Part shown: positions 1 to 64,000 of the stretch, piece by piece
Layout of the letters: the number at the start of each line of letters is the position of its first letter
Position numbering within the stretch: the stretch's first letter is position 1
Assembly (NCBI GenBank): GCA_964020085.1
Contig: OZ026599.1
Location: 35,138,183 to 35,202,182 of the forward strand
Direction of reading: 5' to 3'
DNA: 64,000 nucleotides
From: Micromussa lordhowensis
Lineage: Eukaryota; Cnidaria; Anthozoa; Scleractinia; Lobophylliidae
Notes under the pieces: generated by a model
The model's database searches: none
What the model was told of the DNA's origin: nothing
The model's input: the letters and a program-made list of their open reading frames with translations, nothing else
Made by a program: the position numbers and the translations under genes

Positions 1-23
1 TATCTAAGGAAATTCCTTAGATA
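1..23. repeat. Perfect short palindrome at window edge
   Basis: The first 23 bases read the same on both strands around a central A (arms TATCTAAGG and CCTTAGATA). It may be the inner part of a longer inverted repeat cut by the window edge. No function can be assigned. Confidence 0.5.
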
Positions 24-296
24 TGGGCTGATTCTTGTCAAATACCAAAATAGAAACTAAATATTGCGAGCAGCGAGTAAATACTTTGGTCTCATGAGTA
101 GTTATATGGGCTCGACTAGGGCCTAAAACCTCGATGTTGAGGTCTGATGGCTAAGGGTTGCGCAAGAAAAGACGTGTGAAGCGTCACGCGCACGCCCTTA
201 CTTGCTCAGGAGTCACACAACGAAGGGTCGCGCAAGTAAAGTCACGTGATGTGTCACGCATAGTTTCGCGCGCTCATTCGCTCACACTCACGAATC

Positions 297-493
297 ACAC
301 AACAACACATTTTTTTAAAGAAAATTTACATTTACTTTGTCTACTTAGCCACCTATTTACAAGTGGGAATGTGTGCTGCAATCCTATGACCAGCGTCCCT
401 TTACAAATCATACAACAACATGTTTTTCAAATAAAATTCACATTTACAAGTGGGAATGGTGCTGCAATCCTATGACCAGCATCCCTTTACAAA
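297..493. repeat. Tandem duplication of a ~90-bp unit
   Basis: Two diverged copies of one unit lie side by side, about 297-405 and 408-493. Each ends with a conserved stretch containing ACAAGTGGGAAT and TGCTGCAATCCTATGACCAG, followed by CATCCC or CGTCCC and TTTACAAA. I see no coding function; the open frame at 158-475 runs through it without recognisable protein features. Confidence 0.65.
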
Positions 494-1573
494 AGTCTTA
501 TTGTGTCTACATTAGATAAATTATAATCAGACGCCTCGGAATGCATTTGATGAGGATCGAAGTTTGCAATCGACTGTCTCATATTGTGCAGTATTTCGTC
601 TTCCGTGAGACCAAGTTCCACAATTATTAGATGACCATTGTTAGCATTAAAGATTTCTCCGTAATATTCTGCATTGTGCAGTCTCCAAAATGGACGTTGA
701 CGCCATATCATTCTAAATTTCTCTGCTACAAAACGAAAAGAGAAGAAACAAAAAAAGATGTTTTCAAACAGACCTAGAGTGGAAACGTAATTTGAAATCT
801 TATTGATTGGAGGCAGATGATGAAAATTGATAATTATGATAAGTACTGAATCGTTGCTGAGGATCGTGTTGCATGATCGTATCGTGTACATTGCTTTCAA
901 TTTCGGTGATATCACCTAACATAATTATTAATAAAAATCCTGTCGTGGCATCGCTCATTTGTCCAAAATAAGTAGACCCCCTTTGCCAAAGCGGTCTCTC
1001 CCTCCACAGGAACCACACAGCTGGGTACTCTAAAACTGTTTCTGAGAAAAATAAACACTATTATTGATAATGCTCCCATCCGTAGAACATTTGATAGCGA
1101 TCGAAATAAAAAACATAAATATCCATGTTTTCTTGTATAGTTGTCGGTTGGATTCCTAGCGATATGGTCATGACATAACCATCTATGCAGTCTCGAATTT
1201 GGCCCATCCATTCTCCATTGTCATCCCGCCAAAAAGGACGTTCACGCCAAATATGTCTTATTCTAGACATAAACTGTTCCGTAAACTCTTTTGTAGGACT
1301 CGGGGGAGGGGTTTCTTCTTGCATTATCTCCTCACTTAACAGAGAAAAGAAATCCTCACCTTCAAGATTTCCTTCATCCATTACGATCTCTCCAGTTTCT
1401 GTTAACTGAGTCCTGCAGTGAGGACAAGTTACTGAATTGTTTTGGTTGTGGCACGTACCAACCCATGTCGAAAAACAGTCATTATCGATTGGCTTGCGAC
1501 AGCATTGAAGGAGGAAAGGTTCTGTGACTTCTGACAAACAGACGATGCACTTGTTTTCTGACATTTCGGCCAT
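487..1573 (-). CDS. RING-finger protein with three tandem W-module segments
   Basis: The minus-strand frame starting at 1573 encodes a RING-like N-terminus (C-x2-C, then CC, a further C, and CPHC; the usual ring His is not evident) and an acidic/proline-rich linker. It ends at 1061 with a module containing WRERPFW, then a G-x-I pattern and a short LG strand. Two further copies follow, each in its own frame: 1018-800 (WRERPLW) and 711-487 (WRQRPFW). Each is preceded by a strong polypyrimidine tract plus AG (before about 1040 and 725), so they look like separate 3' exons or decayed repeats. Each copy ends in its own stop. RING proteins are usually ubiquitin ligases; this one is probably of viral-element origin like the RING genes at 12.4 and 25.3 kb. 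The W module is unknown to me. Confidence 0.6.
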
Positions 1574-1625
1574 TGCTTTTCTTGAAATGAGTTTATATAA
1601 TATATACATTTTGAACGTAAGTTCT
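1574..1625 (-). promoter_or_regulatory. TATA-rich promoter of the minus-strand RING gene
   Basis: Upstream of the RING start on the minus strand is a TATA-rich run (TATATATTATATAAA) about 20-40 bases before the ATG. The same block is repeated about 490 bp upstream. Confidence 0.5.
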
Positions 1626-2039
1626 TTTTAGATCCTAACTGAGTTTGTAAAGTTTCCTGTAGTTATCTGGAAAAGTTTTATTTACTAACTTCGACTATAG
1701 TGAACAATAGCGTTCAATTGGATGTAAGTGGTCTCCACTTACTTCTGAAGAAGACCTACAATAACATTTAATTCGACGGTCCAGGTATTCGACTAGTGAA
1801 TGATAGCATTCAATTGAAGTTGTGTAAGTGGAGACAACGGTCTCCACTTACTAGCCTTCTCAAGGTTTACCGCGGCTTTGTCATTAAAATCCACAGTAAC
1901 ATTAAACTCAATGCTCCACTATGTTTTTTGAAACGTGTTGTGTTTTGATTAAGCAATGTTCCCAACAAAAGATAGAACATGTGAATGGGTAATAATATAA
2001 TTACAACAACCTGATAAAAAAGTGTCTTTTTTCCAACTG

Positions 2040-2240
2040 ACTTCTATGTTTTCTGAGACTTTAACCATTGCTTTTCTTGAAATTAGTATATATAATATAT
2101 ATATTTTTTGAACGTAAGTTCTTTTTAGATCCTAAGTTTTGTAAAGTTTTCTGTAGTTATCTGGAAAAGTTTCATTTACCAACGTTGACTAGTGAACAAT
2201 AGCGTTCAATTGAAGTTGTGTAAGTGGAGACAATGATCTC
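2040..2240 (-). repeat. Duplicated promoter and 5' end of the RING gene
   Basis: This stretch repeats about 1561-1740: the same CATTGCTTTTCTTGAAAT block, TATA-rich run, GAACGTAAGTTCTTTTTAGATCC and GAACAATAGCGTTCAATTG. On the minus strand it preserves an ATG and a few codons resembling the RING start before degenerating. It is a partial tandem duplication of the gene's 5' region. Confidence 0.65.
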
Positions 2241-2666
2241 CACTTGTCAAGAAATACCGACGCTTTGTGATAGAACCTACAACTCGATGCTCCAGGTAGC
2301 GGCGTAACGAAATTAACTCGGACTAAAAGTGTTTCTCAACAAAAAGGTAGGCCATATGGATAGACATATGGATAGTCATATTTGAAGTGCGTTGATAAAA
2401 AGTGGTTTTGCCAACATTGCGGGGAAGAAATATTAGTTTTACGAGTCTAAAAGTTGGTTTCCTCGGCATTAGGTTTTATTTCAACACGGTTTCTCATTGC
2501 ACCTTACAATAGTTAAATGTATTGTCATTTAATTGAATGAGCTGTAAGTGGAGATGCTTTTCATATTAAAATGACTGTCTTCTCTTTAAAAATAAAATTG
2601 TTCTGATAACGACTTATTTTACGCGGGTACAAGTTCAACTTGGAGAATCATTCAGCTAGCACGAAA

Positions 2667-2819
2667 ATGAATAGGAAGGAATCTAAGAAGAAATGGCGGC
2701 AGGCTAATGCGGAAAGACTACACATTTATGGGCGAAATTATCGCGCAACACACAGAGAAAAAGGCAGAAAGTACATGCAAAAGTACAGATCAAGGAAGAA
2801 AAAAATGATGGTCGGTTAA
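2667..2819 (+). CDS. Small highly basic helical protein (50 aa)
   Basis: An ATG-started 50-residue frame is rich in Lys/Arg with aromatic spacing (KKKWRQAN, YGRNYRATHREKGRKY, KYRSRKKK). The pattern resembles short basic helical tails of DNA-binding or homing-type proteins and also the basic start of the 38.6-kb gene in this window (RWRENHQ, YRAQRKREHEK). It lies 195 bp upstream of an acidic frame on the same strand, and the two might be exons of one gene. A nucleic-acid-binding role is inference only. Confidence 0.4.
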   Translation: MNRKESKKKWRQANAERLHIYGRNYRATHREKGRKYMQKYRSRKKKMMVG

Positions 2820-3014
2820 GGAGACATTATACAGCAAGCCATAGCTATTAAATTTTATCTAGTTCTAGCAACTTTTAAATTTTTGTAGTTTTTAAATTTT
2901 TGTAGTTTTTAGTTAGGGAAATTGTTTTTATACAGGGTTAACCTCACGATTTCCCTTTTCAGGATGTTTTTATATTTGTGTTGTAATTGCACCTCCTGAA
3001 TAAAATGTTATGTT

Positions 3015-3362
3015 ATGGAAGCATTTCAGACTTTCGACCCGCTAGACGACTTTGTCATTAATCACAGCGAGCGCCCGTCTAAGCAGTCAAACGTAATAGA
3101 CGCCACTGATTTCGGTTTTAGCCAGGGAATGTCTGTTTCGTTACCGGATGCAACCATACCTCAAACTTTAGTACAGGAGCTTGTCTCATCAACGAGCCAG
3201 ATACCCGAAACTTTTGACTGGGTCGAGGACATAATTGACAATTCTTGTAATCAAAGTGTACCTACATCGGAGATAAAAAGTTGTCCAGGTATGGAAAGCA
3301 ACATTGCTGATATGAAAGCTGAACTCGCGCTTTTAGAAGACAACAATTTCTTTTTAGACTGA
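3015..3362 (+). CDS. Acidic hypothetical protein (115 aa)
   Basis: ATG at 3015, just after a possible AATAAA signal; 115 residues with frequent Asp/Glu/Ser and short hydrophobic clusters (FDWVEDIID, ELALLEDNNFFLD at the C-terminus). Such composition is common in transcription activation domains. No motif is recognised. It follows the basic 50-aa frame on the same strand, suggesting a basic-plus-acidic pair. The following 3363-4440 stretch has no gene I can support. Confidence 0.4.
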   Translation: MEAFQTFDPLDDFVINHSERPSKQSNVIDATDFGFSQGMSVSLPDATIPQTLVQELVSSTSQIPETFDWVEDIIDNSCNQSVPTSEIKSCPGMESNIADMKAELALLEDNNFFLD

Positions 3363-4478
3363 TTCAGTTTTGCAACCATTAGTTTGTGTTCTGTAAACCT
3401 GGGTTATGACAAAAACACTTGCGACAGATGCTTTTGAAAAGTAAACGGAGATGCTCGTTTCTTACACGTTTCTTACAAATTGTAGAATAAACAACAATTC
3501 ACAGTTCAAACCTTGTCTTCGCTTTTAGCACAATATTTATTTTAACCCGAGAATGCTCAATGTTGAATGCTAAACGTTTAATGTCTTGTACATAAATCAT
3601 TACTGGTTGTGTGATGTTTTGGACATTTTTTTTCTAAATTTAGTCTTTTTCTTAAACTCTTGGCTTCTAATTGTTTATTTTTATGTAATATGAGTCTATT
3701 CTGACAATTTACTCGACTAAAGTGGTCACGTGATTGACCGAGCCTTAAATTGAAAGAAATACGATCATTTAAGTTACAAGATGTAAACGTACTAGCAGAG
3801 GCTCGTGTTTTCATTTAAAACCTTACCTTTACATGGTTATATGTCGTTCTAAATGGGAATTCTGAAAACGTTTTATTCTATTGTCATTATTTCCAATTTC
3901 TTCCTAGTCCCAGTCCCTCTCTAATGGATATACGTTGTAATTGAAACAAAATAAATAAATTTCTCAAGCCCTGTAAACTTGGCGGTTACAGCCATTGGCA
4001 TAAAACAAAAAAATAAACAAGGATTACAACTGCAAACTATTGTAAATTTGGTTCCAAATTTATATAAGCAATTGAGCGTGGCAGGTCACGTGACCAAAGA
4101 GCAAAGTTCTTGAAACCGAAAATAAAAAGGTTCTTTGAAACAAGTTTATTAGTGATAGCTTATTAGTGATAGCTTAAATGTGTTAAAAATAAATGTGTTA
4201 AAATATAGCGAGACCCTATCCTTAATTCAGTTAAGTTCTTGGCCTGCATGGTTTTCTGAAAAAGTCTAGAGGTAAGAGGTACTCCCCTTTCCAAATCATA
4301 GTGGGACGAATGTCCCATCTCTCAAGACTGTCTTCCCTATTTGTTGTGGAAAAATTTTGCACAAGAGATGTTTGCGACAGGAGTTTCAAAGCAAAACAAA
4401 GCAAAGCATCAAAACACAGACCGATATTTCCTTTATCAACTTTTATTGAATAACACAAACTCCAAAGGGAGAAATTGA

Positions 4479-4815
4479 TTACAATTTTAACTTTTTCTTG
4501 GCCTGCATGATTCTTTTCACAATCTTTTCTGTTACCGTCTTGTTCCCGGGTAACTTTTTGATGGCATTGATCATCTTGGTATCCGCTCTCCACTTGTCTC
4601 TCAGATTCTTGGCTTTGGAATAATCGATATCGTGCTGCTTGGCAATCTTATCCAGTCGATTGATACCCGGATCACCTCGTTTGAGTCTCTTCGTCAACTT
4701 TGTACCCGGACCCATAAATTGGTACCCAGGCCAGTGAAATTTAATCCCCATCTTGCCCAACCATTTTTGAATGTCCAAACCACGCCCTCATTGACGGTAC
4801 GTGCGCGAACGGGTC
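4479..4815 (-). pseudogene. Phospholipase A2-like protein of element A
   Basis: Short basic protein with the parvovirus-VP1-type PLA2 signature: a YQFMGPGTKL calcium-loop-like segment and, 20-odd residues on, the catalytic-type KQHDIDY (H-D-x-x-Y). In non-enveloped viruses such a domain helps the particle cross endosomal membranes; that role here is inference from the family. The frame is open from about 4778, but a TGA sits just upstream, where the C copy has Arg in RRQRGKGLD, so the N-terminus is cut off. It is the last gene before the poly(A) signal, as in C. Confidence 0.7.
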
Positions 4816-5430
4816 TTAGGTCGTGTCATAATCGTGTTGTAGATTTCTTCTCAGTTTCTTTCCTCTTGCCCAGTCTTCCCACCCACTGGCAGGTTTTAAC
4901 CATTCGGCCTCGTTTTTACGTCTGCGCTTGTCTTTACGTTTGTCTTTACCCAGGAGAATGTCAGCTTTTCTTAGGAGCGTTCCCAGTTCCGAGTCAGGTG
5001 GAATGGGTGTTTTAGCTGCGGGTGACTTCTTTTTAACACCTGACGTAGACGGTGTAGCTTCTTCTTTGATCTTCGGTGTCTTCGTACCTCGAGAAGAATG
5101 CTTAATCAATTGTTTAAACATGGTCTCCATCGGACCCTTCACCAAATCTCCTTCTTCCTCATCGTCCTCTTCGCCGATATCAGCACCATTGCTCGACAAA
5201 GGACCAATATGTCTGATACGTTTGGTTAAACGACCTCTCTGACGAGCTAAAGGTTTAATTTTCTTGATGGCAATCGAATCTGGAATCGATTTATCGCGAA
5301 GTATCACGTGACTTTCTGCTGCCAATCGTCCCGCTTTGTTTAACAAGGCATTGTCGGTGATTTCTCCTTTGTAATACTGAACCAGTTGGTCAAACTCTTT
5401 TGTGGGCACCATCATAACCTCTTTTGTCAT
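4816..5430 (-). CDS. Late protein, acidic middle and basic tail
   Basis: Start chosen at MTKEVMMVP because the C homologue starts MNEVVMVP. It has a conserved N-terminal block (YYKGEITDNALLNKAGRLAAE, then RDKSIPDS and RQRGRLTKRIR), an acidic run of Asp/Glu, a Lys/Pro/Ser-rich low-complexity middle and a very basic C-terminus containing GWEDWARGKK. It is homologous to 36965-37651 in element C and sits between the coiled-coil/zinc gene and the PLA2 gene in both. Position and basic tail suggest a virion-internal or minor capsid protein; no known domain is recognised. The start overlaps the preceding gene by about 40 bases. Confidence 0.65.
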   Translation of the reverse strand: MTKEVMMVPTKEFDQLVQYYKGEITDNALLNKAGRLAAESHVILRDKSIPDSIAIKKIKPLARQRGRLTKRIRHIGPLSSNGADIGEEDDEEEGDLVKGPMETMFKQLIKHSSRGTKTPKIKEEATPSTSGVKKKSPAAKTPIPPDSELGTLLRKADILLGKDKRKDKRRRKNEAEWLKPASGWEDWARGKKLRRNLQHDYDTT

Positions 5431-5881
5431 CCTCGAAATGTTGTTGGAGTAACGTCTCGTAGCAGTCTTGCCAGTAACAGAGTTCACTCTCTTTCTTCTT
5501 GAGTTTAAGCCTCAAACTGGCTGCTGTGTCTTTATCTCGACTGCAATTTGTACACGCAGTAATAGTGTCTCCGGGTGGTGTGGTGTCTTTGATAATCTGA
5601 CACCTTTCGCAAAGGTCCCCATACTTTAAAGCCATGTGTTCTTGGTATAAGCTATGGTATTTATGACTCCAGTATTGCACATTGTCTTTGAGTTCTTCCA
5701 CTCTTTCGTTGGCTTGTTGCAATAGCTCAACGAGTCTAGACAGGTTGGATTTAATCTTGCCCGCATGAAAATCTTCTTCTTTACTGTATAACGGTTTCCG
5801 TTTTCCTTTATGCTCCAGTACTACGTCCACTCCTTCCAGGGGATACCCCTTTTCATCACGTCCTTTCATCGAACACAACAT
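5390..5881 (-). CDS. Coiled-coil plus zinc-ribbon-like late protein
   Basis: 163-residue frame. After a short N-terminus come a coiled coil (LSRLVELLQQANERVEELKD), an aromatic block (YWSHKYHSLYQEHMALKYGD), then two Cys pairs, CERC and CTNC, about 20 residues apart, forming a likely zinc site, and a second heptad-like block ending YWQDCYETLL. The C homologue (36582-36972) has the same layout, including DLCSDC and CHHC, but is frame-broken. It is a structural or regulatory late protein of unknown function. It overlaps both neighbours, typical of this compact cassette. Confidence 0.65.
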   Translation of the reverse strand: MLCSMKGRDEKGYPLEGVDVVLEHKGKRKPLYSKEEDFHAGKIKSNLSRLVELLQQANERVEELKDNVQYWSHKYHSLYQEHMALKYGDLCERCQIIKDTTPPGDTITACTNCSRDKDTAASLRLKLKKKESELCYWQDCYETLLQQHFEDDKRGYDGAHKRV

Positions 5882-6186
5882 GCTTTGAAACAGTCTTGCA
5901 ATCCGTTCCAGAATCCGCTACCTTTTTGTTCTTGGAGATGTTCTCTTCGCCTCTTGACCGAGTTTCTACGTTTCCCCACCTCGCGCAGTGTTGTCTTATA
6001 GCGTTGCAGTTTAGCCATGGTGATCGGGTGGACGGGAATTCTGTTTCGTAGTAGGTTGAGAACCATTTCGCTCACGGCATTGATTTGATCTGCATTAGCA
6101 TGTTCTAACATCTCCTGTCTCCTGTTTCGATTGGCCTCTTTTAGAATGGCCTCCAAGAAAGGGCGTTGTCTGCGTAACCGAATCAT
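5866..6186 (-). CDS. Conserved helical late protein
   Basis: Start taken at the second ATG (6186), which overlaps the TGA of the upstream frame (ATGA). The ~106 residues have the pattern PFLEAILKEANRNRRQEML, then DQINAVSEMVLNLL, PVHPITMAKLQRYK, a basic stretch, and a C-terminal GFWNGLQDCFKACC. This family recurs in Polintons of aquatic invertebrates as a small late protein and matches 36289-36606 in element C. Function unknown; the all-helical basic sequence suggests DNA packing or scaffold contact. Confidence 0.7.
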   Translation of the reverse strand: MIRLRRQRPFLEAILKEANRNRRQEMLEHANADQINAVSEMVLNLLRNRIPVHPITMAKLQRYKTTLREVGKRRNSVKRRREHLQEQKGSGFWNGLQDCFKACCVR

Positions 6187-6415
6187 ACTTCCCACGGTGC
6201 AGGACGTCTGTTGTAACTGCCTGTGACACCCTTTGCACCCATTCTCTTATACCTCTTGTCCTTTCCGAGCCTGTACCCGATCTTTGCCGCGTTCTTGAGA
6301 ACAGTCAACAGTGCATCGCCACGTTGTCTCTTATCATGCTTACGTTGAGTTCGTGCACCACCTCGCTGTCTACGTCTTTTCTTGGTCTTTGGTTTATTTT
6401 TCGTTTTCGCGAAGC
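6183..6415 (-). CDS. Small basic core-like protein without a clear start
   Basis: An open minus-strand frame not beginning with ATG runs through the tail of the neighbouring basic gene and ends with a TGA that overlaps the next ATG at 6186. It is rich in Arg/Lys with QRGGA and GAKG motifs and ends in RRPAPWEV. The GG-A motif resembles adenain-type cleavage sites seen in viral core proteins. By position it may correspond to 35592-35810 in element C. A frameshift probably fused or separated its start from 6589-6305. Confidence 0.45.
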
Positions 6416-6589
6416 AGCTTGCAAACCCTTTTTCACACCGTAACCCGCTGCACCAGAGATTCCACCTAGCACCGCTGCCTTCCCAGCTGCGACTAAAGCT
6501 GGAATGAGAGCTGCCAATGGAAACAACCCCCCTTTTTGTGTCTTCCTACATCTCCTTGGTTTTCTACGAATTGTTCGCTTGCTCTTCAT
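6305..6589 (-). CDS. Adenovirus-pX/mu-like small basic protein
   Basis: Starts MKSKRTIRRKPRRCRKTQ, then KGG and a hydrophobic, alanine/glycine-rich segment (LFPLAALIPALVAAGKAA, GGISGAAGYG). It matches 35346-35585 in element C closely in layout. Adenoviruses and Polintons encode such core-condensing, protease-processed proteins; K-G-G before the hydrophobic segment fits a cleavage site. The last ~35 residues are probably out of frame relative to the ancestral gene, since the alternative frame is the coding-like one there. Confidence 0.6.
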   Translation of the reverse strand: MKSKRTIRRKPRRCRKTQKGGLFPLAALIPALVAAGKAAVLGGISGAAGYGVKKGLQAASRKRKINQRPRKDVDSEVVHELNVSMIRDNVAMHC

Positions 6590-6604
6590 GGCACATAATA
6601 CCAC

Positions 6605-7101
6605 TCATACGAAAGTGCTCCCGCTTTTATCGACGTGATCATAGTGAAATCGTTGTTCGTATTCTTGAACGCATTTGTCAGACACCAGGGGTGTAACGTC
6701 AGTGATTGTGTCATCCAAGGTTTGCATCTTGATCAAAAATCCTTCAAACTCCTCCATCGGAAGCCCTCGCACATAGGTTCTCAATTCGATCAATGTCTTG
6801 TCATAAGTGGTGTAGGCAAAGCGACACATGTCGATTTGAATGAAAACTTTTTGAAATCGTTCCAGTTCCAGCGGCGGTTAAACAGGAAACCAGGAGACTG
6901 TTTTCCAAGACAGATCCTACGACGATGCCTGCTGCTACGATGATCAAAGCTAAAGCGTTTAAACAACCATGGCACCACTTAAAGCGGTAAAACATCTGGC
7001 GATGACACCACCACTAAACGGTGGTAAAAGGCAAACAATCCATCCAATCGGTACAGCAAATCTTTGTTTAACAGTTGAGCGCTTTTCTTGGATCCGCTCA
7101 T
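6605..7101 (-). pseudogene. Membrane protein of element A, frame-broken
   Basis: Frames at 7176-6979, 6995-6801 and 6829-6605 together align with the intact 35812-36246 gene in C. Shared features are a Leu/Asp-Gly-Leu start followed by a Tyr-His pair, a hydrophobic membrane segment with IVVGSV, and a C-terminal block beginning RFAYTTYDKTLIELR with MQTLDD. At least two frame changes are needed, so this copy is broken. It lies directly after the ATPase here, whereas in C two small basic genes intervene. Confidence 0.6.
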
Positions 7102-7139
7102 TAGAGATACGGTAGTGATTGAATCTTGGGAAAAGCTCA

Positions 7140-7784
7140 TCATGGTATCTCGATGAATTTGTGACATCGCATACATCCTTCATCCTTTAAAAGGTGGCTG
7201 AGAATCCTTTGATCGTCTGAACTGCCAGGATGTAAATCCAAGACCATGTATCCAAACGGACGTTCTGTCAAACGTTGAAACGTGTCTTGTAAAACTTGCC
7301 ATTGAGTGGGAAACGCCTGTAGCAGTAAATTTCTCATGCCCAATTGATCTCTTGGATTCTTGAAGGCTACGATGTAGTGGGCATTTCTGGAAATACTTTT
7401 GGCAGATTTCCCCGGCGGAAACATGTCCTGGCATAAGTAAAGCACTGTGACGTTCTGATGATGAGAATGTTTAGTGAGCAGATCTAGCACCCGCTTATTG
7501 TTCCCTCCTTCGGCCATTAGATCGTCCAACACGAGGAGTCTGCCTTTAGGAAACCACATTTTCAATTGATCTGTGTCAGGAATGCCTTCATGAAACTTTA
7601 TCCCCTGTTCTTTCATGGGTTGAAACCCGTTTTGCCAAACCCTGTAGCAGTAATGTATCTGTGAGGGTGTGGTACGAAACAAATCGAGGTTGTTCAGTAA
7701 AAGGTTGGTGGTAAACACTGTCTAGCCACACCCTGAAGGACCCACCACCAACAGACTAGAAGGGGTGTGAAATCGAAAAGCCAT
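7140..7784 (-). pseudogene. FtsK/HerA-type packaging ATPase, Walker A lysine lost
   Basis: Homologous to 34676-35312 in element C and to A32-like DNA-packaging ATPases of Polintons and large DNA viruses, which pump DNA into capsids. The frame from the ATG at 7784 contains a Walker A reading GPSGCG followed by TAG where the catalytic Lys codon belongs, then Thr. Downstream are LLVLDDLMAEGG (Walker B), LYLCQDMFPP (sensor-type strand), and SRNAHYIVAFKNPRDQLG, which is strongly conserved in the family. The rest of the frame is intact to the stop at 7140. Only the P-loop is interrupted. Confidence 0.85.
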
Positions 7785-7939
7785 ACGTCCAAATGACTAA
7801 TGGTGCATGGTATGTCGTTTTTGATACCTCATGGAAAAATTGACCCTGCGGGGAATCGATCTCTCGAGTGAAGGATAATAACCATTGTACTACAAGATCA
7901 TCACGCAGAAACCATATTTTATTGTCAAACCAACAATCA

Positions 7940-8503
7940 TTACACTAAATGCCTTACACCACAACGAGAAATGTCTTGGCGATGTTTCATTTTACACACT
8001 TGATCCCATTCTAACTCTTTCTCGATCAACTTCTTTAACATGTGGCCTACTTTGTAATCGTTGTTTACATAATCATGTTTCGAGAAACGTCTCAAGAACT
8101 CGTTCATGCTTTGACCTCTCGCTCTGTCCTTTAAATAGAACAAGGCGTAATCGCCACAACTTTTACTGTAAATCGATTGCAGAGACTGTCCGTTGTAAAT
8201 GACATATTTCCATTGGCTTTTTAACCAGTCCTGCAGGGGCTCTGTTGTCTCATAAGACTCCAATGGTAGGGCGTAGCTGTCCATTACCTTGCATACATTT
8301 CCACTATGGGTCCAAAGTGCCAGCCAGTGTCATCCCCCTCTATAGTGCGGATCTGTGTTCACAATGTACCCACGAGGTTCTTTCTTGATCGGTCGACTTG
8401 GTAATCGATCGCAAGCCACCGTGCCGTAAAAGTAGGGTTTCAAGATGGCATCTGCTGTCGCCAAATGATCCAGTTGCACGTTATTCAGAGGTACTTTCTC
8501 CAT
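7940..8503 (-). pseudogene. Adenain-like cysteine protease, one in-frame stop
   Basis: Member of the adenovirus-protease/Ulp1-like family, which matures capsid and core proteins. Start at 8503 overlaps the capsid stop (TAATG). The catalytic order is visible: HW in HWLALW, Asp in MDSYALP, and Cys in SKSCGDYALFYL. A TGA lies immediately before the catalytic His segment, where element C has Lys. The remainder is open to 7940. The gene is adjacent to the capsid gene as in C. Confidence 0.8.
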
Positions 8504-8975
8504 TAGCGTTGGTAAATGTCGTACAACACGGCTTTGCTCTTGTCTATTTCCAAGAGGTTCTCAAACTCTCCGTACAGGATGACAGTGATGTTGTTACCTG
8601 GTGGTGCACCAAAGTTCAGCACAATCTGTAATTCTCCTGACTGTTTGGGATTCAGCACTGGACTGTCCAAACATCCGATGGCCACGTTGTCAAATACAAA
8701 CAGTGTGCAATTCTTGTCTTGACCCCAGTCTTCTCTTCTCACCATGTTTCCTTGATGCTTGCACAAACATCCAGTGGCTTGTAAGAACCGATAATAACCT
8801 CTCAAATCTTGGGTACTGTTGTTGTGCACTAGTTCCAGGGTCTCGTAAGGGTACTCCTCTGACCAGTTGCCTGATGTTACTCACACCAAACTTTTGAAAA
8901 CAGAATGGGTCACGTGCCACATTACCATTGAAGGCATCAAAGCTGGTGAAGGATTGGGATTTACCTATACTCATT
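8503..8975 (-). pseudogene. Major capsid protein C-terminal fragment (element A)
   Basis: Residues match the last third of the capsid gene in C: AFNGNVARDPFCFQKFG, then QDLRGYYRFLQATG, REDWGQDKNCTLFVFDN, and VILYGEFENLLEID. Polinton major capsid proteins are double jelly-roll proteins forming the icosahedral shell. The fragment begins abruptly at about 8975 and has one frame change near 8850. Everything upstream is missing, marking the breakpoint of element A. Confidence 0.8.
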
Positions 8976-11900
8976 CACTATCAATGACCTCAAAATTGTC
9001 AATACCGCACTCAGCAAAGCTCATGCAGTATGGAAATTTCTTGTTCATTGTCAGTGAACAGTGCCTTCACTTTCAATTACCTACTGTTCTCATATTGTTT
9101 AAGCATCTTGTCTCATTACATCTCAACCCATTACTATCAATTATCATTATTTGTACAATGTAGAATGTTCTTTACCTCAGATTGTTCTTCCGACATTGAC
9201 TCCTCTGATGAAAACTATGAGTAAAATATAAAGGCACAATATGTATATAATAGGGATAATGCTGCTAATAATGTGTAGAAATGTTAACTTTTACTGAGTG
9301 GCTCTGTATACTGCAAACTCAAAGTTCATGTTGTGAAACAAAACTAGAATTTTTAACAAAATATTCTCCTGATGTGTTATGTTTTGGAACCTCTTCTTAC
9401 ATTGATCGAACTAAATATTAGCCTTTTTGCATTTTCAGGGGTTACATAATTTACACTAATACCAAAGACTGTCCTCAGAAATAATACAGAACAAATTATA
9501 CAGTACTCAAAACCAGCAACAGAATACCCTAAATATCTCGATGAACGAAAACTTTCGACTGCAAATATATCAATAGACAACCAAAGAAATGTGACACAAA
9601 AGAAAAAAGCAAAGGCCTGTTTAAGATATCGAAGAAGCCACCGAAAAAAGTTACTTGGGGAGCAAATTGAGATTGAGTGTGGGACTGTTTTTTCCTTTCC
9701 AAGCCACTAACCTTTGGTTTAAGCATTGGAAAATTCCCGCAATATTTTTACTGCATATAATTGGAAAGAATAAGTCTATTCAAACAACAACCCCTAACAC
9801 ATGATGGATCTGATTATACACCCACCAATAGTCTTAAATTTGGGAATGCTTGTCCACCTTCGAACGCCAAAGATCAGTTTATCTCATTGGCAGCCATTTT
9901 GTTGACAATGGTCAGGCAAATGTCACCCCTCACACAGACTTCACTGGTCAGCTTTCACTAGATAGCACCCAAAATGACATAATTTTTATCTTGTATGTAT
10001 TTCCACTTTAGCAAATGGAAAATCTTGAAACTTAATTACCGATTGCCAACAGAATTAATTAAAATACTTCTGAAGTGGAAATACATACAAGGTAAAAATT
10101 ATGCCATTTTGGCCTCTATATTCTGAAAGTGAACCTACATACGTTTTGTCAAAACATTTTATCCCGGTCAACTGGGAATATTTTCATCAGGCTTGCCAAA
10201 ATCTCAACTGTAGAAATGCAGATCTTGTTAACCAGGCTGGTCTGCCTTCCGGCATGGACACATCAAAATTTGTAAAGAAGACATAGCAATGATAAGAGAT
10301 GAGATATCAGTAATTGCACCAGCCTGGTCAAGTGGGGTCACATGAAGAGGCCATAACTCCCTCAAGCTATGCTATTTTTATACCAATTCATGAAACAAGT
10401 TTGTACATATGCCTTACAATCAACCTTGACTCTATTCCAAGTTCTTAACAAATCTACTGAGATAGGAGAAATTGTTGAATCAAAGTTGTATTTAAACCAA
10501 GGAACTGTCAAGTGATGATTGCCTCCCAGAGTTTGATTTCCAGTACATATAAACAGAAGAGCACTTTGTAGTTATAACTAAATCTGCAATGGAGTGGTGA
10601 TTCGTGAAAAAGAAGAGAATTAAATTATGCTTAAGTTCACATTGTAACTGAGCATTTATAAGTGGAACGACCGGACGTTTTGGTGCTCAGAACGAGCTGA
10701 AATTTTTTGTGGAACTATGTATCAAAACTGTGGAATGTTCTGACTCGGAAAAATCTGACCATAGAACGATCTGACGGGATACCCAGTCGATAGGTTGCTC
10801 GGTAGTTCGATAAAAATATGTTGAAAGCTGGTATGACAACAATACATAGACGAGAGTCCTGAGAATACGTAAGTTACAGTGTACCTGACTTCAGCTAGCA
10901 TATTTCACTTGCATCAATATGCTTCACTGACACAGAAGGAGCCAGAGTGAAAGTTGCAACAAAACGAATGGCGAACGACAATATTTTCATGATGTTTCTA
11001 AATCAGGGACCTGCCGTTAAACTTAGACTTATTAGGCTTTCTTGAACATAATGTGAGAATCTCAAAAGTGTGATGTACAGCAGATATGATTACTTCTGAC
11101 TGCACACGAAAGGCTACAACACGACTAAACTAGCTATACTTCAACAAATGCTACATACCCCATTTTCATTACCAGCAGATGAAGCCAACGCTGCCTCTTC
11201 GCGCTGAGAATTCGCGTCCATAATATACCACTTTAATCTCGGATCATACGTGCTCCTTGTGAGAAAGAGAAAGCTTAGTAGCCTTGCCTTTGTGTAGGAA
11301 AGTGACGTAGTTGTAGAAATCCCTGTAGGATTCCTACCAACTACCATTGCCATATATGGTGCAAAGAAAAAATAGTAAAAGTGTTACTCTTTTCGTTGTA
11401 CGTCCGATAACATAAATTTCTAGTATATCAATAATTTTGAAAATCAGAAGATTATGATTTAAAAATTTAACTTCCGAAGTGTTTGGCACTATCCAAATTC
11501 TTGCTGTAATTAATGAAAAAAATTAGCAAGGTACTTAAGCTTTAGATATGCTGATTGAATTAATTAATAAATACCATTAAGTCTTGTCCACTGTGTTTGG
11601 GATAGCCCATCTTCACATTGAACTTCAAAAAATTTGAAAGGAACACCAATCTTCGCAAGCTCTTTTTCCAGGACATCCTTTCTTTTCTGATTAAGGACCA
11701 TTCAGTTCAGTTCCGCAAATGTTTTACACCATTTCCTTCATTTTGTAGCTGCTCTTCATTCCAATCACAAAATTTAAGAGGGATAAAAGAGGGGTGACAC
11801 TAAATTCCAAAAGTGAGACCAAACAACAATGGTGATATCATTGATAGCCGCAATGGCCCCCTACCAGCCGCCCCAGCGTAACGATTTACACACAACAAAT

Positions 11901-12300
11901 TATACCCTTAATAGCCCCCCGGGGAGAATTTGTCATTACTTCGCCTTTTACGACAGTTCAAATTTCCCATTCAAGACATTTTGAAAGTCCCGTGAGTACT
12001 TTAAAGTTGCAGCCGCCATTGTTCAAGAATGGCCATATTAAGCATATTTTGGGCTCCATAACAAAGCCTTTTGTTAGCAAAATGGGCCCGCTTTTCTTGA
12101 TACGATTTTGGGTGGTTTTTGTCGATTTTCGTGTGATCCCAAACAATGTAAGTCGATTCTTTTGAGAACACGTTAGTAAACATCGCACACTAGTCTGGCC
12201 GGTTTTTAAAAGTCCGTTAGACGTGTGCAAAAAAAAAAAACAATTAGTTCCTGTACAGAAACACACTTAATATATAAAAGTACCAGCACATGGTTATGCA
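8976..12300. other. Gene-poor stretch
   Basis: No recognisable protein genes; open frames here are short and lack conserved motifs. It is AT-rich, with one MITE-like inverted repeat at 9970-10113. GT- and AG-like sites occur, but no convincing exon chain. Confidence 0.5.
9970..10113. repeat. MITE-like imperfect inverted repeat
   Basis: Two ~38-bp arms face each other: AAAATGACATAATTTTTAT... at about 9970-10009 and its near-complement ending ...AAAAATTATGCCATTTT at about 10072-10113. A ~60-bp AT-rich loop separates them. No coding capacity; likely a short non-autonomous DNA transposon. Confidence 0.65.
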
Positions 12301-12332
12301 GACCACTGAGGGAACTCGATCCATTTCGTTCG

Positions 12333-12340
12333 TATATAAG
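12333..12340 (+). promoter_or_regulatory. TATA box of RING gene B
   Basis: TATATAAG about 75 bp upstream of the ATG at 12413. The leader that follows is alignable with that of the RING gene at 25316, which has TATAAAAG at 25231-25238 at the same distance. Confidence 0.6.
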
Positions 12341-12412
12341 CGTGCAAGGTTTCATTCTTGTCACTTGCTCTAAGCATTTTATGCACTGTTCTCACTCGCT
12401 CTTTAAACAATT

Positions 12413-13480
12413 ATGGCTTCACTTGGCCGCTCTCGTCACTTGCAAAACCTAGCTCCTGAAGAAGACAGCCTAGGCGCTTGCTTTATATGCCAGGACAAAT
12501 TTCACATTAACCAGCTGCCACGTCTAAGAAGGACAGACTGCTTCCGAGTTTTGATGCACAGCCGTTGCCTAGAAGAAATCCTGAACCGTTCCTCCATCTG
12601 CGGACATTGCCGCCAGGACAGAACACCGCAAAAGAAGCGAACTTTGCCTTTGGACGAAGAGGAGCCAGAAAAATCCTGGTTTGGACCAGGTACAATAGTT
12701 TTTATGCTTCGTTTACAGCGCACAGTTTTTGATGAAATAGGCCGTTACAGACGCAACGGTCTGCCAAATCCTCATCGCCATGCATCACATGTGTGGAACA
12801 GTTTACCGTTCGACATTCCTGATTTTTATTTGCTCGAGTATTGAGGATTTTATCGGTGAAGAACCCAGAGAAACAGTTTATTTGCACGGCTTTGTGGTTT
12901 TACTTACACCTGTGACAACACTAGCACGACATAGCATTTACGAATTATTTTTCATGAACATATCTGAAACAGTTTTAGAACTAGTGAACGAAATACATTT
13001 TCGTTTTTTTATTTCATCACGACGAATCACAAACTCACGTAACTATGACCACAATACATGTGTATTCTTTTGGTGAATCATCTTGGTACCCTGCTGACAG
13101 TCCTTATTATTTGTAATGTTTTTCCAGCACCGACAATAGAACAGAGAGTTTTCCTGTCTGAAGAAAGGTTGTGGGAATTTAGAGACCAGGGCAGACCTTT
13201 TGAAACTCATAATTCCCTAACGACATCATGGAGTATTGTGCCGTATCCAGTTAATCCTGTAAACTGGTTTACTTTTTATAATTTGTTACGTAATTTTTTA
13301 GATGACATGTATGACGGCACCATTCTAGAGAAGACCCGTGTTATATTTGCACATAGATATATATGTATCGTTTTACTATTTATAACATGTTTTTGTTCAA
13401 TACTCCGCCAGAGCTTTATTTTCTAATTGACTGTATCAAATTTCGTTTCTTTTTTATGTCTACTTCTCTCATTCCCCGTG
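12413..13480 (+). pseudogene. RING-type protein with duplicated C-terminal domain (copy B)
   Basis: Starts like the C copy (both contain HLQNLAPEEDSLG or LQNLAPEEDSLG). A RING-like Cys/His set follows (CFICQDKF, then a C...H...C region and ICGHCRQD), then two related ~150-residue domains, the second marked by EFRDQGRPFETHNSLTTSW. A frameshift near 12830 is private to this copy. A further +1 frame change after the first domain (near 13000-13020) and another near 13120 occur at the same places in the C copy. The second domain loses its frame after about 13430. Probable ubiquitin-ligase-like regulator of a Polinton; inference. Confidence 0.65.
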
Positions 13481-13590
13481 AGGAATGAAAACTTAAGCTT
13501 TTGCACGGAGTATTCATCACCCCTATATCATAACTTACTGTGCGAGCAATAATATATATGTAAATTAAAATTATCTATTTATTTTTTCTC

Positions 13591-14040
13591 AATAAAACTG
13601 GTGTTTAACAGTAAAAATGGTGTATTTGTCTTACTGCGCATGCATGATGACCTATTTTAGGGCAAGGAAAGTCCCACACGGGTGCAGAGTCAATTTATGA
13701 CCCCTTATATTACGTTTTGACCACTTAGGAAAATAATGCGCATGCGTGATGTGCCCTTTCGACATTAAGGGACAGAGTATCTTGTCCCACATGGTGAGAG
13801 TTCCACGCCATGTTCAATATATTAGAGGCATTCCATCTATTAAGGGAGTAACTAGGGGTACTAAGCCAACTAGGGCTTGGTGCCCTAGCCTTCTTAGGGT
13901 TAAAAGTTAGGTCATGTGGTCTCAGGGGTGACATTACCAGGAGTGATGTCCTGGCTTAGGGTTATTATGTTAATAAGTTAGGGTTAGGGCTGGGTTAGGA
14001 CTTATTTGCATAACAATACTCGAAAAAACCTACGTCACAG
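13591..14040. repeat. Diverged Polinton terminal repeat (element B), with poly(A) signal
   Basis: Begins with AATAAA at 13591-13596 and continues with sequence alignable to 37985-38200 of element C: GTGTTTAACAGTAAAAA, GCGCATGC, GTCCCACATGG and TAACTAGGG. It contains an extra internal duplication of the GCGCATGCGTGATG block (13611 and 13738). The terminal sequence itself cannot be defined. Confidence 0.55.
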
Positions 14041-14261
14041 ATTTAGTCATTTAGTGGTTGAGATACTGCTCTGTGATTAGTCGAGAGCAAAATTAATAAG
14101 ATGTTAATGATATGTACAGCGCTCTGATTGGCTACGGACCATTGAGACGGTCTATACTACTCAGATCAAGCTTAAATTCTTCTACCATATTTTTGAAAGA
14201 CAACCAAATGAATTAAGGGTTAATAATTATAACAGTCCTTGCCTTAGTGCATGGAGAGCTA

Positions 14262-14512
14262 ACATGGACATTCAATTTGTTCTTGATGTTTATGCATGTC
14301 CAATGTATATTGTCTCTTACATCTCAAAAGCCCAAAAAAGGCATCGGTGAGATTTTGCAAGTTGCTTGTGATGAAGCCAGAAAAAGGAAATGCTACTATC
14401 AAGCAACAAGTCAGAGATATAGGCAATAAATTCCTAAACAACGTTGAAATCAGTGCACAAGAAGCAGTATATATTGCATTGCAATTACCAATGAGGAAAT
14501 CATCTTGAAATC
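14262..14512 (+). pseudogene. Helitron-type (PIF1-like helicase protein) fragment
   Basis: Across three frames the sequence reads like the stretch that joins the Helitron N-terminal domain to the PIF1-like helicase: DIQFVLDVYACPMYIVSYI, then GIGEILQVACDEARK, and IGNKFLNNVEISAQEAVYIA followed by LQLPMRKSS. Two frame changes are needed within 250 bp, so it is dead. No Helitron termini are seen around it. Confidence 0.7.
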
Positions 14513-14728
14513 ATCTGTTGATGGGGCACGATGCAATAGTTCAACACTATCCAGAACTGGACTTCCAAAGATCACAAACTCAATCTTTAACCACACTTTT
14601 GTCAGTCAAATCTGCCAACATGTAACTGTCAAGGCCAAAGTAACCAATATGTTCAAAGAGCTAATAAAAGGAGGGGACTACTATACCTGGCTCATATGAC
14701 CCGTAACCAATCAGGAGCCGAGAAAGAC

Positions 14729-15126
14729 AATAGGCTATTGTTTCGAGAACAATAGACTATTGTTTTCCAAATCCAAGATGGCGGAGGTTATTTTCAACCA
14801 ATCAGGAGGTGAATTAAGAATTCAAGATGGCGGCGCCTATGAAAGTTGGCCATGTTGGAAAAACAGCCCACCAGCCTCAACGGAGGACTGGGATCGGTCT
14901 CACAGATTTCCATGGCGACACAAATCACGCCAGGGTCTCGCAAAAATGTCATGCTACTTCAAAATCCATGGGACTAACTTTGACAAATAGGAGTTTGTTT
15001 TGGGCAAGAAAAGGCCTAAGATCAGTCTTATCATATTTTTTTCCCCTAGGACTCGAGAATTAATCTAGACACATGTACATCAAATGAGAAACAATTGTAT
15101 TTATTAAAAAATCCTAATTCTTTACA
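14729..15126 (+). repeat. Left inverted repeat of element D
   Basis: Begins AATAGGCTATTGTTTCGAG and ends ...CCTAATTCTTTACA; the reverse complement is at 42573-42971. It contains AAGATGGCGG twice (YY1-like sites, seen only as motifs). Open frames within it are not credible genes. Confidence 0.8.
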
Positions 15127-15244
15127 AGAGGGACCTGTGTACAATTTGCAAACAAGGTGTGCGTGTGCTGACAAAGGGAGATGAATGTTATTTTCTCAGT
15201 ATAAAATAATATCATCATTGATCGTTGCTTTTATGATATTTGGT

Positions 15245-15260
15245 GGCTCCTAAGGGAGCC
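15245..15260 (-). promoter_or_regulatory. Histone-type 3' stem-loop (minus strand)
   Basis: On the minus strand, AAAAAC is followed by a 6-bp stem GGCTCC / GGAGCC with loop CTTA, then ACCA, and about 10 nt later CATAAAAGCAA. This closely follows the histone mRNA 3' end (A-rich lead, GGYYY stem, 4-nt loop, ACCA, purine-rich downstream element). It lies 22 nt after the TAA at 15282-15284 of the spliced minus-strand gene. The same arrangement occurs at 24872-24887. Confidence 0.6.
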
Positions 15261-15281
15261 GTTTTTTGGTTTGACGTTCAC

Positions 15282-15737
15282 TTACTGCTCCAGAAGTACG
15301 TCCATCGCATTCATGAGGAGCGAGATCGTCTCTTGTTGTTCCGCAATTCTCTTTTGGAGTTTTAGCTCCCTCGAATGTTTGGTGAGGTTGTCGGGCACTC
15401 TCGCCATAAAATTTTTGTCCAGGAACACTCGAAGAGTTTCTTCCTTTCGGGACGATATGGTTTATGATCTTTCGACAGCGTGTCGACCAACGTGTTGTGT
15501 GGAAGAAAGAGATCCTTCTCTACTTGCAAAAGCGCTTGTGAAATTGAAGTCTCCAGCTGTTTATCACTCTCCATCGTCAACTTGAGTTGTCACATTTGGA
15601 AATAAAAAATATTGAAGTATTTAAACCTTTCAGGGCTATCGCTCAATCAACTTGTCGTGTGTTTTGTTGCCGAATCTCTTTACGGTGGACAATTCACATT
15701 ATCAACCCAGTTGATAAAACCAAATTATCTTGTAATA

Positions 15738-15774
<37 letters not shown>

Positions 15775-16276
15775 TGCCCCCTTTATTCAAAACACCGCGC
15801 GCTTTGTTCCATATATGATTAAGTGTACCCCCTTATCCCTCAAACTGTGCCAGTGAGACTGAAAAAATTCTTATAATTTTTGTTCTTGTTTACTCGCTGG
15901 AGTTTCAAAGGAACGAATCGATTTTTTGCTAATTCTCAAATCGTTTTACGTTTGTAAATGTGATCAGAACTTTTTTACGCAGCGCTTAATCAAATTGCCG
16001 CGCACTTACGCATGCTTAGAAGCTAAACATAACATCTAAGGTATTTCAAACAAACATTCGCGCTTGAAGTATAGATCAGACAAACATTGCAAATCGCATC
16101 GCTCCTGATTCAACATCCGCACAAATTATAGTTCGGTCTAAGCGGTTCTCTAACAGTGGCAAAAATAATTCACTTACATCAACCATAGTCGTTTCAAATT
16201 TCTCCAAAGCGATGCTCAGCTCTTGATCACTTAGTCCCATAATCGCCAAGACAAGAATCCGAAAAAGTGTGTCCAA
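15282..16276 (-). CDS. Two-exon unknown gene of element D
   Basis: Exon 1 (16276-16178) starts ATG and encodes 33 residues (MDTLFRILVLAIMG..., SIALEKFETTMVD), ending exactly at a GTAAGT donor. Exon 2 starts at 15580 after AG and continues in phase (LTMESDKQLETSISQALLQ...). Near 15440 the coding-like frame changes; the other frame runs to a TAA at 15282-15284 and is coiled-coil-like (ELKLQKRIAEQQETISLL). The 3' end carries a histone-like stem-loop instead of a poly(A) signal. No family recognised. A second, truncated copy lies at 17030-17748 through a tandem duplication. Confidence 0.55.
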
Positions 16277-16902
16277 CTTCGTCCCAAGTAAAATGATTTT
16301 GCTCAGTCTGAAAGACTTTTATACAAAAACGGATATCGACGAAAAGACGGTGGATGAGGGGTATCCCACACTGTATCATTACCATATATTGTTGCTAACA
16401 ACGCTTTTGCACTCAAAACGTTTTCACGGACTGTTCTTGCTGAGGGAAAATCAACGCTAATGGTAAGTGCATTTCTCTTTTACAAATTATTTTAGCTTTC
16501 ACTTACTCTTGTAGAGTTTTTCAAACACTGTTATTTGAGCATTTCGTTTAGCACACTACTCAAAGTTTGCTTTTAACGTTCTTAATAATAGAAATGAAAG
16601 CGTCAAGGTTACTTCAAATCGTAGATTAGCGTTTCTCAATACTCACTCGTATACGAACAGATATGATTTCTACTAAGAAGCATCGCAATTCTCTGAGCGC
16701 AATACAAGCTACAGCCTAAGTGGAATCTGAAAATAAGCTAACTGTTCGATTACCACGCACAAATTATTGCACAAATAGTTTTAGTTATAGTGGAGCCACA
16801 TTGTGGAATAACCACAATAATAAGTGATTGACAAAACACCAATTGCACGTTCATGATCAAAAATGGGTTTCGTTTTATTCTCGCTAAATATCAATCTTGA
16901 TT

Positions 16903-16908
16903 CTTTAC
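16903..16908. other. Target-site duplication, left copy (CTTTAC)
   Basis: CTTTAC immediately precedes the AGTAGTGG terminus; the same six bases follow the right terminus at 38336-38341. Six-base duplications are the hallmark of Polinton integration. Confidence 0.9.
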
Positions 16909-17029
16909 AGTAGTGGTATCCGCTCGACTAGGGCTGATTTCCCATTTTTCCATTTTCCCATGTTTTCATTGTCATTTCCCATTTTTCATTTTCACTTCCC
17001 ATTTTTCCTGACCCGTAGGTGACGTCATC
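16909..17029 (+). repeat. Left terminal repeat of C, outer piece
   Basis: The outermost 121 bp match the reverse complement of the right end (38215-38335), including the CRE-like TGACGTCA at 17020-17027. It is cut off at the tandem-duplication junction. Confidence 0.85.
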
Positions 17030-18345
17030 ATATGGTTTATGATCTTTCGACAGCGTGTCGACCAACGTGTTGTGTGGAAGAAAGAGATCCTTCTCCACTT
17101 GCAAAAGCGCTTGTGAAATTGAAGTCTCCAGCTGTTTATCACTCTCCATCGTCAACTTGAGTTGTCACATTTGGAAATAAAAAATATTGAAGTATTTAAA
17201 CCTTTCAGGGCTTATCGCTCAATCAACTTGTCGTGTGCTTTGTTGCCGCTATGCTTATTCAAAACACCGCGCGCTTTGTTCCATATAGGATTAAGTGTAC
17301 CCCCTTATCCCTCGAACTGTGCCGGTGAGACTGAAAAAATTCTTATAATTTTTGTTCTTGTTTACTCGCTGGAGTTTCAAAGGAACAAATCGATTTTTTG
17401 CTAATTCTCAAATCGTTTTACGTTTGTAAATGTGATCAGAACTTTTTTACGCAGCGCTTAATCAAATTGCCGCGCACTTACGCATGCTTAGAAGCTAAAC
17501 ATAACATCTAAGGTATTTCAAACAAACATTCGCACTTGAAGTATAGATCAGACAAGCATTGCAAATCGCATCGCTCCTGATTCAACATCCGCACAAATTA
17601 TAGTTCGGTCTAAGCGGTTCTCTAACAGTGGCAAAAATAATTCACTTACATCAACCATAGTCGTTTCAAATTTCTCCAAAGCAATGCTCAGCTCTTGATC
17701 ACTTAGTCCCATAATCGCCAAGACAAGAATCCGAAAAAGTGTGTCCAACTTCGTCCCAAGTAAAATGATTTTGCTCAGTCTGAAAGACTTTTATACAAAA
17801 ACGGATATCGACGAAAAGACGGTGGATGAGGGGTATCCCACACTGTATCATTACCATATATTGTTGCTAACGACACTTTTGCACTCAAAACGTTTTCACG
17901 GACTGTTCTTGCTGAGGGAAAATCAACGCTAATGGTAAGTGCATTTCTCTTTTACAAATTATTTAAGCTTTCACTTACTCTTGTAGAGTTTTCATACACT
18001 GTTAATTGAGCATTTTGTTTAGCACACTACTCAAAGTTTGCTTTTAACGTTCTTAATAATAGAAATGAAAGTGTCAAGGTTACTTCAAATCGTAGATTAG
18101 TGTTTCTCAATACTCACTCGTATACGAACAGATATGATTTCTACTAAGAAGCATTGCAATTCTCTGAGTGCAATACAAGCTACAGCCTAAGTGGAATCTG
18201 AAAACAAGCTAATTGTTCGATTACCACGCACAAATTATTGCACAAATAGTTTTAGTTATAGTGGAGCCACATTGTGGAATAACCACAATAATAAGTGATT
18301 GACAAAACACCAATTACACGTTCATGATCAAAAATGGGTTTTCTT

Positions 18346-18640
18346 TTATTCTCTCCATTTTTCATTTTCACTACCCATTTTTCCTGACCCGTAGGTGACG
18401 TCATCACCTCATTACCATATCTCCTTAACAACGTTAAAGGGAGGGGGGTTACCTTGGGTAACCCTAGTTACTATCTTGGTGAGGGAAATGACTCTTATAT
18501 ATTAGTCACGAAAAGTCCCCAACCCCATGTGGGACATGGTATTCTGTCCCCTGTAACCGAAATAGTACATCACGCATGCGCAGTGACACAAACACGCCGT
18601 TTTACTCTTAAACATGTTTTATTGAGAAAAAACGGTGAAA
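18346..18640 (+). repeat. Left terminal repeat of C, inner piece
   Basis: Resumes within the terminal repeat (CATTTTTCATTTTCAC) and runs to TTGAGAAAAAA. It contains TGACGTCA (18396-18403), a TATA-like TTATATATTAG, CACGCATGCGCAG (NRF-1-like) and, on the minus strand, AATAAA (18618-18623) serving the polymerase gene. Confidence 0.8.
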
Positions 18641-18677
18641 AATATTTCCAACATGAAAAAATTAAAGTGAAAACTAG

Positions 18678-21600
18678 TTACAATTCCATTAACAGGTTCA
18701 CATTGTCCATGTCGTGGTCGTTTAAAGCAGCTCGGTACCCGTATGGAAAGGTCATAAATGTCTCGGGGTCCACCACCCGTTTGCTAAAAACCAATTGATA
18801 TTTCTTGGTTTGCGGGACTGTTTCAATACTGTATGCTTTGCTGTTGCGTACAATATGGTAAGGCTTTATCACAATGGTTTGTCTCGCCCCAGTCTCCATC
18901 GGTTTAAGGATGTCGTCCAACACGTTTTGATGCAGCACAGGGAAATTCAATTGCTTTGAGCCTTCGCTGTTTAGGAAATACCTCGGACTTTACATTCTTG
19001 CTTGCCCTTCTTTGTTAGGTAGCCGTAGTTTTTCGGACCGCCTGAAGCAAACTCGTCAATATGATCACCCTCACTTAGCTCATCTTTGAAGTCGCCGAGA
19101 TAATTCCCCAGCTGCAGTTTGACTTGTCCTGGCAAACTTGTGAAAACCACGCTGTCGGTGTCGAAGTACAACACCCGCTCCTGAAGGAGGTCCAGGGCTT
19201 CATAGAGGCGTAGTCGAGCCCAACAGGTTGTGAAACAGGCCACAAAGATGTTTAGATTTGGCGAGATTGGATCATCTTCGAGCTGATGTTTATAGTGAAT
19301 TTCCACGCGTTGTTCGTTCAGTACACTGACATAGTGAATGTCATGCTTGTCGCTTTCGTAGAATTGACTGAAGGCCACAGGATCTGTGAATTCTTTGGCT
19401 TGTGTTTTGTTGGGTTTCTGCCCAAATTTCCCTCACATGGAATTCAACATCATTTTGGCCAGGGTACGTAACCCAGGATTTTTCTGGATCTTCGCAGGCT
19501 CGAGTTGTATCTTTTCTTTAGCATAGTAATCGGTGATATATTGCTGTTGCTTTGCTGAATTCTCACCTACATGTTCTGGCCAACCGCTCGCTTCTTCTTT
19601 AATTTTCAACCAGGTGTTGACATAATCAGCAAACAAACCGGTCTGTTTTTCAGGGAAGTGCCAGACTTCGTGGATGTGTAGAATTTTATAGCCTTTTTCC
19701 ACCGCTTTGTTGAGTTCGGGCGTACACCAGGTTCCGTGGATTTGGCGCTCCTGGACTGTATGATGACACACGTGACTGCGTTCCAACATCGGTTTCTGCA
19801 TTTCTTCCTCGACGCAGCTTTGGCAGAGAGGAAAGGTGAGCTTGTCGTTTTGTCGAAGCGGCAATACTGGATGATACAGTTCGTATGGCGGTAGCACAGT
19901 ACATTGAGCAATGCCAAAGTAGCGTGAGATGTCAGTGTGACCTGGCTGGAAAATGATCTCTGGATGGCCTAGAGGATACTCGCCGTTTTTGTTCACGTAC
20001 AGATAGAGGGAGGTGTAATCGTAATAATCAATGTCCTCGTCAGCCTCGGCTTGATGATACAGCTTCACGGCATTAGTGCGTCCGCCACAGAATGCATCGC
20101 GGGGGTTCATAGGTTCCACGATGTTGAGCTGATCCACAAAGGTTGCGATGTCTTTGTTTTCTTGTTTCATGCGTTGCCACTGACATCCTCAGATTTCAAC
20201 CACTTTGTAGCCTCGCCCTTTCAGATCGTTTAGTTTCTTTTGCGTGGAGCGGTACACATCACCAGCACAGCATTGCTCTAGGCGTTGATGGGGCTCTGTG
20301 CGGTCAGGATAGCAGCCGGGACAACCGTGCCAGAAACAGCCCTGGAGCTCGTAAATGGTATTAGTAGTCGGATCATAGCCGTCCACCGTGTAGTTGCTGT
20401 TTGGTATGCAGTATTCTCCCTCGGTCCTCGCGTGTTGAATGGAAGACTCGAGCTGAGAATTTTGCCAGTGAAGCCATTCGAGGGCGACTTTAGAGTGATT
20501 GGTTTTCATACGCCAGCCGTGTAAGGGTTCCGAGGCGATGGTGTTAGGCGTCATTCTATTCTGGCGAAGATCCTGATTGCAAGCGGAAGCAATAGTCATT
20601 CTGTCGAAAGGGTTAGACTTTGATTTTTCCTCAAAGAGTTGTTTGAACTTGAGGCAACCCGCTTTCAGGAGCTTGACATCAGACTCACAGTAAGCCACGA
20701 GCTCTTCATCAAAATCGAACTCCACTTGCTTTGAGACTTGTTCGGCATGCCATGTTTCAAAGGCCTTGCGACCGCTGACCGACATGGTTTCCGGCATATA
20801 GTACTTCATGTCCGGGATAAGTCCCACGTACTCCTGATTCTCCGGGGTATTAAACAGATGTGGAAAATAGCCTTTCTTCAACTCCGTGATGCCAAAGGTT
20901 TTTGGAAACGCGGACAAAGGCATCTGGAAGAAGGAGAGTGAGTCAATGAAGCGAATCCTATCGTGAGTGACTTGCATTAACTTGCCGCCGTTACGGACTT
21001 GTTCAATGAGCCGATGTTGTCGATGGTACTCATCCACGATAAAGTAGCCGTCATATCCCTGGAAATTATGGGCGATGACGGTCACAGGGCGCGTGTCGTT
21101 CTCGGTCAGCGTGTCAAGCCATTCCAGAAAGGATTTGATACAGTGCTCGCCTCTAAAATGTTCGGGGCAATTGTCATGTTCTGTTTCAGCAATGAGTAGA
21201 TTTGGCATGTGACAGTTTGTGTCTTGGGTGGCCTCGATGTCAAAAAACACGTGTAGTGGGGGTTTGTCTTCGTCTTCTTCTGTGCCTATGCCTGCCCCAT
21301 TAGCTTCTAAAGTCGCTAGACCAGCGCTTGCTCCCGTTTCGCCTTCTTCTTAGTTTTCTTTTTCTTTTCCTCTTTCTGTTCTTCGGGGGACTTAGCCACT
21401 TGAATAAAACATTTGTGTGTAGCAGCCTCCACGTACTCTTTACATGAAATGCAAACCACATAGCCGCAAAGATGTGTTTTTTGCTCCTTGAAACCAACTA
21501 GTAACTTGTTACATTCACGACACTTGCGCCGTTGAGTGCAAACACTGACATTCTCGGTATCGACGATGGTTCCCTTGTAGGACTTTGTGTGATGCTGCTC

Positions 21601-22862
21601 TAAACAGTTGTCCCCATAGAAGAAACGTCTGCAGCTACCACAGAATGTGGATGCTTTTTGGCGTTCGGCTTGTCTGTAATCGGAACAGTAGTTCTGCATA
21701 CACGCTGGACAATGATCTGGATTACTGTCACATGCGTGTTGTCCTTCATTGTCGTAAGGTTTTAAACAACGACGGCAGAAATAACTTGTCGCGAAGAACC
21801 CTGGGAGAGACGCAATGACATCATAATGTTGACTGCTGTACAGAAGGACTAACTGCTTATCCCTGGGCGGACCAAAGCTGGAGACTTTGTAACCTCGCGT
21901 TTCGTCGACCAAAACTAACTGATAATCGTACAGCGACGGAGCTTTTGAGAATTTTTCAAGCTCTGGATAGCCGCAAGGACCAAATGGAACGTCAGCTTCA
22001 TGATGTAACAATTCGGCCTGTTGCAACTGTATACGACGTCCTTTTTTGAAACCTTCCCAATTGGAATGTTCATCGACTTTGGCTTTGGCTGTCACGATAG
22101 CGCGTGCACAACACAAGTCATCTTTGTTTTTGATGGTCGCGCTTTGCTTAATCCGTTTGAAAGTCTCGGGGTGCCTGTGTCCTGGTTTCATTTTTCTTTT
22201 GTGTCCGCTACCACGTGGTGGGGTGCATACTTGGGTGAACGACAATTGAAATGAGTCATTCATTTCAAAGTTCTCATTTGAGTTAAGGACACGAGCCATT
22301 TGCTGCAGAATACCATCCACGCGATCGCTACCAGTCATCCATTCCTGGGCGGTTAGCCGTCTGTAGCCGTAGGCGTGGTTTAAGCGGTTACTAGCCAAAT
22401 TAAAATACAGGTAATCGCCTCCGGAAATGTTTTCGCATAAAACTAAATTTTGTAAAGCGCGGTAAATAGCTTCACTCAAGGCTTGATTTAAATTTTGATG
22501 TTCAATAAATTGTCCGTGCTGTCTTAGATTGGCGGTGAAGTGACGCTCTCGAACACCCATGCGTTCACTGACGCGGTCCACATACGGGTTTAACGTAAAT
22601 TCAAATCTGCCAGGTTCCTGAGCCGCGAGACTACCTCCCAGCTGTTCTTGAAAACCGGCTTGGCGCTCCAAGGCGTCAGCGGTTTCTGCTAAGGCAATGT
22701 CATCCTCAAAGTCGTTTAGGACCTGGATTAATGTATGGTCATCCAATTCGAACTAGAAAATAAACCACAAATAAATATTCAGTTTTATATGTAAGTGGAG
22801 ACTAAAAAGACTGTTATGAGTAAGTTGAGACTAAAGCATACCGTGTTTTCTTGGCAAGCCAT
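18678..22862 (-). pseudogene. polB: Protein-primed DNA polymerase B of element C
   Basis: Replicative polymerase of Polintons. A mini-exon (22862-22842, MACQENT) ends at GTATGC and joins in phase to the main exon after AG at 22753, an 89-bp intron. The N-terminal third has paired Cys clusters. Exonuclease motifs are FFDIEATQ (Exo I), NFQGYDGYF (Exo II) and YCESDVKLL (Exo III). Polymerase motifs are DYTSLYLYVNKNGEYPLGHP (motif A), the KIQKNPGLRTLAKMMLNSM region (motif B) and LYFDTDSVVF (motif C). Breaks: a frame change near 21310, TGA where Trp is expected at 20186-20191 and at 19433-19435, and a frame change near 19000. Length (~1350 codons) fits the family. The 3' end uses AATAAA inside the terminal repeat. 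Confidence 0.9.
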
Positions 22863-23054
22863 TTGAAAAAATAACAAGTAAAAGGCACAGCGTTGTTTTT
22901 TATCAACAGGTAATTTAAATAGCTTTGCATAAACCATCCAATCACCGCGTAGTTTGAGCGTCTTTGCCCATAAGAAACCAATCAGCATCAAGTTCAAGCG
23001 TCCCATATGTTTTGTAAGTGATACAACACAATTTTTCAATCATTTTGAGACATC

Positions 23055-23399
23055 ATGATCAGAAACCCTAGCATTATTATGGTGGAAGAACCCAGGTTTA
23101 ACAGACTCATTGAATCAACGGTGGTAGCCGTCATTGAAACTGAATTGGTATTATTAAAAGAGGAGTTGGACAACTATCGCGATTACGTGGCAGATCACAT
23201 GTTAACTTTGGACGATGGGGCTTTATCCCAAATGGCGAATGTAGGGAACTATACAGAAGCTTTCATGAAAGGGTGGCGATTGTGGAAACGAAGAGACAAT
23301 GAACAAGCCTTTCAAACTTTTCGTAACATCACCAGGACAAGGTCATTCTCGAAGTCGTTTAGGGCTTCTAACAACAGTTGGTCATCTGTCGTAAGCTAG
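23055..23399 (+). CDS. Small hypothetical protein between polymerase and accessory block
   Basis: ATG at 23055; helical, Glu-rich N-terminal half (FNRLIESTVVAVIETELVLL, LDNYRDYVADHML) then GNYTEAFMKGWRLWKRRDNE. No domain recognised. From about 23335 the plus frame runs over the reverse complement of a duplicated polymerase exon (23395-23340), so the last ~20 codons may not be original. It is divergently oriented to the polymerase. Confidence 0.45.
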   Translation: MIRNPSIIMVEEPRFNRLIESTVVAVIETELVLLKEELDNYRDYVADHMLTLDDGALSQMANVGNYTEAFMKGWRLWKRRDNEQAFQTFRNITRTRSFSKSFRASNNSWSSVVS

Positions 23400-23587
23400 A
23401 AAAGGAGTAACGAAGGAAAAATCGGTGATGTTTCGATAAAAGCATATGCTTTGTTAGAGGGAATAAAGCGCTTCGATAGAAGCGAACACCACTACAACTA
23501 AATCGAATGTTTTCAGTAATGCTTCATGGAATGGAATGGTTTTAAAATACTTACCGGGGTCTCTTGACGAGGACATTTGCTAGCCAT
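23340..23587 (-). pseudogene. Duplicate 5' exons of a DNA polymerase B gene
   Basis: A mini-exon (23587-23555, MASKCPRQETP) ends at a GTAAGT donor. After an intron and TTTTCTAG, 23395 onwards continues in phase with a segment (DDQLLLEALNDFEND) that parallels the start of the real polymerase exon (DDHTLIQVLNDFEDD). Homology stops after about 19 residues. This is a second copy of the polymerase promoter-proximal exons, about 0.7 kb upstream of the first, either a remnant or an alternative start. Confidence 0.6.
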
Positions 23588-23884
23588 GGTATTCTCAAGC
23601 ACACTAAGTCATGAGCTATGAAGCGGTTGTGTCTAAAACGCGGCATGCCTTTGGTTCTTAAAGCTCTGATGTGGGCCTCTTAGACAATAGCCTCATTAAA
23701 ACTTTGGTTTGCCTTAAACTTTTAGGTCATTTTTAACGTTTTTTCGATCGATTCTAACGTTATTTGATAAATCTAAACCGAAAAACTAATAGTTTATGTT
23801 ACGTCTTAAAATAAGAGCGGGTTAAAAAAATTTAAAACGAAACCTAGTTTCGTGCGAGAAAACACAACTTTACAGCGCGCAAAA

Positions 23885-24365
23885 AAGGTTAATAAGCACC
23901 GCATCTGGGACAAAAAAAGATTAAAAAGCGCCGCCCCCGAATAAGCGCCGCATCTGGGACAAAAAAGTTAATAAGCGCCGCCCCCGAATAAGCGCCGCAT
24001 CTGGGACAAAAAAAGATTAATAAGCGCCGCCCCCGAATAAGCGCCGCATCTGGGACAAAAAAGGTTAATAAGCGTCGCATCTGGGACAAAAAAAGTTAAT
24101 AAGCGCCGCCCCCGAATAAGCGCCGCATCTGGGACAAAAAAAGATTAATAAGCGCCGCCCCCGAATAAGCACGGCATCTGGGACAAAAAAGGTTAATAAG
24201 CGTCGCATCTGGGACAAAAAAGGTTAATATGCGCCGCCCCCGAATAAGCGCCGCATCTGGGACAAAAAAGGTTAATAAGCGCTGCCCCCGAATAAGCGCC
24301 GCATCTGGGACAAAAAGTTAATAAGCGCTGCATCTGGGACAAAAAAGTTAATAAGCGCTGCGGCT
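23885..24365. repeat. GC-rich minisatellite (AATAAGCGCCGC family)
   Basis: About 480 bp of alternating half-units: AATAAGCGCCGCATCTGGGAC-AAAAAAGxTT and AATAAGCGCCGCCCCCG. Together they form composite units of about 47-58 bp with single-base variants. It stands out as GC-rich blocks separated by A-tracts in AT-rich surroundings. Reverse-strand frames with CPRCGAY repeats are translation artefacts. Confidence 0.85.
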
Positions 24366-24446
24366 TTTGTTTGAAAATTGCATACCACTTGATCCTAAAA
24401 TAAAAGCATGGTGTGTTTGGTTTTTTTTTTTTAGTATGACACAAAA

Positions 24447-24851
24447 ATGGCGTTTGAAAATAACGATGTTGTGATTTCAAAAGAACACTTTCACCATATC
24501 CAGGAACGACATGTTCGATTGGACCTTCATACCTGTGCGTCCAAGTTTAGAACAAACTACCATCTAGTCAGCTGTTTAGCGCGGTTAACTAAAATGACTT
24601 TGCAAGACAGCGACGAGTACGAAATCATAGAGGAGGGTTTCAGACCAGGACACGGCTACTATTACATGTACGTGTTCACTCTTCGTAAAGTCATCGGCAC
24701 GGATCCGTGGGGGTTTCCAACCAGGAAAATATGCATTTATTATGCTTGGCGACCATGGATGGATGGACGATTTCACATAATCTCAGCGTATCCGTATTCT
24801 TCAAGCTATCATTATTTTTTGAAGATGGGAAAATACGGATATCTCTCGTAG
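24447..24851 (+). CDS. Possible BECR/barnase-EndoU-fold RNase-like protein
   Basis: 134 residues. N-terminal ISKEHFHHIQERHV with two spaced His, then SKF, then an aromatic strand (YYYMYVFTLRKVIGTDPWGFPT) and a C-terminal strand ending FHIISAYP. The order H-x-x-H-I-x-x-R-H ... S-K-F ... R-x-V-G-T-D ... P-T ... I-I-x-A-Y-P resembles bacterial and phage RNase domains of the BECR superfamily, often found as toxins. That assignment is mine from pattern and unverified. A paralogue lies at 63076-63483. It is followed 20 nt after the stop by a histone-like stem-loop. It sits between polymerase and RING gene. Role in the element is unknown; RNA cleavage or host shut-off would be a guess. Confidence 0.5.
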   Translation: MAFENNDVVISKEHFHHIQERHVRLDLHTCASKFRTNYHLVSCLARLTKMTLQDSDEYEIIEEGFRPGHGYYYMYVFTLRKVIGTDPWGFPTRKICIYYAWRPWMDGRFHIISAYPYSSSYHYFLKMGKYGYLS

Positions 24852-24871
24852 GTTATCCTACAAAACAAAAC

Positions 24872-24887
24872 GGCTCCTCTAGGAGCC
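24872..24887 (+). promoter_or_regulatory. Histone-type 3' stem-loop
   Basis: AAAAC precedes a 6-bp stem GGCTCC / GGAGCC with loop TCTA; ACCA follows at once and CATAAAAGTCAA about 9 nt later. It matches the histone mRNA consensus GGYYYUUHUNARRRCC at all positions except the loop-closing pair, which is C-G instead of U-A. It starts 20 nt after the TAG of the 24447-24851 gene; no AATAAA is found nearby. The downstream element is shared with the copy at 15245-15260. Confidence 0.65.
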
Positions 24888-25230
24888 ACCATATGCATAA
24901 AAGTCAATGATTCAACATGCTTTCCCTCCCAAGTTCTCAGGGTATTGTTCCATTGCATACTAATTTGATTCGAAGAGAAATTTTAGCTAGTTTTCACGTT
25001 TTTTCATTCGGGTCTAAACGTTATTTGATTGATCTAAACCAAAAGACCTTTAGTTCATGTTACGTTTTAGGTTAGAAGTGGGTTTTAAAGTTTAAAAACC
25101 TAATGCACATATACGAAAAATCCATTTGATTTCACGAAAGAAACACAGATGGGGAGTGCTGGACGCAAAAATGTGGAATGCAAAAATGGCTGTTTCCTCA
25201 GTGGTCTGCATATCCACGTGTGCGTGGGGG

Positions 25231-25238
25231 TATAAAAG
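25231..25238 (+). promoter_or_regulatory. TATA box of RING gene C
   Basis: TATAAAAG 85 bp before the ATG at 25316. The leader resembles that of the B copy at 12333-12412. Confidence 0.65.
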
Positions 25239-25315
25239 CGGGCAAAGTTCTTTTGCTGTCACTTGTTCAAAGTAATTTTACGTGCTGTCCTTGCTCGCTG
25301 CTTAAACGATTCATC

Positions 25316-26515
25316 ATGACTTCAAACTTACCTCATCGTAGCCGCCGCCTGCAAAACCTAGCTCCTGAGGAAGACAGTCTGGGCGTCTGCTTCATATGTC
25401 AAGACGAGTTCCGGATCGAACAGTTGTCGCGCCTTCAAAAAACAGACTGCTGCCGAGTGCTGCTTCACCGCCATTGTTTAGCCGAAATGGTTGCCCGAAC
25501 CTCCATTTGCGGAAATTGTCGTCGAGATAGAACGCCTGGAAATACGCGAACTCTGCCGATGATTGAAGACAGCGATCTGGAGGAGATGCAGGCTGGAAAT
25601 TATTTCTTTTCGCCAGGTACTTATCTTATTGGGGAAGTTAGTCGAGAACTTAACGAATATAGACAGTTTGGTTTACCAAACCCACACCGTCAAGACTCCC
25701 ATTTATGGCCACTATTGCCTTTTGACATTGCTGACGATATTTTGTTCAAATACCTAGCCCTTATTGATGATTTTATCCACGAGGAATCGGGAGAAATTAT
25801 GTTTATACACGGTTTTGTTGTGTTACCTGTTCCTGCAACAGTTGAAGTGAGACATGCTTTTTACGATTACTTTTTAATGAATATACCCGAACAAGTGTTA
25901 GATTTAAGTTGTAAACGGTATTCGTTTTCGTTTTTTATTTTATCATGACGAACGTCAACCTATTTTTAATGTAACTACAAGATATGTACTTTCTTACGGT
26001 GAACCTGCATGGTATCCCACCGATATATATTATGTGTAATTTTTCTTTTTTAGAAATACCCCTTGAGCCTAGAGTCGTCATGTTAGAAGACGGATTGATA
26101 GAATTTCGGGACCAGGGACGTGCTTTTGAAACACACAATTCTTTAACAACCTCGTGGAATATGTTGCCTTATCCCGTAAACCCGACATTGGTTCACTTAT
26201 TACATAATGTTGTGGAATTTTTCAAATGATATGTATCATGGTACCATACCGGATAACTCTCCGACATTGTTTTTACGTGCGAATGTATATAGTCCACTCA
26301 ACGTTCAGTTAAATGCCATGTACCGTTTTCGTATATACAAAATGTTATTATTTAATACACCTCCCGAATTGTATTTTTTAATTTCTCGCATCAGGTTTCG
26401 TTTATTTTTTATGAGTACAACAGCCATTCCTCGGGAAGAGATATTTATCGAGAACTTAATCTATAGTACTGACTATTCGCCACCCCGTTATTTCAACTTA
26501 GAGTGTGAAATGTAA
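25316..26515 (+). CDS. RING-type protein with duplicated C-terminal domain (copy C)
   Basis: The N-terminal ~75 residues carry a RING-like set (CFICQDEF, DCCRVLLHRHC, SICGNCRRD), so an E3-ligase-like role is likely. Two tandem related domains follow. The first contains GLPNPHRQDSHLWPLLPFDI and FIHGFVVLPV; after a +1 frame change near 25910-25930 it continues with HDERQPIF and GEPAWYPTDIYYV and a stop. The second, in a third frame (26053-26515), contains EFRDQGRAFETHNSLTTSW, a one-base disruption near 26228, and FLISRIRFRLFFMST. The same frame steps occur in the B copy, so introns or ancestral breaks are both possible. Ends before AATAAA at about 26562. Confidence 0.6.
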
Positions 26516-26602
26516 ATAGGTTTTTCTATGTATATTTTTAACATACGATTTTGTAAAACAATAAACCAGACTTGTTTATAACTCATGTCTTTTTTATTGA
26601 GT

Positions 26603-27097
26603 CTAATACAACAATTGAAACGTAAGGCCTCTTGGGGGCTCATTTATCCATTGAAAGAGTTTACATGATTTCCTGGGGCACTTAAAATACAATCGGCCTG
26701 GATTTTTCTGAGACTTGGACATAGCCAAAACCATGGACATATCACAAGCACATTTAAATTTTTCCGGGACAATTCTAGAATAGCACGGGTGGGTCTGCTC
26801 GTCTACGGCTTTCAAGTACTCTGCCAGATTTTCTTTGCTGCTCGTGACGTAACATTTCGTGTTGAAGCGTTTCATAGGGCAGCGGTAATATTCAAATACA
26901 CTTCCATCTTCATGTTGGATAGAACCAAATGTCATATCCACTAAACAGCGCGGGCACTGGGGCTGAGTCATTCCAGGTTTAGGAATAGAGGCTAGGAATG
27001 CGTCAACGTCAAATACTTCTCCTTCTTCCAGCACTTGCACTTCTGTGATTTCCCTCTTGTTGTCCAGATCTGGAGGCATTTCTTTAATGACCCTCAT
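26603..27097 (-). CDS. GRF zinc-finger protein
   Basis: 164 residues with an intact frame. The N-terminal half is acidic (VQVLEEGEVFDVDAFL); the middle has CPRC and a later C in YYRCPM. The C-terminus is a GRF-type zinc finger: CAC, SKSQKNPGRLYFKCP, CKLFQW. GRF fingers bind single-stranded nucleic acid and occur in NEIL3, APE2 and TOP3A. In the element a role in DNA replication or repair is plausible. Element D carries a homologue at 40616-41311. It is convergent with the RING gene and upstream of another minus-strand gene. Confidence 0.75.
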   Translation of the reverse strand: MRVIKEMPPDLDNKREITEVQVLEEGEVFDVDAFLASIPKPGMTQPQCPRCLVDMTFGSIQHEDGSVFEYYRCPMKRFNTKCYVTSSKENLAEYLKAVDEQTHPCYSRIVPEKFKCACDMSMVLAMSKSQKNPGRLYFKCPRKSCKLFQWINEPPRGLTFQLLY

Positions 27098-27149
27098 GAC
27101 ACCACCTTAAATGGTGGGCAAGTCTATTAACACACACACAAAAAAAAAA

Positions 27150-27567
27150 TTATAAATTTACTTTGGCTAACGTATCACGCACATGTTGTTGTATTTTCAT
27201 TCGTTTCGGTGTCAGCTCTCTTTGTTGATGTTTTTGATGCAAACGTAATTTTTGATAGTTCCTTTTCCTAGCAAAGAGACTGTTGCCCAGTGAATAACCC
27301 TTTAGAAGCATTCATGGTCTGTCGTTCTCCAACTTTAACTAAAACAATGTCATCAAACCGAACGGTACCTTGTAGAAATTCTGACTTAGACAGTTCCAAC
27401 ATTAAGTTCTTTCTAGCTTTCTTCTTGGATGCTTCGGAAGCCTTTTTCGGCGCTTTACGTTTTCGTTTCTTGTCCTGTTTCAATTCTGCATTTGTCTCTG
27501 GAAGAGGTGTAGTTTGTTCTTCTTCTGCATTTGCCACTGGGAGAGAGGTAGTTTGTTCTTCTGCCAT
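27150..27567 (-). pseudogene. Basic nuclear-type protein, one frameshift
   Basis: The N-terminus has two repeats of an EEQTT-x-LP motif, then a Lys/Arg/Ala-rich block (KKRKRKAPKKASEASKKK) that looks like a nuclear localisation or DNA-binding tail, then EFLQGTVRFDDIVLVKVGERQ. Near 27300 the frame changes, and the other frame continues with GYSLGNSLFARKRNYQKL and a basic helix to a TAA at 27150-27152. No family recognised. It is divergent from the gene at 27886 across a CCAAT-rich promoter. Confidence 0.5.
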
Positions 27568-27639
27568 TCTTTGAAAAATTCTTAACGCTGAGACTAAACT
27601 GAACTGACAAACTTTGCAAAGAACCAGAGTTTAATTAGC

Positions 27640-27885
27640 TCTTACCCCATGCTCAATCTCGAAGCTGATTGGTTCATACAATTAGACAATGATGTCATAA
27701 GACGCTCAAACTGAACGCTGATTGGTTCATGAAATGAGACAAGTTTAGACAAGGTCGCTCAATCTCGAAGCTGATTGGTTCATACAAATAAACAATGATG
27801 TCATAAGACGCTCAAACTTGTTTCTGATTGGTCACTGATAGCTATATGAAACATATTTAAAAGACACAACACATCATTTTTCAAG
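27640..27885. promoter_or_regulatory. Divergent promoter with repeated CCAAT boxes and CRE-like sites
   Basis: Contains four GATTGG (reverse CCAAT) boxes at about 27669, 27719, 27772 and 27826. A ~115-bp unit (CTCAATCTCGAAGCTGATTGGTTC ... ATGATGTCATAAGACGCTCAAAC, given here in parts) occurs twice. TGATGTCAT is an AP-1/CRE-like core. It separates the divergent genes at 27567 and 27886. Confidence 0.6.
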
Positions 27886-28107
27886 ATGAAACATTGGGAG
27901 CTGACTACCTTTTGTGTACCTCACTTGAAAGCTGTCTTGTGCGCTGTGGAAAGAACTCAATTGGAATTTTACGGGGCTGATCGTAATTTCCTTGAAATTG
28001 AAGAGGCGTTGACTGACTTTTTGGAAAAAATCAGAGAAGCCAAACATGGAGGTTTACACCAACTCAAGTCAAGTCAAGGAACTGATCACAACTCAGACAA
28101 ACATTGA
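27886..28107 (+). CDS. Small unknown protein (73 aa)
   Basis: ATG at 27886 after a TATA-like CATATTTAAAAG. Residues include LTTFCVPHLKAVLCAVERTQ and EIEEALTDFLEKIREAK, predicted helical. It overlaps the next gene by 62 bases in another frame. It could be the first exon or an upstream frame of that gene. No family recognised. Confidence 0.45.
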   Translation: MKHWELTTFCVPHLKAVLCAVERTQLEFYGADRNFLEIEEALTDFLEKIREAKHGGLHQLKSSQGTDHNSDKH

Positions 28108-28672
28108 AGTTGAACCCTTTGACAATCACGTGCCCGAAAGCAAAGAGGTCGATGTGTTTCTACTGGACGACCACCTCTTACAATTACAAGACCGTTACCG
28201 GGAGGACAAAGCATGTCTGTACGAAACCACGCTGCTAAGGCGCAGACCGGATTGGGGCGGTATGATACTGGAAATGATGAAATATAATGAACATGTCCAT
28301 CTGTTTAACCGACGTTGGTACCGTATCTATTACAATCCTCAGACCTACTATTTCAAGTTCAAACTGTGTGACACGCCTAACCTGGTGGCCAGACATAGCT
28401 GTATCCTGTCCTATCCTGTCCTGCTATCCAGTGAAGAGAAACAAACCCTCCAAGTGTTACTACAACCGGTGATCTTTGGAGAGCAGCTAGCCAATCGGTT
28501 GAAGGAAGCAAACGTTCTTGACGACCCCTCTTCAGTGACTAGCGCTGGAGGAGATTACGAAAAACTGTGTCTAAACTTAGAACAAGTCACACTCGGACTT
28601 AAACATCAGAAAGATTTGTGGAAAGATAGGTTTTTCATAACTGCTTTTGGATTACCTTATTTTGAAAACTAA
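28046..28672 (+). CDS. Unknown accessory protein (208 aa)
   Basis: ATG at 28046 inside the previous frame. Acidic N-terminus (EVDVFLLDDHLLQLQDRYRED), a basic/aromatic middle (NRRWYRIYYNPQTYYFKFKL), then helical C-terminus (LNLEQVTLGLKHQKDLW). Intact, with coding-like composition. No domain recognised. It lies in the early/accessory block upstream of integrase. Confidence 0.6.
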   Translation: MEVYTNSSQVKELITTQTNIEVEPFDNHVPESKEVDVFLLDDHLLQLQDRYREDKACLYETTLLRRRPDWGGMILEMMKYNEHVHLFNRRWYRIYYNPQTYYFKFKLCDTPNLVARHSCILSYPVLLSSEEKQTLQVLLQPVIFGEQLANRLKEANVLDDPSSVTSAGGDYEKLCLNLEQVTLGLKHQKDLWKDRFFITAFGLPYFEN

Positions 28673-28761
28673 TTACCTTGTTTGTAATCTTATATCCATG
28701 ACGTAATTAATGTGAGCAAATAAAAGTCAAGTTCCAATTAAAGTTGTCTCATTCTACAACG

Positions 28762-29028
28762 ATGTTTGACGAGAGTGTGTGGTCCATGCTAGTAGAAAAG
28801 TGTCAAAGTATCTATCAGAGACACGGGTTAGGAATAGAGATTCCCTCAGGCGTTGCTGACCCTGTAGAAATATTCGATCACACAGATGTGGCTGAAAATG
28901 TGTTTCGATTTGTGGTCTATATATTGTGGTTAAAAAGTCAATCCGATGCATTTGCGAAAGCTGTGTATACCTACATGTTTAGAAGTGATCTCTGGGAAGA
29001 TTGTACTTTTAAAGTTTGGATGTTATGA
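28762..29028 (+). CDS. Small unknown protein overlapping integrase start (88 aa)
   Basis: ATG at 28762; sequence VWSMLVEKCQSIYQRHGLGI, then VFRFVVYILWLKSQSDAF and YTYMFRSDLWED. The stop TGA (29026-29028) overlaps the integrase ATG (29025-29027) as ATGA. No family recognised. Confidence 0.55.
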   Translation: MFDESVWSMLVEKCQSIYQRHGLGIEIPSGVADPVEIFDHTDVAENVFRFVVYILWLKSQSDAFAKAVYTYMFRSDLWEDCTFKVWML

Positions 29029-30077
29029 AAGGAAAGAAAACAGATAAAGTCCTATTGGAACAGTATCATGTTCCGGAAAACCCTGCGAGTTATGGAGGCG
29101 TGTCACGCTTTGCAAAGAGTCAAGGCATCAGTCTTAAACAGGCCAAAGCCGTTTTGGGAAACGATTTGGGATATACGCTTCACAAACCACGCCGACGCAA
29201 ATTTCCTACGCTTCCCGTCAAGGTGTTTACGATGGACGAGCAGTGGACGGGCGATTTGATTGAAGTGATTAACATTTCAAAACAAAACAAAGGGTTTAAG
29301 TATTTACTCACTGTCGTGGATGTATTTTCTAAATACGCGTGGGTGGAGCCAATAAAAAACAAGACAGGAAAGGCTGTCGCAGAAGCCTTTGAAAAGATTT
29401 TAAAACAAGGCAGGAAACCAATACAGTTGCAAACGGACGATGGAAAAGAATTTTATAATAAAACTTTTCAACAGTTACTGAATCATTATAAGATTCATCA
29501 TTTTAGTACGAGTGGCGATACGAAAGCCAGTGTCGTCGAACGACTTAATTGGACACTCGAACAGCGTATGTTTCGCTATTTTACCGCCAACAATACCTTG
29601 AAGTTTGTACCCGTGTTACAATCATTGGTCAAAGGGTATAATCGTTCTTACCACCGCAGTATTAAAATGGCGCCAAATCAAGTGACAGAAGCCAACAGCT
29701 CTGAAGTGTACGCTAATTTGTACAAGAATAAAAAAGTAAAAAAACCCACTTTGAGAGTGGGCGATCGCGTGCGTTTGAACAAAAAATTCAGATTGTTTAA
29801 AAAAGGTTATTTACCTGGATGGACAGAGGAAGTCTTTGTCATTCGAGACAGTATCCCTGGACCTGTTGCTACATACAAAGTTCAAGAATTTGATGGGAGC
29901 CCTTTAAGAGGGACGCTTTATGAACAAGATTTACAAAAAGTCAATGTTAAAGACAATGATATTTTTCGCATTGAAAAAATTGTCAAACGAAAAGGCAATA
30001 AAGTCTTGGTACAGTGGAAGGGTTGGCCTCAGAAATATAACAGCTGGATCGAGAAAGGTCAAATAGCAAAACTATGA
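29025..30077 (+). CDS. int: Polinton integrase with C-terminal chromodomain
   Basis: Retroviral-type DDE integrase that inserts the linear element and makes the 6-bp target duplication. ATG at 29025 chosen because it overlaps the upstream stop. Domains: N-terminal helical region (~1-70); catalytic core with Asp in QWTGDLIEV, strand LLTVVDVFSKYAWVEP, Asp in LQTDDGKEFYN and Glu in SVVERLNWTLEQRM; a beta-barrel-like segment (LRVGDRVRLNKKFR); and a chromodomain at the C-terminus (FRIEKIVKRKGNKVLVQWKGWP, given as its opening, then NSWIEK). The frame is intact and the catalytic triad is present. Trp in LNWTL replaces the more usual Arg. Stop overlaps the next ATG as ATGA. Confidence 0.93.
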   Translation: MKGKKTDKVLLEQYHVPENPASYGGVSRFAKSQGISLKQAKAVLGNDLGYTLHKPRRRKFPTLPVKVFTMDEQWTGDLIEVINISKQNKGFKYLLTVVDVFSKYAWVEPIKNKTGKAVAEAFEKILKQGRKPIQLQTDDGKEFYNKTFQQLLNHYKIHHFSTSGDTKASVVERLNWTLEQRMFRYFTANNTLKFVPVLQSLVKGYNRSYHRSIKMAPNQVTEANSSEVYANLYKNKKVKKPTLRVGDRVRLNKKFRLFKKGYLPGWTEEVFVIRDSIPGPVATYKVQEFDGSPLRGTLYEQDLQKVNVKDNDIFRIEKIVKRKGNKVLVQWKGWPQKYNSWIEKGQIAKL

Positions 30078-31192
30078 TCGAAGACGAATTTTACTTGACT
30101 TTACCCAGTCATAGCAGTTTACAGGAATTTCCACAGAATGCCAACAATAATTTCAAAGTCCGACTCCCGAAACTCATTCGACTGTCCGAAGGACATTCGA
30201 AAGTGGCACTGGCCAGTATCTCGGTCCCAGATCCCAAGAATGCGTTACCCACGTGGTTACACAACAATTTAACGTTGTTCAGCTATACGTCTTATTACGC
30301 TGAAAAGAACAATACATCCAATAAAATCGGTTTTGAGACCGACGTCAAATTACCTCATATTAAAAAACATGTGGGTGTATCGTTAATGACAGGAGATGGT
30401 TTTCTCAAGGGGTTAATTGAACATACACAAAAACTTTATCTTCAAGACAATTTGTATCCGGGATGGCTGACTGGTTCTACGACAAAACTTTATCACCCCG
30501 AGTTTATTATTAAGGAGGACGAAATTATTTTAGACACTTCCAAGATAGCATTGACGGACATGACCAGTTTAATATACCCTGCGATATGGATCAACCTCAC
30601 ATTAGCTCTGGAACTAGGATGGTTTGAAGAAGATGAAGACAAAGACGACCCGCAGTTTGCTTATAAACTAGGACCCAATTTAAGTATTCAACTCAACGGT
30701 TATGAAATTCCTTCCACCACAGACATAGTTTCGTTTTTTACAGCAAATGGGGGTGTGCAACATGTCGCACATTCCGACAAATATTGGATTAGACCCCGAT
30801 GGGCCGACGGAAGTTTAATGGATACGATAAAAATCAGTTTAGATGTCAGTTGGCGATTTATAAATTTGGACTATGCCTTTGAGAACGTATTTGGACACAG
30901 TACGCGCCCCTTGTATGTCTATTCAGATGTAAATGCAAGTACTGTATTAGGCGATCAAATTACTGATTTTATTCACGAAGTAAATTATAAAAGAGAAGGC
31001 AATGGAAGCTATTATTTTGAACCGACCCATCTCCAATATAAACCGCTTCGTAAACAGCTGTTAGACATTATTCAAGTACAGATTGCAGAAGCCACAGGAC
31101 AGTTAGTCAACTTTGGTCAAGGCATAACAACCGTGACATTTCATTTCAAGAATGAAAGAAGACTTTTATGTGACCCTCCCGAGCAACAGTAG
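30074..31192 (+). CDS. Polinton structural protein, first paralogue
   Basis: 372 residues starting with the family signature EFYLTLPSHSS and NFKVRLPKLIRL, then KVALASISVPDP. The C-terminal part has EVNYKREGNGSYYFEPTHLQ and TTVTFHFK. Proteins of this family are encoded next to the major capsid gene in many Polintons and are thought to be minor virion components, possibly penton or vertex; the exact role is inference. It overlaps the next paralogue by 41 bases. Intact. Confidence 0.75.
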   Translation: MIEDEFYLTLPSHSSLQEFPQNANNNFKVRLPKLIRLSEGHSKVALASISVPDPKNALPTWLHNNLTLFSYTSYYAEKNNTSNKIGFETDVKLPHIKKHVGVSLMTGDGFLKGLIEHTQKLYLQDNLYPGWLTGSTTKLYHPEFIIKEDEIILDTSKIALTDMTSLIYPAIWINLTLALELGWFEEDEDKDDPQFAYKLGPNLSIQLNGYEIPSTTDIVSFFTANGGVQHVAHSDKYWIRPRWADGSLMDTIKISLDVSWRFINLDYAFENVFGHSTRPLYVYSDVNASTVLGDQITDFIHEVNYKREGNGSYYFEPTHLQYKPLRKQLLDIIQVQIAEATGQLVNFGQGITTVTFHFKNERRLLCDPPEQQ

Positions 31193-32255
31193 CTTGACCG
31201 ATTATCCTAACAGCAGCAGCAATAATTTCAAGGTCAGATTGCCAACACCATTACGATTACAGGGAGATTGGAAGGTTGCCTTGGCCAGTATTTCCGTTCC
31301 AGACCCTCAAAACACTTTACCTAATTGGTTAACGGACAGTTTGCCTTTGGTGTACATGACATGGTACAACGCAGACACCAATCATTTGAATAAACATTAT
31401 TTAGAGGCCTCGTTTCTTCTTAGAGATATCAACGAACATGTCGACATTAACATGTTGACAGGCGCTGAGTTTTTGAAAAACGTGTTTCATTATTTTAAAA
31501 AGAAAATATATGTTAAAGATGGTAAAGCCAACAGACAATATGGAGATACGGACACAGAAAAGACCTATTATCCAGAAATGAGAGTGGAAGGCGAAGATGC
31601 GATACTAGATAGTAGTAAGGTCAAAAAACACGATTTTGGTCGTGGACATGATACAACGCCCCTGGGTTGGATGGCTCCCGGCTTTGCAGTCAACAAACAA
31701 CTGGCGTTTCAAATGGGGTGGTTTGTGGAAAACTACAATTCTAATCCCCAAGTAGCTATTCGATTAGATCCCAACCTAGTAATGGAACTGCACGGTTATC
31801 TTAAACCGTTTACAACAGATATTAAAACAAGATGGAATGGAAACGGTGAAGATGTAAGTTCACCCTACAAATCAGCCTATTGGATCATTCCAAAAGATTC
31901 CAACGGTAAATTAACGGATTACATACGGCTGAGTTTGGATGTAAACTGGCGTTTCACGAACCTTAATTATGCATTTGAACACGTGTTTGGGAATACTAGT
32001 CGTTCGTTATTTGTGTACTCGGATGTAGGAGGCAGTAGCGTGTTGGGTGATCAAATTACTGATTTTATTCGCGAAGTAAATTATAAAAGACAAGGCAAAG
32101 GAAGCTACTATTTTGAACCGACCCATCTCCAATATATACCGCTTCGTAAACAGCTGTTAGACATTATTCAAATACAGATTGCAGAAGCAACAGGTGCTCT
32201 GACTACATTCGGACGAGGTATTACCACAGTCACGTTTCATTTCAAGCAAGTATGA
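31152..32255 (+). CDS. Polinton structural protein, second paralogue
   Basis: 367 residues, same layout: DFYVTLPSNSS, NFKVRLPTPLRL, KVALASISVPDP, GWFVENYN, EVNYKRQGKGSYYFEPTHLQ, FHFKQV. The nucleotide sequence near the C-terminus is almost identical to paralogue 1 (both contain TTTTGAACCGACCCATCTCC), which suggests recent gene conversion of the tail on an older duplication. Two copies may form a heteromeric capsid part. Intact; its stop overlaps the next ATG as ATGA. Confidence 0.75.
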   Translation: MKEDFYVTLPSNSSLTDYPNSSSNNFKVRLPTPLRLQGDWKVALASISVPDPQNTLPNWLTDSLPLVYMTWYNADTNHLNKHYLEASFLLRDINEHVDINMLTGAEFLKNVFHYFKKKIYVKDGKANRQYGDTDTEKTYYPEMRVEGEDAILDSSKVKKHDFGRGHDTTPLGWMAPGFAVNKQLAFQMGWFVENYNSNPQVAIRLDPNLVMELHGYLKPFTTDIKTRWNGNGEDVSSPYKSAYWIIPKDSNGKLTDYIRLSLDVNWRFTNLNYAFEHVFGNTSRSLFVYSDVGGSSVLGDQITDFIREVNYKRQGKGSYYFEPTHLQYIPLRKQLLDIIQIQIAEATGALTTFGRGITTVTFHFKQV

Positions 32256-32532
32256 TCGGAAGTGGCCTTATACGATTTCACCCTTCTGTGACCACGGTTT
32301 AACCGATACCGCCTGGAAAACAATCAAAGAAGTGGGCCCCGTGCTTTTGAGAGATGTCATTACAGCTTCAGCTGAAGCCAGTTTGAAAGGTTTAAAAACA
32401 GGTGTCAAGGGCAATCAAGTTAATTGGAGAGGTGGTCTCAAAGCGGCTAAACAAGGCGCTAAACGTAAAGCAACACAAGAACTGACCAAACTTGTCAAGA
32501 AAAAAGCCCGCAAAAGTATTTTTGGTTTCTAA
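32252..32532 (+). pseudogene. pVI-like small basic protein, frame change after start
   Basis: ATG (32252) overlaps the preceding stop. The first codons read MIGSGLIRF, then the coding-like frame shifts near 32285 and continues with TAWKTIKEVGPVLLRDVITA and a lysine-rich tail ending KKKARKSIFGF. An amphipathic helix plus basic tail next to capsid genes is typical of protease-processed internal proteins. Assignment as pVI-like is inference from position and composition. Confidence 0.5.
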
Positions 32533-32534
32533 AA

Positions 32535-32702
32535 ATGATTCCGATTTATTCGCGACGTGTCAAACGGCTCCCCTATTACAAAAGAACGTATAAAGGCGGT
32601 ACTATACTTAGGACAAGGTCAAATTTACCTGACTATTGATGGGTAAAGAGTGCATTTGAAGCTCGCTTACGCCGGCGCAGAAAAAGAAGGAGAAGAAAAT
32701 GA
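32535..32702 (+). pseudogene. Arg-rich core peptide with one stop
   Basis: MIPIYSRRVKRLPYYKR, then YKGGT (adenain-type cleavage-like), then a TGA at 32637-32639 followed in the same frame by a tail ending in RRRRKRRRRK. The final stop overlaps the capsid ATG as ATGA (32699-32702). It looks like a mu/pX-type DNA-condensing peptide. Confidence 0.55.
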
Positions 32703-34068
32703 GTTTGTCAAAATCAGTGGCTGTGCAAAGTCCTAGCTTAAATTTATTTGATGTTCCCCCAACCGATTACAGTCTAGTGGAATCCCGCTATGTACCCATC
32801 AACCCTTTCACGACGGGTATTCACCCTATCGATTTTCAAATCGATCCCCAGGACAGTTTTGTAGATCTGTCCAAAAGTTACTTTGAAGGCGAATTACAGT
32901 TGAAACTCGACAATGGTGGTAACATAGCCAATGACACGTTAGTTACTATATGTAACAACTTGATGCACTCGTTGTTCAAACAAATCAATGTAAGTCAAAA
33001 TGGAACACTCATCAGTCCTCAAACCGATACCTATCACCACAAAGCGTATATGGATGCTGTGATTCATAATGACCGTGACGATGGGGAAACGATAATCAAA
33101 CCAGAAGGTTGGTTTAACGGGATGTCGGGATGCCAGCGGTACAGCATTAACAGCTAACCAGCTCAACGCGGGGCATGATGATCATAAAGCGTTATCAGAA
33201 GACGAGCGAAACTGGGTGAAATCGATTAAACCGTTTAACGGCAGTAAAAAAGTGGTGTTGAGGTTCAAACCTTACCTAGAAGTGTTTCAACTGAGCAAAC
33301 TGCTCGTACCAGGTGTGCAAATACAAATTCAAATGTACTTGAACAGCCGTGAAATTTGGAGTCAAAAACATGGCGGGGCAAGACATATCAGAGACATTAC
33401 TGCCGACGACCTAAAAATGACCTTCTTCCTAAACCAGAAAAAAGTCTTACCTTCTGTGTCCAGAGGGCTACTCAATCAGTTTCAAAAAGGTTCTAAAAAA
33501 GCCGTGTACCCCACCACCAGGAGTGAAATCAGGACTTTCAACCACCCTAATGACAGCGTGTACTTTGAAGCCAATAATGTTTCACAATCAGCTCCCTAAC
33601 AGAGTGATTGTCGCGTTGCTGGGTCAGACAGCGTTCAACGGTAGCGAGGCCAAGTATGCTTTTGGCTACAAGACCTTTAACATTGCAAGCATCAAACAGT
33701 TAGTGAGAGGTGAAGAATATCCCTACAGGATACTAGAATTGGATCATCAAAATGCAAGTCAAGATTTGAGAGGGTATCACCAGTTTCTACAAGCCACAGA
33801 ATGTTTGACCAAAAGAAAAGCCAACATGGTAAGAGCAGAAGACTGGGGACGAGACAAGGGTTGCACTCTGTTTGTATTTAACAATGCACCGAGTGAAGCC
33901 TTGAGCAGTTCTGTTCTGAACCCACCCCAGACAGGCGAAGTCAAGATTGTGATTCGTTTTGGAGCTAACCCTGGAGTCAATCTGACTGTGCTTGTGTACG
34001 GTGAATTTGAAAATCTGTTGGAAATTGACGGCAATCGTACTGTGCTGTACGACGTCTACAGAACCTAA
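32699..34068 (+). pseudogene. Major capsid protein (double jelly-roll), two frameshifts
   Basis: Homologous to the Polinton capsid family often annotated in invertebrates as F54H12.2-like. N-terminal LNLFDVPPTDYSLVESRYVP and IDFQIDPQDSFVDLSKSYFE; middle with VLRFKPYLEVFQLSKLLVPG and LKMTFFLNQKKVLPS; C-terminus EDWGRDKGCTLFVFNN and VLVYGEFENLLEID. Frame changes near 33130 and 33585 split it into three parts. Total ~455 codons fits the family. It is the shell protein and lies between core peptide and protease. Confidence 0.85.
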
Positions 34069-34070
34069 GA

Positions 34071-34628
34071 ATGGAAAAAGTAGCTTTGAACAACCATCAA
34101 TTAGATTGCTTAGCACTAGCTGACCCGAAACTTTGTCAAATGTTTTACGGAACGGTCGCCTGCGATCATTTACCAGCAGTTGTCAACCGAGAAGGTGCAA
34201 CGGCTTACATCGTGAACACAGACCCTCACGATGAACCGGGCAAACATTGGATTGCCTTATGGACTCACGACAATGTGTGTGAAGTTTTAGACAGTTACGC
34301 CTTACCTTAACAAGTTTACAAAACCACAGACCCGTTAACCGAATGGTTACATCGTCATTACAAGTATCAAGTCAACAGCGATAAGACATTGCAGTCTGTG
34401 TTTAGTCAAAGTTGCGGCGATTACGCTTTAATGTTTTTAGTCCTCAAAGCCAGAGGAGCTAGCATGCATGATTTTTTAAGTTTATTTTCAAGCAAAGACT
34501 TTGTAAGCAATGACCGTGAAGTCGGTAATTGGTCAAGAGGTCGCCTTGTCGACGAATTAGGGTGGCAGCAACTTAAACCTGCAGATCAAACGACCACTAA
34601 ATGCGGTCTACGCGATTTGTTGTTATAA
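34071..34628 (+). pseudogene. Adenain-like cysteine protease, one in-frame stop
   Basis: Maturation protease family. Catalytic His in GKHWIALW, Asp in EVLDSYALP, Cys in SQSCGDYALMFL. A TAA at 34308-34310 follows directly after SYALP; the same frame continues with the Cys-containing half to 34628. In element A the corresponding codon is sense, so the stop is private to this copy. Confidence 0.85.
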
Positions 34629-34675
34629 GAGTCAAGTTGAAATAAAAGTTTGTTACTTTGAAACTGTGTGTTGTC

Positions 34676-35312
34676 ATGGAAAGAAGGGAAGCCTTTACAT
34701 TTAAAACCCCTACCAGTGTAATGATTTCGGGCCCCACAGGTTGTGGAAAAACTGTGTTCACAACACGACTTTTACTAGACAACCCGGACCTGTTTAGAAC
34801 TCCTCCCCATACCATTCATTACTGTTACGGTTCTTGGCAACAAGGCTTTGAACTGTTGAAGCAATGCGGTGTCCAATTTCACGAAGGTGTGCCCGACAGC
34901 AACCTGTTACACAAATGGTTTCCTGAAGGCGGCATTTTAGTTCTAGACGATTTAATGAATGAAGGGGGTAGCGATAAAAATGTTTTGGATTTATTTACCA
35001 AACATTCTCACCATCAGAAAATTACAGTCATCTATCTCTGTCAGGACTTGTTTCCTGCTGGAAAATTTGCCAAAACCATTTCACGCAATGCCCATTACAT
35101 CATCGCGTTTAAGAACCCGCGTGACCAGTTGGGTTTACGCAATTTACTGCAACAATCGTTTCCCACTCAATTTAGAGAAGTCTTGGACACATTTCGCAAA
35201 GTTTGCCTATATGTTATTAGATCTACATCCTGCTAGTCGAGACGATCAACGTATCCTGAGTCATGTTTTAAAAGATGAAGGCTTTATGCGTTGTTATCAG
35301 TTTCGTCTATAA
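34676..35312 (+). pseudogene. FtsK/HerA-type packaging ATPase, one frameshift
   Basis: ATG at 34676. Walker A GPTGCGKT; Walker B GILVLDDLMNEGG; VIYLCQDLFPAGKFAK; SRNAHYIIAFKNPRDQLG. After FRKV the frame changes near 35200 and the expected tail (LLDLHPASRDDQRIL, CYQFRL) is in another frame to 35312. It drives genome packaging in virion-forming relatives. The P-loop is intact here, unlike in element A. Confidence 0.88.
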
Positions 35313-35345
35313 AAGAACAAGTTTCTTACAAAAATACAAACAAAC

Positions 35346-35585
35346 ATGTTTAGAAGAAGGAGAAGAAAACAACGAGGCGGTTCGGGCTACGGACCTGCTC
35401 TCATGATAAAACAGAGAAAACGGAGAAAACAAAAAGGTGGTGTTGTACCCTTAGCAGTGGCGGTCCCAGCGCTCATTGCAGTCGGAAAAGCAATGGGCTT
35501 AGGCGCGGCAGGAGGAGCTGCAAGCTACGGCGGTCAAAAAGCCATGCAAGCCCTATTTAAGAAAGCGAAAAAACGTAAACGTTAA
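35346..35585 (+). CDS. Small basic core protein with GG motifs
   Basis: 79 residues: RRRRRKQRGGSG, then KRRKQKGGVVPLAVAVPALI and a Gly/Ala-rich hydrophobic segment, ending KKAKKRKR. Layout equals the 6589-6305 gene of element A. The K-G-G before a hydrophobic stretch suggests protease processing and DNA condensation or membrane contact. Confidence 0.7.
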   Translation: MFRRRRRKQRGGSGYGPALMIKQRKRRKQKGGVVPLAVAVPALIAVGKAMGLGAAGGAASYGGQKAMQALFKKAKKRKR

Positions 35586-35591
35586 TTCAAC

Positions 35592-35810
35592 ATGGTGCGT
35601 CGAAAGAGAACAGTCGTGAAACGAAAGAGAAGAAAGAGACTGAGAGGAGGTGCATTGTTTCGCAGAAAACCAAGACTCGCCGAAGGGGCTAGCATGGTGT
35701 TATCAGGACCCGCACCTACCTTTACGACCTTAGGAGCTAAATTAGCTGGACAAGCATTTAAAGGAATCACGGATAATGTGAAATACTATAAACGTCGACG
35801 TCGCCGATAG
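35592..35810 (+). CDS. Second Arg/Lys-rich core protein
   Basis: 72 residues: RRKRTVVKRKRRKRLRGGA at the start, with LRGG-A matching the adenain consensus (M/I/L)-x-G-G-x, then a neutral segment (SGPAPTFTTLGAKLAG) and a C-terminal RRRRR. Likely virion DNA-binding. One base separates its stop from the next ATG. Confidence 0.65.
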   Translation: MVRRKRTVVKRKRRKRLRGGALFRRKPRLAEGASMVLSGPAPTFTTLGAKLAGQAFKGITDNVKYYKRRRRR

Positions 35811-35811
35811 A

Positions 35812-36246
35812 ATGTCAGAAAAGATGGAGCAGCTGGAAGGATTACACGCCTGCTATCATAAACAGTGGTGGTGTCGCTTAAAAATGTTTCTTTACTTTAA
35901 ACGTTGTCACACCTTGTGTAACGTGGTCACGCTTGTGATTTTGGCACTAAGTATTGTCGTGGGCAGCGTGTGGAAAGAAAGTTTTGCCATGGTGGGCTTG
36001 ACAGCGGCAGCAGCCTTAGTCAAAGGATGGAGCGATTTTAAGAAATATTCACACAAGATGGCTATGTCTCGATTTGCTTACACAACCTACGAAAAGACTT
36101 TAATCGAACTCAAGAATTATGCAAGGACCCATGAATTTGATATCAACACCTTCTTGGTTAAAATGCAAACACTCGACGACATTATAACTGATTTTGCACC
36201 ACCGGTCTTTGAACGTTTTACACGTTTGTATTACGACAAGTTTTAA
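35812..36246 (+). CDS. Single-pass or hairpin membrane protein
   Basis: 144 residues. ATG at 35812. A Cys/Trp/His-rich N-terminus (CYHKQWWCRLKMF) precedes two hydrophobic stretches (NVVTLVILALSIVVGSV; AMVGLTAAAALV), then a charged helical C-terminus (RFAYTTYEKTLIELKNY, MQTLDD). Homologous to the broken gene at 7101-6605. Such membrane proteins in Polintons may act in entry or envelopment; inference. Confidence 0.65.
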   Translation: MSEKMEQLEGLHACYHKQWWCRLKMFLYFKRCHTLCNVVTLVILALSIVVGSVWKESFAMVGLTAAAALVKGWSDFKKYSHKMAMSRFAYTTYEKTLIELKNYARTHEFDINTFLVKMQTLDDIITDFAPPVFERFTRLYYDKF

Positions 36247-36288
36247 AATAAAAGACAGTTACCATCCTTTGTTGTTGTCATTGTCATC

Positions 36289-36606
36289 ATGAGTTTGTTT
36301 CAACGTCACCGAGGATTTTTGCAAAGCCTCTTACGGGAAGCCAATGCAAAACGGCGAAATGTATTGCTCGATCTCGCCAACAAAAACCAATTAAATGCGC
36401 TCAGCGAAATGGTGTTGAATGTCATGAAACAAAACGTGCCCGTTCAACCGAAAACCATTCAAAAATTAAAACGCTATAAGAATGTGTTGCAAGCACTAAG
36501 ACTTCGTCATACGTCGCTAAAACGAAAGCGAGAACAACTCAAGAAACAAACAGGGCGAGGATTCTGGCAAGGTTTAAACGAATGCTACGCAGCATGTTGT
36601 GCTTAG
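36289..36606 (+). CDS. Conserved helical late protein (105 aa)
   Basis: Same family as 6186-5866: GFLQSLLREANAKRRNVLLD, QLNALSEMVLNVMKQN, PKTIQKLKRYKNVL, basic stretch, GRGFWQGLNECYAACC. It follows a short gap with AATAAAAG. The tail overlaps the next gene by 25 bases in another frame. Intact. Confidence 0.7.
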   Translation: MSLFQRHRGFLQSLLREANAKRRNVLLDLANKNQLNALSEMVLNVMKQNVPVQPKTIQKLKRYKNVLQALRLRHTSLKRKREQLKKQTGRGFWQGLNECYAACCA

Positions 36607-36972
36607 GAAGAGATGAAAATGGCCATCCGACCGACGGAATCGACATTGTGTCCGAACGTCCTAACCTGTCAACACTAATGACATTATTGCAGGAAGCAAA
36701 TCGAAGAGCAGACAAAGAACGCGAAAGTGCTAATTATTGGCATCGAGCGTATCATCGACTCAACAAAGACTATATAGCGCTTCAATTCGAAGATCTCTGT
36801 TCAGACTGTAAACAAGTTAAAAAGGAAACAGATCCCGGGGAAACCTTCACGTTTTGTCACCACTGCACTTAAGGGATATACAGTCAAGAGACTTGTGGAA
36901 ATTTTGAAAGCAAAAGAAAAGGAAATCCATTACTGGCAAGACTGTTACGAAACACTTTTGCATCATGAATGA
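36582..36972 (+). pseudogene. Coiled-coil plus zinc protein, frame-broken
   Basis: The first part runs to a TAA at 36870-36872: coiled coil (LSTLMTLLQEANRRADKERE), YWHRAYHRLNKDYIAL, then CSDC and CHHC zinc pairs. The rest of the family (KEIHYWQDCYETLL) is in another frame ending at 36972. The element-A copy (5881-5390) is open throughout, so the break is private to C. Confidence 0.6.
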
Positions 36973-37651
36973 AGTGGTCATGGTCCCGGCCGAGGAATTG
37001 AATCGGCTTTCGAATTATTATCAAGGCAAAATTACCGAGAGTGCGTTACTCAACAAGGCCGGTCGAATGGCAGCCGAGCAACAATTAATTTTAGAAGATA
37101 AGAGTATTCCCGATAGTTTAGCCGTTTGCATGGTCAAACCCATGGCTTTAGAACAAGGTCGATTGGTCAAACGAGTTCGAACCGGTACAGCTCAACCTGC
37201 AAGCTATGAAGGCATCGAAGAACCGGAAGGGATGGTCGATGCACCAATAGAACGTTTGCTCAAAGACATTATAAAAAAGCAAACGCCAGAAGTCATTAAA
37301 GTCGAATCGGACGCCCCCACAAAGAAGACGTCAGTAAAGAAAAAGTCGCTTAAAAAATTGACTGTAAAAAAGCAGCCATATTCTCCCAGACCCGAGAAAA
37401 AACCTAAACCTTCGACCAGCGGTTATAAAACACCGGCGTCGAGTGTGATACCAAAAGGACTTAGTCCGGCAGCTAAAAAAGCTTTAAAAGATCTCAGGTG
37501 GAAAGAGGGCAACGACAGTCCTAAAGGCGGTGGTAAAGGGAAAAAGAAAATAAGGAAAACCGAAGCAGAAAAACTCAAAGAGGGTTGGGAACCTTGGACA
37601 AAACCAGCAAAGAGAGGACCCCTTGATTATGGCACAGGCGAAGAAGATTAA
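36965..37651 (+). CDS. Late protein with basic low-complexity tail (228 aa)
   Basis: Homologous to 5430-4816: MNEVVMVPAEEL, YYQGKITESALLNKAGRMAAEQ, DKSIPDS, EQGRLVKRVR, then a Lys/Pro/Ser/Thr-rich half with repeated KKKS/KK motifs and EGWEPW near the end. Virion-internal role is inferred from position. It overlaps both neighbours; intact. Confidence 0.65.
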   Translation: MNEVVMVPAEELNRLSNYYQGKITESALLNKAGRMAAEQQLILEDKSIPDSLAVCMVKPMALEQGRLVKRVRTGTAQPASYEGIEEPEGMVDAPIERLLKDIIKKQTPEVIKVESDAPTKKTSVKKKSLKKLTVKKQPYSPRPEKKPKPSTSGYKTPASSVIPKGLSPAAKKALKDLRWKEGNDSPKGGGKGKKKIRKTEAEKLKEGWEPWTKPAKRGPLDYGTGEED

Positions 37652-37976
37652 ACGGCGACGACAGAGGGGAAAAGGTCTCGATATTCAGAAATGGTTGGGA
37701 AAGACTGGTATCGAATATCACGTGCCTGGGTACCAATACTTAGGGCCAGGTACCAAGTTAAAGAAACGTCTGGCTAGAGGAGATCAAGGTATTAACCGTC
37801 TGGATAAAATCGCCAAACAACACGTTATCGATTATGCCCGAGCCAAGAATTTACAAGACAAGTGGAAAGCCGACACAAAGATGATCGCATCGATTAACAA
37901 GTTACCCGGGAAGAAAACCATGACAGAACGCCTTATTCGTAAAATTATGCAAGCCAAAAAACGTTTGAAATTGTAA
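37629..37976 (+). CDS. PLA2-like protein with altered active-site motif
   Basis: ATG at 37629; basic leader (KKIKRRRQRGKGLDIQKW), then HVPGYQYLGPGTKLKKRL (Ca-loop-like) and KQHVIDYARAK. The family motif is H-D-x-x-Y, as in element A (KQHDIDY); here Asp is Val, so phospholipase activity is doubtful while the fold is kept. The frame is intact. Last gene before the right terminal repeat, with AATAAA 18 bases after the stop. Confidence 0.75.
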   Translation: MAQAKKIKRRRQRGKGLDIQKWLGKTGIEYHVPGYQYLGPGTKLKKRLARGDQGINRLDKIAKQHVIDYARAKNLQDKWKADTKMIASINKLPGKKTMTERLIRKIMQAKKRLKL

Positions 37977-37984
37977 TATTTTAT

Positions 37985-38335
37985 CTTTTTCTCAATAAAA
38001 ATGTGTTTAACGGTAAAAAAAGTGTGTTTGTTCTACTGCGCATGCGTGATGTACTATTTCGGTTACAGGGGACATAATACCATGTCCCACATGGGGTTGG
38101 GGACTTTTCGTGACTAATATATAAGAGTCATTTCCCTCACCAAGATAGTAACTAGGGTTACCCAAGGTAACCCCCCCTCCCTTTAACGTTGTTAAGGAGA
38201 TATGGTAATGAGGTGATGACGTCACCTACGGGTCAGGAAAAATGGGAAGTGAAAATGAAAAATGGGAAATGACAATGAAAACATGGGAAAATGGAAAAAT
38301 GGGAAATCAGCCCTAGTCGAGCGGATACCACTACT
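37985..38335 (-). repeat. Right terminal inverted repeat of element C
   Basis: ~350 bp complementary to the left end. From inside to outside: AATAAA (37994-37999), CTGCGCATGCGTGATG, GTCCCACATGG, a TATA-like ATATATAAGAG, TAACTAGGGTTACC, TGACGTCA (38217-38224), repeated AAAATGGGAAA blocks and the terminus GGTA...CCACTACT. The blocks near the tip are A/G-rich short repeats. Confidence 0.9.
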
Positions 38336-38341
38336 CTTTAC
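38336..38341. other. Target-site duplication, right copy (CTTTAC)
   Basis: CTTTAC directly follows the right terminus and equals 16903-16908. Confidence 0.9.
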
Positions 38342-38580
38342 GTTTTTCACAAGTTGACTAAATAGATGGAGAGTTGAAAAATACTTTTATGCACTCTTAT
38401 GGTGTTCATTTTGCCCCTTTACTTTGCACAGAATTTGCATGAAAAATTAGCACCTCTTTGTTTCTTTTGACTAAAACTTATTGAAGTTCAAAATACTTTT
38501 TTAGTTTTACTTGATTACTCAAAATAATTGTTTATAATAGTGTTATCATTTTGATTAAAGACATTTCGTTTTGTTCGCAG

Positions 38581-39031
38581 ATGGAAACAGAAATCGAAAA
38601 ACTTAAGAGATCAGTACGCTGAAAGAAATTAAAGAAAAAAAGGGAAACAAAACCAAACAAGTAAAAAGATGGCGAGAAAATCACCAAGAATTGTATAGGG
38701 CACAAAGAAAGAGAGAGCATGAAAAAAGGAAAGAAAAGAGGAGAAGGAAATGGGAGGAAGCAGAAGAAACAACAAGACAAGACATGAGGGAGCTCTTGAA
38801 CGAATTTGTTCAAGAGCTACCACCAGTACCATCACCACCTTCACCACCACATTCGCCGCCTCCACCGCCTCCACCTTCACAACGTTCAGTACGGCAGCAT
38901 CTTCCCACTCAACCTCCACGCCAAAGACACGAGCTAGGCGCAGGGGAGCCGAGGGCGCAGGTAAGACGAAAACGAAGAGAAGATACCGAAAAGAGAGAGA
39001 TTGAAAGAAAAAGAAAAGAAAGAAGGAAATG
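38581..39031 (+). pseudogene. Basic, proline-rich, Arg/Glu-repeat protein of element D
   Basis: Starts with ATG after TTGTTCGCAG (possible acceptor). An early frame change near 38610 leads to a Lys/Arg/Glu-rich helical stretch (KRWRENHQELYRAQRKREHEK), LLNEFVQELPPVP, a proline run and a long RKRRE tail. The 38691-39032 frame is open. It resembles the charged/proline-rich start of the 54.1-kb gene in composition and the 2667-2819 basic gene in motif. Downstream to 39190 the DNA remains GA-rich. Function unknown. Confidence 0.4.
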
Positions 39032-39536
39032 AAATTAAAAGAAAACGCGAAGAAGAAACTAGGAAGAGGGAAAGAGAGGAAGCGACGAGACGACGGAATA
39101 GAGAGAGAAGCGAGCGAGAGAGCGAAGAAGGCGTGAGGAATGAGAGAGTGAGGAGAGAGAGCGTGAGAAGATAATTAAGGGTTACGATGATGCGCCAAGT
39201 TTTTCGTCTATTTTTTTAAATATCACATTGTAAATACGTTTCTTTCTTCATATTTCTTTCTTTTGTATTTTTTATCTTGTGAATACTTTGTTTTTCTAAG
39301 ATTTATTGTAATACATTGTTTTTTAACTAGTTTTAAGTGAATATATTGAAATTAAATAGGTTGTAATTATTTCGAAATTATACGTGTTTTAAATGAAATA
39401 TAGGGTCAATGTTTGTTGTGTATTGGAGTACTATCATCCGTTAAGCTGAATGAATACAAGCTCCGTTTTATTAACAAAAAACAATTAAGCTACATGTCAA
39501 AGTCATAGCAATTTCCGTATCAGTTTGCTTGACCCC

Positions 39537-40317
39537 TTAGCCCTCAAGGAAGAGCGATCTTTGAAACAAATCTTCTAGTTCATGTATCATATCCTCGGTT
39601 GGTTGTTGTGAACCTACAATAGCTGTACTAATAAAGTCTAAATACGGTTTTCTACATGGAATGAATTTACACCTCGTATACCATTTTCCGCTGATATCTT
39701 TCCTCTTTATCCATGATGCGGTGTACCACTGTTTGCTACTTTCATCGTACACGTAAACGGTTTTGTTTTGTGCACCCAAAACCATTTGTACACTCCATCC
39801 TGTTTCTCCTTGTAATACTGATTTGTAAAACTCTCTGTTTTCAAAAGCACCAAAGGCAATAACTGTTTGAGCATCTCGTACGATCCACTGAATTTTTTGT
39901 AAGTCACCGGACGATAAGACATTAGTGTCCATGTTTCTACACAACGTTTCATTGGCTTTGTATACCTGATGTAATCCCTCTTGAATTTGACTGGGAGATA
40001 ATGGTGTCACGAATCGTGCCCTCTCATGTTGAGGATTTAAGATCACGTGGACTTGTATGTCATGTTGAGACTTCTTCCGTTTAATTTTCCTATCTCCATG
40101 GGTTCTTCTATCTGCCAGCTGACGCCAATCATCATATTGACAATTTCTCAATCTGCTGTCTCAACTCCTCCACCTGTTCAGATAAGGAATGTATGTCTTG
40201 TTTGTTGGAAGTAACTTTGAATTTGGTGATTTCTTGTTTGTTTACAGATTGCTCTAGTTTATAACGGTAATCTTGTGCCGGAGGAAGGTCCTTTCCGAAG
40301 CTCTTCTCACTGTTCAT
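39537..40317 (-). pseudogene. SLOG/Rossmann-like protein with coiled-coil N-terminus
   Basis: The start at 40317 encodes ~60 residues ending in a coiled coil (SLSEQVEELRQQIEKL). A one-base frame change near 40140 leads into the 39537-40151 frame. The core reads VRDAQTVIAFGAFEN, then VLQGETGWSVQMVLGAQNKTVYVYDESSKQWY. The D-x-x-x-x-x-G ... G-x-T-G-W-x-V-x-x-A/V-x-x-x-x-K-x-V-Y-V-Y/F-D pattern resembles the nucleotide-binding SLOG (DprA/LOG/MoCo-carrier-like) fold. This is a pattern-based inference. The family binds or makes nucleotide-derived ligands. It is divergent from the GRF gene at 40616. Confidence 0.5.
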
Positions 40318-40615
40318 CTCACTGTAGATTCACGACTGATGCAACTGTTTTATTAACCTACCCTTTTGTGAAATGTTACTGTAGGGGATACCCCATACCT
40401 TGTCAATCAAGTTTGATGCCCTGAAATCATTACAGTAAAAGAAAAAAACCTGCTTGACCGCCTCAGAATGACCTTATTCTAATAAAAAACTTGTTTTATG
40501 ACGTCCTCTTCATTAATTGTGATTGGTTCAGGATGGAAATAAATGTAGCTCACGTTCTCGCTCAAGTCAGTTACTGATTACTGCTGAAGAGAGGAGCTTT
40601 TAGAAGTTGGTGAAC

Positions 40616-41311
40616 ATGGAATACAAAGTACCGCATGATCAAGAAGCGATGACTGACGAACAAATGGTCGGAAAAAAACCTTATTCAACCAACAAATATC
40701 CTACGCAAATTAAAAAGAGAAAACAAAAGTCTTCCCAGAAAGAATCCACCAAAAAGAGGAAAGAAGCCAAAGCCAACATACCACTACAAGATATCGATAC
40801 TAATGATCTATTGGGAGATCTGGGTTTTGAAGTGGTAGAAGAAAGTCCGCAAGAAAAGTTACCTGCCATGGAAACTCTTGGAGCTGTAAAACAGGAACCC
40901 TTGGAATGCTTCATCCACGATTGTAAGCTGGAAAAATGTACTTGGCAAAGTGGTTGGGAGTATATCCATTGTCCCATGTCCGATTGTTTCATCTTCACGG
41001 GACTCGATAAAGTTCATCACTATTTGAAAATTGCCCAGGAGCAAATTCCAATATGGTACAAATGGAATAAGGAGAAACTCAAATGATTTTGCTCAGAATC
41101 ATTGGTGTTGTGTCAATCATGCTCCGAGAAGAATCCGGGCAGGATTTATTTTAAATGTCAAAGAAACAGATGCAATTTCTTCCAGTGGGGAGACAAGGTA
41201 CCCAGTGGTAAAAACATGTTATGGATGAATAATACAGAGCATCTTGGAATACCTGACGTTAGAACTATTCTTGCCAAAGGACATTCTGATGAAAATCTGT
41301 TGTGGGATTAA
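40616..41311 (+). pseudogene. GRF zinc-finger protein of element D, one in-frame stop
   Basis: ATG at 40616. N-terminal basic block (KKRKQKSSQKESTKKRKEAK), acidic DTNDLLGDLGFEVVEE, middle CFIHDC and HCPMSDC Cys/His sets, then a TGA at 41084-41086 at the position of the first GRF Cys. The same frame continues with SEKNPGRIYFKCQRNRC and FFQWGD to 41311. Homologous to 26603-27097 of element C but with a longer N-terminus. Confidence 0.65.
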
Positions 41312-41327
41312 ATACAATTTAAAACTA

Positions 41328-41592
41328 CAATGCAGGTCAAAAGTAGTTGGGACACCTGTCCAATAATCATGTATTCCAAGTAAAGTTGGCTTTTTGGGTT
41401 CACAATTGGAGCGTACCAACCCCCTCCCCCCCAAACAATGTTGGAAGATGCAGATAAACAGTATTTTTTTTGAAATCTGTGTTGTAGTGTCAAATCTCAA
41501 CAATTGCTTGGGGGAGAGGGGGTGGGAGGGGGTGGGGGGAGATTATTTCAGTAGTATCTCGCTAAGTGTCCCAACACTTTTGACCTGCATTG
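41328..41592. mobile_element. MITE of Tc1/mariner type
   Basis: 265 bp with ~29-bp inverted ends (CAATGCAGGTCAAAAGT...TTGGGACAC and complement) flanked by TA on both sides (41326-41327, 41593-41594). The interior has G- and C-runs; no coding capacity. Confidence 0.8.
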
Positions 41593-41602
41593 TAGGTTTA
41601 CC

Positions 41603-41770
41603 ATGACAGGTAATATGAATGAGATCGTTTTCCCTCCAGAAGTAAAAGGGTTCACTTATGGACATGAATACAGAGATGATTTACTACAAATTGTATATCT
41701 AATGGAAAGATTGAAACGAAGACAGCAGTTTGATAAGAAGTGGCAACAAGAGATTAGGAAAGACAATTAA
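41603..41770 (+). CDS. Small unknown frame in element D (55 aa)
   Basis: ATG at 41603, directly after the MITE: NEIVFPPEVKGFTYGHEYRD, then LLQIVYLMERLKRRQQF. Acidic then basic; no family recognised. It precedes the polymerase fragment. Confidence 0.3.
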   Translation: MTGNMNEIVFPPEVKGFTYGHEYRDDLLQIVYLMERLKRRQQFDKKWQQEIRKDN

Positions 41771-41924
41771 AATTGGTAATGCTTTATTCTTGTTTTGGGT
41801 CACCTACACGGATAGTTCCACAAAACTCTACAAATAAACCTGTAATTGTACAGTTTTTTTTCCCTTCCCAATCTTTCAATTTTGTAATAATTTGTATTAA
41901 TAATTTGTATTAATTGTTTAAAGT

Positions 41925-42457
41925 TGTACTCCTATCTAGAACTGCTACAACAACAAGTCCTGTACTTCGACACTGATTCTGTCATTTTCTCCTGGAAGAC
42001 TGGTGAACCCGACATTCCTCTGGGAGACTTTTTGGGTGAAATGACCAATGAATTGGATGATGGAGATTACATCATCAATTTCACCTCAGCAGGGCCAAAG
42101 AATTATGGATACAAGATCAAAAACGGCAGCAAGTCTGCTGCAAAGTGCATGGTTTCACCCTCAATGTTCGTGGTCAACAACAGCTCAACTACCACATCAT
42201 GGGCCAGAACCTTCTGGAGGAGTTGACGGATCCTCTTGACGAGCGCAGAAACATCAACGTCGTCAATCCCAATTTCTTCACCAGACATCCGGCCACCAAA
42301 CAGCTCAAAGTGGGTCCACGGCACCAAATGATATGGATTGGTGTTTGACAAACGTGTGGTCGATTCAGACACCTTCAAGTCCTATCCATATGGATACACA
42401 CCATCTGGGTTCAATGATGTAGACATGGAAAATGCTGAAACCTTGATGGTATTGTAA
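41925..42457 (+). pseudogene. DNA polymerase B C-terminal fragment (element D)
   Basis: Matches the last ~180 residues of the element-C polymerase: VLYFDTDSVIFSW (motif C), LGDFLGEMTNELDDGD, SAGPKNYGYK, then in a second frame GFTLNVRGQQQLNYHIM and in a third VFDKRVVDSDTF and the tail ending at a TAA. At least two frame changes. It points towards the right repeat of D, the normal Polinton position. Confidence 0.8.
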
Positions 42458-42572
42458 AAAGGTTTCCCAAGCCTTTCACGTCGGCGCACACACCACTCAC
42501 TCACTAATGATCCACGTTAATTACGAAAAATGTTTAAGGGCGCGGGTCACAAGAAACCGCACACCTCCCGTC

Positions 42573-42971
42573 TGTAAAGAATTAGGATTTTTTAATAAAT
42601 ACAATTGTTTCTCATTTGATGTACATGTGTCTAGATTAATTCTCGAGTCCTAGGGGAAAAAAATATGATAAGACCGATCTCAGGCCTTTTCTCGCCCAAA
42701 ACAGACTCCTATTTATCAAAGTCAGTCCCATGGATTTTGAAGTAGCGTGACATTTTTGCGAGACACTGGCGTGATTTGTGTCGCCATGGAAATCTGTGAG
42801 ACCGATCCCAGTCCTCCGTTTAGGCTGGTGGGCTGTGTTCCAACATGGCCGACTTTCATGGGCGCCACCATCTTGAATTCTTAATTCACCTCCTGATTGG
42901 TTGAAAATAACCTCCGCCATCTTGGATTTGGAAAACAATAGAGTCTATTGTTCTCGAAACAATAGCCTATT
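42573..42971 (-). repeat. Right inverted repeat of element D
   Basis: Reverse complement of 14729-15126, ending ...CAATAGCCTATT. A CATA/CGTA microsatellite follows directly at 42973. Frames inside are not genes. Confidence 0.8.
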
Positions 42972-45900
42972 ACATACATACGTACATACATCTTTCATAA
43001 TGTAACAGTACGAAAGGACAGATAAAAATCATTAAAATCTTAAAATTAAATTGTTTTTCATTGGCCAGTCATTATTGAGTTCTAATTTGGAATAACAAAC
43101 CAATTCCATATTAACCCCTTGACTGTCGACACCTTTGCATTGCCTTGTCCCAAGGCTCAGCTCATTAATTATGCAGCAAAATGTCAGAGACGGACAAGTT
43201 TACCTTCATATTCCATGTAAAAAAACAAAATTTGGTTTATCACACAGCTTCAGAAAGCTTGCCACGATCACTCAATTTCCTTTGTGTATTTTTCGTTAAC
43301 GTTTTCTCCAGAGAACAATTTTAATTAGTGCGTGAAGAAACTGCCAGTTCAACGTAGTGACATTCTGATTCAGTCACCATCACACTGCCTAAACAAAACA
43401 CAACACGACTTAAACAAACACTTTTGCTAAATGCTTTTTAATTTAAAATGTGATTTCCGGTATCGATCAAGTCTTTATTTTCCCACAGCTTCTACGTGAA
43501 AGTTGTGAGTGAACGTGTTTAATGATCTGCCTTTTTGTAGACAGAAGTACAGAAAATAGTCCACCTGGCAAATGAAAAGCAGAGGGCTTTACCTATTAAA
43601 AATAAACTTGTTCTGTTGTCTAATGGAATTTGACTGACTTGTGCAACAGCTTGCTTATCACGTGATCAAACATCCCCCCGTGTGAGTGCACAAGTTAGAG
43701 GTTTTCTCGTGAGAAAATTTCCTTCTGAAAAAAAATAGAATGGAAAATCAAGAAGAAACGGTGAGACAATCAAATTTCTGCTACAAATCTTTGTCCCTTA
43801 ATTTGGGTCTAAAAAATTGAACATTCTATTGAGATCAAAGTTCTTTATCATGGAGCCGCCCTCCGCTGAAGAGCTTCTCGATGACTTCTTAGAAGAGCTC
43901 GGTTCCTTCCTCGAAGTCCAATTGGACCTATTTTATGCTGCGAGTAGAAGCCACTTGTATGACGTATATTAGGATCAAAGCTCATTGGTCACAGACCTCT
44001 TATTAATACACAAAATACAAAATCAAACTGACCTGTGAATGATTCTACACATGCTATACATAACAATTGTCTCCCAGCACGCAAAACTAAAGCTTGAAAC
44101 TTACACTGATTTACAGGACAACCCAAACGTACATCACCAACACGTATGGTAAGTAGGGATATGAAATAAACTACAAATACCACTTTTTTAATGCGAATTA
44201 CTGTTAAATTTCCTGGCAATGTGTGTTGTCTGTCAATCAGTATCGATGCTGTCTTAACAGGGACTTCATGGTTTTTGTGACGGTAGTAAATTTTGTGTCA
44301 CAGATCATGGAAGCGCAAGAGGCCTCTGATGACGGTAAGTATCTTTATTTTTCATTAGTTTCGAAGATCATTCAAAAACTTTGTGGTGAATAGAACAGTC
44401 AGTTTCAATAGTGAAATTGTCTGAATTAAGTTATAACATCAAGCAAAAAAAACTTTGTTTTGTTGGTTTCGTAGGGTCCCACAATGATGAACAGAATCAT
44501 TAAAGAGTAAAAATTAAAAGAGACTAAAATTTTATATCCAATGATGTATTATGTGAAACTTACTATAATGGTATACCCTTTTTATAAATAGCCACCGACC
44601 ACTGTGGCTTCACCACTGTTGAAATCTTTTGCCCAACTAACCTTGGTTGAGAGTAAAGATTAGCTTGAATTATCAACTTGAAAAAGAGGTTAGCTGGGCT
44701 CAATTTAAATTCTTACAAGACTTTATAATTTGCGTAGTACGTGTGTCATGCAAAATGATTTCTTTTTACCGCCCTTTTGGCAAAAAGTACACATGGGTTG
44801 TCGATAGGGCAGCTCGGCAAATTGCAACACAAATTTTTGTCGAGTTCTTGTTTTCTCGTGAGGAACGGCATTTGTCACAATGAGCTTCACAGCGTTGCAA
44901 AACAAATATTTATAGTGAGAAAATACACAGGATATGTCTGCTTCAACTGATACACTCTTCTTTTCACTGTGAAGACTTTACATTGACATCAGGGTACCGC
45001 CAGCTTCGTTCAATTGAGTACATACTGTATTTATCAAGTTAATACTCTCTCAATTAGCAGCTGTGATTTTAAATTATAATCTGAAATTATCGCATTTCAA
45101 TTGTAATCTGTAATTGAAATTTTGTACAATAACTTTACTTTGCGTCTTTTGGTTTTTCTTTTTAAATTGCGTTTTCTACGCGCACTCTGCATTAGGTGGA
45201 TTAGGTGTCTATGGATTAGGTGTGTATTAGGTGCCTTCCTCCATACTAATTTGGATTTCCTGCATACTAATGTGGATTAGGTGTATGGATTAGGTAAAAT
45301 AGGTAAATCATTACTATTCAAACTGTCTAGGTAAAAGTGGGTTCCTCCATACTAATAAGGGTCACTCTAGTACAATAAAAACAATAAGGTTGCCTGGGCT
45401 TGCCCACTAATAGTTAACCCTGATTGAATCTATTAGCTGTTTAAAATAAAAGTGGGCAGATTTCAAAAGCATTATCTTTCTTGCAATTGTTTTGTTAGGA
45501 AATAATTCGTTCAAGCTCATTGTTTGGAAATTTCTGTTCCCTGTTTATCAACATGGTTTTGTTACCGATGTTCGCAAATTTCAAGTTCTATTGGACGCTT
45601 GCTTATGAATCCGTGATTGGGAAATGTTGACGGAATCCATCCAAATTCCTGAAGCGATTTTACCAATGGCTTATGCGAGGTTGACCGAGTTGACTCTCGA
45701 AGAAATTGAGGTGAGTTTTATAATCATTGGCTTTTTAGCGCCTTTTATTTCATATAATATTGTTTCTCTTCTCTGATGTTTTATCTCTTTTTTAATAGCT
45801 TCGTGAGAACCAGGAATCCATGGATGTGACTACACCTTCAAAATCACATAGTGGCAGATACGGAAAGTTCAGTGTGTTTAAACTTTGGTGTTGAAAATTT

Positions 45901-47500
45901 TTCACTATCTCCAGTGCACTAATCTTTATAATTTCTATTTGATTTCAATCTCACTCTTAACTGATCATAATTTTTTATCATTTAACACAGGCATCCAGTA
46001 ACAAGGCACCAGATACTATAATCATGAATGAATTTCACTCGATTTGGTAACTTTATTTTGGGTTTGTTCAACAAGTTAACACAAAGTCAAGTTCATTACC
46101 CACAGGGAGTTTCACTTAACTTAAATTAATCCAGAAATATTTTTTGCCTTACAGTTTATGAATACTGACCTGCGAGAAATTGAGGACGTGGAATGTGTGG
46201 TGCGAGAAGATTTAAGTAATTTACTCTGTTATTAGTGAATTGTATTTAACGTGCCTTTGTTTTCTAAACAGTGACGCGATACACTAAGTATTTGATATTC
46301 AACTTTGCTAACATTGATCGTTCCCTTTTTCAGAGTAATCACAATTCACCGTTACCTCTGGAAACGGCAGATGATTCATTTCACAATGTATATTTTCCTT
46401 TTATGATCAATTAATTACCTCTGTTGGTTTATTGTGTCCTTTGTGCACTAAACTTAAGTACCTCTCTGCACTTATTTTAACTGGAATGGTGAAGTGGATC
46501 AAATGCCATTTTGGACTCCTTTGGAAATCGCAAGTCATCTTTCATTTTCACTTGTTTAGAATATGCTATGCGGAAGTACAAATGTTCCAATTAAAGTTCT
46601 TGAAATGTTTTCCTTTTGAAAACTAAACTGTTTAGGTTCAGCAAAAAGACGATATCATTAATTCCTTTGTTTAGGAGTCAGAAGAATATGAAAGTTACAT
46701 TTGGCTTGTTATTTATGGGTTTGGGTTATCACACTCATTGTAGAAAGATAGAGTCTATCGGGGTTAATACTAAGACTACCAAATAATAATTAATTGTAGG
46801 CTGTTTAAACGGGTTCTGGGAAACCCCCAGAGAAAAAGCCTCGCATATCGTCAAACACCAACACTACCAGCTATGTTTAGTCCGTTGCTATGGTTAGTTT
46901 CTCTTGGTGTTAGTCGAGACAATGAAATAGATCCGAAGGCCAGTTTTTGGAAGCGCTCTTTCTGGAAATAATCGTTTGTGAATCTAGATGCCTATAACAA
47001 TTTCCTGAGTAGTTTTTCAGCCAAACTTTATCCGTTTAGTGGTTCTTTTTGGACATTGAAATATGGTTGTCTAATTAAAATTCGTTCTCGTTAATACCTC
47101 GCACAAAGGCCAGGAAAAGTGTATTTACTTTAATCAGTACTAAGGTGTTTGTTTGCATATGTTTAAACTCAAGAGATAATGATAACGGAATAGGCGGGAT
47201 TAAATTTTAGGGAAGCCCAACCCATGAAGCTGGGATTGCTCTTGTGACACGTATGTTGTAAGAAATACTAAACAACAACTTTTATCCTTAAATTTAGTGT
47301 CATTTTTTGGGTTTGACTTGATGGAAACAAAGATTGTAATTTTTATATTTCGCATGTTGTTTTACCTTGGTCAACCACCTGAAAATTGATAGTTAAAATC
47401 TAGGATGAAAATATTTTAGTCACTGCGAGTAGCCTCGAAGGAAAATATGCTAAACAGCTTCGCGCGCAATCGCACTAGTGTCTTATGCGAATTGCGCAAG
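42972..47500. other. Region of putative small exons, no recognised gene
   Basis: Several short coding-like segments end or begin at consensus splice sites. ATG GAA AAT CAA GAA GAA ACG before GTGAGA lies at 43741-43761. A 40-codon frame (EELLDDFLEELGSFLEV) lies at 43850-43972. MEAQEASDD before GTAAGT lies at 44309. The stretch 45499-45713 (KFQVLLDACL, TGA, then ARLTELTLEEIE, GTGAGT) joins in phase to 45799 (LRENQESMDVTT). AG-preceded segments lie at about 46155 and 46336. It could be a decayed multi-exon gene. No family recognised. Confidence 0.35.
45499..45893 (+). pseudogene. Two-exon unknown gene fragment
   Basis: Exon 45499-45713 follows TTTTGTTAG and ends at GTGAGT; it contains one TGA. 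Exon 45799 onwards follows TTTTTTAATAG and continues in phase for ~31 codons to TGA. Content: FLFPVYQHGFVTDVRKFQ, RDWEMLTESIQIPEAI, TLEEIE / LRENQESMDV. Unrecognised; could be from the host or an element. Confidence 0.35.
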
Positions 47501-47569
47501 CCCTGACATGAGCATAAAATTAAGGAACTGACAGTTTGACAGTGATCCGACGGATCATGTGGTTGACCC

Positions 47570-47786
47570 CATAAAAGAAACGTGAGAAGTAGCTCAGCAG
47601 CAGTTGCAGTCCAACGTAATCAAAGTAGTTGTTGTGATAGTTAACATCAGTGAAGAGTGTAATCAGGACAACCTTGTAACAGCAATCAGTGGAAATAAAA
47701 GAGAGAAGTTACCAGACAACAGAGTGTTGAAGTGGCTGGCTAATTCCCCAAAAGTCGCGTTAACAAGTTGGTGGAGAATCCGGGTA
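47570..47786 (+). promoter_or_regulatory. Retroelement TATA, leader and primer-binding site
   Basis: CATAAAAG at 47570 is a plausible U3 TATA box. About 200 bp on, TTAACAAGT precedes TGGTGGAGAATCCGGGTA (47769-47786), a typical tRNA primer-binding site starting TGG. The 5' LTR would end just before it; its left end cannot be set because no matching 3' LTR is present. Confidence 0.5.
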
Positions 47787-48433
47787 GTCGCGGAGGTTAA
47801 TTTCTCCGCTCCCGAGGAGCACAGGTCAGTTTGCTGTTTGTTCTTAACCTGTATGTCCGGCCGTGGACGCGGACTTGGTGTTTTAGCTGTTCGGCCTGTT
47901 CGTCTACCCCGTTCACATCCGCGAGTATTGCACTTGGCGGGACACGTTCACTTATTTCCTGGGGTTGTGTCCAAACATAGGCCACCAGGTACTAAAGGTG
48001 GATAAAATATAATACCACATATCGGCTACACAAACGAACTGAACATTAAGGGTTAAGCCCCTTGAAGAAGAAGCGGACGCTTGTGTGTCTTTTCATTGAC
48101 GAATCCGCTCCTGCCAAGCAAGAACACGTACGCGAGAAGACCCTTGAAAAGGATTCCACGATCGTTTAAGGAATACAAGCGGAAACAATACCAAGCAAGG
48201 ATAATCAATCAAGACCTCCCAGCCTGGAACCAGAATGTAAGACTGTTGTTAATAACTGCAATTTGTTTCTTTAGCCTTACTTATCACTAACGTTTTTACC
48301 TTATCTTCATCATATATCTATATGTTTACCTTACTATTTTTAGTACTTATTTCCTTATATTGCGCTGTATCAGACAATCGTACTTTTTTTTTAACACGAC
48401 GAGGAGTGATAGGCGTAGTGTTCGTTAAAATTT

Positions 48434-49834
48434 ATGCCCCCGAAACCCACATCTGTTAAAAATATTGTTACTCGTTCACAATCCAAAACAAAAACTCAGG
48501 TTGCAGCAACGCAGACCGATACTGAAATTTGTGTTTGTCCCGATCCAACACACCAAGTGTCTAACATGGAGGCGGCCCAAAAGGAGGAACTTACAAATCT
48601 GTTCAAAGAATTCGCGACTGCGTTAAGGGGTGATCTCGAAAAGGAGTCGCACGCACAGCACACCAAACTCGATTTAATGCAGGCTCGTTTCAAAACGAAG
48701 CCCACAGCTCACGGGCTAAAACCAGATAATTTTGATGGCAATCCAGTCGCGGATGTGTTAGCTTGGTTGGACAATTTTTGCCGTATAGCAAAACTCAACA
48801 ATTGGTCCGAGGAGTTACAATTAAATGCTTTTCCACTCTATTTGTGAGGCACTGCGCACGCTTGGTTTATCACTCTACGGGATGACGCCAAAGGCACTTT
48901 AACTGCTCTTTTTGATGCATTTTGTGCATGCTTTGCTTCCGGTCCGCAGGATTGGATTTTAAGTCAGCAATTAAGTGCAAATAAACATCCTCAAGGCGAG
49001 CCCATAGATGATTACATCACCGACATAACATGCCTATGCAAACGCTTAAAACTGTCTGACGCAGAAACGGTCCGCTATTTTATCGAAGGATTACAGGGTG
49101 ACCTTCAGGCATATGTGTCGCTAGGTAGGCCCAAGACATTTTAATTGGCCGAGTCTTTAGCGCGAATGAAAGACATAGTTAATCGCCATCAGGGAGCTAC
49201 AGATATGCGCTCTGTTTTAAAACAAATGGAAACCATGTTTAGTAAATTCATGGAGCAACCTCGTAGCACTACCAAAGTGATAGCTGCGGCTGCGCCAGCT
49301 CAGAATGTGTCCAACACTGATAAGAAACTGGACGACTTGTCCGTTCAAATCAAACAGATCCAAAAACAGCAACAAAGGCAACAACAACAAATGCAAGCTA
49401 GCTATGCTATTGCTGCCTATGATCAACCACCGGGAGCACCACGCTCTTCTCAACCCCGCAATTGGCAAGGGGGGCAAAATACTCAGGTTGACCAGTTACA
49501 ACGGCAAGTCACTCGTTTAGAGAACGAATTGCGGCGGTATCAAAATCCGCGCCAGCCTGACTTTTGCTCTTTTGGGCGAAGCTACAGGAGCACTAAGGGA
49601 GACCCAATTTGCACTTTCTGTAATCGGGTCAGTCATACTTGGAGGGTATGCCGGCAACGCACTAGGGATCCCAGACTTCCTCCACAAAACAATCAACTTC
49701 AACCTCCTAGGTGGCCTACAACTCGTTCCCCTACCTCCCAGTTAAACGAGTATAGGCTCTTGCAGGCGATAATTTGCTCCTTGCAAGAGCCAGGGCAGAT
49801 AAACAATATCTTTGTACATATGATAATAGTGTAA
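48434..49834 (+). pseudogene. gag: Retrotransposon Gag with two stops
   Basis: One frame across 466 codons with TGA at 48845-48847 and TAA at 49142-49144. Landmarks: KPDNFDGNPVADVLAWLDNF and WSEELQLNAFPLYL (capsid-like gag region), DAFCACFASGPQDW, EPIDDYITDIT, a Gln-rich stretch, and a zinc knuckle C-TF-C-NRVS-H-TWRV-C. Forms the nucleoprotein particle in active elements. Confidence 0.75.
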
Positions 49835-50272
49835 ATAGTGAAATTACATACGAGAATGTTACTCGTAACCCTAATGTCAGTGCAAATCAGTGCGTTACAG
49901 TCCCTAATACTGGCTCGCCAGAATTGGATATTGTGGTTATCCCCAGAACCGAATATCCATTAGAGAATAGTCCAATTGATTATGACTTGGAAAGCCCAGT
50001 TATTGTTGAGGAAACAAGCCTAGACACACAACCAGGTACTTGAGGAGACCACAGACTATAGGAAAACCGCAACAGCTGATTGCCCCGTTGTGGAAAACGC
50101 ATGTAGTGTTTTACTCGGAGTTTGGCCAGACGAAGAGCGCACTACTGAAATGATACCAGAACCATATTGTTCTGACGAAATTTCAAATTCTACTGAAATA
50201 ATACCAGAATCAAACTGTTCTGAGGAAATTCCAAATCCTAATGCTATATAGTACCAGAACCAAGTTGTTCTG
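49774..50272 (+). pseudogene. Gag-pol linker with short peptide repeats
   Basis: A frame at 49774-50043 overlaps the gag tail. After a frame change, an acidic stretch has about four ~55-bp repeats encoding a unit like TEIIPESNCSEEIPN, with the last copies out of frame. Low-complexity linker; no enzyme motif. Confidence 0.45.
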
Positions 50273-50710
50273 AAGAGATTCCAAATTCTATAATACCAGA
50301 ACCAAATTGTTCTGATGACCTTCCAAATATTCGACAAATTTCAGCTCCAACTTGTACCGATGAAATTACTGATGAAATCACTGCTTCTCCCCAAGAGGTA
50401 AGCAATGTTATAGGGATACATGCCCCACTGGGTACACCACATCAAGATATCACTACCTGGCATCAACAAATACTTTCAGACTGCCGGCATGAAAGTATTT
50501 GGCAGTTTTCAACAACTGACGAATCATCAACTAATGTGGATTTCCCAGAACACCATGGTGACATTACAGATAATAATTTTAGCTTACATTCATTGTTGAA
50601 ACATAATCAGGATAACCATATGCACAACCCTGATCAAGTTGCTGAGTTGCGCATACAATATATCCTAGTTCCTTGCAATATATCCTAGTTCACCTTTCAG
50701 TCAACAGGAC

Positions 50711-53700
50711 TTGGATACAGTAGATAAAGCCATAGTTTCGGATACTAACCCTACAGAGCGCTCATTAGCAACCGAACAGCCATTATGTTTCTCAGTATCC
50801 TTACCAGAAATTTCAGATCTCCCTGGTTTTGCCACACTCAACCAAGATGTAGAAACACCACCTGCTTTGACTGATGACACAAATTTACCATGGATTTCGT
50901 CGGAGACAGCAATGGTTAACCGAAGCTCCTCACCTTCAATTTGGTATACACCTCCACAAACACCATCTTATGAAATTCCAGGAATCAACGCTATGCGCCC
51001 GTCCGTTTCATTTCCTCCTGGTAGTTTGTATGTAATTGGTTCTATATTAACTCGGACTTCACAAATGTTGGTAGACACAGGTGCTTCTGTTACCGCAGTA
51101 AGTAGTTCTTTCTTTTCTTCTTTGCCATCTAATCCCCAGTTACAGCAGTCTAATTTACTTACTATTCGCACAGTTAGTGGGGAGGAACTTCCGGTTCAAG
51201 GACAAACAACCCTCACCTTAACTTTGGATATTGTGCCTCATGTTCTTGAGGTTTTGGTAATTGACAATCTCACTTATTCAGTTGTTCTGGGTCGTGATTT
51301 TCTAATGAAATATGGGTCGATTATTGATATGCAGGCCAATACCCTTGTGCTCTCTGGTAACCCTCCAATACTGTTACATCATTCTCCTGGCCCTCTAGAT
51401 ACCGCATCTGAGACACCCGAATCAACCACTGTCCATGCCAAGGCAACATTTATATTAGCACCCTTGTCAGAATCGGTTATTCCCGTCTATCCAAAGACAC
51501 CCCTTCCAGCAGGGAGTACAGGTCTGATAGAACCAAGTAGTCACCTCGCAGAACGCTATCATGTTTGCGGTGCCTCCCAATTAGTAAGTCTCTCTGAAGA
51601 CCATACTTTTCCTATACGTGTGTTAAATCCTACTAACAAACCTGTTACTATTTACCGTTGCTCAACCGTGGGCACTTATACTCCACCTGGAGGCTCCATG
51701 TCTGTTATTACAACGCCAGACAGCCCACCACCTGCATCTCCAACTTTATCCTCAACCCAGACTGTTCCGCTGGACCTTTCTAACACCACCTTAACTGAAG
51801 CTCAACAGGAACAATTGCAGTCCTTGGTCGCAGACTATCGAGATATCTTTGCCTCATCACCTGAGGAGCTTGGCCGAACAGGATTAGTCCGACATCGGAT
51901 CGAAACTGGTGATAATCAGCCCATACGACAACGGCCTTACCGTGTTTCAGAAGCCCAGCGTGGAATTATTGAAGAGCATGTCACTGATATGTTAACCAGG
52001 GGGATAATTCAACCAAGTGTTAGCCCTTGGAGCTCACCCATCATCCTAGTAAAGAAAAAGGACGGCACAGACCGCTTCGTCATCGACTTTCGCCGTCTCA
52101 ACTCAGTGACGCGAAAGGATTCCTACCCTCTGCCACGGATTCATGATGCTCTCGACGCTCTAAATGGTACCAAGTTTTTCTCTAGCATGGACCTTATGAG
52201 CGGATATTGGCAAGTGGAGATGGAACCAAAATCGCGTGAACACACAGCTTTCATTACTTATGGAGGTCTTTATGAATTTCTAGTGCTTCCATTTGGGCTC
52301 ATGGGAGCTCCATCTACATATCAGCGATTGATGGAGTGTGTTTTGCGTAATTTAACTTACAAGATCTGCTTGATATATCTGGATGATATTCTTGTTTATT
52401 CTAGAACCTTCGAGGACTATTTATGTCATCTCCGCCAAGTTTTTGACCGTCTTCGACATGCTAACCTAAAACTCACGCCTTCTAAGTGTAAGTTCGCTTG
52501 TCCCCAGGTTAAGTATCTAGGGCACGTAGTTTCTCCAGAGGGGATCGCCCCCGACGATGACAAAATTTCGGCTGTTATGGATTTCCCACGCCCCCACAAT
52601 GTTAAGACAGTTCGATCCTTTCTGGGACTAGCTAATTATTATCGGAGATTTATCAAAGATTTTGCTAAGATAGCTTCTCCTTTGAATAAGCCACTACGCA
52701 AGGATCAAAAGTTTATCTGGACTGATAGCTTTGAACAGGCATTGAAGGACGCCTTAATAAGCGCCCCCATCCTTGCCTTTCCAGATTTCAAAGAACAAAA
52801 GCCCAATTTCGATATATTAAAATTCCGCCTAAAACAATAGACCTCAGCACGAGGCTCGTGGGAATAAACCCCACAAACTCTATAGTTATTCCCACGAGCC
52901 TCGTGCTGAGGTCTATTGTTTTATGCTGAATTTTAATATATTTTAATATATTTTAATATATGGGCTATTCCATTTGTACACTGATGCTTCTAACGAGGGA
53001 CTAGGTGTTACCTTAGGGCAAATCCAGAATAACAGGGAGGTCGCTATTGCTTATGCTGGTCGAGACCTCAACGCTGCCGAGAAAAATTACAGCACAACTG
53101 AGCGAGAAGCTTTAGCTGTTAATTTTGGTATTAAGAAATTCGAACCCTATTTTTGGGCGAAAATTTATTTTGCATACTGATCACCACTCTCTCAAGTGGT
53201 TGATGTCCATTTCCGACCCATCAGGTAGGTTAGCTCGTTGGTCTTTATTGGTCCAACAATATGATTTTGACATTCAACATCACCCAGGAGCTGTCCATGG
53301 AAATGCCGACGCCCTATCTCGTCGCCAGTACGCACCATTATCCCTGACAATCTCAGCATATGATGTCCCTGGTGTTCAGACTGAACGGGTCAGAGACTTT
53401 CAGCGCCGTGACCCAGACCTTGCTGACCTGATTCAGTACCTTGAAAGTTCCAAGCCCTCTGATAAGGATGGCATTGCTCGCTCACTCCTACTCACCATCG
53501 ACGACTACTTCTTAAGCGAGGATGGTCTCCTTTTTTATTTATGGAATCCTAAAGGACGAAGGCGTACGACTACTCATCAGCAGTTAGTTATTCCTGCAGC
53601 CTTGCACTATGAGATCCTTAAATGGGGCCATGATGACCCCACAGCAGCACACCTTGGTACAGTGAAGACTTATGAGAAGCTGCGCATCCAGTACTACTGG

Positions 53701-53868
53701 CGCAACATACAACACTGGTGCAAGAGCTGCTGTGACCGTGCCATGAGAGACTCCACGTAACCGTCACAAGGCACCATTATTGCCCATCCCAGTACAAGAT
53801 GCTTTCGATCAAGTAGCCTGCGACATCATTGGACCTTTTCCTACTACGAAATCTGGCAACAGAGTAGT
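50711..53868 (+). pseudogene. pol: Retrotransposon Pol (PR-RT-RH-IN), broken
   Basis: Aspartic protease MLVDTGASVTAVSS; reverse transcriptase with KKKDGTDRFVIDFRRLN, FFSSMDLMSGYWQVE, LPFGLMGAPSTYQRLM and ICLIYLDDILVYS; RNase H LYTDASNEGLGV and REALAVNFGIKKFEP; after a frame change near 53160, HTDHHSLKWL; integrase HHCC zinc region (HYEILKWGHDD...HLG...C...C) with a TAA at 53758-53760. The following DQVACDIIGPFPTTKSGN is the first catalytic Asp block, cut at 53868. The MITE lies between RT and RNase H. Confidence 0.85.
52805..52965. mobile_element. Palindromic MITE inside pol
   Basis: Near-perfect inverted arms of ~58 bp (GATATATTAAAATTC..., AACAATAGACCTCAGCACG..., GGCTCGTGGGAATAA) around a ~20-bp centre, followed by three TTTTAATATA repeats. 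It separates the end of RT-connection sequence from the RNase H start. Confidence 0.75.
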
Positions 53869-54099
53869 AGGGGAGGGACCACGGTTTCCTTTTTTTGCTG
53901 TGGTTTCTCATCAATTTGCTGTGGTATCGCTGTGGTATAAATTAACTTAATCTAAAATTGCTGTGGAATACATTATAATGTTCTGGTCATTACTGCTGTG
54001 GTTTCTCATTAACTGATTTATCCAGACTAACCAGTCCCAAAAACTGGTTTCTTCACAATGGGGCAAGTCTAAGCGAGTTCAATGTGGCATTGTGAAGAA

Positions 54100-55328
54100 A
54101 AGACTGCGAAGAGTATGATCCTGATGAAATTCTTCGGGATTTGTTTGGGGTCCGTGTTGTCCTGACAGATTTCAGAAAATCACTCCCACCGCCACCACCA
54201 AGAACCCGACAGAGAAAAGAAAAACGCTGCGATGAGTATGATCCTGATGAAATTCTTCGGGACTTGTTTGGAGTCCATGTTGTCATGACGGATTTTAGAA
54301 AATCACATCCACCACCGCCTCCACCACTACCACCGCCGTCACCACCACCACCGCCGTCACAACAACCATCATCTCGGCGAAGACCAAGAAAGAGATTGGC
54401 GTATTCATCCTCCTCCTCTGACTCTGAGACAGATGAAGAACTGTCCAAAGAACTGGATCAAATGTTAGCGGAACCAGAGGAGCCGGTAGAGAAAAGAATA
54501 GAACAAATCAGGAAAAACAGGAAGAAGGCAGAAGCAAATAGAGTCAAGCGTATGTTAGAAAGACAGAAACAAGAAGAAATGATAAGTGCAATAGCTACAG
54601 AGCTTGATGGGATGTCTTCTATGTTATATGACATGGATAAATGGTTTACGCAATTTGAACGTGAGGACACAGTAGCGCAAGCTACTCAGTTCGCATACAC
54701 TCGTAGCGAAGAAATTTATTACATACGTACCTTGCAACAACAACCACGGCTCTACCCCTGTCTTCCGGAATACAAGGTTCCCTGCAACGTCTCGCTAATT
54801 GGCATGGCAACAGGAGTTGGTCGCTGTCCTGACCGCCTCAGTGTTTCTGTTCCTCTCGTTACGGCATCTTCCGTACAATTTGTACCATGGGCAGCTGCGG
54901 TCAACAACCTCAGTGAACCTACACTTGATCACTCACCTTTTGCGATACCGGAACCTGAACAGCTAAATAAAACAGTGCTGGCGGATCTCGATACCACCTT
55001 TACGGCCCTTGATGGTCAGTTCTCCACCGCACTCGCTGAAGATATTTGCAGTGTCAATAATATCCACGATAGTTCTTCAATGGGTCTTCCGGGTTATCTT
55101 TCTGGTTTTGCCTTAGCGTTCAGTATAAGCTGCCTTGGCGTTATCTCACTAACGGTTCTTTATCGTCGCAGCAATGGAAACAGATTGGACGGCCCCACAC
55201 TCGGAGCACGTTGCAGATGTGGCCGCCTTACCACCAGAAAGCGAATGCCTGGCCCTGACCGTTCACTAACCAGGGATGAGCGTGACAATCTACACGAGCA
55301 AGGCTCTCGAGGAGCTGCAGACTCGTAG
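54100..55328 (+). CDS. Env-like membrane protein of a second retroelement
   Basis: N-terminal tandem repeat of ~45 residues (CDEYDPDEILRDLFGV, TDFRKS then proline run, twice), a Ser/Asp-rich stretch, a Lys/Arg-Glu helix, then an ectodomain-like part with Cys and VQFVPWAAAVNN, IPEPEQLNKTVLADLDTT, LDGQFSTAL and a C-terminal hydrophobic segment (LSGFALAFSISCLGVISL) followed by a basic tail. The C-terminal part is homologous to 63700-64000. A single membrane anchor near the end and its position before a polypurine tract suggest an envelope-like third gene of an LTR element. Assignment is inferential; the start codon is unclear. Confidence 0.5.
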
Positions 55329-55786
55329 CGTCTTCTTAAAGACATGGACATGTTACAAGGAAGAATGCCACCAGTCAGCAACCACACGACACCAGCTCTG
55401 CTTTCCGGAAACTGAAATTTCCCGTGACCAGCAAGACACACTTCAACTCCTTTTTGGATGACACACTCTTCTTCATCTGGACCCACGACCACCGACAGCA
55501 CGAAATCTTTGCATTATGCCGCTACTTTCTCCTGACCCAGGACTACATCTTTCCAACGTTCTACAGCTCGCTACACCCGGATTACACAAGGGACGAAGCG
55601 TATGGATATCTATAATTAGTGTTCAGAATGGTAGAGACTGAATACGATGTTCTTGCGTCACGCCTCCTAGATTATTACAATAAATTTTCCAGGGAAGCAT
55701 TTGTTCCCCATTCGGTATTGTTCCGTTCCCCTACCTTGTCTAGTTTTTTTAGCTCGTGCGCATTCCCCCTTGGAGTCCCTGTCTAA
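55276..55786 (+). CDS. Overlapping small frames after the env-like gene
   Basis: Three frames follow: 55276-55461 (SVTIYTSKALEELQTRSVFL, QDTLQLLFG), 55424-55615 (FLDDTLFFIWTHDHRQHEIF, YTRDEAYGYL) and 55628-55786 (ETEYDVLASRLLDYYNKFSRE). The first two may be one protein with a frame change. All precede the polypurine tract; possible accessory products. Unrecognised. Confidence 0.35.
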
Positions 55787-56066
55787 AAAAAACGCCATTT
55801 CCATGCCTCTACCATTTGGCATTTGCCTTCAGTAATGTTTTCTATGTCCTTATGTTAGGATTTTATCTCGCTGATGGTTAGAGAACTACCCACCGTTGGA
55901 ACAGGACTCTTCGGAGTCAACAAATGATTTCTTTTATTTGTTTACAGTATCTTTCTTTTAAGTCGCGTCGGTCTTTCTCTACCTCAAGACAGTTTTTTAC
56001 TAATATATTTTTTTCGCACACTTCATATTTTTCTCTCCTCTCGAGTCGCCGGAGGCGACACTGCTG

Positions 56067-56090
56067 TAAGGGGGGATATGTTGGCACACA
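56067..56090 (+). promoter_or_regulatory. Polypurine tract and 3' LTR start
   Basis: TAAGGGGGGATA is followed by TGTTGGCACACA at 56079, the usual polypurine tract plus TG start of a 3' LTR. The LTR body up to about 57060 has no match to the sequence before the primer site at 47.7 kb, so the two ends come from different elements. Confidence 0.6.
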
Positions 56091-57689
56091 ATTTTAGATA
56101 TTTCACATTTGCTTTTATAATCACAAATTCTAGTTGATTTGATATTCCCAAGTTTTAGTTGATTGAACGATTTTAGTCCGATTGTAAAGGAATTACTCTT
56201 TAAAAATTATTTAACATGATTTTGCCGTTCGAAACGTGATCTGTGTTGTTTCATATTAAGGCCAGATTGTTACCAAGCAACAAACACGTGCCAGGAAAGT
56301 ACAGTTCACTTAAGTACACGTGCTTTTAGTAAATTACCATATGTCATGCAAGTTGGAAAAGTTTATAGTGGGAATTTTTCCACACGCATCCCTTGATCCG
56401 TTTGTTTCTATTGCGGAGTTTATTTATTCCAGATCGTTTTAAGAGCTTTTCAGTCGAAATTGTAAAGAACTATTGTTCTGTGCAATCCTGGTAAACTAAT
56501 TAATTTCCATTTTTACTCTGCGCTTGAGTAATAGTCTGGTCACTCTTTTAGGTTGTTAACACCAGTAATTGTAAACTGTTACTCTTTTGACCAGCATGAA
56601 CTTGCATTTGGTTCCATACAACTTATGAACAATGGAACACTTTAGTTAACTTTATTACCGTAAAATATTTACCGAGTTGATCGTGCCGCCTTTGTTTTAT
56701 TGAAACGATATCATGAAAACAGATCTTGTCCAGTCTCTCCAATGTTCATGATTGGTATAGAAAGGAACATATATTTAAGTTTATTTTTGGTAGCCTTTCA
56801 AATGAACCGTCCAGTTCAAGGTTACATAGGGTTTTCATAGCTAAACAAAGAACATGGTTAGGGCGGATTAAAGAACGCCGCCACCGTTAAGCTCCATTGC
56901 ATTTCCAAAACAATGTAGTTTAACCAATCACAAAGCAACGTGTAGTTCATCCTAACCAATCACAGAACATTGCAGGCCAGGAAAATGCTTCATTATAGCG
57001 CCGTTTGAACTGTAGACCTCAGTTAGGGAGTTGGTGATGTGTCTAGTCGCTTAGGGCTTAAGATTGAGAAAAGACCAGCCCACAAACTTCGGCAGAGTAA
57101 TGGTAGTCGGCAGAGTAACGGTAGATCTAATCCGGAGGTCGTGGGTTCGATTCCCACCGATGTCAAAAGAGTTTTTCTTTACCTCGTGTGGTTCCCCGAT
57201 TCCCTTTACTAGGGCTAACGCCCAGTGGGTTATTCACGGGTTTATTTAGCACTTAAATTTACACTTCAGAGTTAATTCTCTGTGTCATCAATTGTGTTCT
57301 TAGTGCTACGCAGCACAACATTCATATGTACCCTTACTTTCTCTTCGCCGCGATTCACCATCTAAATCATCCCCGACTTTCTCTGTCCGACCTCGTAGCT
57401 CAGTCGGCAGAGTAACGGTAGATCTAATCCGGAGGTCGTGGGTTCGATTCCCACCGATGTCAAAAGATTTTTTCTTTACCTCGTGTGGTTCCCTGATTCC
57501 CTTTACTAGGGCTAACGCCCAGTGGGTTATTCACGGGTTTATTTAGCACTTAAATTTACACTTCAGAGTTAATTCTCTGTTCCATCATTTGTGTTCATAG
57601 TGCTACGCGGCACAACATTTACATGTACCCTTACTTTCTCTTCGCCGCGATTCACCATCTAAATCGTCCCCGACTTTCTCTCTCTGTCC

Positions 57690-57762
57690 GACCTCGTAGC
57701 TCAGTCGGCAGAGTAACGGAAGATCTAATCCGGAGGTCGTGGGTTCGATTCCCACCGAGGTC
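57690..57762 (+). tRNA. tRNA-like sequence, unit 3
   Basis: Perfect 7-bp acceptor stem (GACCTCG / CGAGGTC), D arm GCTC-GAGT with A-box TAGCTCAGTCGGCAGAG, T arm GTGGG-TTCGATT-CCCAC with B-box. The anticodon arm forms only 4 bp (CGGA/TCCG) with an 8-nt loop, so the anticodon is not assignable; probably a pseudo-tRNA or SINE head. A TTTTTT follows within 12 nt. Confidence 0.35.
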
Positions 57763-57991
57763 AAAATATTTTTTCTTTACCTCGTGTGGTTCCCTGATTC
57801 CCTTTACTAGGGCTAACGCCCAGTGGGTTATTCATGGGTTCAATTTAGCACTTTAAATTACACTTCAGAGTTAATTCTCTGTTCCATCATTTGTGTTCAT
57901 AGTGCTATGCGGCACAACATTTACATGTACCCTTACTTTCTCTTCGCCGCGATTCACCATCTAAATCGTCCCCGACTTTCTCTCTCTGTCC

Positions 57992-58064
57992 GACCTCGTA
58001 GCTCAGTCGGCAGAGTAACGGAAGATCTAATCCGGAGGTCGTGGGTTCGATTCCCACCGAGGTC
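57992..58064 (+). tRNA. tRNA-like sequence, unit 4
   Basis: Identical to unit 3 in all stems and boxes, with the same 8-nt anticodon loop; followed by AAAAGATTTTTT. Unit 2 (57389-57461) differs by an acceptor mismatch and GGT for GGA before the loop. Confidence 0.35.
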
Positions 58065-58384
58065 AAAAGATTTTTTCTTTACCTCGTGTGGTTCCCTGAT
58101 TCCCTTTACTAGGGCTAACGCCCAGTGGGTTATTCATGGGTTCAATTTAGCACTTTAAATTACACTTCAGAGTTAATTCTCTGTTCCATCATTTATATTG
58201 AAGATGCTCAGGTTCAAAGTAGTAGGTAGCTCTTCCTTCAGGTTTCTAATCCACTTCATTCGCGAATGAAATCTGTCACTTGGTCACCCAGTACACCGCT
58301 ACTTCCCACGTTAGAGTACACCTACAAAGAATCTTGCCACGTGTACCCGCAGCCCTATTACCAGTTCCTCGCACCCAGTTTCCA

Positions 58385-58580
58385 GTCCCTTGTGTTACTC
58401 TGATTGGTACAATGAAACCACTCAAACGTGTCCATTAGTTTGTATGACCTTTAAGTCCCTTGTGTCACTCTGATTGGTACACAGAAACCACCCAAACATA
58501 TCCTTTGGTTTGTTTGACCTCTATGACCTCAGACGCATGACCTCAAAGTCCCTCATGTCATTTCTGATTGGTAAAAAGAA
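58385..58580. promoter_or_regulatory. Repeated CCAAT-box promoter
   Basis: Three diverged repeats of a 65-90-bp unit, each with CTGATTGGTA (reverse CCAAT) followed by GAAACCA and TGACCT, lie upstream of the ATG at 58685. It parallels the CCAAT-repeat promoter at 27640-27885. Confidence 0.5.
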
Positions 58581-58684
58581 ACCAACCACGATTCGTTCGA
58601 TTTATTACTAAAGCGACATTCAACTCACTTGCGCGGCACTTCAAGTTTCTACAAGAGAGCAAGTCTTTACTTTCTACAATCAAA

Positions 58685-59472
58685 ATGTCTAACACAAGTC
58701 GCTTCCAAAGTATCAAGTAAGATCCTTTTAACGTTTTATATTTATTTCGTCTCGACGTTTTATAATTTATTCCAACTTCTTGTTTTTAGTGTTTCATAAT
58801 TTCAATCCAACTTCTTGTTTTTAGCATTTCGTAATTTCAATCCAACTTCTCGTTTTTAGCATTTCGTAATTTCAATCCAACTTCTTCTTTTTAGCGTTTT
58901 GTAATTTCAATCCAACTTCTTTCTGGCGTTTGGTAATTTCAATCCAACTTCTTTTTAGCGTTTCGTAATTTTAATCCAACTTCCTCTTTTTAGCATTTCC
59001 TAATTTCAATCGAACTTCCTCTTTTTAGCGTTTCGTAATTTCAATCCAACTTCCTCTTTTTAGCGTTTCATAATTTCAATCCAACTTCCTCTTTTTAGCG
59101 TTTCGTAATTTCAATCCAACTTCCTCTTTTTAGCGTTTCGTAATTTCAATCGAACTTTTTGTTTTTAGACCAGTAAAGGTAATCAATGCACTCTACCGCA
59201 CAAACAAGAAGCAAACGATGATCCGCTGCTGATGTTTATAACAGAATATGCCTGATGCGAAAATCAACCAGGAGATGACAAAGCTTTGGTACTTTGGTCG
59301 CGTCATTTCCTCGTCTTCAGGATTTCACGCAGAGTACAGGTCAGATGATCTCTCATTAATGCTGGACATATACAGACTACTTTTTCTAGGAGACACTCAC
59401 GAAGAAGCCACCAGAATGATTATACGATTGACCAAGCAACATCTCTATGTTAAAGAGTTAGAAGAACTTTGA
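58685..59472 (+). CDS. Unknown spliced gene with minisatellite intron
   Basis: Exon 1 (58685-58716) has ATG and 10 codons, ending AA before GTAAGA. The intron is largely a ~36-bp minisatellite and ends TTTTTAG at 59168. A candidate 10-nt micro-exon (59169-59178) precedes GTAATC, and after ATAACAG (59244) the frame 59245-59472 continues in phase: ...MTKLWYFGRVISSSSGFHAE, LMLDIYRLLFLGDTHEEA, TKQHLYVKELEEL. Without the micro-exon splice the reading stops at 59230-59232. No family recognised. It lies upstream of a Polinton ATPase fragment, so it probably belongs to that lineage. Confidence 0.45.
58760..59165 (+). repeat. Minisatellite of ~36-bp splice-acceptor-like units
   Basis: About eleven copies of GTTTCGTAATTTCAATCC plus AACTTCCTCTTTTTAGC, with small variants. 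Each unit ends in a polypyrimidine tract and TAG, like a 3' splice site. Confidence 0.85.
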
Positions 59473-59712
59473 TGAATTGTTGTGAATTTCCTTTGCCATC
59501 TTGTCATCTTTGTCATTTTGTCATGCTTCCTTGCCCTTTACAATTTTGAATTTTAATCAAGTTTCTTCTCAATTTAATTAAGTTTAATATTAAGTTTTAT
59601 TGTATGTTTGTCACGCTTCTCTAGTTTTTAACGTTAAATAATTAACAGTTAATGTATCTTGTCCTGCTTTTTTCTTAGTTAACACGATCCATGATTGTCT
59701 TGAAGATGACAA

Positions 59713-60165
59713 ATGATTCTTGCTTCATGGTGTTATGGAATTTATCAACCGACCTATGATGAAATGCAAAGGACTATTCCTAACCTCACATTTATCGAAG
59801 GAGTTTCAAGTGATTTGGAATCTATGATAAACCCATCTATTCGAAATGTTGTGGTCCTCGACGACTTAATGCAAGAGCTTAGTAACAATGAGAGAATATC
59901 CAGTTTGTTTACGAAAGGATGCCATCATCGGAATCTAAGTGTGATATTTCTTCTCCAAAACATTTTTCACCGCGGGAAAAGAGTCGAGAGATATGAGCTT
60001 AAATTGTCACTATTTGATTCTCTTCAAATTTCCGCGGGATAGCAGCCAGATTAGTCACTTGGCTAAACAGATGTTTCCTGGAGATGTAAAATACATGCAA
60101 GAATACTTTACCCTTGTTTTTCTTCGCACTATCGTACGAAGATTAAGGTTTACGGGAAACTCATC
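59713..60165 (+). pseudogene. Packaging ATPase fragment of another Polinton lineage
   Basis: WCYGIYQPTYDEM, then NVVVLDDLMQELSNN (Walker B), SLFTKGCHHRNLSVIFLLQN and, after a frame change near 59985, LILFKFPRDSSQISHLAKQM and FPGDVKYMQEYF. The motif set is that of Polinton A32/FtsK-like ATPases but only distantly like those of A and C. The Walker A part is missing upstream, so the N-terminus was lost. Confidence 0.7.
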
Positions 60166-60270
60166 AATGAATGAGGAACTTCATCGTGTATCGAGTTATG
60201 TTGTAACGAATGCTCTCATGGAACAACTGAACAGTCAAGGTCTTTCGTTTGATACAACATTTCGTTTCAG

Positions 60271-60663
60271 ATGTCTGAGAACAACCTCCCAGAAGGCATG
60301 TCAGCGGATGACGTTCACAGAATGCTCGGAACACAACGAAGCTATGGGACCTGCCAAAGGGACGTCAAGATGCGTGAAACGGACCGCGAAGTCACAGCGC
60401 ATAATGAGCCACTGCGTGATCCCAAGGCTTAACCGTTGAGGGAAACGGACCCTGAACGTGTGCAAGAAGCACAGAGGTCTGAGAAAGCGAGGACCAAACC
60501 CAGAGAGGAAGAAAAAAAGAAAAGACATCACGATGTGAACGAACACGAAGGACGCATGAAATTCCGCAGAGAGGACCGCAAGAAGAGGGATTCTGAGCAT
60601 ACTAAAATGCGGTCAAGGAATGATCCAAGAACTCAGACAAGAAGAAGGTATTCCTTGCAATGA
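60271..60663 (+). pseudogene. Charged Arg/Glu-rich protein with one stop
   Basis: ATG at 60271 directly after TTCGTTTCAG. Starts SENNLPEGMSADDVHRML; a TAA follows at about 60430-60432, and the same frame goes on with a Lys/Arg/Glu-rich stretch (KARTKPREEEKKKRHHD, REDRKKRDSEH). It follows the ATPase fragment and may be a core or capsid-associated protein of that element. Unrecognised. Confidence 0.35.
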
Positions 60664-61960
60664 AATATTCCTTAGCATGCGTAGTTTCTAATTTCAATTG
60701 TACTTTTACGGAGATGCCATAAATGTGGGAAACTTGGGCACTACCTCAAAGAATGCCGGGCTGCTGCACCGAAAAGAACCAGGAGAAAGGACTCCATTGT
60801 TTATAATTTCACTGGTGATTGTACCATAAGTTTCAATGAAATAGTCTAAAAAGAAAGCACAAGTTTTTCAATTGCCTGGGCACAATGAGTTCACCTGGTT
60901 AGTGGATGATACCCGTTTCATAAATATGTGACAAGCATTACGTGCTTGTCAGGTATTTAGATGGCCTAATACCACTCGTAAACAGAGTGGGGGGGGGAAC
61001 CAGGAACCCAAAATCGGATCTTACCAAAGTCAAATAAAGTTATTGGAACATATAATTGTTGTTTTATTATGTTCAATGTCCAAAAGGGAGCATTTGAAAG
61101 GGAAGAAGAGAACATGTAACACATTCTAGTGTTTGGTAAAGCTTCAAATGTGTACTGTCATTTGCAAAATACTGTGCATGCTCTGAAAACCATCAGATCT
61201 CATAACTTCTTTTCAATATGCATCTCAGGAACAGGAAAATTGACGCAGTCATTCAAGTAAAGTACCTTCTTTTCTCCGGAAGACACAGTTACAATTAGGA
61301 TCACAACTGAAAGTAAACATGGCGAGCCTTTTTAAATTGAGTGAAACCGAAATAAGGGTAGCCTTTTCGTAAAAAGACGGAAACCTGTTCTATCTTTGCC
61401 ACGTTTTTCCACTGCTTCACCCTAGTAAGCTTCAGACATACCAGTCCGACCGTCAAGTCCACGGAATGCCAAGAAGATACATCAGGGAAGAATGATTCTT
61501 CCGAATCTAAGCCACTATTCTTGGCCAAAGGCCATCACGTACAACATCCATCCGTTCTCTCGTTGCCTAGCTCGAGACAACTTGGCTGCAAGTACGGTCA
61601 TTTTCTTGCCACGCTACCAACTGAGCAAGTTTGGTCAACTTTGCTTCTTTTCCCTCAAAATGCCGTCATTTCGTACACGGGAACACTTACAGAGCAGGGC
61701 TTACTGTTACGGACCGATACAGCTCAATAGACCTTTATCACGCAACACTGAAACAAAACATTTTGCCCGTCCAAACTCTGATCCAGTGCGAGGCTGGGCA
61801 AAAGCAAAGCTTTTTGATCCCCTGGGACTCAAAATGGCCGCTAAGTGATAAAGGTGTATTGCTCATTCGATCTTTCCCAATGCCTGCCCTCTTACTAGTA
61901 CCGGAAAACGTCTTTTCCCCACTCCCAGCTTGGAGACAGTCGATTTTTTTGACCAAAAAT
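60664..61960. other. No gene seen
   Basis: Open frames on both strands overlap each other without motifs. A poly-G run (GTGGGGGGGGGAACC) is at about 60988. Nothing else supported. Confidence 0.4.
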
Positions 61961-61962
61961 TA

Positions 61963-62395
61963 AAATTTCATGGATTTTCAAACCAATGCCACAAATCTAT
62001 TCGCAGGGTCGCTGCGAGTGTACACACGCCAAGTTTGGTGCCCTCAAATCATGTGCAAGTGGTATTTTCAGCCTAGGAAGAGACCGGGCATGGCTGGCTC
62101 CCTAGTTAGCCCAGGTTTGCAAATTTTCTAATTTTCCAAACTAATGCCACGGCTGTATTCACAGGGTCGATGCGAGTGCACATGCAAAGTTTGGGACCTG
62201 CACATTAAGTGCAACTATGATTTTCAGCTTAGGAAAAACTGGGCGTGGCCAGCTCTCTAGTTAGCACAAGTTTGTGAATTTTGTGATTTTCCAAACTAAT
62301 GCTACCACTGCATTCCAGGGGTCGGTGAAAGTGAACATGCAAAGTTTCAGAACTGCACATAATGTGCAACTATGATTTTCAGCCTAGGAGAATTA
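61963..62395 (+). repeat. Three tandem copies of a ~158-bp unit
   Basis: Units start near 61963, 62120 and 62277. Each has TTTTCAAACCAATGCCAC-like, CAGGGTCGxTGCGAGTG, CATGCAAAGTTT, GATTTTCAGCCTAGGA and CTAGTTAGC blocks. The third copy ends after CCTAGGAG. No coding function evident. Confidence 0.75.
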
Positions 62396-62984
62396 TCAAC
62401 CCTGTTACCGAGAAAGACCTTACAGGCAAGATCAAACAGATATTGTCTTACTGTGATTGTACAACCAATACAAGACAGAGGAAAGAACTGAGGTGGCTTT
62501 CAAAGAAGGTCATGTTGAAAAAGACTTGTTCAACAGACTGATCGCTCCTTGTCTTGATTTATAAACTTGGGGTTGCCCCAAATACAAACAGTCAAGAAAA
62601 ACCATTGTAGAACTTTTAGCGCGAGTTGTGGTTTTCACTTAATTCTCGTAAAACTCATATCATTTGCCATTCTTTTCTTTGTTTGAGGCGTCGACCCCAA
62701 TCCCACTCTGGAACAATCAATTAGTGTTATTTTCTCCACACAAAAGACATGTGTTCCCAATACATGCATAAGGTAAACCTTTGGGGACTAAAACAAAAAC
62801 AAAAAAGGACAGAAGAGTGCTTCGGAATCCTAACACCATCTTGCTTTGTGAACTTTGATAGCTGTCCACATGGAAAAAAGGAATTTGAGAATGCCTCACA
62901 GAGTAGATAATTGAAAATAGTAATAACCCCTAGGAATATTAAACAAGCAGTGTTGGGGTCTGGTCATAGTTCTCTAGTTCCTTT

Positions 62985-62991
62985 TATATAA
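62985..62991 (+). promoter_or_regulatory. TATA box of the second RNase-fold-like gene
   Basis: TATATAA about 85 bp before the ATG at 63076, the same spacing as for the RING genes. Confidence 0.45.
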
Positions 62992-63075
62992 CCTTTATTC
63001 CAATCAATCGTCAGTTACCGTTGTGTGTATCTATTTACCAATCGATTATTTCAGTCTTTCATCTTACTCTCCAAA

Positions 63076-63483
63076 ATGGCTGTAGCATTTGGAACCTCCG
63101 ATATGATTCTCTCCAAGGAACAGGCAGAACACATCAATTACCACCACATAGAGATCAACGAACAGCATGCGTCAATTTAAGAGAAGTTTCAACCTAACTG
63201 TGACATTGGCTTTGTGACCCGGAAAACTTGGGTTCCGGAGCTGGAGGGCAACTATGGAATAATCGAACGCGGTTTCAAGCATAGCCATGGGGAATATTAT
63301 ATATATGTTTTCCGAATGGGAAAGATGACCAGCTATGATCCCTATGGCTTTTCCAGTTGGGAAATATGTATATATTTTAGCTGGAAAGCCATCTATGGAG
63401 ACAACCTGGCTATTATCTCATTTTATCTCTTTTCAAGGTGTTACCACCACTTCTTAAAGAGTAGAAGGCTGGTGTTCTGTTAG
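63076..63483 (+). pseudogene. Second BECR-like gene, one in-frame stop
   Basis: Paralogue of 24447-24851: ILSKEQAEHINYHHIEI, then a TAA at 63178-63180 just before EKF (SKF in the other copy), then EGNYGIIERGFKHSHGEYYI, VFRMGKMTSYDPYGFSS, EICIYFSWKA and AIISFYLFSRCYHHFLKS. The motif G-T-D is S-Y-D here and the final I-S-A-Y-P is I-S-F-Y-L, so the copy is diverged. No histone-like stem-loop follows. Confidence 0.5.
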
Positions 63484-63699
63484 TTACCAAATTCCTTTCA
63501 TTTATTTTATTGCTTTATTTACTTTTTAGTTTATTTATCTATCATATCTTTTTCTTTGAAGGCAGAAAGGTAAGCAAAGGTCTGTTGCAGATGTGTTTTT
63601 TCCTGGGTGCGCGTTGAGTCAGGATCAAGTCATGTTAGCATATCAAACTGAATTTATTTACAACCTACATACATACATACATATTGTACATATGTATTT

Positions 63700-64000
63700 A
63701 CCAATAAGACTCTAGAATTCGTTCAGTGGGCACCCACAACAACCAATATGACAGACCTAACCTTGAATCATCCTACTTTCCACATTCCTGAACCAGAAAG
63801 CTTTAATAAAACTGTACTCAGAGACTTCGACAGTACTTTGGCGACCTTAGATGGCAAGTTCACTGCCTCCGAGTCAGCTACATCTCAGGAAATTGACAAC
63901 GTACAAGCTGATGCAGTTCTCACTACTTCTGATTACCTGACCTATGTAGTACTGACCCTAGGTTTGGTCAACGGCCTGTCTTTCATTATTACACTGTACC
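63700..64000 (+). CDS. Env-like fragment, cut by window end
   Basis: Open frame homologous to the C-terminal part of 54100-55328: EFVQWAPTTTN, HIPEPESFNKTVLRDFDSTL, ATLDGKF, and a hydrophobic segment YLTYVVLTLGLVNGLSFII reaching the window edge. A second, diverged element of the same type. A CATA microsatellite lies just upstream (63669). Confidence 0.55.

Follow-up and report, generated by a model that had tools for sequence, protein, structure and literature searches.

To our knowledge, the histone-type ending of mRNAs is held to occur in animals almost exclusively on histone genes, and the present locus raises the question of whether a gene carried by a mobile element may end in the same way. 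The gene is a 134-aa open reading frame (ORF) of a virus-like element, hereafter element C, found in the window, by which we mean the whole stretch of 64,000 nucleotides analyzed (Table 1). Its TAG stop codon lies at 24849-24851 and is followed after 20 nt by a hairpin, the order of the signal at 24864-24917 being AACAAAAC-GGCTCC-TCTA-GGAGCC-ACCA-TATG-CATAAAAGTCAATGATTCAACA. A search of the whole window with all 4227 Rfam families yielded a match to RF00032, the replication-dependent histone mRNA 3′ end, at 24867-24912 (+) with 34.2 bits (E 3.9e-6), above the gathering score of 34 bits for this family. The sequence-only reading of this locus had described a histone-type architecture made of a hairpin 20 nt past the stop, an A-rich lead, ACCA and a downstream element, and the letters, the RF00032 score and the host-like character of the downstream element all bear this out: the observation of a histone-type 3′ hairpin on the 134-aa gene is real and is hereby confirmed. 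The same reading is right in that a poly(A) signal is not near, as neither AATAAA nor ATTAAA occurs within 600 nt 3′ of the stop, these being present for 13 of the 17 other ORFs checked; the downstream element itself includes CATAAA. Its view that the loop-closing pair departs from the consensus does not hold, since a C-G pair closes 5 of the 12 histone hairpins of the host. An array of 29-49 bp units (AATAAGCGCCGCATCTGGGACAAAAAAAGATT...) is also seen at 23891-24358, directly upstream of the gene, and is a possible promoter or regulatory array.

Table 1. Coordinates of the features identified in the window.
Feature	Positions	Strand	Remarks
Outer Polinton, host of the inserted element C	14729..42971		TIRs 14729-15139 and 42560-42971
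Downstream element of the second hairpin	15215..15241	-	5e-5 by mean and by best score; top window place for the host downstream-element profile
Second histone-type stem-loop GGCTCC-CTTA-GGAGCC, outer Polinton	15245..15260	-	Rfam 34.0 bits; host-histone model 63.1 bits
Decayed gene B copy (96 aa when intact), in two frames	15282..15580	-	stop 21 nt before the second hairpin
Element C, Polinton/Maverick, ~21 kb	16909..38335		TIRs ~350 bp; CTTTAC at 16903-16908 and 38336-38341
DNA polymerase B region of element C	18971..22746	-	several ORFs; PF03175 1.7e-18 for 20192-21250, the sole part put to Pfam
134-aa ORF of element C	24447..24851	+	28 database homologues, 53-96% identity
A-rich lead AACAAAAC	24864..24871	+	before the hairpin; host histones have similar leads
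Histone-type stem-loop GGCTCC-TCTA-GGAGCC	24872..24887	+	Rfam RF00032 34.2 bits; host-histone model 55.0 bits
ACCA, expected cleavage region	24888..24891	+	directly 3′ of the hairpin; ACCA in 12/12 host histone ends
Downstream element CATAAAAGTCAATGATTCAACA, presumed U7-binding element	24896..24917	+	host-likeness score; low divergence among copies
GRF zinc-finger gene of element C	26603..27097	-	PF06839 3.2e-7; similar gene at the same place in family-A Polintons (L035)
rve integrase with chromodomain-like end	29016..30077	+	PF00665 2.2e-16
A32-like packaging ATPase candidate	34658..35236	+	PF04665 0.0029, 17.6 bits vs cut-off 22.8
Gene distantly related to the 134-aa gene (38% identity), with an internal stop	63085..63465	+	histone-type hairpin absent: at most 13.5 bits nearby with the host-histone model

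Element C had been taken for a Polinton, and it indeed resembles Polinton/Maverick elements in its polymerase B, its rve integrase, its ~350-bp terminal inverted repeats (TIRs), its 6-bp target duplication and its length of ~21 kb; it differs from Polintons as described in the open-access papers searched in having a gene with a histone 3′ signal. The capsid candidate at 32699-33154, the one put to Pfam, gave a match below the cut-off, and the element looks partly decayed, its polymerase region being spread across several ORFs. The left TIR is split by a local duplication (17030-18406), which consists of outer-element DNA (15455-16882) placed inside this TIR and ends at GTAGGTGACGTCATCA. The 134-aa protein had been proposed to be RNase-fold-like, a proposal that our analyses do not support: it has no match in Pfam at E 0.05 (and no histone match at E 1), its predicted structure has a mean pLDDT of 57.9, and the best PDB match of the model is a chain of a CdiA-CT/CdiI complex with E 0.071.

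A second hairpin of the same type is found in the window, so that the site at 24872 stands as described but not as the only one, there being two such hairpins (also 15245-15260, minus strand). The second one belongs to the outer Polinton, where it lies 3′ of a decayed copy of a gene which we denote gene B and which has 206 database homologues; its RF00032 match, at 15265-15220 (-) with 34.0 bits, appears in the E-value run and not in the gathering run. When 18 ORFs of both elements were checked, the decayed gene B being outside these 18, the 134-aa gene was the only one with a hairpin within 600 nt, and within element C the signal is on 1 of the 16 ORFs checked.

We have thus compared both sites with what chance would give and with the histone genes of the host. 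Perfect hairpins with a 6-bp stem and a 4-nt loop number 44 in the window (strands counted apart), and ACC follows only those at 24872 (+) and 15260-15245 (-); the histone-type pattern occurs twice in the window and never in 100 sequences of 64 kb simulated with a first-order Markov model. The histone genes and 3′ ends of this 581-Mb genome point to an animal, perhaps a cnidarian. A covariance model was trained exclusively on 12 of these ends (H1, H2A, H2B, H3, H4), whose hairpins all read GGCTC-Y-TTTA-R-GAGCC, with C-G as the closing pair in 5, U-A in 3 and U-G in 4. Over the window, this host-histone model has its two best places at 15268-15215 (-), with 63.1 bits, and at 24864-24918, with 55.0 bits, followed by a place with 16.6 bits; chance hairpins from two phage contigs score 23.7 and 18.9 bits. 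The host downstream-element profile, used alone, ranked the 15241 site first and did not list the 24896 site, and a local-alignment test was used next, in which the downstream elements are scored without the hairpin. Here, for each window site, one of 20,000 stretches drawn at random from the window (5e-5) equals the mean score with which the site aligns to the 12 host elements; the best score is equalled by 3 in 20,000 (1.5e-4) for the 24896 site and by 1 in 20,000 for the 15241 site, the mean-score value for a control hairpin of a phage contig being 0.47. A chance hairpin at 24872 is ruled out by the simulations, by the score gap (55/63 vs 16.6) and by the conservation in relatives.

This conservation is observed across diverged copies within the one genome. 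A search of the genome with the 134-aa protein gave 86 matches, window copy and fragments included, and 36 short 3′ flanks were fetched, selected first among the best matches and next among weaker ones. The host-histone model evidences the signal in 27 of these flanks, in all cases on the sense strand and with 36-64 bits; absence of the hairpin from related elements had been named beforehand as the result that would speak against a histone-type end. The distribution follows the identity to the window protein, with 27 signals among the 29 relatives at 59% or more, whereas the 7 relatives with at most 52% have none. In the upper group, the signal is missing from L077 (72%) and L102 (68%, the match ending before the C-terminus). 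Where the stop was found in frame, the hairpin starts 20-22 nt past it; the 16-nt hairpin is intact in 21 of the 27 positives and damaged in 6. The mean pairwise divergence among the 27 positives plus the window copy is 0.318 for the tail of the coding sequence (CDS), 0.201 from stop to hairpin, 0.104 for the hairpin, 0.257 for the gap and 0.096 for the downstream element, or 0.328, 0.208, 0.127, 0.263 and 0.114 when the 21 distinct rows only are considered, these rows having been chosen for having the signal, which favours a low signal divergence. The hairpin value of 0.104 covers all 27 positives, that of 0.034 among intact-hairpin copies only being biased. The hairpin and the downstream element thus diverge about one third as much as the CDS end among the 27 signal-bearing relatives, and a less constrained spacer flanked by two conserved blocks is the pattern that a hairpin plus a U7 element would predict. 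A subfamily without the hairpin (L090, L091, L094-L097; distant) has T-rich 3′ flanks instead. A head-to-tail array of the 134-aa gene was also noted at C10:4627186-4668011, with 11 full-length units and one broken, ~3.67 kb apart, whose proteins are near-identical and in which the hairpin is present in both units checked (L071, L072).

The signal is not confined to this family. In an Rfam search of the genome, 75 of 99,737 first-look candidates were scored, 74 of them above the cut-off, the counts being therefore lower bounds, and 45 of the 75 scored hits (L001-L030 and L046-L060) were examined. Mobile-element genes precede 25 of them and histone genes 14, and 6 are without an assigned gene (L007, L022, L024, L026, L028, L051); the 30 other hits, which form part of tandem arrays on four contigs, score the same as the seven examined array members, all H1. 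The mobile-element hits comprise 8 after a 138-aa gene (gene A), 7 after gene B or B′, 5 after an IS1595-type transposase and 5 after a DDE_3/Tc1-type transposase, and the top eleven hits by score (39.5-41 bits) are ten mobile genes and L007. Frames are broken in some of the mobile copies (L003-L005, L020, L052). With the host-histone model, the hairpins on assigned element genes elsewhere in the genome have 54.6-71.4 bits, except for the first of two Tc1-type hairpins (23.3 bits), and hits without an assigned gene score 42.5 (L028), 55.8 (L022), 59.6 (L026), 60.0 (L024) and 71.2 bits (L051); the high histone scores at L041 arise partly by construction, 4 of its 6 hairpins being in the training set. 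In the downstream-element test, the first Tc1-type hairpin gives 0.95 and L028 is weak at 0.009. The distance from stop to hairpin is 24-32 nt in core histones and 17-32 nt in mobile-element genes, the Tc1-type gene having its two hairpins at 3 and 75 nt, and the resemblance of the mobile-element distances to those of core histones counts for a histone 3′ end. Among the hits without an assigned gene, L024:1497-1548 (-) is a histone-type end after a 154-codon frame that has 83 homologues in several sources, L022 sharing this end, and L051:97-149 (-), with 71.2 bits, follows broken frames that are transposase-like by eye and for which Pfam gives nothing clear.

As for the elements themselves, gene A lies upstream of a GRF gene and an rve integrase, an arrangement shared by the 134-aa gene of element C, its neighbours being identified by Pfam in L035 and by translated similarity to the window integrase in L032, L035 and L043. 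The two transposase families were assigned through PF12762 (IS1595-type, 1.4e-15) and PF13358 (DDE_3, Tc1-type, 3.2e-23). The IS1595-type transposon, which we take to be Merlin-like, spans L036:4116-7285; its TIR ends are perfect over 66 bp, the duplication of 8 bp reads CGAAAGTT, and its two genes, which are divergent, both have the signal 27-28 nt past the last codon, stop included. Its second gene encodes a 286-aa protein with coiled-coil-like matches, and near-identical copies (L017-L021) together with the CGAAAGTT duplication suggest recent activity. AATAAA is found just past the downstream element in both IS1595-type genes and in the Tc1-type gene, the copies of which (L046:734 and 806) have two tandem histone-type hairpins 72 nt apart, with a downstream element only at the second. 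The interval between the L036 genes, the histone spacers and one spacer of element C are rich in CCAAT/ATTGG; histone-like promoters on mobile genes were considered and dropped, the count of these motifs being 0 upstream of gene A/B and of the 134-aa gene.

Comparisons within these families add to the picture. Gene A subfamilies that share ~73% protein identity differ in the closing pair, which goes from U-A to C-G, the rest of the hairpin being unchanged. A set of 17 distinct hairpins outside histone genes (14 assigned to elements; L022, L024 and L026 not) is closed by C-G in 10 cases, by U-A in 5 and by U-G in 2. The closing pair is the only one that changes on both sides among the 17, and the number of such pairs is within that of shuffles (478 of 500 reach it); as these hairpins were picked with all six pairs standard, the 102 paired cells out of 102 prove nothing. 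Across 9 copies of gene B, a set without L007, the divergence is 0.028 for the hairpin, 0.123 for the CDS end and 0.030 for the DNA past the downstream element; this neighbouring DNA being equally conserved, the conservation is there inseparable from one tied to the terminal repeat, and the gene B case is weak alone.

In histone genes, as described in PMC9756948, SLBP binds the stem-loop, U7 snRNP binds the downstream element and a CPSF73-containing complex cleaves, leaving no poly(A) tail on mRNAs made mainly in S phase, and from this established pathway (PMC9756948) the simplest reading of our data is that the mobile-element mRNAs would be processed as histone mRNAs. We consider it likely, at a probability of roughly 75%, that the 134-aa gene and certain other mobile-element genes carry a working replication-dependent histone 3′ end, which would feed them into the host SLBP/U7 pathway and give S-phase-linked, tail-less mRNAs. 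Host SLBP would bind the hairpin of the pre-mRNA, the U7 snRNP would bind the downstream element, the 5′ end of U7 pairing with AAAAGYCAATGAYCAA-like elements, and the CPSF73 complex would cut just past ACCA with no poly(A) tail left. As a result, the mRNA would build up during S phase and be degraded once replication stops, and the gain for the element would be expression during cellular DNA replication, which may suit an element resembling a DNA virus or a transposon of the cut-and-paste type. The use of SLBP and U7, the tail-less mRNA, the S-phase timing and the benefit to the element are what we infer from signals whose place and likeness to host histone ends are directly observed. A search for the host U7 gene with RF00066 gave no match in the genome and equally none in 14 control genomes, and is hence uninformative. 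We have counted against the mechanism the 6 damaged hairpins among the 27, L077 without the signal, the broken mobile frames, the decay of element C, the 6 of 45 hits without an assigned gene, the CATAAA of the window downstream element as a possible poly(A) signal, the AATAAA of the IS1595-type and Tc1-type genes, the equal conservation of the DNA next to the gene B signal, and the confinement of the two-sided change to one base pair.

This CATAAA, together with the AATAAA past the downstream elements of the transposase genes, counts for a reading with dual 3′ ends, in which the hairpin would serve S-phase cells and a CATAAA or AATAAA overlapping or past the downstream element would serve non-dividing cells, as is reported for human H2AC18 (PMC9756948). 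We regard it as possible, if rather doubtful: AATAAA and ATTAAA are absent from the 600 nt past the window gene, and ATAAAA-type letters are also in the host histone element, where they belong to the histone signal, and may thus have no role in polyadenylation. The AATAAA past the signal in the IS1595-type and Tc1-type genes would equally be expected if histone 3′ ends had been acquired by recombination with host histone genes and were merely carried, real polyadenylation taking place elsewhere. The close likeness of the element hairpins and downstream elements to those of the host, and the Tc1-type copies whose first hairpin is without a downstream element, go in the same direction. However, such passive capture seems unlikely given that relatives of the 134-aa gene with as little as ~60% identity keep the signal at about the same stop distance, its divergence being some three times lower than that of the CDS tail, that the signal is on several unrelated genes, and that the closing pair changes on both sides between gene A subfamilies.

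A palindrome acting at the DNA level, or in another RNA role such as element replication, termination or packaging, unrelated to SLBP, would agree with the location of the gene B hairpin near the terminal repeat, where the neighbouring DNA is equally conserved. Yet the hairpin is accompanied by ACC and a host-like downstream element, lies in the sense strand a short distance past stops, and is found on elements with unrelated transposases, which renders this explanation highly improbable. The histone 3′ end might also be common on many intronless host genes, mobile elements simply following a host habit. The hits without an assigned histone or mobile gene (6 of the 45), among them L024 with its homologues, leave some room for this, as does the survey, in which only 75 of the 99,737 candidates were scored and host genes are outside; but all 39 assigned hits are histone (14) or mobile-element (25), and we deem a general host ending improbable.

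A working histone 3′ end on mobile-element genes, our preferred reading, is on balance probable in a broader form as well, in which several unrelated lineages (Polintons with different signal-bearing genes, IS1595-type and Tc1-type transposons) would have separately adopted the signal, giving rise to a class of non-histone, replication-dependent, tail-less mRNAs and to transposition or virus-like genes active only in S phase. The signal resembles the replication-dependent histone mRNA 3′ end (RF00032) in its 6-bp stem, 4-nt loop, A-rich lead, ACC(A), downstream-element spacing and short stop distance, and fits the host version; it differs in being on mobile-element genes, in the loop, TCTA in the closest relatives vs TTTA, and in that processing is here predicted. 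Likewise, the L036 transposon is like IS1595/ISXO2-type elements in its PF12762 transposase, TIRs and 8-bp target duplication, and L047 is like Tc1-type elements in its PF13358 (DDE_3) transposase, whereas the transposase genes here differ in that they end in a histone signal, as do both divergent genes in L036. Among the open-access papers searched, a set with few subscription papers, none was found on histone 3′ ends of transposon or Polinton genes save for one count: six histone 3′UTR stem-loops in a collection of Polinton-like viruses and virophages, and none in cryptophyte elements (PMC12220804). These belong to the same RNA family, and the section with these figures gives the count only, without gene association, downstream element, conservation or mechanism. 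The stem-loops described for the Bari1 transposon in PMC3828361 are other ones, located at splice junctions.

These results suggest that selfish elements may tie gene expression to the time at which the cell copies its DNA. If true, this would be a direct and cheap way for them to follow the cell cycle, would extend the targets of SLBP and U7 by a new class, and would leave the transcripts of these genes out of RNA data obtained by poly(A) selection; the timing of DNA transposon and integrated virus activity to replication becomes a directly testable question. In viral contigs, pattern scans gave no match in one, 2 matches inside open frames and 2 more that the host-histone model does not match at E ≤ 1, and protein-based scans gave none for the 134-aa family, the integrase or gene B and 5 weak matches to gene A. 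Elsewhere in the window, a ~300-bp tandem repeat with three tRNA matches is found at 57105-58194.
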